NCBI GenBank assembly: GCA_934045075.1
Contig: OW203725.1
Span: 1,516,775 to 1,580,774 of the forward strand
Source: Yponomeuta sedellus
Lineage: Eukaryota > Arthropoda > Insecta > Lepidoptera > Yponomeutidae
Direction of reading: 5' to 3'
DNA: 64,000 bases
A program made the translations under genes and the position numbers. The first letter of the stretch is position 1, and each line of letters opens with the position of its first letter. Shown piece by piece: positions 1 through 64,000 of this stretch. Under the pieces are notes generated by a model, which had not been told where the DNA came from, did no database searches, and saw nothing but the letters and a program-made list of their open reading frames with translations.

Positions 1-525
1 TAATAGATAAATAGTTTAAGTGATGTACAAACCCACATTATGCTTTTGAACAATAAACAAATTATTATTGTAATTATTATTGTAATTATAAGCAGTTTAG
101 GAATCGAGTCTCGGAGTTTTCCGAGGGTTTCGCGAACTTTAAAGACTATATTTTCATTATCTAATTACATACGAATAGTTTTCAGATTTTTAAATGTAGA
201 TTTAGTACAAGACGATAATATTTTCCAAATTTCATCGTTCTAGGTCAAGGAGAGCATGAATTTTGATTCTCTAGAGTGTGAAAATATATGTTTTTTGCAG
301 CACAAACAGCTGTAACTTTTTTTGCATTAACTACAAAGTTTGATTTTTTCACAACTTCCAGAGACTCTAGACCAACTGCTTATCGTGTCTTGCGAAGCAC
401 GGAACCGCTCGGGAAAATGCCAATAGCGTTAGTCCTAGACGGTTACCTATTCATGTACTGAACGCACCCTGTAGCTTAGTCTTTGTGGTCATTCAAGATC
501 GCTCAGACTGCTGGGGCTACAAGTG
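1..525. other. Non-coding stretch with repeat fragment
   Basis: I see no gene here. The short plus-strand ORF at 40-243 is low-complexity and has no recognisable motif. Positions about 385-455 (gcgaagcacggaa... ...tagcg) are a decayed fragment of the 5S-like repeat described at 31505-31880. No peptidase C48 exon continuing the gene at 877-3257 was recognised on the minus strand, so its next exon probably lies outside the window. Confidence 0.5.
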
Positions 526-652
526 CTTCAGATCCATTTTCAGCAATTCAGATCTGCTTTCAGCGATTCAGATCCTATTTCAGCAATTCAGATCCACTTT
601 CAGCGTTTCAGATCTGCTTTCAGCAATTCAGATCCGCTTTTAGTGATTCAGG
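526..652. repeat. 20-bp minisatellite
   Basis: About 6.5 head-to-tail copies of a 20-bp unit of the form cagcRattcagatcYgcttt. The block spacing is exactly 20 bp from 541 to 640. Copies differ by 1-4 bases, and alternating copies (aattcagatctgc versus gattcagatccta) are more alike than neighbours, which suggests an earlier 40-bp duplication. Confidence 0.85.
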
Positions 653-745
653 TTAATAATAGGGTTATTTAATTTTTCATTTATGCATGAACTTTTCCCT
701 GATAGGTACATAGGCCTTGCCATCCACATTATGAATTAATTTATG

Positions 746-812
746 AGAGGTTGCGGGTTCGAATCCCGGCATGGGTGAAATTTTTAGCCTCTAAATAGGT
801 TTTTAATTTATA
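746..812 (+). repeat. tRNA-SINE fragment (family A)
   Basis: Contains the T-arm half of the tRNA-like module (gcgggttcgaatcccggc) and the family-specific body 'tttttagcctctaaatagg'. The 5' half of the tRNA-like region is missing. Confidence 0.8.
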
Positions 813-876
813 CAGCGTTTACCCTGGATGTCTGAAAATATTATGTAGGAATTAAGTCAAGAGGGGTCAAACATAC

Positions 877-3257
877 CTGTGTATTCTTAAATTGAATTTC
901 TCTACCAGTAGTTGGCCAGGAGGTCCCGGTCCTAAAGCTTTATTGACTCGCTTCTCCTGTTCTGGTGTCAGAGGGGGCAACTCAACTGTGGGCTGGGGCT
1001 CCTCAATCAGACTCTCTGGTATACTTAACTCATATTTAAGTTTATGTTCTAAATGCGCTAGTTTTTGCTCGTAGTTTACTTTTGATATGATGTCGTTCTC
1101 GCGGCGCGCGTCTTTGAGTTTCTCCTGGGTGTCTTGCCGTTTCTTCTTGTATTTACGGTCTAGTTTCGCGAGCCAGTCTTCGGAAGTTATTGCTTGTTCT
1201 TTGTGGAAGTCTTTGAGTGAATTTACTGGGTCTATCTTCTGGGATGACGTAGTTGAGGATGGTGAAGGTACAATTTCGACTTCAGAGTCAGAGGAGTTTA
1301 TTGAAGCAACTGTCACTGGATCATACTCCTTTGATATTGCATTGTCCTTGTCAGCGTTCAAGCCTCTTTCTACAAATCTAATTTCATCTAAAGCTTTTTT
1401 CTGAGATCTCTGTGTGGATCTTAATGAAGCTGAATCTTCTGATAAGTTGATGAGTTCTATAGGCCTTGACATAGAAACTGGCTTGGTTGTGCCAGCTACT
1501 CGCCTTATTAGTTCTTGGTAATTTCTTTTCTCGTCCAAGTTAAACACTTCTGAGATGGCAGATCTGGCGTTGCCATTCATATTTAAGTATCTATTTCTTG
1601 ATTGTGAGAGATTCGCTGTTTTCATTGGCTGCATCCATCTTGGGACTGAAGGGGGGACCTTTTTGTATCCTTTAGTGATGCCTACAGGTGCTTTGAATTT
1701 GCTATAGAGTTTTGGGGATGTTGAAGCATTATTTTCACTAAGTTTTCTTTGCGAGAGTAGCCTGTAATATTGTGGTGATCGCTCTGCACTTCGTAAGCCT
1801 GACACATTATTATTCTTTGATACAAAGTACTTGTAAGGTCTCTCAGGTGGGGGAGATGTGATCTTCTTAACAAATATTATGTCTTCTGGTTGGTCACATT
1901 CATTTTCTTCATCTTCGTCTAAGTCTATGTAAACTTTAGGTTGGGCTTGCTTATTATTCTTTGCTGGTTGTGTCTCCACCCAACGGATCTGGAGATTGAA
2001 AATATGTATTTAATTTGTTTAATTGGCCAAGTTAATATCCCAATTGAGTCCTATATTTTAGAATTTAATTACGATTATGACATTTTTTATTATGATATCA
2101 AAGTGAGTGGCTAATTATTTACTATTGATGGACCAACTAGGTTTCTTACAAAGGAAGCAAATCTGCGGTATGCCATAAGAACAAAGTAAAGATTACAGAT
2201 TGTGCAGTGTCTGATCCAGAAGTAAAGTTAGTAATCAAATAAAGTGCATAGACAATCTTTAAAAATTATGCATCATATTGTGGGATGGAAATAGACTGTA
2301 TTACTAATGTGAGCAAATTGAGAAATAAGTGAAATGTTCGAGGATATTTTAGTTATACTAAAGGAAAACCATAAAAAATTAAGATGCAATAATACAAAAT
2401 CAATTTTAAGTGTAAAAAAAGCTCCAAGGAGTTCATAGCAATCTCAGTAAATGTGAATATTTAGGACTGTCATATATAATAGTTTTGCAGTCTGCAGAGA
2501 GTGGTACCAGGGAAAGCAAGGTAAAGACAAAACTTACCTCAGGTTCATCATCATCCTCTTCATCATCAATCACAGCATGTATCACTGGGCGCACAGGTGT
2601 GTGTATGCGAGGTTTCCTGGCTGGAGTTCCCGAGCCATCAACTAATTTGATTGGTACTTGTCTGAATCTATGACCTAACTTTTCTGTACTGACGTTTGGT
2701 GTTGAAGTACTGGGGTGTCCAGCCTCCAATTGAATTGGCACATACCGAACATTATGCTTTTCCCGTTTCTCCCAATCATCTGAAATGTGAAAGTAAGCCA
2801 TGTACCTATAAGTTCGAGTTGATTATTGGCTACGAATGGTTGCATGGGGCATTAAAATGGGTAAAGAAGTACCGTTCATGGACATACTGTCGGGGAAACT
2901 GGTGCGCTTCAGTGCCTTTAGCCTTTTAAGAGCCGGCGAATCGTCATCCGCGGCCAGTTCATCTTCATTCCTGCAAAACAAGTCAGATTTTCATACAAAC
3001 TGACATCGACGTAGCGGTTTAGATTAGTGATAGTACGCACGCCCAAAACTTTGCAGCAAGCTTCAAAGGTATTTTGATCATGGTTCAGTCGTTGGGTAGC
3101 ACGGTGAGCAGAATAATGCAGGCTTTGCCGCCATAACTAAACCGTAATGAAGTAAACAAGAAATGTCATACCTATCACGTTTGTAATTTGTTCGCGAGTT
3201 TGTTTCTTCTCCGCTTAGGCCCAAGAGATTCCTAATGTATGTTTTTAAATACTCCAT
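877..3257 (-). CDS. Probable SUMO protease (SENP/Ulp1 type), N-terminal part, 3' end outside window
   Basis: I joined four minus-strand exons: 3257-3172 (ATG, 28 codons), 2970-2873, 2779-2538 and 1988-877. All junctions are GT/AG and phases match (2, 1, 0, then open in phase 2), giving about 511 residues with no stop. The start has G at -3 and +4. The product is mostly hydrophilic and Ser/Pro rich, with acidic runs (DDEEDDD near residue 130; DLDEDEE near residue 160) and a Lys/Glu-rich helix near the C-terminal end. The last residues (LTPEQEKRVNKAL, then LLVEKFNLRIHR) resemble the linker that precedes the catalytic C48 domain of SENP1/Ulp1, which removes SUMO from proteins in the nucleus. The His-Asp-Cys catalytic domain itself is not in this window, so function is inferred from that linker only. 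The longest exon read as one ORF has no ATG; its first codons are ATC CGT TGG after the acceptor. Confidence 0.62.
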
Positions 3258-4128
3258 TTCATTAAAATTATCTTGCCATCACTTTCTAGGTTGTTTTCTA
3301 ATGAATAATCACTGAAAAACGCTAAAATTCGCCATTTGACAGATGTGCGATGGCATTATTTCTTGTGCTCCATAGACAAAAAAAATGTCTAAGCGTTGAT
3401 GATTGGGTTGGGTGAACGAAAAACCGGTATTTATCGCTATATTATGTTTGGATGGTTAAAGGCTCTCTCACACGTAGGCGCGTTGCGCGTTACGTTTTGC
3501 GGTCCTCCGTCCTGGGATATGCGAACCTTTAGTTCACATGTGTCGGTCATTCAACGAAATATCAAATAAAAAGTTCGATGCCCTTGATATTTTTGTGAAC
3601 CTCAGTCGTTTTAAATCACAATTAGTTAAGCTAAAAAATTTGTAAGTTAGATTGTTAATTGTTGTCTAAACTTTTCTTAGTTTTTTTTTATTTAATTAAA
3701 TACCTACTTATTTAAGTAAAGAGAGCTTTTATGGATCTATCTGTAGAAGCAGATCGAGCCATAATTATCTTCGGCTGCGACCGTTTGGAGTAAGGTGTCT
3801 GCGATACTTTGCGCTGAGTGGTCGCATTTGGTTGTATGTGGCTTGGTGTGTTTTGGCGCACGTCCATATTCTAACATGCTGACATCACACGTTGAAGGAT
3901 ATGTAACTAGACTATAAGTTTTCGTCATGATATTTTTACATGTTATGTTACTTATCTGTTGTGTAATGCTATAAATAAAATAAAAAAATTGAATTCCTTC
4001 CGATAATACCTACATACGATTTCAGAATACACGCATGTGATGTGATCCCAAACCTGCGACATCGACATCGTTACTTTAGTACCTATATGTTAAGGTCCTT
4101 AAGGACGTTTTATCTAATCTGTGTCGAA
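3258..4128. other. Upstream region of the SENP-like gene
   Basis: The 5' UTR and promoter of the minus-strand gene should lie just above 3257, but no clear TATA or initiator was found. Positions 3460-3545 (cacacgtaggcgcgttgcg) look like a MITE piece. Positions about 3738-3990 are one copy of a dispersed repeat whose inverted partner is at 15880-16014. Confidence 0.4.
3738..3990 (-). repeat. Dispersed repeat, copy 1
   Basis: About 125 bp of the left half of this segment (catgctgacatcacacgttg... ...tgttgtgtaatgctataaat) recurs in inverted orientation at 15888-16014. Both copies translate to the same short peptide start (MTKTYSLVTYPSTCD), which is explained by the shared DNA and not by a gene. 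Confidence 0.75.
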
Positions 4129-4902
4129 ATGCCGAACCCACGTAATTATTGTGCAGTGGATAAAGTAAGTAGTATTTCAAATCTTATATTTATTTCTTTA
4201 AACATTTTTTTTTTGGACTTGTTAATTTTGATTCTAAATAACCACATCCGTTCTAAAATTATTATGCGTAAGTGTCTCTGTCTGTCACGTTTTCACAGCT
4301 GTACTGTGGCTATACCGCAAAAATAAAAAAAAATGCACAACAATCAAAGTCGTAAATTGATGGAAAATGCCAAAAATAACAATTTTATAATAGTTCGCTC
4401 CAAGACTTTTAGCAGTTGCTAAAAGTCGTGGAGTCGTGAAAAACAAATACATGCACTGAGTGAGGGTGCTTCTTCGAGCAAGGTGTTCTTTGGTGATTTG
4501 CGGGGCAATTTTCAAACTTAATATTTTTTTTTAAATTGACATCTGAATCTTAAATTATACGTATAAATAATATTTTTAAAGGAAGAGGCAGCTCGGAGAG
4601 TGATATACTTACAGAGATTAAAAAATTGGAGGCTACGCAAATCACAAAACTCCCCACGAAAATGATATTGTTAAATTTAACTTTCTCAATCCAGTTGTTT
4701 ATTGTTATTTCTTATTGAAAAGGAGTTATTATTACTTATAATGTTTATCAGATAAAATAATAGGTAAAGAAGTAACTAAAACAAATTGTTTTTGACTCAA
4801 ATCAGTCGAGCGTTATTTATTATTAGTTGAAGATAAATTATTACAAAAGTATAACACAAATTAAAACGTTTTTATAAAATTAACAGTTTCTTTTATCTGT
4901 AA
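4129..4902. other. No clear gene
   Basis: ATG at 4129 opens a 12-codon stretch (MPNPRNYCAVDK) that ends at a good donor (gtaagtag, 4165). No matching acceptor exon could be supported. Two copies of the TGATTTNCGTGG motif lie at 4633-4644 and 4654-4665 (minus orientation, each with one mismatch). Confidence 0.3.
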
Positions 4903-6103
4903 TCATTTTTTCTTTAAGTTATATTTTCGGGAACTTATTCGACTTTTCACTCGTCTAGCTTTTTGTTCGCGGCGGTTTAAGTCATGTGAATAGCAAGTAT
5001 TTTTCCCTCGGCTTTCCTTTTATAATATCTCGCTCGGTTTTTGGCCTTGAACTCTTCATTATTTTTAAGCCTCTCTCTTCGTCTTCTTTCGGACAACTTC
5101 TTTCTTTCTAATTTTTCTTCTCTTGTTAACGGCATTTTTGGTCTGAAATGTAAATTCAATTGAAATTTAATATACTTAAAGGTATAGATAGAAAATCGAA
5201 TGCTTTTTCATAATTGTAAGGTATTTGTAAAATCAGAAACCCATAAACTGTGACATAAAAAAATATTATCATAAAAAACTCAAACTTATTTCATTTGCGT
5301 GGTTAAAAATTGATTTCCGTGGGTCAAAACTACCACGTAAACCACGAAAATCACGACCACGAAAATCAAAATAAACCCGTTTATGTTAAAACCTTAAAAT
5401 ACCTTTTGAGCAAATTAACTGTGTTCTGTACATAAGTTTCTTTACCTAATATTCGTTCGCTACATTAGATTATTCAATAAATAAATTCACAGTTACCGGA
5501 GAAAATAGTACCACGCAAATCAAAGTTTTGAGAAAACATGCCCACGCAACTAGATTCTTACCTTTATATTTCGGAAACTCGACGCATCGTCACACAAGCA
5601 CTCTGCCCGGACGTCGGACTTCGGAGCACGACTAGTTGTAACTCGCATTCAAATGACGCAACATGGTCCGTCTCGTTAGGGATGTACTCTTGCAAATTTA
5701 CAATGATCCACGCAAATCAGTCGCTACCTCGGGACAGTTACATTTTATTTTTTTTAGTGACTGTTATTATTTTAGAACTATAGAATATTTTTTTTAAAGC
5801 ATCGTTAACTTCTTAGGATTTAGTGTTTTTTTTTTTTGGTAAGCCTGTAGCGCTTAGTTTTATAGTACATTACACAACTAGGGTGGTAATACAAAGAAAG
5901 GCCGAGATCGCAGAAGTTTGCGGCCCGAGCTGCAAGCGAGGGACGTAAATATGCGATCGAGAGCTTTCTTTATTACCTCCCGTGTTGTGTACATCTTTTT
6001 ATGTCTACACTTGGCCAGAAAGCCACTTTATTGCCAGGTGCGGCATAAAATATATTATTTACTAAGTGACTGGATCTGGGTTTGGGACGCTCCACGCAAA
6101 TCA
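4633..6103. promoter_or_regulatory. Cluster of nine TGATTTNCGTGG motifs
   Basis: Plus orientation: 5291-5302 (one mismatch) and 5311-5322. Minus orientation (CCACGNAAATCA): 4633-4644 (one mismatch), 4654-4665 (one mismatch), 5342-5353, 5357-5368, 5511-5522, 5708-5719 and 6092-6103. Such spaced, bidirectional copies of a 12-mer are typical of protein-binding arrays such as subterminal transposase sites, but no terminal inverted repeats were found around it. Confidence 0.5.
4903..5142 (-). pseudogene. Small basic coding exon, frameshifted
   Basis: An acceptor-like site (tttacatttcag, ending at 5143) precedes ATG at 5135 and an open frame of 52 codons to TAA at 4977. The peptide is dominated by Arg/Lys/Glu (REEKLERKKLSERRRRERLK, then YYKRKAEGK) and should be helical and nucleic-acid-binding. 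Directly after the stop, another frame stays open for about 25 more codons (NRREQKARRVKSR, ending LKKK and TGA at 4903) with the same basic composition. A two-base excess near 4977-4981 would join them. I recall unnamed lepidopteran proteins with this kind of repeated basic block, but cannot name a family. It could instead be a genuine short exon with chance downstream composition. Confidence 0.4.
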
Positions 6104-6705
6104 AAGAATGGGGGTGTTTTAATTTTTTAACTATAGTAAATGTAAAGGTAATTTAAAAATTATGAATTACCCAATTAAAAGATGATTATAGGTATGCCTG
6201 AAAAAAAAAGTGGCTGGCTGGGTTTTCGATTTCCATTATTTTTAAGCGATGCCGCTTGAAACATGAGTCCCAAAGAATGACCCGACAAAGATGGGTAGTT
6301 ACCATCGATAAAATACTAATACTTTAGTAATATTTGTTTTTAATGTTAAACTGGCTTTTTAGTGTTTCGTAGTAAACATTAGAAACAAAACATGTACAAC
6401 AAACATGGATGTCAAATATTTACGTATTTCTCGAATTCAAACCAATATAATGTTTGCTTTTCAGACGCCGCAATTGGCTTGAGATAATAGATCTAATAAC
6501 AACTTGTCATTTTATATTACATATTTTTGACAAATAAATAAATATGGTTATTTCACAACATTCGTTTTATTACAGTAATAATCATGATAGGTATAACCCT
6601 AGCGCATTCGTGCGATGACGCGCTTGCACGTGAGTCGCACGGTGGGCAACACAATCTCGACTCTTTGAGCGGGTACTTATGGTATATTTCTCCTCGCTGT
6701 GTACG
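6104..6705. other. No gene seen
   Basis: AT-rich sequence without splice-supported coding potential. The short ORFs at 5918-6130 and 6584-6778 have no motif and overlap repeat material. Confidence 0.4.
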
Positions 6706-7501
6706 GGTTCCCTATTTCATACCGAAAATTCTTTGTACGAAATACGGTTCACCTACGAATGATACGTCGAACGATTGATTGTTAGACACCTTATTCATTC
6801 GAATGTTTATACACCGACTGCTTGTTGGTTCGATGCTCGTTACATCGAAAACTTTACTGCGATGCTTTTTAATGCGACAGTTAATTATATCGAATGTTTA
6901 TGCACCGACTGCTGTTAGTTCGGTGCCTTGTTAAATCATTAGTATCGATTCATTATTATAAAAGTACATAGAAGTTTTTAATGTCATGCATAGGTAATCT
7001 CTTTTCATTTTTCATTGGCATAATCGAGGGTAGTTCACATTTCATTCCCAATCTGATTTCGTGAAGTGTTTATTCATTCGGACTGCAGATTTAGTTAAAA
7101 TTACAAGTATTTTTTGCCGGTAATAATGTCAATATCGACCAATTTACGAGTATTAAAGTCAAAGAGAGGGAATATTATTATCATAGACGGATATGAGTTT
7201 CGCATTAATAATAACAACCCTTAAATTTATTACATTAAAATATTCTGTTCCTGCAAGTAAAACTCTCGGCAAAACGTTTTTTGAAGCAGCGAAGCACTGA
7301 AGAAATAAGCATCGATAATATAATGTACCGGTGTAACATTTTTCAAAGTAACGAGGCATCCACAAAACGTTTTCGAAGTAACAAGGCACCGAACAATGAA
7401 AGTATCGGATTAAAAAAGCGTCGAACAATCAACCCTTCGCAGTATCATTCGTAGGTGAACCGTATTTCGAACAAAGAATTTTCGGTATAAAATAGGGAAC
7501 C
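6706..7501. mobile_element. MITE-like element with about 60-80 bp terminal inverted repeats
   Basis: The left end (ggttccctatttcatacc, 6706 onward to gatac at 6761-6765) is the inverted complement of 7442-7501 with few mismatches. Weaker matching continues inward to about 6787 and 7419. The interior (about 630 bp) holds related short modules on both sides (tcgaatgtttatRcaccgactgc twice on the left; cgaagtaacaaggcaccg and relatives on the right) and no coding frame. No clean target duplication was found: the flanks ctgtgtacg and actgtgaac are only similar. Superfamily unknown. Confidence 0.7.
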
Positions 7502-7678
7502 ACTGTGAACAGTAGTTATTATTATTAAGAATTTGTAGGCTATTATAGCGTAGGTATTTTCGCTTTAGTATGGGAGTGATGTATCTGTAACGTAGTAACT
7601 ATTATCTAATCTGTGTTTTTACCGAATAGTTATACTTAGTTACGAGTGTTTTAAAAATGTACAAAATGGATATATATT

Positions 7679-8040
7679 ATACTATTTTTTATTTTTAATG
7701 CACTAACCCGTGCTAAGGAATAAATTTAAAAACCTATTTAGAGGCTAAAAATTTCACCCATGCCGGGATTCGAACCCGCAACCTCTGGCTATCCGTGCCA
7801 GCGCTCTACCAATTGAGCCAATGGGCGACTCACGGCATCAGTGAAATTTCGAACCTCTTTACACTATTCTCTGTATTACATACAGGCAGCGACATCTGAC
7901 TTAAGCAAATTGCATTACTTACAGCCCCGACTACCTACTTTGTAGTTAGGTTTAACATCGGAACGATATCACTGTACCCACATGATTATACTATTTTTTT
8001 TATTTTTAATGCACTAACCCGTGCTAAAGAACAAATTTAA
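7679..8040 (-). repeat. tRNA-SINE family A, full copy
   Basis: On the minus strand it contains a complete tRNA-like module (about 7763-7830): box A-like ggctcaattggtagagc, anticodon arm ctggc/gccag with loop ACGGATA, and box B gcgggttcgaatcccgg. The 7-base acceptor stem can pair (CGCCCAT with ATGGGTG). It is followed by the body block 'agcctctaaataggttt' and preceded by 'cagtgaaatttcgaacctct' and 'tacaggcagcgacatctg'. It is a SINE and not a tRNA gene: position 33 is C and many copies exist. Confidence 0.88.
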
Positions 8041-8275
8041 AAATTCACCCATTGGCTCAATGGGTAGAGCGCTGGCACGGATAGCCAGAGGTTGCGGGTT
8101 CGAATCCCGGCATGGGTGTTAGCCTCTAAATAGGTTTTTAAATTTGTTCCTTAGCACGGATTAGTGCATTAAAAATAAAAAATAGTATAATCATATGGGT
8201 ACAGTGATATCGTTCCGATGTTAAACCTAACTGCAAAGTAGGTAGTCGGGGCTGTAAGTAATGCAATTTGCTTAA
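8041..8275 (+). repeat. tRNA-SINE family A dimer, 5' part
   Basis: Opposite orientation to the copy at 7679-8040. The tRNA-like module (8048-8118) is followed by the tail ending in gcaatttgcTTAA, where the piggyBac-like element has inserted. The other half of the SINE resumes at 9396. The upstream block 'aatgcactaacccgtgctaa' (8009-8028) recurs inverted at 8147-8166. Confidence 0.85.
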
Positions 8276-9395
8276 CCCTTTACCGCATCGTGGTCTTAAT
8301 GCGAGCCAAACCGGTTTTTGCTCAAAAACTCTTTAAAAAGTTAAATATTGTGACCCCAGAGCATACTTGTCCGAATTCGTACCGTACTCCCCTTCATTTT
8401 GATACTACCAACGACATCTGTTGTCAAACGTTTGGAACTTATGTAACCTCAAAGTTTACTTTGGAGCGAAATTTGTACCAGTGACGATTGCCGTACTTGG
8501 AAAATAAAAATAAAATAGTTTTACAGCGTTTTCTTGCAAATATTGTAGTTGATTCGTCAGATGAATACGTAAACAACTACGTACAGGTAAGTTTTCAACT
8601 TTTTACTAGTAAATTTCATCACAAATTTGATTTTTCGCTGTGTACCTCATTTGGAACAGCATGCAAAAATGCAGAACATACTTGCGTCGGTCTGGTCTTA
8701 ATCTGACACGGCATGCAGAATATGCATTTACGGGTGTGGTCTATTTATGATCCAAAATGCATAAACTGTAGTCTTACTAGCGAATGAATATTTTATTACC
8801 TTGGGTTGCGTTAATGCATGGTTATTATTCAGACGTAAAAATGGAGATCAAGAACCATATTTGCCTTTGGCAGATTTTAAAGTAGCTGTGGCGGATGCTC
8901 TTTGTTGGACGAACAAACAGGGTAAAGGCTCAAGGAAACGTGGGCGTCCAACGGCAGATGTAGAAGAACAGATAGACGAGAAGAGAAAGAGAGGTGCAGT
9001 CTGTATAATGCCTCAACAAGATGTGCGACTGGACAGATATGACCATGTACCACAATGGGGCATCCGCCAAAGATGCGAAATGCCGAGTTGCAATGGACGC
9101 TCACACGTCTTATGCAGCAAATGCGACGTGAATTTGTGTTTAAATAACCATCGCAATTGTTACTCCGCGTTTCACCTAAGTTAATATTTTTTTTATTTCT
9201 TTATTGCATAATGGTACAAATATGACATCTGTCCTTTCTGCATGGAGTGCACAATTTCGACCAAAGTGGTTTTTTGTATTTTTTTCGAATATAATAATAA
9301 ATATGGAAAAACAAAAAAAAACGGGTTTTTTTATTTTTAATGCCCTATAACATACATTTTTTTTGGCGAAAAATAAAATATCATGCGGTAAAGGG
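8276..9395 (+). mobile_element. Decayed piggyBac-like transposon with TTAA duplications
   Basis: A 1120-bp insertion with 13-bp perfect terminal inverted repeats, CCCTTTACCGCAT at 8276 and its complement ending at 9395. It is flanked by TTAA at 8272-8275 and 9396-9399. The uninterrupted target is present in a second SINE dimer at about 41853-41873 (tgcaatttgcttaagtcaga), which confirms the boundaries. CCCT ends and TTAA targets are diagnostic of piggyBac. Only the C-terminal piece of the transposase remains, so it is non-autonomous. Confidence 0.92.
8789..9184 (+). pseudogene. C-terminal remnant of piggyBac transposase
   Basis: An open frame of about 131 codons after an in-frame TGA at 8786. 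It starts in NAWLLFRR (the conserved helix after the DDE core of piggyBac transposases) and then a KGSRKRGRPT linker. It ends in a Cys/His-rich zinc-binding tail (RCEMPSC, LCSKCDVNLC, CYSAFH), the usual C-terminal cysteine-rich domain that binds element ends. The DDBD domain and all catalytic Asp residues are deleted; the junction lies near 8780-8790. It cannot be catalytic, though it could still encode a DNA-binding fragment if expressed. Confidence 0.88.
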
Positions 9396-9576
9396 TTAAG
9401 TCAGATGTCGCTGCCTGTACGTAATACAGAGAATAGTGTAAAGAGGTTCGAAATTTCACTGATGCCGTGAGTCGCCCATTGGCTCAATTGGTAGAGCGCT
9501 GGCACGGATAGCCAGAGGTTGCGGGTTTGAATCCCGGCATGGGTGAAATTTTTAGCCTCTAAATAGGTTTTTAAAT
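9396..9576 (+). repeat. tRNA-SINE family A dimer, 3' part
   Basis: Continues the SINE interrupted at 8275: ttaagtcagatgtcgctgcc, then the block ttcgaaatttcactgatgcc, then a second tRNA-like module (9470-9545) and 'tttagcctctaaataggttt'. Two tRNA-like modules in tandem make this a dimeric copy. Confidence 0.85.
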
Positions 9577-9720
9577 ATGGATATATATTTATCATCAGAT
9601 GAAGAATTTTTGTGGAACACGAATTTGAAAAAGAATTATCGGACGATATCACGATATAAACGCAGTTATATACAGGACGCATTATTGAAAGAACGCATCC
9701 GGTATTACCGACCGATATGA
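9577..9720 (+). other. Short ORF (47 codons), unassigned
   Basis: ATG at 9577 directly after the SINE end begins a frame MDIYLSSDEEFLWN... with a basic Tyr/Arg-rich end (RTISRYKRSYIQD) and TGA at 9718. It may be the start of a decayed transposase, but there is no further support. Confidence 0.2.
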
Positions 9721-9997
9721 TAATAATAACGCTCCTATGTGGGAGACCCTTAACTTAACGTAAAAAAAAGCATTAACACTCACACACAGATTAAAAGATA
9801 ACACTGTTCACTGTACTCTGTACTGTCTGTTGTGCAATGCAATAACATAACCTCAACAACTCAGCGCCCTCCGGGATTTTCGCTATAAATTTTGCATATA
9901 AACGTAAACTTCTGTGTACACATTAACTAAAATCTTAACTGAAATAAAAGTTCTGTAAAAAACGTTCGGATAAAAAGCTAATTAATAAAGTTTTAAA

Positions 9998-11760
9998 ATG
10001 TTGCAACCAGTGATGCATATTTTGAAGCAGAAAAACATTATTCTAGCCAGCGGATCACCCAGGAGAAAAGAGTTAGTTGAAAATATCGTAAGTGCCAACG
10101 ACTCTTTCATTCAAAAACATTCATTTGGTGCAATGTTTTGTGATGCAACAAAAACTTAAACATTTTGGCGACCTCTGTGGCGCCGCTATAGCGCGTCTGC
10201 CTACCATGCAAGAGGTCCCGGGTTCGAACCCCGGCTAGGGCAAAAATCCAGGTATTGATTGTTTATATGTTAGTGATGTTGTTTCTAAGTAAATATCTCT
10301 ACAATAAAATAAACAAAAAAATTGGAATTGCTTCATTAAATAACCATGAATGTAAAGTTAGCATCACTAATTGGCTTCTTTCATGAAAATATCTTGAAAC
10401 TGAAGGTTTACTGACCATTAAAAAATAGAACTGTGTTTTAAAATTTTAAATCAGAAGTAATAAGATAAGCACTCTTATACAAACACTCAAAGACACACAA
10501 ACACAAACAGACATGTACACACCCAAACACACACACACTGAGTCACTTAATCTTTTATTATTGTAACTAAAAGCTAAGACACCTATAAATCTATATTTAG
10601 AGTGTTAGTACCCACGACACAAGTTATGCCTAGTGTGGGTGCTACTGTATATTGTAATGTAAATTGTCTTCTGTTCAATAAAGTTTATTATTATTATTTC
10701 TGGTTCCCACGACACGGTATCCCAGTATGGGGCCAAAAGCAATATTTGTGCCGCATCATCATGTTAATTTTGTTTTGATTTCAGGGCCTCAAGGTTGGTC
10801 TTTGTGCATCACTTTTCGAGGAAAATCTAGACCCAAAAAGGTTTAAGAGTTTCTCAGACTTTGTTGAAGAAACGGCCCTACAAAAAGTGCTGGAGGTTGA
10901 AGCCCGGTTGCGAAGCGAGGGAAGCCCAGCTGATCTTGTTATCGGTGCTGACACTATGGTAACCCTTGACAAAGAGATGTTTGGTAAACCCACTTCCGAA
11001 GAAGACGCATTTAATATTCTTTCAAGGTATAAATTCCATTATATCGAAATATGACTGCCTCATTGGTTAAGCCGTTAAGGCGCTTGGGTACCAATCCAGA
11101 GGTTGTGTATAAGTAAATTTGTACAAGTGGTCTCAGTCTGGATGTATTGTGACGTCTTCCCTGGTTACCATAGAACAGGGTTTCCTAGTTTGGGACCAGT
11201 TCAAGTGATTGTGTTGTGTGTGTGGAAGTTATCTTATCTTTGGTCTGGTGTATGGTTGCTGGATATTTATGCATGTCTAACTTTTCTCAATAGGTTATCA
11301 GGGAGAGCGCACACCGTCTTCACAGGTGTGGTGGTGAAGACACCGGAGAAAACTGTCAAGTTCACAGAGAAGACCAATGTATTTTTTGGCAAGATGGATG
11401 AGGCACAGATTCGAGGCTACATAGCTACAGGAGAGCCCATGTGAGTGATTCACAAAACACTAATTCTGAACTATTTCTTAATATTTTAAAATTTGAATTT
11501 AAAGTTTTGATTCCGGCGTCAGTGTAACAGTTTTTTATTTTTTTTAAAGAGATTTTTGTGCCAGTGTCTCTTAAATTATTGGTAGATTACACATTGATAC
11601 TCCACTCATTCTTTCCAGGGACAAAGCTGGTGGCTACGGCATCCAGGGGGTGGGTGGAACTTTTGTGGAGCGTGTGGAGGGAGACTACTTCACTGTTGTA
11701 GGTCTACCCATCTATAGGCTGTGCTCGGTACTCTATGACATGTTTAAGAATTCTTCATAA
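9998..11760 (+). CDS. Maf-family nucleoside triphosphate pyrophosphatase
   Basis: Four exons with GT/AG junctions and matching phases: 9998-10087, 10785-11026, 11294-11440 and 11619-11760 (TAA). Together they give about 206 residues, the usual full length of a single-domain Maf protein. Family landmarks occur in order: [12 protein letters not shown] near residue 20 (substrate-binding signature of Maf), IGADTMV near residue 85 (catalytic Asp region), GKP, then [18 protein letters not shown] near residues 153-170 and the C-terminal VVGLPIYRL. Maf/YhdE proteins hydrolyse dTTP, UTP and modified nucleotides to monophosphates, thought to clean the nucleotide pool; the animal version is also the N-terminal half of ASMTL. 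No methyltransferase domain follows here. Introns 1 and 2 contain SINE insertions. A TATA-like tataaat at 9884-9890 lies upstream and an AATAAA at 12158-12163 downstream. Confidence 0.93.
10170..10300 (+). repeat. tRNA-SINE family B in intron 1 of the Maf gene
   Basis: A tRNA-like head (cctctgtggcgccgctatag, then ctgcctaccatgcaagaggt and gggttcgaaccccgg) is followed by the body 'ccaggtattgattgtttata'. Related copies are at 32290-32485 (minus) and 38447-38645 (plus). Part of the tail of another copy (cacggtatcccagtatgggg) is in the same intron at 10690-10750. Confidence 0.8.
11050..11265 (+). repeat. tRNA-derived repeat in intron 2 of the Maf gene
   Basis: A tRNA-like head (tgcctcattggttaagccgt, then ccagaggttgtgtataagt) is followed by 'cagggtttcctagtttggga', similar to the tails of family B SINEs (cagggtatcctagtgtgggg at 38580) and to 24150-24260. 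The B-box is degenerate. Confidence 0.6.
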
Positions 11761-12840
11761 AGGTGGACTTTTCGTCCTACAAATTGATTTGACAGTTCCT
11801 GTTGTTATGACAGGTTGCAACCCCACTTTAATCATGACAACTCAGTTGAGAGAAATTCAAAAGATATGCCTAGGGAATTCCCCTGAATTCTTTCTGTAGG
11901 TTGGCGGTGTTGTCGATTTGACGGATAGTAATATGTAATATGTGACGGATAGTTATTATCCATCGATGTGCATTTTATTGTATATTTTTGTTACCCTGTT
12001 TGTATGTTTCATAAAACCTAATCAGTTTACATAGCAGTGGGGCCCCAGTTTTTATTTTGCCCCAAGGCACTTGGTTACCCAGCTACGCCACTGGTCAGAA
12101 GTAGAAATCAGTGGCTGAGGCCCTATGCTCCCCGTTAAAGGACCGAAGAAGAAGAAGAATAAACTGATAAGGCAACTGCAGTGTATTCAACTGTCAAATC
12201 TATTTGTGGGATACAAAATGTAGAACATCATTCCAAGCTGTAGATTGGTATGCAAAGCATAGTAGTTAGTGGTAGCGTGGAAGGGACTAACCAGTGTATT
12301 TTGTTTGCTGTAGTAACTAAGTATATTTATGTAGTGTATCAGCCTTATTTATAAAACAACACTCTAAAATAGTCTGTGGTGGAGATTTTACAAGGACAAG
12401 ACGTAACCACAGATTAAATAAACCGGCTCCAGGAGTGTTTTAGTGGAATAGTGTTCTTATAAATATGGCTGTAAAGTATATATTAGTTTATAGTAGTAAA
12501 AGGAACATTGTTTTATTAAAAAATACGGGTTTATGAATAACTTTTTTTTGTTGATACTATAGTGTGGTCAGTTTTTAATAGGAGCCTGGTTTATATTCAT
12601 TTTTGTCACTATATTCTAGTGTGGGACCAAAAGTTTTATATGGAGGTTATTGTTATGAGGTTTTATTATTTTTATTTAGGAAACAAACGGTGCAGTAAAA
12701 TTCTTACGTGCCTATAGGTACTATTTTGATGTGCACAAACCAGTGAAGTTTCCACTAATAATTATCACATACATTAAGCAAAACAGTCGGCCAATTAATC
12801 ACAACATGATTAATCAAATCAAGTTAAGCTATATTAGATG
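11761..12840. other. 3' flank of the Maf gene, repeats
   Basis: No further ORF. Contains AATAAA at 12158-12163, the likely polyadenylation signal if the 3' UTR is about 400 bases. Positions 12365-12475 (aaatagtctgtggtggagat ... gtgttcttataaat) match a second copy at 35884-35985, so this is a dispersed repeat of about 100 bp. Confidence 0.45.
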
Positions 12841-12844
12841 AGAT

Positions 12845-12945
12845 TCGGGGACCTCCCGGACCTCGCTCCCGTGGTGGAGTATGGCCTAACCTTCTTGCTA
12901 TGCAGGAAGAGACCCGTGCTCCAGCAATGGGGACATACAAATGTT
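12845..12945 (+). repeat. 5S-like repeat, 3' fragment
   Basis: Contains the tail of the family (gtggtggagtatggcctaac ... caggaagagacccgtg ... ggggacatacaaatgttgat). A similar short fragment is at 13545-13635. The 5S-like core is absent from both. Confidence 0.75.
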
Positions 12946-13009
12946 GATAACATCAAGAGTATATCAAATTACATTTAATGAAATTGATTTGAGATTTGTT
13001 AGAATCGTG

Positions 13010-13160
13010 CCAAGTGGCGATCCCTGGTCGCTACCCCCCCGGGATACAGGCGTGACCTATCCCCCCGGGATACAGGCGTGGCCTATCCCCCCGGGATACA
13101 GGCGTGGCCTATCCCCCCGGGATACAGGCGTGGCCTATCCCCCCGGGATACAGGCGTGAT
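13010..13160. repeat. 26-bp minisatellite grown from a retrotransposon tail
   Basis: Five tandem copies of cctatccccccgggatacagg + cgtg with a 26-bp period (copies end at 13054, 13080, 13106, 13132 and 13158). The preceding bases (caagtggcgatccctggtcg) match the 3' end of a non-LTR retrotransposon seen unexpanded at 17375-17425 and 24565-24605 (reading ...AYPSGIQA in protein), so the array arose by duplication of that tail. Confidence 0.85.
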
Positions 13161-13361
13161 TTTATGTTATGTAGTAGCCATTTTGTAAAAGTTTACAACA
13201 CGTACAATATATAAGGTTGTCTGGAAGAGATCGCTCTTAGCGATAAGACCGCCAATTGTATAACATTACTTAGATTTAAGAATCATGGTTGTAATATTTT
13301 TCTGGTTGTGCAATAAAGTGTTCTCTACCTATCTATCTATATAATGTACTCTGTGCGTACA

Positions 13362-13515
13362 ATGATTATATTATTTTTAATGCACTAACCCGTGCTAAGG
13401 ACAATTTTAAAAACCTATTTAGAGGCTAAAAATTCCACCCATGCCGGGATTCGCTATCCGTACCGGCATCTGTGAAATTTTGAACCTTTACAATATTCTC
13501 TGTATTACGTACAAA
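13362..13515 (-). repeat. tRNA-SINE family A, internally deleted
   Basis: Contains aatgcactaacccgtgctaa, cctatttagaggctaaaaat and the outer block acaatattctctgtattacg. Most of the tRNA-like module between the B box and the D arm is deleted. Confidence 0.82.
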
Positions 13516-13929
13516 ACTTCTGTAAATCCAGCTTCTAGTCTTACAAGCCTCCACCAATCCGTACTTGGCCCCCGTGATGGAGTATGGCCTATACCTTCCT
13601 TAGGGAAGTGACCCGTGCCCCTCGGTAAGGACATAATGGGTTGATGATGTGAAAGTTATTATAATAATAAAAAAAAACTTATCACATATTTAGTTTTTTC
13701 ATTCAATTGTAAAAGTTTTCTTATAAGGGTGCAGATGCATAAAAACGCTTCAAAAATTACATGTAAGGCGTCACCTTAGGGAGTGACGTCATGACCGATT
13801 TGTATGGCGCGTTTACGGCCACGTGATTACAATGACTTCGATTAATTACACTCTTAGTAGTTAGTTAGACCTGAGATTTCCGCACTTAGCCTCATAGTTG
13901 GGCCATTGTACGTAGCAAGCGCTGAGGTA

Positions 13930-14120
13930 CACTAACACCTCAGACACTAGGATTTCCTTACGATGTTTTCCTTCACCGTCAGCGAGTAGTATTGCTACTA
14001 TAATTTTACAATTGTACATAACTTAGAAAACAAAGTCATTGGTACATGCCGGGGTTCGAACCCACGACGTCCCGATTGAGAAGCTGGCGTTCTACACCGC
14101 TCCGCTACCACCGCTCAACT
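13930..14120 (-). repeat. tRNA-derived lepidopteran repeat (ACGATGTTTTCCTTCAC family)
   Basis: The block ttacgatgttttccttcacc and a tRNA-like module on the minus strand (gttcgaacccacgac with a degenerate D arm near 14080-14110) place it in a repeat family I associate with Lepidoptera. Related pieces: 27600-27720, 31368-31470 (opposite strand) and 38225-38430. Confidence 0.65.
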
Positions 14121-14574
14121 AATTACACTCTTATTACAAAAAGCATTATTGTTAAGAAAAAAAAAATACGACGTTTATTTGTTTTTACGCTTTTAGTGCG
14201 AGTTCTCCATTACTAGTAGCCAATTCTCATTTCATTAGCAAATAATTCGTATACGACTCTTAAGGCTTACGACTTGGATTCTACATAAAAAGTCGAGCGA
14301 CTGCCAAAATCTGTATTCTGAACGCCATGTGAGAGTGAATTCGAATGGGAAACTAATTGTCTAATGACTGTCGAGTCATCTTAACTTATTTTTATGCGAC
14401 AAATGTCTAAGCCTTCGAATATTTTGCGTCTACGCTTTCAATTCGCATGGATGAGAATCGACTCCCTGGGGTTAATTGTGCGTCTCCGACTTGGTGGCGA
14501 AGACGGGAAGCGATGGAAGCGACGAATCATCCAATTGTCGGCTGAGGTGAGCAGAGCAGGGCTGCCATCCACAG

Positions 14575-14720
14575 CGCATCTACACAGTAGCCCTTCTTCT
14601 TCTGGCTATATTAGTCCACTGCTGGACATAGCCCTCCCCTAATGAGCGCCATAGCGTAAGGTTGTGCCATCATTGGGGGTAATGCCCAAAATCCCCACGC
14701 TGGGCATGCGGCCCTATATG
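14575..14720 (-). repeat. Dispersed repeat ('ccactgctggacatagcc' family)
   Basis: The block attagtccactgctggacat, then taatgagcgccatagcg and cccacgctgggcatgcgg recurs at 20580-20650 (opposite), 23660-23735, 27185-27225 (fragment) and 37150-37285 (opposite). It is commonly found next to (CTT)n-like tracts, as here. No coding capacity seen. Confidence 0.7.
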
Positions 14721-14745
14721 AAATGAATTATTTCACTTAGGTATA

Positions 14746-15075
14746 CTATTATATTCTTTTTAATGCACTAACCCGTGCTAAGGACAAGTGTATTAAAAAG
14801 AATATAATCATGTGGGTATAGTGATATCATTCCGATGTAAAACCTAACTGCAAAGAAGGCGCTCGGGGCTGCAAGTGATGCAAATTACTTCAGCCAGATG
14901 TCGCTGCCTGTACGTAATACAGAGGATATTGTAAAGAGGCTCGAAATTTCACTGATGATGCCGGTGAGTCGCCCATTAGCTCAGTTGGTAGAGCGCAGGC
15001 ACGGATAGCCAGAGGTCGCGGGTTCGAATCGCGGCATGGATGGAATTTTTAGCCTCTAAATAGGTTTTTAGGTAT
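14746..15075 (+). repeat. tRNA-SINE family A with a foldback 5' end
   Basis: The tRNA-like module at 14968-15045 has the best box A in the window (agctcagttggtagagc). The left end is a small hairpin: ttatattctttttaatgcac at 14748 is partly repeated inverted at 14792-14808 around 'ccgtgctaaggac'. Outer blocks (gatatcattccgatg, cagccagatgtcgctg) follow in the usual order. Confidence 0.82.
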
Positions 15076-15880
15076 ACTGTTTTCACCTTTGCATCCTCGA
15101 AATGAGACGAGTTTTATAGCGTCCAGTGGCATTTTCACTCACACAACATGGGTGAAAGGATCACACGGACACTGCAGTGCCTGGGATATTGCGACATACA
15201 TTAGGTACGTCAATATAGTAAGAACAATAATTCCCTTTATTTAAGGCGCTTAGGGGTGCTTATTTATTGGTTATATTGATAAATAGTTTAATTGTTATAA
15301 AAGATATTTGACACTAAAATATCACCTCACTGGTTTAGACTACCCCCGCCTTCTCCACGTCACCTGTTGGTTGGCTAGAATAAAATACTATTTAGTATTA
15401 AGCCCGCCAATTGTACAATCTTTACAGGTACAATAAAGAATTTAATAATAATAATAACTAGCGCCACTAATACAATAAATTATATCTTTTAATTCAATAG
15501 AAAAAGCAATACAACAAATAATAAAATTCATACAAACATTAATAAAATCACCATAGTCGTCGTCAAGAGTAGGGTTGTTGAGGATCTTGTTATGAGGAAG
15601 AGGATTTTTTTTAAATCGTTTTTGAGGAATAGGATGAGGAATCTGGCAGACTAAGAGGATGCAGGAGACTTCTCTCTCTCTCTCCCTCACACAGTCATTT
15701 CGTTTCTCTCTCCTTCCCATTAAATTCGTCTTAAAATATGAGGAAGAGGATTTTTTTAAAATCAATTTTGATGAGGAATCCTCGTCAACCCTAGCAAAGA
15801 GATTCAATAAGTAACATTTTTAAAGTCCATATGAACTAGTGAAAGCAGAAAGCAAAATTGATCACAAAATTATTTCAAAT
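15076..15880. other. Repeat-derived, no gene
   Basis: Positions 15110-15200 carry another dispersed repeat (agcgtccagtggcattttca), related to 25470-25545, 27465-27545 and, inverted, 27725-27820. Positions 15385-15445 match the tail family 'gccgccaattgtataa...caataaag' also found at 13205-13325 and 19340-19530. The ORF at 15442-15807 (minus) runs through these and a (TC)n tract and is not a gene. Confidence 0.45.
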
Positions 15881-16014
15881 AAGTGAGGTAATTTATTTTA
15901 TTTATAGCATTACACAACAGAGAAGTAACATAATATGTAAAAATATCATGACGAAAACTTATAGTCTAGTTACATATCCTTCAACGTGTGATGACAGCAT
16001 GTTAGAATATGGAC
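15880..16014 (+). repeat. Dispersed repeat, copy 2
   Basis: Inverted partner of the segment at 3738-3990: shared from 'atagcattacacaacag' through 'tatccttcaacgtgtgatga' to 'catgttagaatatgga'. Similarity ends sharply near 16014. Confidence 0.75.
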
Positions 16015-16189
16015 AATGGCTGATCAATGGCTGTGACCTAATCTCGTTCTGGCCAATTCAGTTTAGTTGTTTGTTCCTATTGGCTTTGCCAGCCCTACGA
16101 CGCAAAAGTAGAACAATCCCGACAATAAGGATGTTGCTAACTGGACTGGTCTATTTGTTGCTCATCGCAGAACGTTAGGAGCTTCTGAA

Positions 16190-16820
16190 GCCTCGTTCAA
16201 AGACCTTCCTTAAAAGTTAAACCATCTACGATGCGCTCTTACGCCTAAGTCTTAAGAGCTATTATCGAGCAAGCGAAAGGTTCTGGTCTTATGGCCCCTC
16301 TGATTGTCTCAGATATTGTTGTACGCTGTGAATTTAACAAAAACCGGTCAAGTGCGAGACGGGCTCTCGCGCCGAGGGTTCCCTCCAAACCTCTAATAAC
16401 ATGAAAATTGTATTGATAGCCAATCCTTCCGGTCTGTGAAGACAGTGGTCCCTAATGGTCACATTTCTGTTAGTGAAATAGGTGAAATATTTCGTTTCAT
16501 TCGGTTTCGGTCTACATGTAGGTAAGTAGAATTCGTTAAAATACCGGAAGCATTGTTTATCAAGCTGTATGCTTGGTTGAGGTCATACATGTGTCTCAAT
16601 TTCTCGAGAAATATTAACACATTTTTAAATTTCTTGCTTGATAGTCGAGTTTAAAAAAATATTGCTTTTCAGCTGTTAGAGCAAAGCTGATTGAATTGTA
16701 GGTAATACATGTAATTAATTAATTATCTCCAGATGGCCGAATAATTGCTGATTACAGCGGTCGTAGACTTAGGTACATATAGACCACTTTCCTCACATGC
16801 GTGAGGTCCTGGGTTCGAAT
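16190..16820. other. No gene seen
   Basis: Positions 16343-16400 (accggtcaagtgcgagacgg ... gagggttccctcc) match a repeat widespread in Lepidoptera, from memory. Nothing else is recognisable. Confidence 0.4.
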
Positions 16821-16824
16821 CGAT

Positions 16825-17030
16825 ATCAACCCTTGTATGTCCCCACTGCTGGGGCACGGGTCTCTTGCTACATCGCAGAAAAGGTTAGGCCATACCACAG
16901 ATTAGATAATGCCATACTCCACCACGGGGGCCAAGTCCGGGTTGGTGGAGGATTGTAAGACAGTGGCGGGCTTTGCTGTAAGAAGTTATCAAGCCGCCCA
17001 TAAGGCCTCTGACATGGCTTAACTCATTCA
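16825..17030 (-). repeat. 5S-like repeat, 3' part
   Basis: Minus-oriented tail of the 5S-like family: tgtatgtccccactgctggg, ccatactccaccac, gtaagacagtggcgggc, aagccgcccataaggcctct. A degenerate tRNA-like B box (gtcctgggttcgaatcga) abuts it at 16807-16824. Confidence 0.75.
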
Positions 17031-17344
17031 TTCATTCACATCGAACGAGTTGCGAAACAGATCGCAATAATAATCTAGAAAGTTTTTTGCCATTTCATTA
17101 CCCAGCTCATTATTCCGTTACATTTTCCGCGTGTTTTCTTGTACCTACCGACGTTTGTCTTACATGTGATCCGATGACTGTTGATTCGCGGAAGAGACTG
17201 TTTTCAAATCTACAGTAAGTGGAGTGTATGGATGGCGGAAGATGTGCATGTTACGTGTTTAGTTATGGGAAAATTTATAAGAATGTGATGTAAGTTGCAA
17301 GCACGTATGTAATTGTAGTAGTTACACCATTTAATAAACTAATG

Positions 17345-17440
17345 AACGTTGATGAAGCGGAGGAGATCATGGCAAGTGGCAGTCATTGATCTCTGCCTAC
17401 CTCTCTGGGATACAGGCGTGAGGTTAGGTTATGTTATTAT
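17345..17440 (+). repeat. Non-LTR retrotransposon 3' tail
   Basis: Matches the end of the element at 24380-24605: gttgatgaagcggaggagat, gcaagtggcagtcattgatc, tgggatacaggcgtgaggtt. In protein this region reads ...DEA... then AYLSGIQA-like. A fragment without the upstream coding part. Confidence 0.65.
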
Positions 17441-17727
17441 GTGTACTGTAACGATACTTCTTTATAGTAGCTGGCTGGCGTAGCCGTCTAGCAAAGTTTG
17501 AATTATTTAAAAGAACATCGTTACGTTTTGTTTAGGTAGGTGTCAGTCGTGTTGAGACTCGTAGCTAGGCTAGGTTTTGGTGAAAAAAAGATAAATAAAA
17601 TATAAAGTATTGCTGCTAATCAAGAGTTTCAGTAACTGCAGCGTTACAGTACCATTGAATTAAAGATCCAATGTAGGTATCTTAACATTTTCGTCAAGTC
17701 GCTTCGTGTTTTTACTTGCAAAAAATA

Positions 17728-17845
17728 TGTTAGCCAGAGGTCGCGGGTTCGAGTCCCGACATGGGTGGAATTTTTAGCCTCTAAATAGGTCTTTAAAATT
17801 GTCCTTAGCACGGGTTAGTGCATTAAAAATAATATATTAATGATT
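17728..17845 (+). repeat. tRNA-SINE family A fragment
   Basis: Begins in the anticodon arm (tagccagaggtcgcgggttc), then the body and tail 'ttgtccttagcacgggttag', ending 'cattaaaaataatat'. Confidence 0.82.
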
Positions 17846-18237
17846 TAGTGCAATCTCTACGAGAGATAATATCTTCAGTACTTGGTACTAGGTAATTACA
17901 AATATTATAAGCAATTGCAAGTGTGAAAGTTTGTGAAGATGTTTGGAATTAAGTTACTCAATGACGCAACTGAACGAATTTACATGAAACTTGGCGTACA
18001 GATGGACAAAGGAGACACTTTGTGTGACTTTCGCGCGCTCAGCTAGTGATTAATAAATATTAACTCGCACCTTGATTTAAAAATTACATTTTGCTGATTG
18101 ATGAATTCTGTGTACACGCATGTTAAGGTTGATATCCTGTGGCTGTACTTACCTGGCCCTAGAGTCTATTACTTACATAGTTATAAGCACGGCCATGGTT
18201 GATATTTGCCTGAATTTGGTAGTCTACAAAGCAAATT
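17846..18237. other. No gene seen
   Basis: AT-rich sequence with no supported coding frame or recognisable repeat. Confidence 0.4.
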
Positions 18238-18600
18238 AATATACCTATTTAGAGGCTAAAAATTCCACCTATGCCGGGATTCGAACCCGCGACCTCTGGC
18301 TATCCGTGCCAGCGCTCTTTCCAATTGAGCTAATGGGCGACTCACCGGCTTCAGTGAAATTTCGAACCTCTACAATATTCTCTGTATTACGTACAGGCAG
18401 CGACATTTGGCTGAAGTAATTTGCATGAATTGCAGCCCTGAGTACCTACTTTGCAGTTAGGTTTTTACATCGGAATGATATCGCTGTACCCATATGATTA
18501 TACTATTTTTAATGCACTAACCCGTGCTAAGGACAATTTTGAAAAACCTATTTAGAGGCTAAAAATTCCACCCATGCCGGGATTCGAACCTGCGACCTCC
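18238..18600 (-). repeat. tRNA-SINE family A, 1.3 tandem copies
   Basis: One full minus-oriented copy (tRNA-like module 18270-18340) runs directly into the start of a second (aatgcactaacccgtgctaa at 18509 to a truncated B box near 18597). The join shows the head-to-tail arrangement seen also at 36358-36960. Confidence 0.83.
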
Positions 18601-20039
18601 AAATTAATATAACCCGCGCAAATTAAATGAGCATCACTCGCGAAGAAGATCGAATCACCAGAGGCGCCGAGTTAAGTAGCACCGGTTAAACCATTGCAAT
18701 GCGATTGGTTCCTAGACTACCGATAGTGTGAATGAAACGACCGTTACCAGCCTACTGAACAACTATGCGTTTTAGAGACTCACCCCCCTCGTTAGTTAAA
18801 ACCACAAAACTCCCACGTCATTAAATCACCAATCCACCTCAAATGGCATGCTTACAGCAGCTTTTACCTCAGCGAAAGAGCCGGCAAAATATCACAGCGG
18901 GTGGATTGCGACCAAAAAATTTACGAATACGTCTTCGACAGGTGCTAAATCTCTAGTTCCCACAGAGCACAATGGTGCTTTTTTTCTAGGTAGCCTGCTG
19001 CACAAGTGGCATCTTTACCTCTCTCGGGAAAAAAATAATGAGCTTCGCGATGGGATCGTGTGTTGTAGGATTTAGGTTGATAAGTTACCTATTGCACAGT
19101 TAGTGATCGATAGCTAGATAACTTTTTACTGCAGTACTCGAAATATGTGTGTGCATATTTCGAGTAGTAATAAGATACAAGGCACTGACGCTTACAACTC
19201 TTATTTGGTTCGGTTTCGTACGTAAGCCTAAAACCCATTATTATTCGAATTTAGTAAACTTATCTGTCTCAATACTTTTATATAAAGTCTATACTAGAAT
19301 ATTATTTATTATAAGTACATAGAAATAACAGAAATTATATAACGATATAGTACAATTGGCAGCCTTATTGCTAAAAGCAATTTCTTCCAGGCAACCATAG
19401 ACAGAAACAAGAAAGAAATTAGGACGAAAATAGGCTTATTGCTATTAGCAATAAGGCCGCCAATTATATTTGATCTTTTGTATCTTCCGTTTCTATTGTA
19501 ACTATTTTTCCGGTATACAATAAAGAATATTCTTATCTTATCTTATTTTCTTCCTGTGAAACTAGCTCTACTTTCATAAATAAAAGAGCAAGGAACGCAG
19601 AAACGTTTCTTCAGTTTAACTTAAGCCAGAGTTGTTCGATAAAAAATCAACTACGGTCAGTGTTTTTAGTACCCAACTCAAATGAAAACATAAAAACACT
19701 TCCTCAATCGCTTAATAAAGACTATAATCTTAATAAAAACCAAAGCACAATCTGTAGTTCCGATAGAAAGGAACTCCAGTGTGGGAATCCAGAACAGATG
19801 CGCTTGCGTTGCATCCACCGGATCTTTGGCATATGTTCCGTATGTAGGTAGTTGCCACAGAAGATTCTAACAAAAGTATCAACCGACATATCACATAAAT
19901 TACTCTCAAATTATTTCACATATCATATTCTACCGCTTATCATAAATTAATAGTTGATAAATGCCCTCAGACTAGTGACTAGAAGGCGGATGCGGGCAAG
20001 TTATATCTCTACAGCTGGACTTGGACAACAGGTTGTTCA
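18601..20039. other. No supported gene
   Basis: The ORFs at 18848-19075 and 19660-19851 have no motif. Positions about 19340-19530 belong to the 'ggcagccttattgctaaaag' tail family; this copy contains two inverted halves (tattgctaaaagcaat and tattgctattagcaataagg). Confidence 0.4.
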
Positions 20040-20049
20040 AGCTTCTAGA

Positions 20050-20385
20050 AGCGCGTGGATTAATCACTTGATTTAAGCAACGACAGGCGGGGCCAGGTGC
20101 AGGATGGGTGAACGTCACTTGACTACCGCTAGTGGCATTTCTTCCGAGCGCTTGCGTGCTTCGCAAGGCACGTTAAAGCGTTGGTGCCGGCTGTCATGTG
20201 ATGGCAGTCGTTAAACCACGTCAGAAGCCTTATGGGCGGCTGGATAACCTCTGACAGTAAGGCCCGCCACTGTCTTATAATCCTCCACCTACCAGGACTT
20301 GGTCCCGTGGTGGAGAATGGCCTAACCGGCGATGCAGGAAGAGACCCGTGCCCCAGCAGTGGGGACATACAACGGTTGATAAGGA
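20050..20385 (+). repeat. 5S-like repeat, near full length
   Basis: The core 'aatcacttgatttaagcaac', then 'gatgggtgaacg', resembles the internal promoter region of 5S rRNA (ATCACCGAAATTAAGCA ... GATGGGTGACCG). The family tail (ggctgtcatgtgatggcagt, gggcggctggataa, gtggtggagaatggcctaac, caggaagagacccgtg) follows. Confidence 0.72.
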
Positions 20386-20489
20386 TAACGAATTAAACAC
20401 TAACAAAGTATGTATTTTCCAGGGACATACAAGGGTTGATATAATTCGATAGATAATTGTGCTCAGGTTGCAGCGAGGTTGGTGTTCAT

Positions 20490-20957
20490 TTATAAGCCAC
20501 TAGCTTTGCCCGCGGCTCCGGCGGCATAAGTAATAATCCCACGGAATGCATTATGGAGGTATAAGTATTTTAGCTGAAGACGGCGCTATGCGGCGCTCAT
20601 TAGGGGAGGGCTATGTCCAGTAGTGGACTAGTATAGCCTGACGACGACGACAAGTATTTTATATCTCAATTCAGATCTTTGTCTATATGTACCTACTTCA
20701 ACCTTCAGAGCAGACATAGTTCAGCCATTATTGCGTGATTGAGAAACAAACATCTTTCACTTTCACATTTATAATATTAGTAGAATTGCACCAGATGAAA
20801 AAAAACATAATATTGGAAAACACCTTTTGGTCCTACAGTACCACCCACAAACGTTTCATTTGACTACAACGATGCATCAAACTAGGTATACGGGCGTGAA
20901 TATGCAACAAAAATGCGAACGAAAATTTGTTATACCCCATTTGTCACATTAGAAACA
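20490..20957. repeat. Degenerate dispersed repeats
   Basis: Positions 20497-20775 have 'actagctttgcccgcggctc' at the left and 'tttataatattagtag' at the right, the two ends of a repeat widespread in Lepidoptera. Inside it at 20580-20650 lies a 'ccactgctggacatagcc'-family fragment (here taggggagggctatgtccag). The remainder shows nothing recognisable. Confidence 0.5.
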
Positions 20958-21045
20958 AATTTAGAGGCTAAAAAAACCTATTTAGAGGCTAAAAATTTCA
21001 CCCATGCCGGGATTCGAACCCGCAACCTCTGGCTATCCGTACCAG
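20958..21045 (-). repeat. tRNA-SINE family A fragment
   Basis: Includes the duplicated body block 'tttagaggctaaaa' (20961 and 20981) and the B box half of the tRNA-like module, ending in 'ctatccgtaccag'. The D arm and outer blocks are absent. Confidence 0.8.
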
Positions 21046-21937
21046 ACATTAAACTAAACATTAAACATTAAAAATTAAACATTAGAAACAGTTTAATTAA
21101 ATAATTAGCTTGAACTTGTTTATGTCAATATTTCTTAGTATTGCGTATGAACACGACGGAAATAAATGAACTGTATGAATGCCAATGAAAACGTAGAAAT
21201 CAACGTAACATTAAGATTTTAATGAACTAGAAAAAAAGAGCTAACCACTTGACATCCAAAAAATATTTCAAAACACAACAAACAGTTGGTTGTTGTTTAA
21301 TATAAAAGAACAGTCTTTTTTAAAAACGATATAAAAAAACCAAACAGCGAGTAGTTCGCCACGGCTAACCTATTTGATATTTATATATAGCTTACCTATA
21401 TAGATATTTGATTGTGAAGGTATCGGAGAGGTTGATAATAAAACCTAACCTGTAAAGAACCTAACCTTCTGTGGCTTTCTACGATTTGTCGCTCACACGC
21501 CGTAAAATATCAAACGATTTAATAATGGCGTTTGTCTCGATGTCTTCCAAGTTGGTGTGTTTAATAGTGATCATCTGGGACTGTTAAATTCTCTAGTTTA
21601 TTTAGACATAAAACCGTGGGCCTTACAACTAGGTCATGTGCTAGTAGATAGACAGAGAACACAACTGCACAATCAGAAAATAGAATTACGAATTACCTAA
21701 TATTTCTAAGAATATTTCAAATAATGTTTACTATTGTGAAGAATAATACATTAAAATGAGTGAATCAGTGTTTAGACAATTTAAGGTTTAACATACTATG
21801 TTAATAGTTTAGAGTAAAACGATGACCTCCATTAGGCGTAGCCTGTGTCGTGGGTATCCTTCTTTCATTAGTTATATTGTAACGTTGGCCCTATGTTAAA
21901 CAAATTTAGCATGTGTATGACTAACAAAGAGGACTAG
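21046..21937. other. No gene seen
   Basis: AT-rich, no supported coding frame, no recognised element. Confidence 0.4.
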
Positions 21938-22205
21938 ATTATATTCTTTTTTTTTAATGCATGAAATGCGTGCTAAGGACAATTTAAAAAAACCTATTTA
22001 GAGGTTAAAAATTCCACCCATGCCGGAACTCGAACCCGCGACCTCTGGCTAACCGTGCCAGCGCTCTCTCAACTGAGCTAATGGGCGACTTACCGGCATC
22101 AGTGAATTTTCGAACCTCTTTACAATACTTTCTGTATTACGTACAGGCAGCAACATCTGGCTGAAGTAATTTGCATCACTTGCAAATTACCTTAAATGGG
22201 TTTTT
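21938..22205 (-). repeat. tRNA-SINE family A copy
   Basis: Full order of blocks on the minus strand, with a diverged head (aatgcatgaaatgcgtgcta). The tRNA-like module (22013-22090) has B box changes (cggaactcgaaccc). Ends at 'gcaacatctggctgaagtaa'. Confidence 0.82.
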
Positions 22206-22254
22206 AAAAAGAAGACTAATTTAGGGGTAGCAAGACATATCGTCCCCGAGATAT

Positions 22255-22312
22255 TCGACCTGGACAAATCGACCCGGACAACTCGACCCCGGGCAATTCG
22301 ACCTGGACGCGG
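22255..22312. repeat. 14-15 bp minisatellite
   Basis: Four tandem copies of TCGACCYGGACAAN: tcgacctggacaaa, tcgacccggacaac, tcgaccccgggcaat, tcgacctggacgcg. Downstream to 22440 lies a dispersed-repeat fragment (gcgtccattgcaggacatag). Confidence 0.75.
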
Positions 22313-22439
22313 ACCCGACTTTGGGCCTATGCCTTGCAGTTAGCCGGTAAGAGCCAGTTTGTGCGCATCTACCACATCCACATACATTTCGCGTCCATTG
22401 CAGGACATAGGCATGTCTCATGGTTTTCCAAACTTCCCG

Positions 22440-23180
22440 GTCTTGTTCTAACAGACTCGCCCGTTAGTTTTAAAAATTTTTGTCTTTAATTTATCTCCTG
22501 AACCAAATTTGTAATTTTTGTATTCTATGACATTAAGATTTATTATAGGTATATGCGTGTTAACTAGTCAACGGTTACAATAAGTTATTTGGAAATCATT
22601 TTGCTGATCCCCACGATGGAGGCTAGGCCTAGTGTGAGGATCACCGTAATGTTTGTTTTTAAACCGAGTAAATTTGCAATGTACCTCATCTACCTTTTCG
22701 TAATGGTGCATGCAAATTATTAAATAAACTCTATTCTATTGTGTCGCCCGCATCCAGCGTCTCCCCGCCGCCGTAACCAGGGCCTAGATTCTGCTAATGC
22801 ATTGTGGTCAATTGCATGAACATGGCGATTTAATTTCGCCGCTGCTCCAAGTCTTCGCGCGCCCATGCATCGATACTTCTAGGCGTCAATTGTATGAATA
22901 AATACCCCACGTGAACCGACCAAGTATCTGTCATGGTACTATAATGCACTAAGAGAATCGAGGCCCTGGTCGTCAGACAATCTAGTAGAGGGCCTGCCCA
23001 CGCTGCGTAGTCCGGTCCGTGGCCTCAGATCAGAACTTTTATTTATTTATTAATACTTTATTGCACCATAAAATCGTACAATGCGATGAACTTAATGCAA
23101 TGAGCATTTTCTACCAGTCAACCGCAGGAGGTATAACGAAAATTTGGCAGGCGTGCAAAAAAAGGAAAAGGATTACACAT
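22440..23180. other. No gene seen
   Basis: Mixed repeat debris (for example 'ccccacgatggaggctaggcctagtgtg' split near 22610-22640, and a G+C-richer patch at 22740-22990). No supported frame. Confidence 0.35.
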
Positions 23181-23181
23181 T

Positions 23182-23184
<3 letters not shown>

Positions 23185-23233
<49 letters not shown>
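23185..23233. repeat. (TA)n microsatellite
   Basis: About 24 uninterrupted TA units. The ORFs at 23019-23237 and 23144-23569 read through it (YIYIYI) and are artefacts. Confidence 0.95.
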
Positions 23234-23821
23234 GTAAACATCTCTATAAAAGTTTTCGCCCCAACGGCCATCAATTCTTCGAGCTGTGTGCTCCGCCCAC
23301 TGCCACTTCAACGGAGCCAATCTTTCAATTGTTCTAAATTTGATCTTCCACACCCCGTTTCAATAACACCCAGCGCGCACCTTTCAATTTCGTTTACAGA
23401 ATTAACCCTTGCTAAACAAAGCTTGTTTGTGCCGCGGTTCCTCGAAACAATGTTAACCCTTTACTGCAGGCCGTTTCCGGCGAGTCGCGCCGCCCAATCC
23501 GCTCACTTCCGCTACAGGAATAGACAATGTCAAGTTCGCCAGTGCATATGTGCCAGTCTTTGGCACTAAAACTTGCAATGCATGTCTAAACAAGGAGTAA
23601 AGATCAGTGCCGTACCGTCTGGAGCAAAATTCAGATCAGATTACAATATTGCCGTCTATCGTCGTCTTCGTCGTCAGGCTATACTAGTTCACTGCTGGAC
23701 ATAGCCCTCCCCTAATGAGCGCCATAGAGCCCTGTCTTCAACTTGCCGCATCCAGCATCTGCCTGCATATTGCCGTCTACACTACATGGCATTGACATTA
23801 ATGACCACAGCTGGTCATTGG
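23234..23821. other. Repeat debris, no gene
   Basis: At 23453-23470 the sequence TTAACCCTTTACTGCAGG resembles a piggyBac end, but no matching right end with TTAA was found. Positions 23660-23735 are a 'ccactgctggacatagcc'-family copy. Confidence 0.4.
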
Positions 23822-24135
23822 CCTTTGATATCAACCCTTTGTATGTCCCCACTGCTGGGGCACGGGTCTCTTCCTGCATCGCAGGAAGGTTAGGCTATAC
23901 TCCACCACGGGGGCCAAGTCCGGGTTGGTGAAAGATTGGAAGACAGTGGCAAGCTTTACTGTCGGAATTTATCAAGCCGCCCATAAGCGCTCTGACATGG
24001 CTGAACGACTGCCATTACATGACAGCCGGCACAAACGGTTTAACGTTATCCATCCTGCACCTGACCGCGCTTGATGTTGCTTAACTCGAATGATTGATTC
24101 CAATCACTCGGTTCGACTAGGCCACGAGCGCTTCC
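23822..24135 (-). repeat. 5S-like repeat copy
   Basis: Minus-oriented; tail blocks at 23840-24030 (tgtatgtccccactgctggg, accacgggggccaagtccgg, catgacagccggcac). The 5S-like core is damaged (catcctgcacctgaccgcgc, then ttgcttaact...). Confidence 0.75.
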
Positions 24136-24255
24136 GTACATTTGTACAAAATGAACTCAGTCTGGGTGTATTTCCATATTTCATGTTTTGCTGGTTATCT
24201 TTGCACAGGGTATCCTAGTTAGTTAGCAGGATAACTGATTTAGTTGTGTGGAAGT

Positions 24256-24355
24256 TATAACATACATACATAAATACATACATACATACATACATACATA
24301 CATACATACATACATACATACATACATACATACATACATACATACATACATACAT
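24256..24355. repeat. (ACAT)n microsatellite
   Basis: About 25 tandem units of acat/atac. It directly abuts the retrotransposon tail that follows, as often seen at the 3' ends of non-LTR elements (here inverted relative to the coding remnant). Confidence 0.95.
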
Positions 24356-24379
24356 AACCTCACGCCTGTATCCCAGAGG

Positions 24380-24605
24380 GGTAGGCAGAGACCAGAAGGG
24401 AATGTGAGTGGACGGGTTGGTAAGGGTCGTCCCAGGCGGACGTACATCGACCAGATAGGGGATGTATTAGCAAATGGGAAAGATAAAAAGTACCCGGAAC
24501 CGGCGTGCGTGCATGCAACGACTTATGAACGTTGATGAAGCGAAGGTGATCTGTCAGGATCGTGGCAAGTGGCAGTCCCTGGTCTCTGCCTACCCCTCTG
24601 GGAAG
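24380..24605 (+). pseudogene. C-terminal remnant of a non-LTR retrotransposon ORF
   Basis: Frame one reads GRVGKGRPRRTYIDQIGDVL up to about 24480. The next frame then continues STRNRRACMQRLMNVDEAK and GKWQSLVSAYPSG to 24605. The order GRP..T..D.........R....W.....AYP is the usual C-terminal tail downstream of the reverse transcriptase in insect non-LTR elements. The frame change near 24478-24490 and the absence of RT motifs show a decayed 3' fragment. Shorter copies of the same end are at 12995-13050 and 17345-17440. Confidence 0.7.
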
Positions 24606-24769
24606 TCATTATTATTATCTTATTATAAAATTAAAAAAATGTCGTGTCGATCTTTTTGAGTATTTTGGTAGCTCGTATGCTAATGATACTCGTATGGCAA
24701 AACAACGTTTTCGGAGCCAACTAGTTACGTAGGTATGTATTTTCCGAAGTACTCTCTCACCCGCAAAGC

Positions 24770-25120
24770 GCTCATTTCCTAGTCTACCCGAGTGATTGAA
24801 ATCAATCACTTGAGTTAAGCAACAACTGGCGCGGCCAGGTGCAGGATGGGTGACCGTCCCGTGACTACCGCTAGTGACATTTTTCCGAGCTATTCCGTGC
24901 TTCGCAAGCCATGCTAAGCCGTTAGTGCCGGCTGTCATGTAATGGCAGTGGTTAAGCCATGTCAGAGGACTTATGGGCGTCTCGATACCTTTTCACATTA
25001 ACGCCCGCCACTGACTTACAATCCTCCACCAATCCGGAATTAGCCCCCGTCGTGGAGTATGGTCTAAACTTCCTACGATGCAGGAAGAGACCCCAGCAGT
25101 GGGGACGTACAAGGTTTGAT
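24770..25120 (+). repeat. 5S-like repeat, full copy
   Basis: The head 'aatcacttgagttaagcaac' and 'gatgggtgaccgtcccgtga' align with the box A / intermediate element / box C part of 5S rRNA (ATCACCGAAATTAAGCA; GATGGGTGACCG). Then the 220-bp family tail follows. The match order and spacing (about 38 bases between the two blocks) are close to 5S. Confidence 0.75.
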
Positions 25121-25685
25121 CGTATCGTACTCTCTTGCCCTCAATACAATTGTTGAAGGCTGGTATTTTGTTTGTATTCATTCTTTGCCCCAATCACTTG
25201 TTTACATTTGTGCCTCGCCGTTCGCCGCCCGCCCACGACATCCCGTGGGCGGAAGGCTTAAGGCCATATGTGGCCAGATGTTACGCGAAGAAAGGCCGCG
25301 TTTCAATTAGCTATAGAACATGTCGATAGAATGCATTACGATCTACGCCTACGATGCGAAGGTATGTCCCTAAAATGTGTTGTGTGAAGTCGGGTTCAGA
25401 CTAACCGAAGGAAGTGTACAACATAAAATAAAAAACTTTGGCCTTTTCATCGACGTAATGAGATGATTTATGCAGCGTCCTGTAGCACCTTTATTCACAC
25501 TGTATGGGTGACAGGAACACCGTGATCTGACATTGTTTTGTATGGAGTCGACTTACGAAAAGGCGGGCAACTCCAGACCGAATAGCTGCTTTCAAAAGCG
25601 GCTCAGTAGATTTTGTTAAATAATTAATTTTATTAATGTATTTCGAATCCAATTCAACGTAAATTCATGGCCCCAGCCAGCCAGA
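25121..25685. other. No gene seen
   Basis: Positions 25470-25545 hold a copy of the 'agcgtccWgtRgcacctt' repeat. Other short ORFs in 24959-25329 read through repeats. Confidence 0.35.
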
Positions 25686-25687
25686 AT

Positions 25688-25800
25688 TATCTAGATTTTG
25701 AAATGGACACCTAGTTTGACTTGTAAGGTTCATTAAGCCGCAGTTTCTGCGCTACTTTGAATAAAACCTCTTCATTTAATTTCAAAATAAATTTTTATTT
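25688..25800 (+). repeat. 3' tail of the Jockey-like element
   Basis: 'agattttgaaatggacacct', 'ttcattaagccgcagtttct' and 'ctactttgaataaaacctct' match the 3' end of the element at 50918-52766 (52668-52745). No coding part is present. Confidence 0.82.
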
Positions 25801-26265
25801 TATTCAAAAAACCAACACCGTTTGAACAGAAAATCGGAGTTTCATAATTTAGTTTTTTTTTTAATTTATCTATAATGTTATAAAATATATACATTTCATT
25901 CGTTTAATGCTCCGTTAAACCATTGCTGGTTTGTCTCGAAGCTAGCCTGAATAAGTAAGGCCAATAACATTTTTTTTATTGTTTAAACTATTTTTAGAAC
26001 TTACAGTCCATTAAAGTAGAAGCTATGATTAATGTTTTTAGCAGAAAGTGATTAAAGTCCCTGGTTGTTAATACTAGGCTCAAGGCTATAGGTTCGAAAA
26101 TTGTTGTCACAGTTGTTAAGATTTCTCATGTTCACATTTTAATAAAAACGTCCATTTCCTTAAACATGAGCACAGGAAGATGCGCGTACGCCGACTGTTT
26201 GCTATCCTATCCACCCCTGCCGTACTAGCGGCGGCGACCGTTACAAGTTTACAACACATCACCCA
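25801..26265. other. No gene seen
   Basis: AT-rich sequence without a supported feature. Confidence 0.4.
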
Positions 26266-26269
26266 TGAT

Positions 26270-26445
26270 TTTGTGTTAACTTCGACGGTCAGCGGCAGAT
26301 CATCATCCCGATGGTCCGACAATATAGTAGAGACGGCGGACGGTCCGTGGATGCCGATGGTAAGTTACCATGAGATATGGCAATTGGGGTGAAAGGCCTA
26401 TACCCAGCAGTGGGTAGCATTGGTAAGCTAATAATGATGATGAAG
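26270..26445 (+). pseudogene. 3' end of an RTE-like retrotransposon
   Basis: The frame at 26290-26390 reads SSSRWSDNIVETADGPWM, matching the 'RWSDDI...GGRWM' C-terminal pattern I know from RTE-like LINEs of Lepidoptera. It is followed by 'aggcctatacccagcagtgg' and the simple tail 'taataatgatgatga'. No RT domain is left. Confidence 0.65.
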
Positions 26446-28067
26446 TTAGTTCATTAACCCCCATAGTGTAGCATATTTTTTATGTAGCATGTACGTCACA
26501 CGTATGCTAAGACCAAATTGTATGCACCACATGAAGCAATAAACGGTTGAACTTGAGGACAAATTAGCTTTTACTTTAAAAACCAACCCATATAGATTTA
26601 TTCGAGATTTCTCGATGAGATTCATGGGGAAATGATCGGCTTTTTTTTGTATTTTTTTTCCTTTATGGAAAAGGCTAAGAGCTTAAGCCCATACCGCCTG
26701 ATCTTATTTTAGTTCCTTTTCTTCTCTTCATATTGGTTGAGGCCAAAAGCCTTGTCTTTCCGTAAGTATTTTCTTCAGTGATTATTATATTTTCTAGGCT
26801 CATAGCCTTGTCTAACGTATTAATTCTTTAACTTCATAATCCAGTATGTTTAGGTCAATCCGTGCTGTCAACAGGTATCTATTTTTAGTTTTTTTTAAAT
26901 AGTTAGTTTTTTTTCAGTGGCTTTTTTTAATTGAATACATAATTATATATCTCGCGAACACTCTCCTCGGCGCTTGTCTAGTTAGCATTCGTTCAGTTGG
27001 TCTGTCTGTACTCGGCACAATACTGGCACTTGTAACTTTTAGTGATCTACCTCTTGGAGGAATTATTTCTTTGTTTGCCTTGATCGATGGATCAGTGTTG
27101 TCCATGTAACGAAACTCTATCGTTAGGTTGTATGTCAATATAATCTTTTGCCGTATTGTTCGTTATTATTTGTCAAGTCTTCTTCTTCTTCAGGCTATAT
27201 TATGGAGTCCACTGCTGGGCATAGTCAAGTCTGGAGTGACATTATTATTATTATTTTGAATAATAATTTATAGCAGTTAAACAAGTGTACAGTACAGCGG
27301 ACTTCATGCCTTAAGCATTTTCTAGCAGGCAACCGCAGGAGCTGGAAGAAAAATTGGTAAGCGTGCAAAGAAAAAAAAGTACAGGGGAAAAAGAGGAAAT
27401 GACATTTAAAATATGCCTATGTAAGGTTGAATAAACGTACATATAGACTTCTAGTTGATAAGATTATTTATACAGCGTCCAGTGGCACCCAAGCTAAAGG
27501 GTGAAGGGACCACTCGAACGCTGCGATGCCTGGGACATGTTTGAACAGCAGCTATTCCATCCTAACAGCAACTTAGTTGGCCTAGCCTACAGGAAAGGCC
27601 GCGAGTTTCCTCACGATGTTTTCCTTCACAGTTATTAGCGTGTGGTTTTGCTACCACAAATCAGCAGACGTAGGTATGTAATTATGAAAATACACAAAGT
27701 CATAGGTGCATGCCTGCACCATCTATAAAACCATGTCCCAGGCACTACAGAGTCTGAGTGGTCCCTTCACCCATCTAGTGTGAGTGAAGATGCCACTGGA
27801 CGCTGTATAAATCATGCAAAAGGCCAATATTTATCATATTTGCATGACCACGCGGGGAATCGAAAAGACATAAATATACATAAATGTTTAATTAGAGAGA
27901 CTTTCGTTTAAATTTTATATCATAGTTTGGCATCTGTTTTTGTGTAGCCTATTTAGGTTCTACTGCAGGGCACAGGCCTTCTCTCAGAGGGAGTATGGGT
28001 TTAATTACCACGCGTGCCCACCACGGATTGGCAATTTCATTCGGATGCATTTGACATGTATCTTTCA
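26446..28067. other. Repeat debris, no gene
   Basis: Positions 27185-27225 are a 'ccactgctgggcatag' fragment. 27465-27545 and 27725-27820 are two inverted copies of the 'agcgtccagtggca' repeat about 180 bp apart. 27600-27720 and 27950-28050 are ACGATGTTTTCCTTCAC-family pieces. The ORF at 26914-27138 (minus) has no motif. Confidence 0.45.
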
Positions 28068-28385
28068 TTATATTCCTTTTAATGCACTAACCCGTGCTAA
28101 GGACCATTTTAAAAACCTATTTAGAGGCTAAAAGTTTCACTCATGCCGGGATTCGAAACCGCGACCTCTGGCTATCCGTGCCAGATAGTGCTCTGGCACG
28201 GACAGCCAGATGTCGCTGCCTGTACGTAATACGGAGAATAGTGTAGAGGTTCGAAATTTCACTGATGCCGGTGAGTCGCCCATTAGCTCAGTTGGAAGAG
28301 CGCCGGCACGGATAGCCAGAGGTCGCGGGTTCGAATCCCGGCATGGGTCGAATTTTTAGTCTCTAAATAGGTTTTTAAAATCTAT
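28068..28385. repeat. Head-to-head pair of tRNA-SINE family A
   Basis: A minus-oriented partial copy (28068-28190) meets a plus-oriented copy (28190-28385) at a short inversion (atccgtgccag, then atagtgct, then ctggcacggac). The plus copy has a full tRNA-like module (28273-28350). Confidence 0.8.
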
Positions 28386-28497
28386 CTGTCAGCTTCACAG
28401 TTCACAGATAGATAGATACTGATTGTTAGAATATTTTCTATTTTGCCTCGAAGTTTTGACGACGTTGCAGTCACCGTGGTCACGAGAAGACTGAAAA

Positions 28498-28625
28498 GAA
28501 AAGAAAAGGTTTTATTCAAAGTAGCGCAGAAGCTGCGGCTTAGTGAACGTTACAATTCAAACTAGGTATCCATTTCAAAATCTAGATCATTTTGGAGAAA
28601 AAATGGACAAAAAAACTCCAAACTT
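28498..28625 (-). repeat. 3' tail of the Jockey-like element (inverted)
   Basis: Minus-strand match to 52640-52745: 'gcgcagaagctgcggcttag', 'aactaggtatccatttcaaa' and 'ctagatcattttggagaaa'. 3' end only. Confidence 0.8.
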
Positions 28626-29526
28626 AGTCTTTTCAATGTCCTTAATTAACATAGTTACATAGTTATTATAAAACATAGAACTCATACATTGTACTGGCTT
28701 TAATTACAGACCTCTTTGTCATCTTTTGGCACAAAGTGTGCTTAACATATTTTTTGAACCGCGATTCATCTGATGGCTGGTGCCCGTTTGCATCTTCAAG
28801 TCACGAACGTTTAAAATATGTTAGATCCTGATGCCTTGCCATGTCGAGTTTGAAAGTCGGCGAATAAGTTTACCCGACTTTGTTAGAAGGAGGGTTATGT
28901 TTTTCTAGTATAAGTATATACGTACATACTTAGATTTTTTTGTTTGGCTCCGTAGCCTAATTTTTTTTACGCAGCGGGGTATTTACTTCTTGAGACCTTG
29001 ACGAAAAACCATAATTTATTTTTTAATTTATGCAAAATCAAATGACTGTTAAATTGTTTCCGAAAGGCGTTAGTTAACTCATAAAATTATGTACTTAATG
29101 ATGAATCTTGCGTAATCAAGTGCTAATACAAAGGATAGTGGGCGATGGGTCGCCTACGTGTTGTGCCAGCATGGGAAAAAATACGAATTTTCATGATATA
29201 AATGCCATTTGTGGTAGATTTGAGCGTTATATCGTTTTAACGTGGGTTCTATTACGTTATTGTTTATGTAATATTCTGTCAAATATGACAACATACAGAC
29301 ATCAATGTAAAATAATCCTCTATACGTAGAGCCGTGACTTGAGGGAACCTCGAATTGAGAAATTTCTTTCGGAGTGATTTACTTAATGCTCTGCTCTCAG
29401 TCAGTTTCCAATATTGAGGAAATAAAAATAAGCATGTCGTTTTGTTATTGCAAAATGTCATAGCACGTGAAGACTTATTTTCGATTTTTATTAAAATGGA
29501 TGGAAAACTTATGAATTTTATGAATT
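28626..29526. other. No gene seen
   Basis: ORFs at 29108-29329 (plus) and 29279-29530 (minus) overlap and have no recognised motif or splice support. Confidence 0.4.
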
Positions 29527-29690
29527 TCAAAAACCTATTTAGAGGCTAAAAATTCCACCCATGCCGGGATTCGAACCCGCGACCTCTGGCTATCCGTGCC
29601 AGCGCTCTTCCAACTGAGCTAATGGGTGACTCACCGGCATCAGTGAAATTTCGAACCTCTTTACAATATTCTCTGTATTATGAATGTAAG
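29527..29690 (-). repeat. tRNA-SINE family A copy
   Basis: Minus-oriented, complete tRNA-like module (29560-29632) with box B gattcgaacccgcgacc. Truncated in the outer block after 'atattctctgtattatg'. Confidence 0.83.
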
Positions 29691-29859
29691 TGTAAGACAT
29701 TCATAAATATGTAAGTAATGCTAACTTAAGTTCATTATGTGTGCTACTACCCGGTTTTTTTTTCACCTTTCTACAATCAACCGTAAGGTGTTGCCAAGAG
29801 AAGGGGAAAGGCTACTTGGTGAAAAATATAAAAAAAAAAAATAATTCTTATTATATTTT

Positions 29860-29990
29860 CATATTATATTCTTTTGAATGCACTACTAACCCGTGCTAAG
29901 GACAATTTTAAAAACCTATTTAGAGGCTAAAAATTCCACCCATGCCGGGATTCGAATCCGCAACCTCTGGCTATCCGTGCCAGCCGTGAT
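29860..29990 (-). repeat. tRNA-SINE family A fragment
   Basis: Head (aatgcactactaacccgtgc) and body to the anticodon arm (ctatccgtgccag), then unrelated sequence. Confidence 0.8.
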
Positions 29991-31504
29991 GCTGTCGGGA
30001 TAAACATTTGAAAGTTATATATACACTTTGCTGCTATTAGTTGAGTTTAAAGTAACTATTGTATAAATATTTATTATAATTAATGACTGTTTGTTGCCTC
30101 ATTAAAATTTAAAAAATCTTCTCTTCATCTGATACTTTACAATATATAATAGAGAACAATTTACTGTACATAAAAAGGGAATGACACAGATATTTCTTAA
30201 CCTAAGAGTACAGACGGCGGCCTTATCACTAACGTTATCTCTTACAGACAACCTTTGGTTGGACTGGAGCAATATATAGGAGAAGGTACCTAAGTAGTTA
30301 TGTTTACCTACCTAGCAAGTGTATGCATTTGTCAAATACCACAGAAGTTTCTTATGTTAACATTGACTTAATAATATCTACTAAGCAGTCACACCCGCCA
30401 CTGTTGTAGACAATAAACTCCATACAGTGTACAATTGAGAACAGTCAACCTTTACATTGTTGTTAAAAGTACGCCCGTAACGTAATTGACTAGAAACCAC
30501 ACATATAAAGGTCGATGTGCTGTCGACGGTGCTGTGCTCTAACCAATGTTCCCGTTATTATCAGCTGTGCAGACTTGACCGATTTTTTCTTGTTTACAGA
30601 ATATTGTTTACATTATTAGTAACGAATGGTGTAGGCATTAATAATGCACTCTATAAAAGCCCCGCTGTAGGGCACAAGCCTTCTCTCAGAGAGAGAGAGA
30701 GATAGAGAGAGTATGCAGTGGACCACTGAGCAGTGGTCTATACACTGCCTGCCCGTAGTGTAATATTTTTCACAAGCAAAGTAATATTTGCGCAACCTAC
30801 AGGGTACAGCATTCATTTACCATAATATTCCGGTGGCGCAGCGCTTTGGCACGCTGACTGTAAAACCGAAGGTCTCGGCTTCGATCCCCGGCCGGGTCAA
30901 ACTAGGAAACGAACTTTTCTACTTTGTCTCGGGTCTTCGATGTTATCTATGTATTTATTGTATTAAATCTATCGTCGAGTTAGCACCTGTAACACAAGTC
31001 ATTTAGTTGTACTTAGTATAGGGCTAACGAGGTCTTTGTAATATGTCCAAGAATATTTGTTTATTAAGTTACCACCTGTGTGTAATTGATACCATGATAT
31101 GTAATTACCATGCTTTAGCAAATAAAATATTCTATTCTATAAGAATATTAATTTCAGTACTAACACTACCGTATCGTCACAATTTGTATGTTCCTTGTTG
31201 GTCGTAAAATAAATGATGAAATTTATTAATTATGGGAGCGGTGGTAGAGGTTATTAGGTTTGATCCCGAAAAAAGGCATATCAAAATTTCATTGCGAACG
31301 AGGACGCGGGCACCAGCTAGCCTGTTATAAAAGTAGTTTAAATAATATGACTTTGTTTTCTTTTAAGTTACTTTGTGAAGGAAAACATCGTGAGGAAACC
31401 TGAGTGTCGGAGGTGTTCAAATACCTCTTGCCCATCCGCGGTGGGCACGCGTGGTAATTAACCCCATATCTCTCTCTTAGAGAAGATCTGCAGTGGGACG
31501 GTAT
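29991..31504. other. Repeat debris, no gene
   Basis: Positions 30688-30712 are a (GA)n tract. 30828-30905 is a tRNA-like SINE head (ggtggcgcagcgctttggca, then ggcttcgatccccggccggg). 31368-31470 is an ACGATGTTTTCCTTCAC-family piece in reverse. No supported coding frame. Confidence 0.45.
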
Positions 31505-31880
31505 AGGCTACATCGATATCAATTCTTGTATGTCCCCACTGCTGGGGCACGGGTCTCTTCCTCCATCGCAGGAAGGTTAGGCCATACTCCACCACGGGGG
31601 CCAACTCTGGGTTGGTGGAGGATTGTAAGACAGTGGCGGGCCTTACTGTTAGAAGTTATCAAGCCGCCCATAATACCTCTGACATGGCTTAACAACTGCC
31701 ATTACATGACAGCCGCCACTAACGGCTTAGCGTGCTTTGCGAACCACGGGAGCGCTCGGAAAAAATGCCACTAGCGGTAGTCACGGGACGGTCACCCATC
31801 CTGCACCTGCCCGCGCCTGTTGTTGCTTAACCCTAGTGATTTCTTCCAATCACTCGGTTCGGCTAGGACACGAGCCCTTC
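31505..31880 (-). repeat. 5S-like repeat, full copy
   Basis: Minus-oriented copy with all family blocks, from 'tgtatgtccccactgctggg' (3' end) to 'acggtcacccatcctgcacc' and 'ttgttgcttaaccctagtga' (5S-like core). The best preserved member together with 24770-25120. Confidence 0.75.
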
Positions 31881-32289
31881 ATAATAAGGTGCCTACATAA
31901 AAAAAATATATTATTGTTGGTTGGCTTCTGCGTCGCCTAACGACATCGTTTGGCAACGATACGAGCGCGGGAGCTGAACCCGACACCTCTCCCACACTCA
32001 GTATTTCCGACTAAGCAACCAGAGCTCCGGTAGTTGTGTAGTTTTAATGGCCGCCATTGTGCGGTAGTTTCGTGTTAAACCGTCGATTTGTGAGGTGACT
32101 CGGGGTCTGGGGTGGTCTACACCTTCGTGGTGGGAAAATATCAGATTACGTATTATTGTGAGTCTCGTCATGATAGCTCTGTGTTAGTACGTCGATCAGA
32201 GTTAGACCTGTGCTATAGCGGACTAATAAATAAATAGCTATATATTAAAATTGTTATTAATTTCTTTTTTATTCATTAATTATTTACAT

Positions 32290-32485
32290 ACAGGCGCATA
32301 CATTGCTTCTGGCCCCACACTAGGATACCCTGTGTCGTGGGAAACAGAAACAACGACTTCACAAACATGTAAACATCCAAGACCTGGGGTTTTTTTTTGT
32401 CCCCAGCCGGGATTCGAACCTGAACTCGAATCTTGCATGGTAGGCAGACGCGCTACCGCTACGCCAGAGATCGTCGGGATACGGT
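32290..32485 (-). repeat. tRNA-SINE family B
   Basis: Minus strand: tRNA-like head (32400-32480: agcgcgtctgcctaccatgc, with gttcgaatcccggctgggga) and tail 'ccaggtcttggatgtttaca' ... 'agggtatcctagtgtgg'. Same order as 38447-38645. Confidence 0.82.
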
Positions 32486-32541
32486 TAACCTCTAAAAGGA
32501 TTCGTTTAACCTCTAAGATTAAACGCAAGCTTAACATGCGA

Positions 32542-32844
32542 CATCAAAAAGTTAAAATTACTTTGCTAAATTCCGCCAAAAATCCCACAAGCACCATGCG
32601 GTTAGTTAATGCACGGCCCTCCCTCCCACTTTTTCAAGCAAAAGTAAGGCACGAAAACACCGCCACCAACACCAATACTTGTGTGAGAAAACACGCGACG
32701 CGTTTCGCCTCTAACATGAGGCATCCTCAGGCTCCCAAATGCTTCTGCTTGAAAAAGTGGGAGGGAGGGCGGTGCATTAACTAACCGCATGGTGCTTGTG
32801 GGATTTTTGGCGGGACTTAGCAAAGTAATTTTAACTTTTTGATG
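32542..32844. mobile_element. Foldback MITE with about 95-bp inverted repeats
   Basis: The left arm (catcaaaaagttaaaattac ... cctccctcccactttttcaa) and the right arm, ending gatg at 32844, are inverted complements with about four mismatches. The loop is about 100 bp and includes 'cgacgcgtttcgcctctaac'. No coding capacity. A target duplication was not identified. Confidence 0.85.
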
Positions 32845-33290
32845 CTAAGGATTTCCGCAAAGTAACGCCTGATTCTATACAGCATTTAACATGCGTCTTC
32901 ATCTCTAACAATGTTTCCCTAGACAATGTAAAGTCTAGGTCAGCAGGCTAGCTAAGCTTAGCACCTTACACATCGCTTTGTGTGTTGGCCCACTATTTCT
33001 AGTAAATGTAGCTGTAGGTAGTATTTACAACAAACTATAAATATCCAGAAGCTCCTATTCATGTACCTACTGAGGTATTTGCTTAGTAGAATTCTTGTGA
33101 TGTTTCCCTTAAGGCTGTTCTTACGACGAGTATTCGGTCTTGCTCGTACATTTTTTTGTGATTGTAATAACAATAGTAGGTACCTATTCTGATAAATGTG
33201 GTTTGATAGATAGTAAAATTCAATATTTTACCCATTGATGTTAACATTGCTGGCATTTAAACAAGAGCTGTATTTTGTAATTTAAAAGAA
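32845..33290. other. No gene seen
   Basis: AT-rich sequence; the ORF at 32958-33173 (minus) has no motif. Confidence 0.4.
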
Positions 33291-33495
33291 GTCAAAGAAT
33301 GACGGTTTACGAGGATAATTATTATAACACAATCATAGAATAACTACTAGACGCCACATACATTATTTTTCCATTTTAATCAGCCTACGACATATTCTCA
33401 CAACTACCAAATATGCCAAACAAAATGTAAAAAAATTATAAAAATCGGTGAAGCCGCTTAGAAAGAGTTCGATAACAAACACTGACACTATATTT
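33290..33495 (+). repeat. Dispersed repeat, copy 1
   Basis: Blocks 'acgaggataattattataac', 'acatacattatttttccatt' and 'aatcggtgaagccgcttaga' recur in the same order at 39375-39560, with about 25% difference by eye. No coding capacity. Confidence 0.65.
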
Positions 33496-33790
33496 ATCTT
33501 ATTCGTTTTGTTGCACTAACCCGTGCTAAGGACAACTTTAAAAACCTATTTAGAAGTTAAAAACTCCACCCGTGCCGGGACTCGAACCCGCTACCTCTGG
33601 CTAACCGTGCCAGCGCTCTCCCAACCGAGCTAATGGGCAAGTACCGGCAACAGGGAAATTTCGAATCTCTTTACAATATTGTCTGTATTATTTACAGGCA
33701 GCGACATCTGGCTGAAGTAATTTGCATCACTTGCAGCCCCGAGTACGTACTTTTACCTATTTTTAGCCTCTAAATAGGTTATTATATTTA
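33496..33790 (-). repeat. tRNA-SINE family A copy with inverted end
   Basis: Minus-oriented full module (33568-33640). After the outer blocks it ends with 'tttttagcctctaaatagg', which is the body block in plus orientation, so the two ends are inverted relative to each other. Confidence 0.8.
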
Positions 33791-34170
33791 TCGGTCTACC
33801 AGATATTTATCGGATAATATTCAAGAAAAAATTATTATATTGGGGCCCAACGAAGATAAAGGATACAGGCAGCGCTGGAAGAAGCTACCCTTCTACGCTC
33901 TTCTATGACGCACTCTGTAATCAAACGGCGGAAGTGTCACTTTCCCACGGTACCCGTCCGCGTGACCTTCTGTCTTAATTTAGTTGTTGTGGTTTCAGTA
34001 ATGCGACGTGCCATCTGTCCGATGCTTGACCTAAGCCAAATTGAGCTGGCGAAAGATCATCCAAGCAGCCGCCAACTTTCGCTTTTATGAAGGAAAAATT
34101 GCATTTGCTATCTTCACAAAGACTTTGGCAGAATGAGAAAGGATACCACGGAAAGTAATTGGATTAGGTG
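33791..34170. other. No gene seen
   Basis: Short ORF at 33905-34090 without motif. Confidence 0.35.
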
Positions 34171-34172
34171 TA

Positions 34173-35049
34173 TGAGGAGGGATCAAAAAGTAGTGAGAAT
34201 GAGATAGAATATAATGACTATTGATAATTTATATTTCTACTTAGTCTCCGAGTCTCTCTACACATCGAGTCCTGCGCTTTTCCAAGGCTTCAATCTCAAG
34301 GCTTCAGCCGATGCCAAGGCACGAATCTTCTTCGGGGTCGGTGATGACGACCGTATCCATTGCAAAGATTGCTGTTTTGTCTCCGGATCAAAATCATGGA
34401 CCCATGTTTCGTCCATGGTCACGAAACGAGACAAAAAAAAAATCAGAATGTTCTTGAAACTAGTCCAACAATATCTTCGTAATGTCAAGTCGATTTTGTT
34501 TCTGACTGTCGGTTAACACTCCCGGCACCCATCTTGCGGAGACTTTTCTCATATTTAAAGGTTGTTTCAATATGGGTTGAATACTTCCATATGAAATGCA
34601 CGGTTCTTGAATTAAGTATCCGGTGGCAACTCGTCTATCGCTCAATACAATTTTCTCGACTTTCGCAAGATTTTCTTGGATGACTGACGTCAATGGACGG
34701 CCACAACGATGTTCGTCTTCCGTACTCGTTCTCCTTACTTTAAATTGCGAAGCCCATCTTGTGACAGTGGAATACGGCGGAGCAGATTCTCCTGATGCTG
34801 CCTCCAAATCACAATGAATCTCTTGCGTCGTTATTTTTTTTAAATAACGGCTCGCACTTCATTTTTCTCCATTTTCGAGAACACGTTCCGACACAAAGGA
34901 AACAAATGACTACATTCAGAAAAAAACAAAATAGAATCGAAGATTTTTTTCTTTATTAATATTACAAATATGTATCCTGAGCTATGCCTGCCAGTATGTA
35001 TTCTTACCAATGAGTATGAGACGTTCTCACTACTTTTTGAACCCCCTCG
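34173..35049 (-). mobile_element. Mariner-like transposon with TA duplications, degenerate
   Basis: 877 bp. The left end tgaggagggatcaaaaagta and the right end (inverted) cgagggggttcaaaaagtag form terminal repeats of about 28 bp with a few mismatches. TA lies on both sides (34171-34172 and 35050-35051). Intact mariners are about 1.3 kb, so roughly a third is missing, mainly from the second half of the transposase. Confidence 0.85.
34258..34872 (-). pseudogene. Mariner transposase remnant
   Basis: ATG at 34872 (MEKNEVRAVI) is followed within ten codons by a stop. A long frame then reads SAPPYSTVTRWASQF (HTH), RCGRPLT and ILKQPLNMRKVSARWVP to about 34460. A second frame has RFVTMDETWVHDFDPETKQQ, with the first catalytic Asp of the mariner D,D34D core. 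The sequence after SPTPKK is lost, including the other two Asp. It has at least one stop, one frameshift and one deletion, so it is inactive. Mariner transposases cut and paste at TA. Confidence 0.88.
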
Positions 35050-36357
35050 TAGTCACTAATTTATAAAGAGCAGATAAATTGATAGAGGACACTTTATTGT
35101 TCAACCAGAAAAAAAAACAGAATTTAAATTAAATTTTCTTAAATCTAAGAATGTTATTCAATTGGTGGTGCCATCGCTTGAAGCGACCTCTTCCAGACAA
35201 ACTTCGGATGGAGTCAATGGCAGGAAGAATAATAGTCGGATGAAGTACTCGTAGGTACTAGATTTGTAGATTAGTAACTACGAGTATATTATTTTTAAAG
35301 CACTAACCCGTGCTAAAGACAATTTTAAAAACCTATTTAGAAGTTAAAAATTGCTAAATAAACTACGAGTACTATGGAAATCAGCGGGTGTTAAAGCACA
35401 GAGTTACCTTTAAATTCGCAATTCCTAAAATATGCCAGAGCTTTTCTTTGACTTCTCAATTTGTTCTACAACTTTTTTTGTTTTTTTTTTATATCACCAT
35501 TTTTCATATGGAACTTCTTTCAGTTTGATAGTAGGAGGTCACTTGCTAAAACCGCATGCGACGAATTCAGATATCCCTGGAAACATTGAAGCAATAATTT
35601 CGATGATAAGTAATCGAAGTTTAAACCGTTCCAAACATCAAAATAATTTAATTAACTAAGCCGGGGTCAAGGCAAAGCCTCATAAGCAAGAATAATCATA
35701 ATAATCTTTGCGGTTCGAACGTCTAATGCAATTGACGTGGGCTTCATGTGCGCAACGCTCTATTTGTTCAATCAATTGCTTGTTGATTAGTCCGTTTGCC
35801 TGTTTGCGGTCTAGGCTAGGCATTGCGGCTTATTGACTGCGTCATGTGGACTATGCGTCGTGGGCCATAGACCACAAATTGCGTTTTTAAATAGTCTGTG
35901 GTGGAAACTTTATAAGGAAAATACGTAACCACAGATTAACTAAAACGCGTCGGGGAGTGTTATAGTGGAATTATGTTTTTATAAGGCCGTGAGGTTAGTA
36001 CGTAACGTACGTCGGCCCCTAGCGGGAATCAAACCCACGATAATCAGAATGGAAGGCGCGAAATCTCTGCCATGGTAATCAGACGTGATACAGCTGGATC
36101 ATCAAGGCAGTCGTCTTCGAGGATCTTTTTACAAATCCAAATACAAGTGCCCTAAGCGAGAATCGAAGCTACGACCTCTGTCTTAGTAGTCAAACGTTTC
36201 GACCTAACAAGAACGTTTACAACATCCTTGCGTCCAAAAGGTAGTCAGTGTATCTAGTGAAATAATTATAATGAAATTATCACTTGTCTGACACTTTCGT
36301 CAACATTAAGATAATATGCTAATTATATTTTTATATTATTTCTGTGTACAATAAAGG
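35050..36357. other. Repeat debris, no gene
   Basis: Positions 35285-35352 are the head and body of a tRNA-SINE family A fragment (minus). 35884-35985 pairs with 12365-12475. The ORF at 35432-35659 has no motif. Confidence 0.4.
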
Positions 36358-36960
36358 ATTATACTATTTTTATTTTTAATGCACTAACCGGTGCTAAGCA
36401 CACTTTTAAAAACATATTTAGAGGCTAAAAACTCCACCCATGCCGGGACTCGAACCCGCGACCTCTGGCTATCCGTGCCAGCTCTCTTACCAACTGAGCT
36501 AATGGGCGACTCACCGGTATCAGTGAAATTTCGAACCTCTTAACACTACTCTCTGTATTACGTACAGGCAGCGACATCTGGCTTAAGTAAATTGCATCAC
36601 TTACAGCCCGACTACCTACTTTGCAGTTAGGTTTTTACATCGGAATGATATCACTGTATTCACATGATTATACTATTTTTATTTTTAATTCACTAACCCG
36701 TGCTAAGGACAATTTTAAAAACCTATTTAGAGGCTAAAATCTCCACCTATGCCGGGACTCGAGCCCGCGACCTCTGGCTATCCGTGCCAGCGCTCTTTCC
36801 AACTGAGCTAATGGGCGACTCACCGGCGTCAGTGAATTTTCGAACCTCTTTACACTACTCTCTGTATTACGTACAGGCAGCGACATCTGGCTTAAGTTAA
36901 TTGCATCAATAACAGCTCCGACTACCTACTTGGCAGTTACGTTTTTCAAGGATCAAGTTT
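36358..36960 (-). repeat. Two tandem tRNA-SINE family A copies
   Basis: Two minus-oriented copies head to tail, each about 305 bp (36358-36662 and 36663-36960). Each has a complete tRNA-like module (36437-36508 and 36750-36820). The copies are about 90% alike by eye. Confidence 0.85.
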
Positions 36961-37649
36961 GATTTCAAAACTCTCCTTCAGACAAAGTTAAACACTAGAT
37001 ATGCTTCGTCTGGATAGTAACATTTGTTGACTGTTTAAAGCCGGTTTACGTCTCGAATGTTTCGTTAATCTAGATCAGTCTAGTGATTCGTAAAGTGAGT
37101 TCCTATTAAATAGATAGCAGCGCCCCCTGCAGTACAATTCCACTAAACTGCGATCCCCAACCCGCATGCCCAGCGTGGGGAAAATGGGCATTACCCCCCA
37201 ATGATGGCACAACCTTGCGCTATGGCGCTCATTAGGGGAGGGCTATGTCCAGCAGTGGACTAATATAGCCTGAAGAAGAAGAAGGTAGCGACTGATGTTC
37301 TGAGGAAAGATGGTCAGAGTAGTGCTTTATCCCGCTTTCTTTTTCTCCACTACACTACGGCCCATGGATGTTTTCTATGGCCCGAAGGCAGTGGTTCACA
37401 TTGTACATTGACATTCAGCAGACAGAAGATAAATTATTTACGTTGAAATAAATAAATAGAAAAATGTTTTTATTTCCGTGGATTTCATGACAATGATGTC
37501 GCTGAATCATTGTATTTTTTTGTCTCTGTTAAATAATTTCTCAGCTACAAATATAATTTTGGATCAATGTTATGGGATAGTCGCGAAGCTTCAGCGGCTT
37601 AAAGCTTCAATATATTAATACTTTAGGTACCAAGTTTGGTTTTTTTGGG
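36961..37649. other. Repeat debris
   Basis: Positions 37150-37285 are a 'ccactgctggacatagcc'-family copy (plus strand shows aggggagggctatgtccagc). 37290-37450 is a repeat also found at 39655-39755 and 40725-40870 (ctacggcccgaagg, ttgacattcagca, acgttgaaataaa). No gene. Confidence 0.5.
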
Positions 37650-37745
37650 CACGTTTTCTCCAAAATGATCTTGAAATGGACACCTAGTTTAACTTGTAAC
37701 GGTCATTAATTCGCAGTTTCTGTGTTAATTTGAATAAAATTTTTT
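37650..37745 (+). repeat. 3' tail of the Jockey-like element
   Basis: 'ttctccaaaatgatcttgaa', 'atggacacctagtttaactt' and 'cattaattcgcagtttctgt' match 52645-52745. 3' end only. Confidence 0.8.
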
Positions 37746-38446
37746 GATTAGATTTGATGTTTTGATATGGTTTTATTCATTACTAGCTGACTCAGCAAAC
37801 TTCTTACCGCCTACCATAGATAATTAATTTTTTTCTCTCCGTAAGAACCATCCTCGTACTTCAAGGAATATACAAAAAAAAAGAATTAGCGAAATCGGTT
37901 CAGCTGCTCTCGAGATCTGCGCTTACCAACACATTCAGCGATTCATTTTTATATTATAGATAAGAAAAACATGTTTACGTAATGAACATGTTTGTAGAAC
38001 GTAGAAATGTTGTGTTTCATAGCCTTAAAATTTCAGTAACCTCTGGTCTAGAGCACATAAATTTAATTCTTTTCTTCTGTAGCCTATACGTGTCCCACTG
38101 CAGAGCACATGCCTTCTCTCAGAGAAATGGTATGGGCTTAATTTCCACGCGTGACCATCCCGGTATGGGATTCAACACAGGTATGTATATAGCCATAGAG
38201 TATAATAAGTCTGGATATAGCTCAGACACTTAGGTTTTCTCACGATGTTTTCCTTTACAATTAGCGAGTGGTATTGCGACTACAACTTCACAAATGTACG
38301 TAACGTAAAACAAAGGCATTGGTACGACCCGGATTCGAATCCACGACCGGGAGGTAAAGTGATGTGAGGCCTCACATTATAAACTTACCCAATGTGAGGT
38401 TATACCGCTGCGCTATCACCGTAGCCGACCAATGAAATAAATAATT
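37746..38446. repeat. Dispersed lepidopteran repeats
   Basis: Positions 37782-37962 (tagctgactcagcaaacttc ... tttttatattatagat) are a common repeat. 38075-38160 and 38225-38430 belong to the ACGATGTTTTCCTTCAC family, the latter with a degenerate tRNA-like module (cattggtacgacccggattc). Confidence 0.55.
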
Positions 38447-38645
38447 GACGGCCTCTGTGGCGCAGCGGTCGGGCATCTGCCTACCATGCAAGGGGTCCCG
38501 GATTCGATCCCCGGCTGGGAACAAAAAACCCCAGGTCTTGGATGTTTACATGTTTGTGATGTCTTTGTTTCTGGCTACACAGGGTATCCTAGTGTGGGGC
38601 CAGAAGCAATGTATGTGTTTGTATGTAAATGTTATGTTATGTTAA
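38447..38645 (+). repeat. tRNA-SINE family B, full copy
   Basis: Head 'cctctgtggcgcagcggtcg', anticodon region 'ctgcctaccatgcaaggggt' and B box 'ggattcgatccccggc'. The body 'ccaggtcttggatgtttaca' and tail 'agggtatcctagtgtggggc' follow, ending 'atgtatgtg'. Confidence 0.85.
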
Positions 38646-39220
38646 ATAAATGTTAATTTCAAGCAATGAGCTGTGAAAACCCCATCCATTTTATACAATA
38701 ATAAAAGAAAAATGTTTATCAAAATGCTATAAGTATTAAATTTCAACGCATTTCGACGAGCTTTTGTAATATAAATTACCTAAAACGTTGTATCAATTGT
38801 AAAGCGTTATTAAAGTAACCTCGGTGCAATTATGTAATTGAAAAGAATAGGTCGTTACGAGAACATGACAATAATAATGCAATATCCACTTACAACATTC
38901 AATTATCTGTTTAGTGAGACAAATCTTGTTACTATTCTATTAGTTCACTTTTACAACTGCAATTTTGTTAATTTAATTTAGACTTTACTACTTCGAAATA
39001 CGACGTTTGAATAAAAATATAGCAACGCGCTTGACGGACCAATATAGGGCGGATGTTACATGAAAGCTTGTTTCTAATCTTGTCAGTTTATAATGTTGTT
39101 TTGTTATAGAATATAATTTCTGTGTGTTTGCTCTATCAGCATTTGGGTTCATTCTTTGGCCTAACTATAGTACTATAATTTGGCCAAACAAAAGGTGTTT
39201 TGTAATATAAAATAACTCTA
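38646..39220. other. No gene seen
   Basis: AT-rich sequence without recognisable features. Confidence 0.4.
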
Positions 39221-39372
39221 ATGCCGGCGCTAGACAGAAGTTCAAACAAGTGATCACATAAGTGTCCACATGTGTGGCACGGACATATGTTACTATTGTC
39301 ACATAAAATGTCCGTGCCACACATGTGCACACTTATGTGATCACTTGTTTGAACTCTGCCTGGCGCCGGCAT
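39221..39372. mobile_element. Hairpin MITE, 66-bp near-perfect arms
   Basis: Arms from atgccggcgctagacagaag (left) to its complement ending gcgccggcat (right), with only about four mismatches and a loop of about 20 bases. Transcribed RNA would form a long hairpin. No coding capacity and no clear target duplication. Confidence 0.88.
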
Positions 39373-39374
39373 AA

Positions 39375-39560
39375 GAATAACGGTGTATAACGAGGATCAT
39401 TATTATAAAACAATCGTAAGAATTACTAGGCCCCGCGTACATTGTTTTGCCATATTAACTTGCCTACAGCCTATTCTCAAACCTACCAACAACACAGAAA
39501 AAATATATAGAATTCGGTGAAGATGGGCCAGTTTGGTAACAAGCACTGTGACATGACATT
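39375..39560 (+). repeat. Dispersed repeat, copy 2
   Basis: Partner of 33290-33495: 'acgaggatcattattataaa', 'cgtacattgttttgccatat', 'attcggtgaagatgggccag'. Confidence 0.65.
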
Positions 39561-40453
39561 TTTATCAAGGTATTACATATTACTAACAAGTAAGCAAGAT
39601 ATTGGCTAATTCAATCATTAGTCGTCATAGGAAAATAGTTGACTGAGCTATTGGATAAAGATTACTACTTAACTACAATACTACGGCCCGAAGGTGCATT
39701 GACGTTCAGCAAACAGAATGTTTAAGTAATTTTTTACGATGAAATAAAAAAATAATGTGTTGTGCCAAGCTTTTGCTATGGAGATATTTTGAAATAGCGT
39801 AAAAAATACTAGTTCTTCCATACTAAGTTTCCACCCGCGGCATTAAAATGTAAGAAACAAGAATTAAAATTTATACAGGTAGTTTACTTCTTGCTGTAAA
39901 ATCAGTTTCCTCATAGTAAAGTTTCGTATTGAGCAGACTTCAATTCTCAAACACCCTGTATACAAGGATCATACCAAGGCAACCTAGCGAAGACAAACTA
40001 CACCTGCGCCGGCGCCTGTTTTATGCATCATTCGATATTATGCTGCCAGACTTGCGCAAGAGTAACTGTAAAGCCGAGACGCCGTTTTTACACAAAGTTG
40101 ATTGAACAGTAAATCGAGATACGGGCGCCTATTCGGATAAAAATGCAATCGATCGGGTTGTTTTACTACGGGCGATCATTTGTCAACCTGCTCGATTGAA
40201 GCGAGCGTTTATAAAATGTCGCAGGCAGTCTTGGTAGTTTTATAATCAATGAAACACATGATACTTTTTTACGACTAAGAAAACTACTTATAATAAAACA
40301 TTTTCTAATTGACTAATAGAACAGTCTGCTGCTCTAGTAAACTCATAGTCATAACATACAGCGGATAATATTGAACATACAACTTTCGTAAGCACAACAC
40401 AGACGACGACGTGAGACGAACAACCGACGACGCGAGCTCCGACTCTTCTCACC
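39561..40453. other. Upstream region of a possible gene
   Basis: Positions 39655-39755 are a dispersed repeat. From about 39990 the sequence becomes less AT-rich and repeat-free, as expected for a promoter and 5' UTR of the candidate exon at 40454. No TATA box was recognised with confidence. Confidence 0.3.
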
Positions 40454-41034
40454 ATGATTAAGCTCTGCGAATCGGAGCGAAACCTGGTCGGACTTTTCCG
40501 ATATAACAACACCCGTAAGTAGATCCGGACTAAGTCTAAAAAATATTGAACATTGTTATTTAACAGATTGTAAATGCTTTATGTTGAAACTTTTTTTTAT
40601 TTCTGTTTTCTATACCTATATATTATATAAATACTGTTGTACTCGTTTGGCGACACACAACAAACCACGAGCCATAATGAAAGCGGCTTGTAGTGTACTT
40701 TGTATTTGGTTTTAAGAAGATTTGAGAAAAGATGGTCAGAGTGGAGTTTTGTTTTCCGCTGCCTTTTTCTCCACTACAATACGGCCCGAAGGCGGCGGCT
40801 TACATTTTACATTGTACATTGACATTCAGCAAACAGAATGTAAATTCTTTACGTTGAAATAAAATGATTTAAATTTTGAATTTTTTTCAATTTGAATTTT
40901 CTCTTTCTACCAAGCAATTTTTCTGTTTCTAGAGTTCCAGCCATAAACTTCAACGCTCAGCCGGTGTAAACGCGGTCGCCTGCGACGGCCTTGCAAGGCT
41001 GTCATCCGTCGCAAAAGCACAACCTCCGCATAAG
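40454..41034 (+). CDS. Candidate first two exons of an unrecognised gene
   Basis: ATG at 40454 in a good context (ctcaccATG) opens 20 codons (MIKLCESERNLVGLFRYNNT) to a strong donor, CCC|GTAAGT at 40514/40515 (phase 1). The best matching acceptor is the cgctcag ending at 40960. From there the frame stays open for 25 codons (PGVNAVACDGLARLSSVAKA, PPHK) to a second donor, AAG|GTACGT after 41034. Other acceptors nearby (tttctag at 40932, ttccag at 40940) lead to quick stops. I do not recognise the protein. No later exon was found before the foldback element starts at 42760, which would then lie in an intron or beyond the gene. Exon 1 is the better supported of the two. Confidence 0.33.
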
Positions 41035-41517
41035 GTACGTCGGCTCATTTACCTTCCTAACAGGTGTAGGTAAGTATATGTACACTGGCTAAGTATGTGT
41101 AAACATTGCTGCTGCTATGCTTGAACCGCTCCTATTGCTCCTACAGCTTAGAGTGGAATTCAGATTGTCGGGATAAGCTCTGTCTGCCGTAGACGTTTTA
41201 ACGAACAAAAAAGGCAAACAAAAATATTGGGACAAAATATCACTTTATTCCGGATTCATTTACTAAGGAATTAAGAATTCAGGAATTATGAATTACCTAT
41301 TATTAATGTGTAGTGTTAGCTACGGGTGGACTGTATAAGAAAACTGAAGAGAAACTAAGGAAAACGCTAATAATAGATTTAATGGAAAATGTAGGCAAGC
41401 AAAATGGTATGAGACAGTGTGGTTGACAACTGTGACAGTAAAAACATAGAATAGTAAAAAGGAGGTGAAACTGTCTGCAACATGTAGTATTGATGAAAGT
41501 TTGGAACAAATATATTA
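41035..41517. other. No gene seen
   Basis: The ORF at 41303-41509 (minus) has no motif. Confidence 0.35.
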
Positions 41518-42050
41518 TTATACTATTTTTATTTTTAATGCACTAACCCGTGCTAAGGAACAAATTTAAAAACCTACGTAATACAGAGAATAGTGTAAAG
41601 AGGTTCGAAATTTCACTGATGCCGTGAGTCGCCCATTGGCTCAATTGGTAGAGCGCTGGCACGGATAGCCAGAGGTTGCGTGTTCGAATCCCGGCATGGG
41701 TGAAATTTTTAGCCTCTAAATAGGTTTTTAAATTTGTTCCTTAGCACGGGTTAGTGCATTAAAAATAAAAATAGTATAATCATGTGGGTACAGTGATATC
41801 TTTCCGATGTTAAACCTAACTGCAAAGTAGGTAGTCGGGGCTGTAAGTAATGCAATTTGCTTAAGTCAGATGTCGCTGCCTGTACGTAATACAGAGAATA
41901 GTGTAAAGAGGTTTGAAATTTCACTGATGCCGTGAGTCGCCCATTGGCTCAATTGGTAGAGCGCTGGCACGGATAGCCAGAGGTTGCGGGTTCGAATCCC
42001 GGCATGGGTGAAATTTTTAGCCTCTAAATAGGTTTTTAAATATATTATTA
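41518..42050 (+). repeat. tRNA-SINE family A dimer, intact
   Basis: Two tRNA-like modules (41628-41702 and 41937-42010) in tandem with the same linker. The first 50 bases (ttatactatttttattttta, then aatgcactaacccgtgctaa) reappear inverted at 41722-41780 after the first module. This is the empty-site equivalent of the SINE split by piggyBac at 8275/9396 (cttaagtcagatgtcgctgc at 41861). Confidence 0.87.
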
Positions 42051-42750
42051 TAACAGAGATCGAAGCTTCTCAATGTTGTCTTGTCAGTAGATATTTTTTT
42101 GTATTTCCGTTAACAGTTCGAAGATGATCGTTTTTTGTACCCGGTACTTCATGCGATGTTTTTGGGTTCGATATGTTTATGGATGAATATTAGATTTAGT
42201 TATATGTATATTGAACGGGTTAATCGCGATTATTGGTTAGGTAAAACGTAATTACCTTATACCTGTGTATGAGTATCGCAATTCATTAAGAAATAATATT
42301 AGATTTATCACGTAAGTATTATTTCCTTTCTTGTGTGTACCATAAATCTATGTTTCTATCTAATTATTTCATAGAAAAAATATCTTAATTAGCTAACAAG
42401 GTGTTGAACGCTCACAAAACCGAGTAAAAAACGTTGGAACAGGTAACAGAGTACAATACTATTTTCTTGTTATTCAAATTGCAATTTGACGCCTTTTCTA
42501 AGGATCTAATCAACCCGTCGTGAATTATTATGAAAACAGTAGCAATTAGGTACTAATGCAACACAAAGTCACGGCTACAATGCTTGTTAAATTATTCAAA
42601 AATTTGTAGAAAATAAATTTTATTGCAGCAATTAAACAACAACTTATACAGAAATAACCGTTAGGAAAGACAGACGACGGACAGGTCTAGGTAGTCGTAA
42701 AGATTCACGCGCGTGTACGGATTAACATAAAAATGCATAATGATGATGCA
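42051..42750. other. No gene seen
   Basis: AT-rich flank of the foldback element. On the minus strand a frame is open from the insertion point to TAA near 42663 (see findings). Confidence 0.4.
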
Positions 42751-42759
42751 CGTTGCCGC
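42751..42759. repeat. Target site duplication, left copy (9 bp)
   Basis: CGTTGCCGC, identical to 63787-63795, immediately outside both ends of the foldback element. Confidence 0.85.
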
Positions 42760-43425
42760 ATGTCAGTGAACTTAGCAGATCATTGTCCAGCAGATCAAGA
42801 AAAAATGAGAGTTCTTGTCGCATGCAGCAGAGTTCTATAGTTCCTGATAGGTCTCAGAAATAGTTCTGGCGTTTTGTCCTTAAAAAAACTTAATTGAAAA
42901 AATGATCTGCTAACTTCCCGTAGCAGATCATTTCGCAGCAAATCAAAAACAAATGAGAGTTCTCGCAGCATGCAGTTGAGTTCTACAGTTCCTGATACTT
43001 TTTAGAAATAGTTCTAGTGATTTTACCCAAAAAAAATCAGTTGACAAAATGATCTGCTAACTTCCAGTAGCAGAGCACTTCGCAGAAAATCATAAATAAA
43101 TGCGCGTTTTCGGCATATTAACGTATGCCTTATAGTTCCTTATACATTTCAGGAATAGTTCTGTATTAGAATTCAAATAACAGCAGCTCATGTACTTAAG
43201 CTTAAAAGTCGAAACATACAATTTTCATCGACACAAATAATTTTATCAAACTCTGGACACAGAACCCTTAAGTTTTTAACAAACCTGTACAGAACTAAAT
43301 TTTAAAACTTTAATAGAACAAGAACTGACGAAAATGTGCAAGAGCAACATACCAATACGTTTCGGAACTCGAAAAATAGAATATTATTTATTTTCAATTA
43401 TATATGGGCACTCAGAGAACAGAAC
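42760..43425 (+). repeat. Outer domain of the left foldback arm
   Basis: Non-array terminal region, inverted counterpart of about 63130-63786. Contains the site AGCAGATCA or its complement repeatedly (42774, 42789, 42903, 42922, 43050). Two sites form a 12-bp hairpin, aatgatctgcta at 42901 with its complement at 42921. The next pair near 43049-43077 is a degenerate version. These look like terminal transposase-binding sites. Confidence 0.8.
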
Positions 43426-46400
43426 TCTTTTGTTTTAGATAGATCTGCATCAGAACTACTGTAAAGAATCCAATTGAAAACTAGAACTCACGTAAAAGTG
43501 CCAGCAGATCATACCTGTTTGCGTAAAATTTTGAAATATAAAAAATATTTTTTTTTAAATTATATTTGCATGCTGGGACCACAGAACTCCTTTGTTTTAG
43601 ATAGATCTGCATCAGAACTACTGTATAGAATCCAATTGCAAACTAGAACTCAAGTAAAAGTGCCAGCAGATCATACCTGTTTGCGTAAAATTTAGAAATA
43701 TAAAACATAATTTTTTTTAAATTATAATTGCATGCTGGGACCACAGAACTCCTTTGTTTTTCACAGATTCGTATCAGAACTACCATAAAAAGCGCAATTC
43801 TAAGCTGGAACTCAGAAAAAAAAGCCAGCAGATCACACTAGTATGTTTGAAAACTCAAAAAGTAAAACTTTATTTATTTTGAATAATTTATAGGCACTCA
43901 GACCACAGAACTCTTTTTTTTTAGATAGATCTGCATCAGAACTACTGTATAGAATCCAATTGAAAACTAGAACTCACGTAAAAGTGCCAGCAGATCATAC
44001 CTGTTTGCGTAAAAATTTGAAATATAAAAAATATTTTTTTCAAAATTATATTTGCATGCTGGGACCACAGAACTCCTTTGTTTTAGATAGATCTGCATCA
44101 GAACTACTGTAAAGAATCCAATTGCAAACTAAAACTCAAGTAAAAGTGCCAGCAGAGCATACCTGTTTGCGTAAAATTTAGAAATATAAAACATAATTTT
44201 TTTTAAATTATAATTGCATGCTGGGACCACAGAACTCCTTTGTTTTTCACAGATTCGTATCAGAACTACCATAAAAAGCGCAAATCTAAGCTGGAACTCA
44301 GAAAAAAAAGCCAGCAGATCACACTAGTATGTTTGAAAACTCAAAAAGTAAAACTTTATTTATTTTGAATCATTTATAGGAATTCAGACCACAGAACTCT
44401 TTTGCTTTAGATAGATCTGCATCGGAACTACTGTATAGAATCCAATTGAAAACTAGAACTCACGTAAAAGTGCCAGCAGATCATACCTGTTTGCGTAAAA
44501 TTTTGAAATATAAAAAATATTTTTTTTAAATTATATTTGCATGCTGGGACCACAGAACTCCTTTGTTTTTCACAGATTCGTATCAGAACTACCATAAAAA
44601 GTGCAATTCTAAGCTGGAACTCAGAAAAAAAAGCCAGCAGATCACACTAGTATGTTTGAAAACTCAAAAAGTAAAACTTTATTTATTTTGAATCATTTAT
44701 AGGCACTTAGACCACAGAACTCCTTTGTTTTAGATGAATCTGCATCAGAACTACTGTATAGAATCCAATTGCAAACTAGAACTCAAGTAAAAGTGCCAGC
44801 AGATCATACCTGTTCGCGTAAAATTTAGAAATATAAAACATAATTTTTTTTTAATTATAATTGCATGCTGGGACCACAGAACTCCTTTGTTTGTCACAGA
44901 TTCGTATCAGAACTACCATAAAAAGCGCAAATCTAAGCTGGAACTCAGAAAAAAAAGCCAGCAGATCACACTAGTATGTTTGAAAACTCAAAAAGTATAA
45001 CTTTATTTATTTTGAATCATTTATAGGAATTCAGACCACAGAACTCTTTTGCTTTAGATAGATCTGCATCAGAACTACTGTATAGAATCCAATCGAAAAC
45101 TAGAACTCACGTAAAAGTGCCAGCAGATCATACCTGTTTGCGTAAAATTTTGAAATATAAAAAATATTTTTTTTAAATTATATTTGCATACTGGGACCAC
45201 AGAACTCCTTTGTTTTAGATAGATCTGCATCAGAACTACTGTAAAGAATCCAATTGCAAACTAGAACTCAAGTAAAAGTGCCAGCAGATCATACCTGTTT
45301 GCGTAAAATTTAAAAATATAAAACATAATTTTTTTAAAATTATAATTGGATTCTGGGAGCACAGAACTCCTTTGTTTTTCATAGATTCGTATCAGAACTA
45401 CCACAAAAAGCGCAATTCTAAGCTGGAACTCAGAAAAAAAAGCCAGCAGATCACACTAGTATGTTTGAAAACTCAAAAAGTAAAGCTTTATTTATTTTGA
45501 AACATTAATAGGCACTCAGACCACAGAACTCTTTTGTTTAAGATAGATCTGCATCAGAACTACTGTATAGAATCCAATTGCAAACTAGAACTCAAGTAAA
45601 AGTGCCAGCAGATCATACCTGTTTGCGTAAAATTTAGAAATATAAAACATAATTTTTTTTAAATTATAATTGCATGCTGGGACCACAGAACTCCTTTGTT
45701 TTTCACAGATTCGTATCAGAACTACCATAAAAAGCGCAATTCTAAGCTGGAACTCAGAAAAAAAAGCCAGCAGATCACACTAGTATGTTTGAAAACACAA
45801 AAAGTAAAACTTTATTTATTTTGAATCATTTATAGGTACTCAGACCACAGAACTACTTTGTTTTAAATAGATCTGCATCAGAACTACTGTAAAGAATCCA
45901 ATTGAAAACTAGAACTCACGTAAAAGTGCCAGCAGATCATACTTGTTTGCGTAAAATTTTGAAATATAAAAAATATTTTTTTTTTTAATTATATTTGCAT
46001 GCTGGGACCACAGAACTCCTTTGTTTTAGATAGATCTGCATTAGAACTACTGTATAGAATCCAATTGCAAACTAGAACTCAAGTAAAAGTGCCAGCAGAT
46101 CATACCTGTTTGCGTAAAATTTAGAAATATAAAACATAATTTTTTTTTAATTATAATTGCATGCTGGGACCACAGAACTCCTTTGTTTTTCACAGACTCG
46201 TATCAGAACTACCATAAAAAGCGCAATTCTAAGCTGGAACTCAGAAAAAAAAGCCAGCAGATAAACTAGTATGTTTGAAAACTCAAAAAGTAAAACTTTA
46301 TTTATTTTGAATCATTTATAGGAACTCAGACCACAGAACTCTTTTGTTTTAGATAGATCTGCATCAGAACTACTGTATAGAATCCAATTGAAAACTAGAA

Positions 46401-49400
46401 TTCACGTAAAAGTGCCAGCAGATCATACCTGTTTGCGTAAAATTTAGAAATATAAAAAATATTTTTTTTTAAATTATATTTGCATGCTGGGACCACAGAA
46501 CTCCTTTGTTTTAGATAGATCTGCATCAAAACTACTGTATAGAATCCAATTGCAAACTAGAACTCAAGTAAAAGTGCCAGCAGATCATACCTGTTTGCGT
46601 AAAATTTAGAAATATAAAACATAATTTTTTTTTAATTATAATTGCATGCTGGGACCACAGAACTCCTTTGTTTTTCACAGATTCGTATCAGAACTACCAT
46701 AAAAAGCGCAATCCTAAGCTGGAACTCAGAAAAAAAAGCCAGCAGATCACACTAGTATGTTTGAAAACTCAAAAAGTAAAACTTTATTTATTTTGAATCA
46801 TTTATAGGTACTCAGACCACAGAACTCCTTTGTTTTAGATAGATCTGCATCAGAACTACTGTATAGAATCCAATTGCAAACTAGAACTCAAGTAAAAGTG
46901 CCAGCAGATCATACCTGTTTGCGTAAAATTTAGAAATATAAAACATAATTTTTTTTTAATTATAATTGCATGCTGGGACCACAGAACTCCTTTGTTTTTC
47001 ACAAATTCGTATCAGAACTACCAAAAAAAGCGCAATTCTAAGCTGGAACTCAGAAAAATACACCAGCAGATCACACTAGTATGTTTGAAAACTCAAAAAG
47101 TAAAACTTTATTTATTTTGAATCATTTATAGGCACTCAGACCACAGAACTCTTTTGTTTTAGATAGATCTGCATCAGAACTACTGTAAAGAATCCAATTG
47201 CAAACTAGAACTCAAGTAAAAGTGCCAGCAGATCATACCTGTTTGCGTAAAATTTAGAAATGTAAAAAATATTTTTTTTTAAATTATATTTGCATGCTGG
47301 GACCACAAAACTCCTTTGTTTTAGATAGATCTGCATCAGAACTGTAAAGAATCCATTTGCAAACTAGAACTCAAGTAAAAGTGCCAGCAGATCATACCTG
47401 TTTGCGTAAAATTTAGAAATATAAAACATAATTTTTTTTTAATTATAATTGCATGCTGGGACCACAGAACTCCTTTGTTTTTTACAGATTCGTATCAGAA
47501 CTACCATAAAAAGCGCAATTCTAAGCTGGAACTCAGAAAAAAAAGCCAGCAGATCACACTAGTATGTTTGAAAACTCAAAAAGTAAAACTTTATTTATTT
47601 TGAATCATTTATAGGTACTCAGACCACAGAACTCCTTTGTTTTAGATAGATCTGCATCAGAACTACTGTATAGAATCCAATTGCAAACTAGAACTCAAGT
47701 AAAAGTGCCAGCAGATCATACCTGTTTGCGTAAAATTTAGAAATATAAAACATAATTTTTTTTTAATTATAATTGCATGCTGGGACCACAGAACTCCTTT
47801 GTTTTTCACAGATTCGTATCAGAACTACCATAAAAAGCGCAACTCTAAGCTGGAACTCAGAAAAAAAAGCCAGCAGATCACACTAGTATGTTTGAAAACT
47901 CAAAAAGTAAAACTTTATTTATTTTGAATCATTTACAGGTACTCAGACCACAGAACTCCTTTGTTTTAGATAGATCTGCATCAGAACTACTGTATAGAAT
48001 CCAATTGCAAACTAGAACTCAAGTAAAAGTGCCAGCAGATCATACCTGTTTGCGTAAAATTTAGAAATATAAAACATAATTTTTTTTTAATTATAATTGC
48101 ATGCTGGGACCACAGAACTCCTTTGTTTTTCACAGATTCGTATCAGAACTACCATAAAAAGTGCAATTCTAAGCTGGAACTCAGAAAAAAAAGCCAGCAG
48201 ATCACACTAGTATGTTCGAAAACTCAAAAAGTAAAACTTTATTTATTTTCAATCATTTATAGGCACTCAGACCACAGAACTCTTCTGTTTTAGATAGATC
48301 TGCATCAGAACTACTGTAAAGAATCCAATTGCAAACTAAAACTCACGTAAAAGTGCCAGCAGACCATACCTGTTTGCGTAAAATTTAGAAATATAAAAAA
48401 TATTTTTTTTTAAATTATATTTGCATGCTGGGACCACAGAACTCCTTTGTTTTAGATAGATCTGGATCAGAACTACTGTATAGAATCCAATTGCAAACTA
48501 GAACTCAAGTGAAAGTGCCAGCAGATCATACCTGTTTGCGTAAAATTTAGAAATATAAAACATATTTTTTTTAAAATTATAATTGCATGCTGGGACCACA
48601 GAACTCCTTTGTTTTTCACAGATTTGTATCAGAACTACCATAAAAAGCGCAATTCTAAGCTGGAACTCAGAAAAAAAAGCCAGCAGATCACACTAGTATG
48701 TTTGAAAACTCAAAAAGTAAAGCTTTATTTATTTTGAAACATTAATAGGCACTCAGACCACAGAACTCTTTTGTTTAAGATAGATCTGCATCAGAACTAC
48801 TGTAAAGAATCCAATTGCAAACTAGAACTCAAGTAAAAGTGCCAGCAGATCATACCTGTTTGCGTAAAATTTAGAAATATAAAACATAATTTTTTTTTAA
48901 TTATAATTGCATGCTGGGACCACAGAACTCCTTTGTTTTTCACAGACTCGTATCAGAACTACCATAAAAAGCGCAATTCTAAGCTGGAACTCAGAAAAAA
49001 AAGCCAGCAGATCACACTAGTATGTTTGAAAACTCAAAAAGTAAAACTTTATTTATTTGGAATCATTTATAGGCGCTTAGACCACAGAACTCTTTTTTTT
49101 TAGATAGATCTGCATCAAAACTACTGTATAGAATCCAATTGAAAACTAGAACTCACGTAAAAGTGCCAGCAGATCATACCTGTTTGCGTAAAATTTAGAA
49201 ATATAAAAAAAAAAAATTTTAATTATATTAGCATGCTGGGACCACAGAACTCCTTTGTTTTAGATAGATTTGCATCAGAATTACTGTATAGAATCCAATT
49301 GCAAACTAGAACTGAAGTAAAAGTGCCAGCAGATCATACCTGTTTGCGTAAAATTTAGAAATATAAAACATAATTTTTTTTTAATTATAATTGCATGCTG

Positions 49401-50476
49401 GGACCACAGAACTCCTTTGTTTTTCACAGATTCGTATCAGAACTACCATAAAAAGCGCAATTCTAAGCTGGAACTCAGAAAAAAAAGCCAGCAGATCACA
49501 CTAGTATGTTTGAAAACTCAAAAAGTAAAACTTTATTTATTTTGAATCATTTATAGGTACTCAGACCACAGAACTCCTTTGTTTTAGATAGATCTGCATC
49601 AGAACTACTGTATAGAATCCAATTGCAAACTAGAACTCAAGTAAAAGTGCCAGCAGATCATACCTGTTTGCGTAAAATTTTGAAATATAAAACATAATTT
49701 TTTTTAAATTATAATTGGATTCTGGGAGCACAGAACTCCTTTGTTTTTCACATATTCGTATCAGAACTACCATAAAAAGCGCAATTCTAAGCTGGAACTC
49801 AGAAAAAAAAGCCAGCAGATCACACTAGTATGTTTGAAAACTCAAAAAGTAAAACTTTATTTATTTTGAATCATTTATAGGTACTCAGACCACAGAACTC
49901 CTTTGTTTTAGATAGATTTGCATCAGAATTACTGTATAGAATCCAATTGCAAACTAGAACTGAAGTAAAAGTGCCAGCAGATCATACCTGTTTGCGTAAA
50001 ATTTAGAAATATAAAACATAATTTTTTTTTAATTATAATTGCATGCTGGGACCACAGAACTCCTTTGTTTTTCACAGATTCGTATCAGAACTACCATAAA
50101 AAGCGCAATTCTAAGCTGGAACTCAGAAAAAAAAGCCAGCAGATCACACCAGTATGTTTGAAAACTCAAAAAGTAAAACTTTATTTATTTTGAATCATTT
50201 ATAGGTACTCAGACCACAGAACTCCTTTGTTTTAGATAGATCTGCTTCAGAACTACTGTATAGAATCCAATTGCAAACTAGAACTCAAGTAAAAGTGCCA
50301 GCAGATCATACCTGTTTGCGTAAAATTTAGAAATATAAAACATAATTTTTTCTTTAATTATAATTGCATGCTGGGACCACAGAACTCCTTTGTTTTTCAC
50401 AGATTCGTATCAGAACTACCATAAAAAGCGCAATTCTAAGCTGGAACTCAGAAAAAAAAGCCAGCAGATCACACTA
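43426..50476 (+). repeat. Left-arm satellite array (about 160-bp monomers)
   Basis: About 44 monomers marked by 'ccacagaactcctttgtttt' and 'gccagcagatca'. Three monomer types: A (catacctgtttgcgtaaaat with ...aaatatttttt), B (same with ...aacataatttttt), C (cacactagtatgtttgaaaa, then actttatttattttgaatca). They follow in A-B-C or B-C order, so the higher-order unit is about 480 or 320 bp. Short ORFs inside are artefacts of the repeat. AT-rich, no gene. Confidence 0.9.
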
Positions 50477-50735
50477 GGGTAAAAATACCGGTAATCGGCC
50501 ATTTAAGCCACTTGTTGACTTCAGCGTTGATTTTTATTTTAATGCAGTACACCAACACTTTTCAAAAATTCAATATATCATCATACAATAGTCTAGTTTT
50601 ATAAAAACTAACGCTTATAGAGGTATCTTCTACACATAATTTACAAAAAATAATTAATAGTGAAAGTAGCAAAAATACCGGTTATCGGCCATTTGACTCA
50701 GTTATCGGCCACTAATGCACTGGTTATCGGCCACC
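50477..50735. promoter_or_regulatory. Left subterminal CGGCCA array of the pogo-like element
   Basis: Motif (g)ttatcggccaYt occurs at about 50494 (gtaatcggccattt), 50682 (gttatcggccattt), 50701 (gttatcggccacta) and 50723 (gttatcggccacct), all in one orientation. Counterparts on the right lie at 55670-55905. Likely transposase-binding sites, by analogy with other DNA transposons. Confidence 0.6.
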
Positions 50736-50910
50736 TATTGTAAAGTAGAAAAATGGCTCTTATCCAAAAGCTGAAAAGGTTGATAGTAGTATGAAAGTAA
50801 AACCAATAAAATAAATCACTTCTGAGGTTTATTTGTTACAAAATCAGTTTGAGCTTAGGTAGTTTAGCTCATAAATTAAGAAAATTTTGATATGAAAATA
50901 TTGGATACAC

Positions 50911-50917
50911 AATCAAA
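50911..50917. repeat. Target duplication of the nested retrotransposon, left
   Basis: AATCAAA (CAATCAAA if one base is added) is repeated at 52767-52773 directly after the (TTTCA)n tail. Confidence 0.65.
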
Positions 50918-52766
50918 CGACAGCTCCTTTAGACTCTTCTCCAGCTCTTGCTGAAAGTATTTTGAAAGACAATGTCCCCCCATGCCATCACGATTTTTCG
51001 TTCGACTATATTGAAGCCCATACCGTGATTAAATCGTTTAAAAAGCTAAAGCTTAAAAAAACTGAGGACTTATGGGGTATGTCAGTAATAGTAGTTAGCT
51101 CAGTAATCGATACCCTAGCACCCCATTTAGCCAAAATCTTTAACAAATGTTTAGATGAGGGTATATTCCCTGATCTAATGAAATATAGTAGGCTCGTTCC
51201 TTTATTTAAAAGCGGTGATAAGCAAGATCCCACAAATTTCAGACCAGTCTCAGTTCTACCCGTTTTGAGTAAAATATTCGAGAAGATAGTTCTAGGTCAG
51301 CTGCTTACACATTTCAATGACTATCAACTTCTCCATGGTCAGCAATTCGGCTTTACGCAAGGGCGCTCTACAACGGACGCCGGCGTCATGTTAGTTAAAC
51401 ATATATTTAGTGCATGGGAAGAGCGCAAGGATGCTATAGGCGTATTCTGTGACTTGTCGAAAGCATTTGATTGCGTTGACCATAAAACACTTCTTTTAAA
51501 ATTAAAGCACTATGGTATAAACGGGAATAGCCTAAAACTTATAACATCATATTTAGAAGGGAGAGTTCAAAGAGCTGATATAAATAGAACTAAATCTTCA
51601 GGGTCAGAGGTCAGGATTGGAGTGCCACAGGGATCGATTTTGGGGCCGTTCCTCTTCCTCGTATATGTAAATGATTTGCCGTTCATGGTTCAAAATATGT
51701 CAGAGATAGTATTATTTGCAGATGACACGTCTCTTATTTTTAAAATTAAGAGACAAGAAAATGACCTTGACAATACAAATAATGCTCTCTCTCGGGTACT
51801 AAATTGGTTTACTTCTAATAACTTATTGTTAAATTCAAAAAAGACGAAATGTATAAAGTTCACTCTTCCAAATGTCAAAACGGTAGACAGCAATGTTTTA
51901 CTGGGGAATGACAAATTAGACCTTGTGAATGAAACTGTATTCCTAGGTATCACAATTGATGCAAAGCTTCAATGGGGTCCTCATGTAGAAAAATTAGCAA
52001 ATAGGCTTAGTTCAGCAGCATATGCAGTCAAAAGAATTAGGGAACTAACTGACGTCGCAACTGCTAGGCTTGTTTATTTTAGTTACTTCCATAGTCTTAT
52101 GTCCTATGGCATACTACTGTGGGGACGGGCAGCAGACATCGAGACCATCTTCGTCTTGCAGAAGAGAGCGATCAGATTCATTTATAGGCTGGGTAGTAGA
52201 GATTCGTTAAGAGATTTCTTTAAAGAAACTAACATCCTGACAGTTGCCAGTCAGTATATATATGAAAACATTATGTACGTTAGGAAAAATATCAGTAACT
52301 TTAAAACTTTAGGTAGCCAACACAATGTAAATACTAGAAATAAACATAAACTTTTGTTCCCACTATTTAGGCTGGCAAAGGTTAATACATCCTTCATGGG
52401 GCATTGTATACGCTTCTATAATAAAATCCCTGAAGATATATTAAGCTTGCCTGAATCGCGGTTCAAAAAATATGTTAAGCACACTTTGTGCCAAAAGGGC
52501 TACTATAACATAAAGGATTATTTAGATGACAATGAGGTCTGGAATGAAAGCCAGTACAATGTATGAGTTCTATGTTCAAAATAATTATGTAAACTATGTT
52601 AATTAAGGACTTTTGAAAAGACTAAGTTAGGAGTTTTTTTGTCCATTTTTTCTCCTAAATGATCTAGATTTTGAAATGGACCCCTAGTTTGAATTGTAAC
52701 GTTCATTAAGCCGCAGTTTCTGTGCTACTTTGAATAAAACCTTTTCATTTCATTTCATTTCATTTC
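50918..52766 (+). mobile_element. 5'-truncated Jockey-like non-LTR retrotransposon
   Basis: Starts in mid-ORF after a 7-8 bp target repeat, and ends with a 200-base 3' UTR and a short (TTTCA)n tail at 52747-52766 before the second target repeat. 5' truncation with flanking duplications is the signature of target-primed reverse transcription. The 3' UTR matches separate tails at 25688-25800, 28498-28625 (inverted) and 37650-37745, so the family is spread in this genome. Confidence 0.88.
50920..52566 (+). pseudogene. Reverse transcriptase (Jockey-like ORF2), N-terminal endonuclease missing
   Basis: 549 codons open from the truncation point to TGA at 52564, without internal stops. The RT core is complete: LVPLFKSGDKQDPTNFRPVS (region 1), GFTQGRSTTDA, FCDLSKAFDCVDH (first catalytic Asp), GVPQGSILGPFLFLVYVNDL and LFADDTSL (the Y/FADD box), then the thumb with LNSKKTKCIKF and FLGITID. 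The C-terminal part (ALQKRAIRFI-like LQKRAIRFIY region) is typical of Jockey/CR1 elements. In an intact element an AP endonuclease precedes this, so the copy is dead on arrival even though the RT frame is intact. Annotated as pseudogene because it is truncated. Confidence 0.93.
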
Positions 52767-52981
52767 AATCAAAAACCAAAAATCTTGGGATATCGTAATC
52801 TTAGTGAAAATAAATTTAAATTTGATATTCAGAAGATTTGAATGTCCAAAAAAAAAGATTTTCTTCACTTAAACTACAATCAACCGTTTAAAATATAAAG
52901 AAAAAAATCCTTTAGAACAAGATTTAACAATAACTTCTAAACAAATTATAATAAAAACAAAGTAGGTACCAATTCACCTAA

Positions 52982-55446
52982 TTAGTCAGAATTGTCAGGA
53001 CAAAAAGTTTTCAAAACTTCTCTGGGTGCATTTTGAGCGTTTTCGCACAATTCACATGTATATTGCTTGGTAACTGCTTTATTGTAAGTTGAATTCTTTA
53101 GTTTCGTGCATTTCAGGTGATACCATCGAATGCAGTTGTCACAGCCTATATTTTTTTCTCCGTCTTCTTCAGTGTCACTTAAAAGAGCAAGCTCACAAGA
53201 AAAACATTTAATGTGGGATTGCGTTTCTTCTATTTTCTTTTTCTTTACAATCACAGTCGTTTTGTTCATTTTCTTCTTTTTTTGTGGTGGCTCTGTTTTC
53301 TTTTGCTCCCTTTCAAGTTTTCGTTTCTTTATTTTGTTTTCTTTATCTAGTTTTTCTTTTTCTTTTTTTTCGTGATACTGTTGCCAAGCTTTAGATGATA
53401 TAGCACTCGGAAACTGGCTCCATGTGCGGCTTCCTTTGGTTTTTGTAACGATATCAGGAAATTTTAGGTGTTTTTTGAACGGATCCTCTCTACTGTCACC
53501 GTATTTGTCTATAGCAATGTAATTCACTACGTTTTTTGGAGATGGTTTTGTGTTTTCATCAGCCCCTACAGAAATCATTGTATTAACTGGCCAGTCTTTC
53601 CCAATTGTTACCATTTTTGTAGCTGTAACATCTTCTGAGTTTAATTGGATATCTTTCGCTAACGTTCCGGCGTGATTGTCATCGTCCACAGAATTAACGA
53701 CAGGAGTATCGTTATTAATTTGACATATTTCTGGTAAATTTATGTCACTTAATGCTGTTATGGATATATCGTCCAAAGATACCAAAGAACCAATGTCTGG
53801 TATCTGAAAAGAGTTATAGTCGCTGTCCTCAAAAGTATTTTTTCCCAAATCTTCCGGCCTTGGGCTTTTGGATTTTTTTTCAGAAGATTTCACTCGGGGA
53901 GTGGAAGTGGATTGCAAAGCTCGGGGTGTTTTCAATGTATCGTCCGAAGACTTGTTAACTTCAAACGATTTTGACTGTCGCGGAGTTGCAGTGGATTGCG
54001 AAGTTCGGGGTGTCTTCGATTTAGATCGTCGTTTTTGTAAGTATGACTCCTTTGTGCGGTCAAGTTCACGTATGATGATGCTTGGATTTATACCCAGCTT
54101 TGTTATATTCTCTTCCATCAGGTGAAACACTTGTCTGGCTATTTCAAAATGTCTGTCGTTGAGAGGTTTTTGTGAGATAGTTTGAGCAGCAGTTGCATTC
54201 CGTATCTGAGCGTCTTTTACGCATTTTGAAAAATCCACCCGTTCTACGTCAAACGGATAAAGGCCGCATTTACGGAATCCATTCTTGATTGTTTGAGTCA
54301 TCTCTTTGTCTAGTGTCTCTTTAAAAACTTGACAGAAGTTTGTTTTTGTTACACATTTGTTAAGATTTTCAGCTCGACTCTGCCAATTTTTCACAGTGCG
54401 CTTCCATTCTTGTTTAAGGGGTTTAAACACACTCACATCAGCTGGCTGCAAAATATGAGTTGTATTCGGTGGCAATGCATACAAAATAATATCATTATCG
54501 TCGCAGAATTTACTCAGTGGCATAGACATATGTGACTTATGCCCATCTACAAAAAACAGAACAGGCTTTTTTGTGTGTTGGTTTGTCAGCCAATCGATGA
54601 ACCCATTAGACATGTACTCAAAAAATACATCTGCTCGCATCCACCCGCTCTCGGATTTTCCTAAAATCCAGTCAGGCGGCATGTTGTCGACTACCGCTTT
54701 AGGTGGTCTTAGATAGGGAAACACCACCAATGGTGGACATATTTCCCCAGACGCTGTTATTACCACCAGTACTGTGATGTTCTCTTTCTCATTGCCTTTC
54801 TTCACTACGTACACATTTTTGTAGCCTTTAGGTGCTAGAACCTTCCCTGATTTAGGAGACAGTGATATCCCAGTTTCATCAGCGTTTAGAATACGGTCAG
54901 GATCATCTAAAATATCTAACGCATTTTTTTCAGCCAAGAAAAGGTGTAAGTCTGCAAACCATTTCCGAATGGAACTTTCCTTAATAGCTTCTCGCGCCTT
55001 GTTAATAGCCTCTGGTTCTCGGATGCTTATGTTGGGATGACGCTTGAGAAAGCTGAGGTACCATCGTATACCAGGCTTACCTCTAGGAAAGCGATGGTCT
55101 ATGCCAAGATCTTTTCCAAGCTCAGCTACAGTATCCAGAAGATCATATTTGTTAATAGGAATTCCAGATTTTGCTGACTGAATTATCCAATCAACAATTT
55201 TTCTTTCTCCTTCATAACCAAATATAGACCAACTTTTCTCATTTTTTCAGCAACACGACCGTGAAGCCTGTCCTGTACAGTAGCTCTTGGAACCCCGTAG
55301 TATCGACACGCTTCTCTAATACCTCGAATGTTACCACGTATATCTGAAAGAGCGTTAATCAGTGCTTGTTCAGCGTAACCAAACCTTTTTTGTTTTTCTT
55401 TTTCATCTTTTTTCTTTTTCTTAATTTTATTAGTGACAGGTGTCAT
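52982..55446 (-). pseudogene. Pogo/Tigger-like transposase with psq HTH and C-terminal PHD finger, one frameshift
   Basis: ATG at 55446 (just after an acceptor-like ttttttttcag) opens 73 codons: a Lys-rich start and a pipsqueak-type HTH (ALINALSDIRGNIRGIREAC, YYGVPRATVQDRL). At 55226-55230 the frame shifts: KVG overlaps the following SIFGYEGE by one base, whereas relatives have a few residues between. The second frame runs 748 codons without a stop: CENPB-type HTH (IVDWIIQSAKSGIPI, GIRWYLSFLKRHP), then the DDE core with NADETGI, VLFFVDGHKSH and LPPNTTHILQPAD (last two Asp 35 residues apart). A disordered Ser/Lys-rich region and a nuclear-type Lys/Glu block follow. The PHD finger has CFSC, CDNC, WYHLKC and CELC. 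A PHD finger would bind histone tails. The shift predicts loss of the intact protein unless it is a sequencing error. Confidence 0.9.
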
Positions 55447-56508
55447 CTGAAAAAAAAACAAGCGCAATTCCAATACCAAGCACCTGAATCAAAATTTGTA
55501 GCAAATCAAGGGTTAATTAAGCGCATTCAATTAATTTTCCCTTGCAAAAAAAGTACCCTATGTCACTTTCTAAACTTCCAAGTATATGTACCTATTCTAA
55601 CATCATCATGATCCGTTGTAACATTTTGTCGTGAAAGAAGGCAATGAATATAGAATTTACTTAGTTATGTCAGTTATCGGCCATACATCAACCCCTACGG
55701 CCGGTAACAGGTTGTATTTTTACGATTTATCGGCCTTATTTAATTTGCGACGGCTGGAAACAGGTAAAATGTTTACTAGTTATCAGCCGTTATATTCTTC
55801 TCACGGCCGGAAAAAGGTTACAATTTTACCAGTTATCGGCCGTTTTTTATATCCCACGGCCGGAAATAGGTAGAATTTTGACTAGTAATCGGCCGTTAAA
55901 TATACGGTACTTTTGAGGGTCATATCTTTGGAAATATAAGGCAATTTAGCGGCCGGAATCTGGTAGTAAATGCAGAAAAATCTAGTTGCTTATAAATTTA
56001 AAGGGATTTGTGCTTTGAGAAATGAAGGTTTCTACTTATAGACAAAGAAAAAAGTCATAAACAATACCGGTTTACGGCCTTCCGGCCGCAAACTAGTTTT
56101 TGAAATAGATTGTTAACGTGTTCCCCGGCCGCCAAAAATATCACAAACTATGAATGTTTGATAAGTTTTGGATCTCGAATATTAAAATTAACCATGTTAT
56201 TTATCCGCAAACCAAAGCAATCACCAAAAAAAACACAGTAACACTTTAAAACTAACCTCTGAAAAGCAAACCTCCCACTATTTTTTTTGCTCAATTTGTC
56301 ACACGTCCGCACAGTAACTTTCTAGATAACGACTGAGAGCACATTTTTTAATGTTCAAGGTTAAGCCGCCAGAGAATGAATTGTGAAGTTCGTCCGAATC
56401 GAACGGCGTGTAAATAGAAAAGGATAGTTTACTATTACTTCTATTATTCAACACAATGTATGAAATGGCCGAAAAGGGGTAGTGGCCGGCAAACCGGTAG
56501 TTTTACCC
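55447..56508. promoter_or_regulatory. Right subterminal region with alternating CGGCC motifs
   Basis: From 55670 to 55905, pairs alternate: gttatcggccata, acggccggtaacagg, tttatcggcc, acggctggaaacaggt, gttatcagccg, acggccggaaaaaggtt, gttatcggccgt, acggccggaaataggt, gtaatcggccgt. More lie at 55952, 56075-56090 and 56125. The outermost 45 bases hold gtggccggcaaaccggtagt. The region also should carry the transposase promoter. No ORF of its own. Confidence 0.6.
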
Positions 56509-56767
56509 TAGTATGTTTGAAAACTCAAAAAGTAAAACTTTATTTATTTTGAATCATTTATAGGTACTCAGACCACAGAACTCCTTTGTTTTAGATAGAT
56601 CTGCATCAGAACTACTGTATAGAATCCAATTGAAAACTAGAACTCACGTAAAAAAGCCAGCAGATCATACCTGTTTGCGTAAAATTTTGAAATATAAAAC
56701 ATAATTTTTTTAAAATTATAATTGGATGCTCGGACCACAGAACTCCTTTGTTTTTCACAGATTCGTA
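56509..56767 (+). repeat. Left-arm satellite, innermost part
   Basis: Resumes exactly where the array stopped at 50476 (tagtatgtttgaaaactca), with two further monomers up to the inversion point. Confidence 0.9.
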
Positions 56768-56811
56768 GTTTTGATACGAATCTGTGAAAAACAAAGGAGT
56801 TCTGTGGTCCC
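56730..56811. repeat. Inversion point of the foldback (hairpin)
   Basis: ggaccacagaactcctttgt ... cagattcgta (ending 56767) faces its perfect complement starting 56775, separated by the 7-base spacer gttttga. This is the symmetry centre of the 21-kb element. Confidence 0.92.
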
Positions 56812-59800
56812 AGCATGCAATTATAATTAAAAAAAAAATTATGTTTTATATTTCTAAATTTTACGCAAACAGGTATGATCTGCTGGCACTTTTACTTGAG
56901 TTCTAGTTTGCAATTGGATTCTATACAGTAGTTCTGATGCAGATCTATCTAAAACAAATGAGTTCTGTGGTCTGAGTACCTATAAATGATTCAAAATAAA
57001 TAAAGTTTTACTTTTTGAGTTTTCAAACATACTAGTGTGATCTGCTGGCTTTTTTTTCTGAGTTCCAGCTTAGATTTGCGCTTTTTATGGTAGTTCTGAT
57101 ACGAATCTGTGAAAAACAAAGGAGTTCTGTGGTCCCAGCATGCAATTATAATTTAAAAAAAAAATTATGTTTTATATTTCTAAATTTTACGCAAACAGGT
57201 ATGATCTGCTGGCACTTTTACTTGAGTTCTAGTTTGCAATTGGATTCTATTCAGTAGTTCTGATGCAGATCTATCTAAAACAAAGGAGTTCTGTGGTCTG
57301 AGTACCTATAAATGATTCAAAATAAATAAAGTTTTACTTTTTGAGTTTTCAAACATACTAGTGTGATCTGCTGGCTTTTTTTTCTGAGTTCCAGCTTAGA
57401 ATTGCACTTTTTATGGTAGTTCTGATACGAATCTGTGAAAAACAAAGGAGTTCTGTGGTCCCAGCATCCAATTATAATTTAAAAAAAAATATGTCTTATA
57501 TTTCTAAATTTTACGCAAACAGGTATGATCTGCTGGCACTTTAACGTGAGTTCTAGTTTTCAATTGGATTCTTTACAGTAGTTCTGATGCAGATCTATCT
57601 AAAACAAAAGAGTTCTGTGGTCTAAGTGCCTATAAATGATTCAAAATAAATAAAGTTTTACTTTTTGAGTTTTCAAACATACTAGTGTGATCTGCTGGCT
57701 TTTTTTTCTGAGTTCCAGCTTAGAATTGCGCTTTTTATGGTAGTTCTGATACGAATCTGTGAAAAACAAAGGAGTTCTGTGCTCCCAGAATCCAATTATA
57801 ATTTATAAAAAATTATGTTTTATATTTCAAAATTTTACGCAAACAGGTATGATCTGCTGGCACTCTTACTTGAGTTCTAATTTGCAATTGGATTCTATAC
57901 AGTAGTTCTGATGCAGATCTATCTAAAACTAAGGAGTTCTGTGGTCCCAGCATGCAAATATAATTTAAAAAAAATATTTTTTATATTTCAAAATTTTACG
58001 CAAACAGGTGGCACTTTTACGTGAGTTCTAGTTTTCAATTGGATTTTATACAGTAGTTCTGATGCAGATCTATCTAAAACAAGAGTTCTGTGGTCTGAGT
58101 GCCTATAAATGATTCCAAATAAAAAAAGTTTTACTTTTTGAGTTTTCAAACATACTAGTGTGATCTGCTGGCTTTTTTTTCTGAGTTCCAGCTTAGAATT
58201 GCGCTTTTTATGGTAGTTCTGATACAAATCTGTAAAAAACAAAGGAGTTCTGTGCTTCCAGAATCCAATTATAATTTTAAAAAAATTATGTTTTATATTT
58301 TTAAATTTTACGCAAACAGGTATGATCTGCTGGCACTTTTACTTTAGTTTTAGTTTGCAATTGGATTCTTTACAGTAGTTCTGATGCAGATCTATCTAAA
58401 ACAAACGAGTTCTGTGGTCCCAGCATGCAAATATAATTTTAAAAAAAATATTTTTTATATTTCAAATTTTTACGCAAACAGGTATGATCTGCTGGCACTT
58501 TTACGTGAGTTCTAGTTTTCAATTGGATTCTATACAGTAGTTCTGATGCAGATCTATCTAAAACAAAAGAGTTCTGTGGTCTAAGTGCCTATAAATGATT
58601 CATAATAAATAAAGTTTTACTTTTTGAGTTTTCAAACATACAAGTGTGATCTGCTGGCTTTTTTTTCTGAGTTCCAGCTTAGATTTGCGCTTTTTATGGT
58701 AGTTCTGATACGAATCTGTGAAAAACAAAGGAGTTCTGTGGTCCCAGCATCCAATTATAATTTAAAAAAAAATATGTCTTATATTTCTAAATTTTACGCA
58801 AACAGGTATGATCTGCTGGCACTTTTACGTGAGTTCTAGTTTTCAATTGGATTCTTTACAGTAGTTCTGATGCAGATCTATCTAAAACAAAAGAGTTCTG
58901 TGGTCTAAGTGCCTATAAATGATTCAAAATAAATAAAGTTTTACTTTTTGAGTTTTCAAACATACTAGTGTGATCTGCTGGCTTTTTTTTCTGAGTTCCA
59001 GCTTAGAATTGCGCTTTTTATGGTAGTTCTGATACGAATCTGTGAAAAACAAAGGAGTTCTGTGCTCCCAGAATCCAATTATAATTTTAAAAAAATCATG
59101 TTTTATATTTTTAAATTTTACGCAAACAGGTATGATCTGCTGGCACTTTTACTTGAGTTCTAGTTTGCAATTAGATTCTATACAGTAGTTCTGATGCAGA
59201 TCTATCTAAAACAAAGGAGTTCTGTGGTCTGAGTACCTATAAATGATTCAAAATAAATAAAGTTTTACTTTTTGAGTTTTCAAACATACTAGTGTGATCT
59301 GCTGGCTTTTTTTTCTGAGTTCCAGCTTAGAATTGCACTTTTTATGGTAGTTCTGATACGAATCTGTGAAAAACAAAGGAGTTCTGTGGTCCCAGCATGC
59401 AATTATAATTAAAAAAAAAAATTATGTTTTATATTTCTAAATTTTACGCAAACAGGTATGATCTGCTGGCACTTTTACTTGAGTTCTAGTTTGCAATTGG
59501 ATTCTATACAGTAGTTCTGATGCAGATCTATCTAAAACAAAGGAGTTCTGTGGTCTGAGTACCTATAAATGATTCAAAATAAATAAAGTTTTACTTTTTG
59601 AGTTTTCAAACATACTAGTGTGATCTGCTGGCTTTTTTTTCTGAGTTCCAGCTTAGAATTGCACTTTTTATGGTAGTTCTGATACGAATCTGTGAAAAAC
59701 AAAGGAGTTCTGTGGTCCCAGCATGCAATTATAATTTTAAAAAAAAATTATGTTTTATATTTCTAAATTTTACGCAAACAGGTATGATCTGCTGGCACTT

Positions 59801-62800
59801 TTACTTGAGTTCTAGTTTGCAATTGGATTCTTTACAGTAGTTCTGATGCAGATCTATCTAAAACAAAGGAGTTCTGTGGTCTGAGTACATATTTATGATT
59901 CAAAATAAATAAAGTTTTACTTTTTTAGTTTTCAAACATACTAGTGTGATCTGCTGGCTTTTTTTTCTGAGTTCCAGCTTCGAATTGCGCTTTTTATGGT
60001 AGTTCTGATACGAATCTGTGAAAAACAAAGGAGTTTTGTGGTCCCAGCATGCAATTATAATTTAAAAAAAATTATGTTTTATATTTCTAAATTTTACGCA
60101 AACAGGTATGCTCTGCTGGCACTTTTACTTGAGTTTTAGTTTGCAATTGGATTCTTTACAGTAGTTCTGATGCAGATCTATCTAAAACAAAGGAGTTCTG
60201 TGGTCCCAGCATGCAAATATAATTTTAAAAAAAATATTTTTTATATTTCAAATTTTTACGCAAACAGGTATGATCTGCTGGCACTTTTACGTGAGTTCTA
60301 GTTTTCAATTGGATTCTGTACAGTAGTTCTGATGCAGATCTATCTAAAAAAAAGAGTTCTGTGGTCTGAGTGCCTATAAATGATTCAAAATAAATAAAGT
60401 TTTACTTTTTGAGTTTTCAAACATACTAGTGTGATCTGCTGGCTTTTTTTTCTGAGTTCCAGCTTAGAATTGCGCTTTTTATGGTAGTTCTGATACGAAT
60501 CTGTGAATAACAAAGGAGTTCTGTGCTCCCAGAATCCAATTATAATTTAAAAAAAATTATGTTTTATATTTCAAAATTTTACGCAAACAGGTATGATCTG
60601 CTGGCACTTTTACGTGAGTTCTAGTTTTTAATTGGATTCTATACAGTAGTTCTGATGCAGATCTATCTAAAACAAAAGAGTTCTGTGGTCTGAGTGCCTA
60701 TAAATGATTCAAAATAAATAAAGTTTTACTTTTTGAGTTTTCAAACATACTAGTGTGATCTGCTGGATTTTTTTTCTGAGTTCCAGCTTAGATATGCGCT
60801 TTTTATGGTAGTTCTGATACGAATACGTAAAAAACAAAGGAGTTCTGTGGTCCCAGAATCCAATTATAATTTAAAAAAAATTATGTTTTATATTTCAAAA
60901 TTTTACGCAAACAGGTATGATCTGCTGGCACTTTTACGTGAGTTCTAGTTTTTAATTGGATTCTATACAGTAGTTCTAATGCAGATCTATCTAAAACAAA
61001 AGAGTTCTGTGGTCTGAGTGCCTATAAATGATTCACAATTATAATTTTAAAAAAATTATGTTTTATATTTTTAAATTTTACGCAAACAGGTATGATCTGC
61101 TGGCACTTTTACTTGAGTTCTAGTTTGCAATTGGATTCTTTACAGTAGTTCTCATGCAGATCTATCTAAAACAAAGGAGTTCTGTGGTCCCAGTATGCAA
61201 ATATAATTTAAAAAAAATATTTTTTATATTTCAAAATTTTACGCAAACAGGTATGATCTGCTGGCACTTTTACGTGAGTTCTAGTTTTCAATTGGATTCT
61301 ATACAGTAGTTCTGATGCAGATCTATCTAAAGCAAAAGAGTTCTGTGGTCTGAATTCCTATAAATGATTCAAAATAAATAAAGTTTTACTTTTTGAGTTT
61401 TCAAACATACTAGTGTGATCTGCTGGCTTTTTTTTCTGAGTTCCAGCTTAGATTTGCGCTTTTTGTGGTAGTTCTGATACGAATCTGTGACAAACAAAGG
61501 AGTTCTGTGGTCCCAGCATGCAATTATAATTAAAAAAAAATTATGTTTTATATTTCTAAATTTTACGCGAACAGGTATGATCTGCTGGCACTTTTACTTG
61601 AGTTCTAGTTTGCAATTGGATTCTATACAGTAGTTCTGATGCAGATTCATCTAAAACAAAGGAGTTCTGTGGTCTAAGTGCCTATAAATGATTCAAAATA
61701 AATAAAGTTTTACTTTTTGAGTTTTCAAACATACTAGTGTGATCTGCTGGCTTTTTTTTCTGAGTTCCAGCTTAGAATTGCACTTTTTATGGTAGTTCTG
61801 ATACGAATCTGTGAAAAACAAAGGAGTTCTGTGGTCCCAGCATGCAAATATAATTTAAAAAAAATATTTTTTATATTTCAAAATTTTACGCAAACAGGTA
61901 TGATCTGCTGGCACTTTTACGTGAGTTCTAGTTTTCAATTGGATTCTATACAGTAGTTCTGATGCAGATCTATCTAAAGCAAAAGAGTTCTGTGGTCTGA
62001 ATTCCTATAAATGATTCAAAATAAATAAAGTTTTACTTTTTGAGTTTTCAAACATACTAGTGTGATCTGCTGGCTTTTTTTTCTGAGTTCCAGCTTAGAT
62101 TTGCGCTTTTTATGGTAGATCTGATACGAATCTGTGAAAAACAAAGGAGTTCTGTGGTCCCAGCATGCAATTATAATTTAAAAAAAATTATGTTTTATAT
62201 TTCTAAATTTTACGCAAACAGGTATGCTCTGCTGGCACTTTTACTTGAGTTTTAGTTTGCAATTGGATTCTTTACAGTAGTTCTGATGCAGATCTATCTA
62301 AAACAAAGGAGTTCTGTGGTCCCAGCATGCAAATATAATTTAAAAAAATATATTTTTTATATTTCTAAATTTTACGCAAACAGGTATGGTCTGCTGGCAC
62401 TTTTACGTGAGTTTTAGTTTGCAATTGGATTCTATACAGTAGTTCTGATGCAGATCTATCTAAAGCAAAAGAGTTCTGTGGTCTGAATTCCTATAAATGA
62501 TTCAAAATAAATAAAGTTTTACTTTTTGAGTTTTCAAACATACTAGTGTGATCTGCTGGCTTTTTTTTCTGAGTTCCAGCTTAGAATTGCGCTTTTTATG
62601 GTAGTTCTGATACAAATCTGTGAAAAACAAAGGAGTTCTGTGGTCCCAGCATGCAATTATAATTTAAAAAAAATTATGTTTTATATTTCTAAATTTTACG
62701 CAAACAGGTATGATCTGCTGGCACTTTTACTTGAGTTCTAGTTTGCAATTGGATTCTATACAGTAGTTCTGATCCAGATCTATCTAAAACAAAGGAGTTC

Positions 62801-63130
62801 TGTGGTCCCAGCATGCAAATATAATTTAAAAAAATATATTTTTTATATTTCTAAATTTTACGCAAACAGGTATGATCTGCTGGCACTCTTACTTGAGTTC
62901 TTATTTGCAATTGGATTCTATACAGTAGTTCTGATGCAGATCTATCTTAAACAAAGGAGTTCTGTGGTCCCAGCATGCAAATATAATTTAAAAAAAAATA
63001 TTTTTTATATTTCAAAATTTTACGCAAACAGGTATGATCTGCTGGCACTTTTACGTGAGTTCTAGTTTTCAATTGGATTCTTTACAGTAGTTCTGATGCA
63101 GATCTATCTAAAACAAAAGAGTTCTGTTCT
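56775..63130 (-). repeat. Right-arm satellite array (inverted)
   Basis: About 39 monomers of the same three types on the minus strand (aaacaaaggagttctgtggt; tgatctgctggcactttta). It is about 0.96 kb, i.e. six monomers, shorter than the left arm, and monomer order differs in places (for example a shortened C-type at 61015-61045), so the arms have changed independently by unequal exchange. Confidence 0.9.
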
Positions 63131-63786
63131 CTGAGTGCCCATATATAATTGAAAATAAATAATATTCTATTTTTCGAGTTCCGAAACGTATTGGTATGTT
63201 GCTCTTGCACATTTTCGTCAGTTCTTGTTCTATTAAAGTTTTAAAATTTAGTTCTGTACAGGTTTGTTAAAAACTTAAGGGTTCTGTGTCCAGAGTTTGA
63301 TAAAATTATTTGTGTCGATGAAAATTGTATGTTTCGACTTTTAAGCTTAAGTACATGAGCTGCTGTTATTTGAATTCTAATACAGAACTATTCCTGAAAT
63401 GTATAAGGAACTATAAGGCATACGTTAATATGCCGAAAACGCGCATTTATTTATGATTTTCTGCGAAGTGCTCTGCTACTGGAAGTTAGCAGATCATTTT
63501 GTCAACTGATTTTTTTTGGGTAAAATCACTAGAACTATTTCTAAAAAGTATCAGGAACTGTAGAACTCAACTGCATGCTGCGAGAACTCTCATTTGTTTT
63601 TGATTTGCTGCGAAATGATCTGCTACGGGAAGTTAGCAGATCATTTTTTCAATTATGTTTTTTTAAGGACAAAACGCCAGAACTATTTCTGAGACCTATC
63701 AGGAACTATAGAACTCTGCTGCATGCGACAAGAACTCTCATTTTTTCTTGATCTGCTGGACAATGATCTGCTAAGTTCACTGACAT
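63131..63786 (-). repeat. Outer domain of the right foldback arm
   Basis: Inverted counterpart of 42760-43425, nearly identical (for example aggacaaaacgccagaacta at 63667 versus the complement at 42862). Carries the same hairpin pair of AGCAGATCA sites (63614-63645). Confidence 0.85.
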
Positions 63787-63795
63787 CGTTGCCGC
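63787..63795. repeat. Target site duplication, right copy (9 bp)
   Basis: CGTTGCCGC, identical to 42751-42759. Confidence 0.85.
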
Positions 63796-64000
63796 TTGAT
63801 TAGCATTGGAAAGAGGAATTTGTGTGTCACTTGATGATATCGATCGATACATCATAGTGGATAACTGGCTGTGTGTCTGATTCCTCCATCGCCAGGCGAT
63901 CACTAAGGGTCAGATTGTGAATTTGACAATTTTGCCCGTTTTTACTACTGCTCCGACTCTCCAATGTTAGCTGGAAGAAATCTCTTGCAGAGATAACCTA
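63796..64000. other. Right flank, no clear gene
   Basis: A minus-strand frame without ATG is open from about 63903 to the insertion point. The last 40 bases (ttagctggaagaaatctctt ... gagataacc) match the common lepidopteran repeat tail also seen near 13210. Confidence 0.4.

Follow-up and report, generated by a model that had tools for sequence, protein, structure and literature searches.

An Inverted Pair of Tandem-Repeat Arrays with the Architecture of a Large Foldback Transposon in a Lepidopteran Genome

Extent and Ends of the Element

The window analysed here, a stretch of 64 kb of genomic DNA, contains two long arrays of tandem repeats that lie in inverted orientation to each other. The question raised by this locus is whether the two arrays are the arms of a single mobile element and, if so, how a structure of this kind came to have two like ends. 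That the host is a lepidopteran, as the initial annotation had supposed, is supported by part of a SENP1-like (sentrin-specific protease) gene at 867-2009 on the minus strand, for which a search with positions 870-2009 gave 45 matches; the five of these that carry a species name all belong to Lepidoptera (Diatraea, Eumeta, Danaus, Bicyclus, and Maniola/Aphantopus).

The element occupies positions 42760-63786, a total of 21,027 bp with its insert, and its ends are exact inverted repeats. The terminal sequence ATGTCAGTGAAC is unique within the window, at 42760, as is its complement, at 63775-63786. On the plus strand, CGTTGCCGC occurs twice in the 64 kb, each copy abutting an end of the element, and it has no occurrence on the opposite strand of the 64-kb window. 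Because a fixed 9-mer would be matched by chance with a probability of about 4e-6 (by arithmetic, assuming equal base use), this pair is best read as the target duplication of an insertion, and the flanks outside the 9-mer are, as judged by eye, unrelated to each other. The exact ends and the 9-bp duplication are thus as first described. Two traits of the foldback class are found together at this locus, namely exact ends accompanied by a target duplication (9 bp here) and long inverted repeats made of tandem repeats. The features of the element and of its insert are as follows.

42751..42759, no strand: left target duplication CGTTGCCGC
42760..43366 (inner border approximate), plus strand: left terminal domain, consisting of the end ATGTCAGTGAAC and then diverged modules of ~147 bp
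43367..50476, plus strand: left arm, made up of ~162-bp tandem units of types a, B, and A and reaching to the TA of the pogo insertion
50475..56510, no strand: pogo-type DNA transposon, nested and not the foldback's own, with TA duplication at 50475-50476 and 56509-56510
50896..52767, plus strand: 3' part of a LINE within the pogo element, with RVT_1 and a TTTCA-repeat tail at 52743-52767
52982..55488, minus strand: pogo-type transposase in two frames, with HTH_psq at 55186-55488 and HTH_Tnp_Tc5, DDE_1, and PHD at 52985-55246
56511..56767, plus strand: inner end of the left arm, severed by the pogo insertion and finishing in the central stem
56768..56774, no strand: 7-nt loop GTTTTGA at the fold centre, within a 36-bp perfect stem
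56775..63179, minus strand: right arm, likewise made up of ~162-bp tandem units, here inverted
63180..63786 (inner border approximate), minus strand: right terminal domain, an inverted copy of the left with 1 difference in 620 columns
63787..63795, no strand: right target duplication CGTTGCCGC

Once the nested insert is subtracted (21,027 - 6,034), the element measures 14,993 bp, of which 7,977 bp lie to the left and 7,016 bp to the right of the point used as its centre. This figure matches the earlier estimate of about 15 kb before inserts, and arms of ~7.98 and ~7.02 kb bear out the very large size that had been claimed. The size of 21 kb given in the initial annotation holds for the total span and not for the foldback itself, since 6,034 bp of it are a nested insertion.

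Organization of the Arms

Each arm consists of a terminal domain of ~0.5-0.6 kb followed by ~162-bp units, about 44 of them on the left and 37-39 on the right. Tandem Repeats Finder placed arrays with a period of 162 at 43419-50471 and 56788-63174, and arrays with a period of 147-148 at both termini. The ~147-bp modules of the left terminal domain carry the motif AGCAGATCA in both orientations, and the last ~120 bp of that domain resemble a diverged 162-bp unit (70%). The arrays are colinear and inverted, in keeping with the foldback architecture, with inverted repeats built of tandem repeats, that had been attributed to this locus; a search for inverted repeats found arms that match at 98% over as much as 1,978 bp without a gap. 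The arms meet at the 7-nt loop and there is no middle domain. The ratio of observed to expected CpG is 0.46 in the left arm (42760-56770, without the insert) compared to 1.0 in the first 42.7 kb of the window.

Cutting the arrays at CCAGCAGATCA-like sites (allowing up to three mismatches) yielded 81 units, 44 from the left arm and 37 from the right. A single unit of 311 bp was excluded and the other 80, each 140-180 bp in length, were aligned; these comprise 33 units of type a, 14 of type A, 32 of type B, and one outlier. Consensus identity is 84% between a and A, 68.5% between a and B, and 81% between A and B. By eye, type A units are a-like in their first half and B-like in their second. This pattern is the outcome that unequal exchange would give, and type A may accordingly be described as looking like an a/B hybrid. 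The commonest spacing of k-mers is 324 bp in both arms, and the basic repeat is therefore mainly aB, with A units inserted. In the outer part, both arms have their types in the same order once one extra unit in the right arm has been passed. When the nearest left-arm unit was sought for each of 36 right-arm units, the Spearman rho was 0.34 (p = 0.04, ties assigned to the first unit), a value low enough that colinearity at the level of units is clear in the outer part only.

A global alignment of the two arms comprises 6,848 ungapped columns with 97.3% identity, and its gaps are mostly about one or two units in length. The outermost 790 columns include one arm-to-arm difference. With the boundary placed once the alignment had been inspected, 22 differences (0.85%) fall in the outer 2,589 columns (~2.6 kb) and 161 (3.8%) in the inner 4,259. 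It should be noted that the trend is not monotonic, with 1.98% differences in columns 791-1600 and 1.68% in the innermost bin, where the alignment sits two units off centre. Within the outer array, 11 in-register pairs of units average 98.7% identity, and same-type units paired out of register (157 pairs) average 96.0%; two of the 11 (0.957 and 0.963) are at the background level. Because arm differences are low on the outside and high on the inside, the outer ends would appear to share a recent common source or to be kept alike, and the inner arrays to have turned over.

A Repeated Motif as a Putative Transposase Site

In one orientation, the left arm contains 45 copies of AGCAGATCA and the right arm 38, and in the other orientation each arm contains two; the first 42.7 kb of the window contain no copy on either strand. 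The motif recurs about once per unit and is also present at the extreme ends. Its high count is mostly due to the repetition of the unit itself, and the terminal module is more informative in this respect. The first such module is otherwise unlike the unit and yet holds three copies, two of them 15 and 30 bp from the end and the third, in inverted orientation, at 144 bp. Any 9-mer of a unit dimer was found that often in the terminal module in 7 of 5,000 dinucleotide shuffles. At least one 9-mer common to the terminal module and the unit was obtained in 2,799 of 5,000 shuffles, so that a single common 9-mer is unremarkable and it is the multiplicity that stands out. Between unit types, the longest invariant run is 13 (a length attained in 4,481 of 20,000 shuffles) and the three longest together make 35 (attained in 858 of 20,000), so that conservation of motifs across the types is weak. 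In the case of Galileo, a transposase domain was shown by binding assay to bind sites in the tandem repeats of the terminal inverted repeats (TIRs), according to the available text of the sources (PMC3573991, PMC3688188). By analogy, the AGCAGATCA copies are putative transposase sites.

Coding Capacity and the Nested Transposon

All six frames of both arrays are interrupted throughout, with 105-161 stops per frame in ~2,130-2,350 codons, and no frame is open across either array. The longest listed stop-to-stop frames in the arms are 116 and 107 amino acids; the latter, which extends over about two units, had no match at E <= 10 among 384 candidates. A coding function of the arrays was ruled out on the basis of these stops and of the matchless 107-residue frame. 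No MULE transposase is encoded in the arms, and a search of positions 42500-64000 for RNA families returned no matches at gathering thresholds. The element had been called non-coding, and this holds for the foldback itself, the coding DNA in its middle being that of a nested pogo-type transposon and a LINE.

The pogo-type insert is 6,034 bp in length and ends in TAGGGTAAAA and TTTTACCCTA, each including TA. The TA duplication, the inverted ends, and a DDE_1 transposase with helix-turn-helix domains are those of a pogo-type element, and the transposase additionally has a PHD finger at its C-terminus. Among the best 120 of 307 matches (E <= 0.001), its relatives are from Lepidoptera, Coleoptera, and other insects, the closest being 88% identical. 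When the flanks of the insert are joined at one TA, the resulting sequence has a match in another unit over 200 bp without a single difference, and a further 31 places match it over 192-200 bp at 96.0-99.5%. With the empty site reconstructed in this way, the transposon inserted after the foldback was in place, ~0.26 kb from the fold centre. Repeats containing GGCCG are present near the ends of the insert. For the LINE, neither a target duplication nor a 5' border was found, the best common string being a 9-mer away from the tail; related LINE 3' fragments are located at 25685-25784, 28492-28768, and 37639-37749.

Nature of the Element and Comparison with Known Systems

Taken together, these features indicate that the element is very probably a non-autonomous cut-and-paste DNA transposon of foldback architecture resident in a lepidopteran genome. 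With only one copy seen, it is the ends and the duplication that speak for its mobility. A self-BLAST search (E <= 1e-8) found no further copies of the element in the first 42 kb, where LINE fragments alone match the element region, and three scans of viral contigs with exact patterns returned no matches each, insect copies not being expected there. Readings of the structure as a satellite array, as a segmental inverted duplication, or as an artefact of assembly are very unlikely, despite the fact that tandem arrays make up most of its length and that repeats in foldback TIRs are reported to feed satellite DNA, as in the available account of Tetris (PMC4079207). Against them stand the exact ends with a 9-bp duplication, and arms that are non-identical and of which one carries an insertion with a duplication of its own. 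An assembly fold-back in particular is unlikely, because the arms differ in sequence and in number of units, one of them holds the pogo insert, and the 9-bp duplication is present.

As a transposon, the element would depend on a transposase encoded elsewhere that binds its ends, probably also binds the repeated AGCAGATCA sites, and inserted the whole element as one unit. The arms may have grown via unequal exchange between units, and the likeness of the outer ends may be due to conversion or to a common source in the recent past.

The FB elements of Drosophila melanogaster likewise have inverted repeats made of tandem repeats and 9-bp duplications; their repeat units are shorter and their inverted repeats reach kilobases. 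The carbonaria insertion of the peppered moth, reportedly a tandemly repeated element whose duplication is 4 bp, was set aside as a counterpart. Tetris of Drosophila virilis, as described in the available text of its source (PMC4079207), is similar in that its TIRs combine an outer domain with ~220-bp tandem units, it lacks a conserved ORF, its duplications are 8-10 bp, and its transposase was not found. It differs in possessing an inner TIR domain and, unlike the element here, a middle domain, and an allelic pair of a complete copy has 3 and 4 left-TIR units as opposed to ~44 and 37-39 per arm here; arrays larger than those of that pair are also reported (PMC4079207). Galileo, a P superfamily element of Drosophila, shares foldback-like, internally repetitive TIRs and the existence of TIR-only copies, but the available parts of its sources (PMC3573991, PMC3688188) give 7-bp duplications and, for D. 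mojavensis, TIRs of 18 bp to ~1.26 kb, compared to 7-8 kb here. Muta1, a MULE of Aedes aegypti, resembles the element in its 8-9-bp duplications and in subterminal tandem repeats within its TIRs, and is termed a 'type 2 Foldback element'; unlike the element, it has a 145-bp TIR, 12-bp repeats, its own transposase, and a length of 3,198 bp in the text available (PMC5225508). Tm1 of Meloidogyne has composite TIRs of tandem repeats and duplications of 8-10 bp, mostly 9 bp (45 of 53 elements), but its repeats are ~14 bp and the lengths stated in the accessible text include 1,080 and 2,593 bp (PMC3169594).

The arms described here are several times longer than the TIRs stated in these partial accounts of Tetris, Galileo, Muta1, and Tm1 (at most ~1.26 kb, in Galileo). 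No record of size is claimed, because Tetris is reported to hold arrays larger than its 3- and 4-unit TIRs and the inverted repeats of FB are known as reaching kilobases. Among the matches listed from the open-licence literature, no title names a lepidopteran foldback element, which does not prove its absence from print, and nothing related to a 162-bp lepidopteran satellite was found in that literature. The type of element is already known, and this copy is unusually large.

Duplications of 8-9 bp are also produced by Merlin-type elements, and those of the P superfamily are 7-8 bp in length. A duplication of 9 bp alone cannot set the superfamily, but it makes membership of the Mutator superfamily plausible, and it is somewhat more likely than not that the element belongs there and is moved by a MULE transposase. 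The duplication fits the 8-10 bp expected of Mutator, a range that is not exclusive to it, and long TIRs with tandem repeats are found in Muta1 and Tm1, with Tetris having been assigned on the same grounds in the available text. The fact that Galileo, similar in architecture, is placed in the P superfamily with 7-bp duplications, and that Merlin-type elements would yield duplications of a like length, argues for caution. In duplication length the element differs from the P superfamily as represented by Galileo, the duplication being 9 bp here and 7 bp in Galileo.

Origin of the Palindrome

Read on the minus strand, the centre of the element is CACAGATTC GTA TCAAAAC TAC GAATCTGTG. The usual a unit continues as GTATCAGAACTAC, which occurs 18 times in the left arm and 14 times in the right, and the string TCAAAACTAC has two occurrences in the left arm. 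The fold junction coincides with a 3-bp interrupted inverted repeat of unit a, GTA-N7-TAC. This suggests, at a confidence just short of even, that snap-back synthesis or fork closure at GTA-N7-TAC gave rise to the palindrome, such that one arm originated by copying of the other in the event that also made the element two-ended. Snap-back priming or fork closure would be expected to leave a junction on the unit's own interrupted repeat, the centre has a perfect stem of 36 bp, and models of fold-back and closed forks at short interrupted repeats have been published for yeast. On the other hand, a repeat of 3 bp is very short and easily met by chance, those in the available part of the yeast paper being 7 bp, and the loop letters exactly as GTATCAAAACTAC are found in no unit. 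Moreover, from the centre outward the arms are 97.0% identical over 400 bp, barely above the 95-96% that is general for same-type units between arms, and it is the outer ends that are most alike, so that later turnover or conversion of units must be assumed.

A different history, possible but held with somewhat greater doubt, is that the arms met upon loss of a middle domain, perhaps with a transposase gene, from an ordinary element with long TIRs. Loss of genes and elongation of TIRs have been proposed for foldbacks in print, in the available text on Tetris (PMC4079207), and against such a history stand a loop of only 7 nt, whose letters continue the unit of one arm with one change, and the lack of any trace of a middle domain. 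If an origin by fold-back is adopted, a fuller scenario can be sketched. A one-ended tandem array would have become a two-ended transposon by a single snap-back at the 3-bp interrupted repeat of its unit, dozens of AGCAGATCA sites per arm would load transposase and thereby maintain the mobility of a 15-kb, gene-free hairpin that has almost no loop, and the pogo insertion close to the centre would have stabilised the palindrome. It is improbable that all of these parts hold jointly.

Instability is expected of near-perfect palindromes this large, and the persistence of this one is for that reason a question in itself. The fold junction is still readable, and the element provides a concrete model, open to test, of how inverted repeats of this kind come about and stay alike. 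The consequences of such repeats extend to genome structure, in that foldback-like elements cause inversions in the case of Galileo and can feed satellite DNA in the case of Tetris, as far as the available texts describe them.

Other Repeats in the Window

Two frames in the remainder of the window, at 8765-9184 and 34460-34858, are by their look presumably remnants of a piggyBac and a mariner transposase, respectively, and neither had a Pfam match at E <= 0.001. A dispersed repeat of ~160-370 bp, possibly a SINE or a miniature element, is present in many copies in both orientations, mostly 85-99% identical, including the following.

7676-8275, 9396-9578, 14787-15070, 18236-18599, 36357-36946, and 41575-42046, both orientations: copies of the dispersed repeat (self-BLAST)
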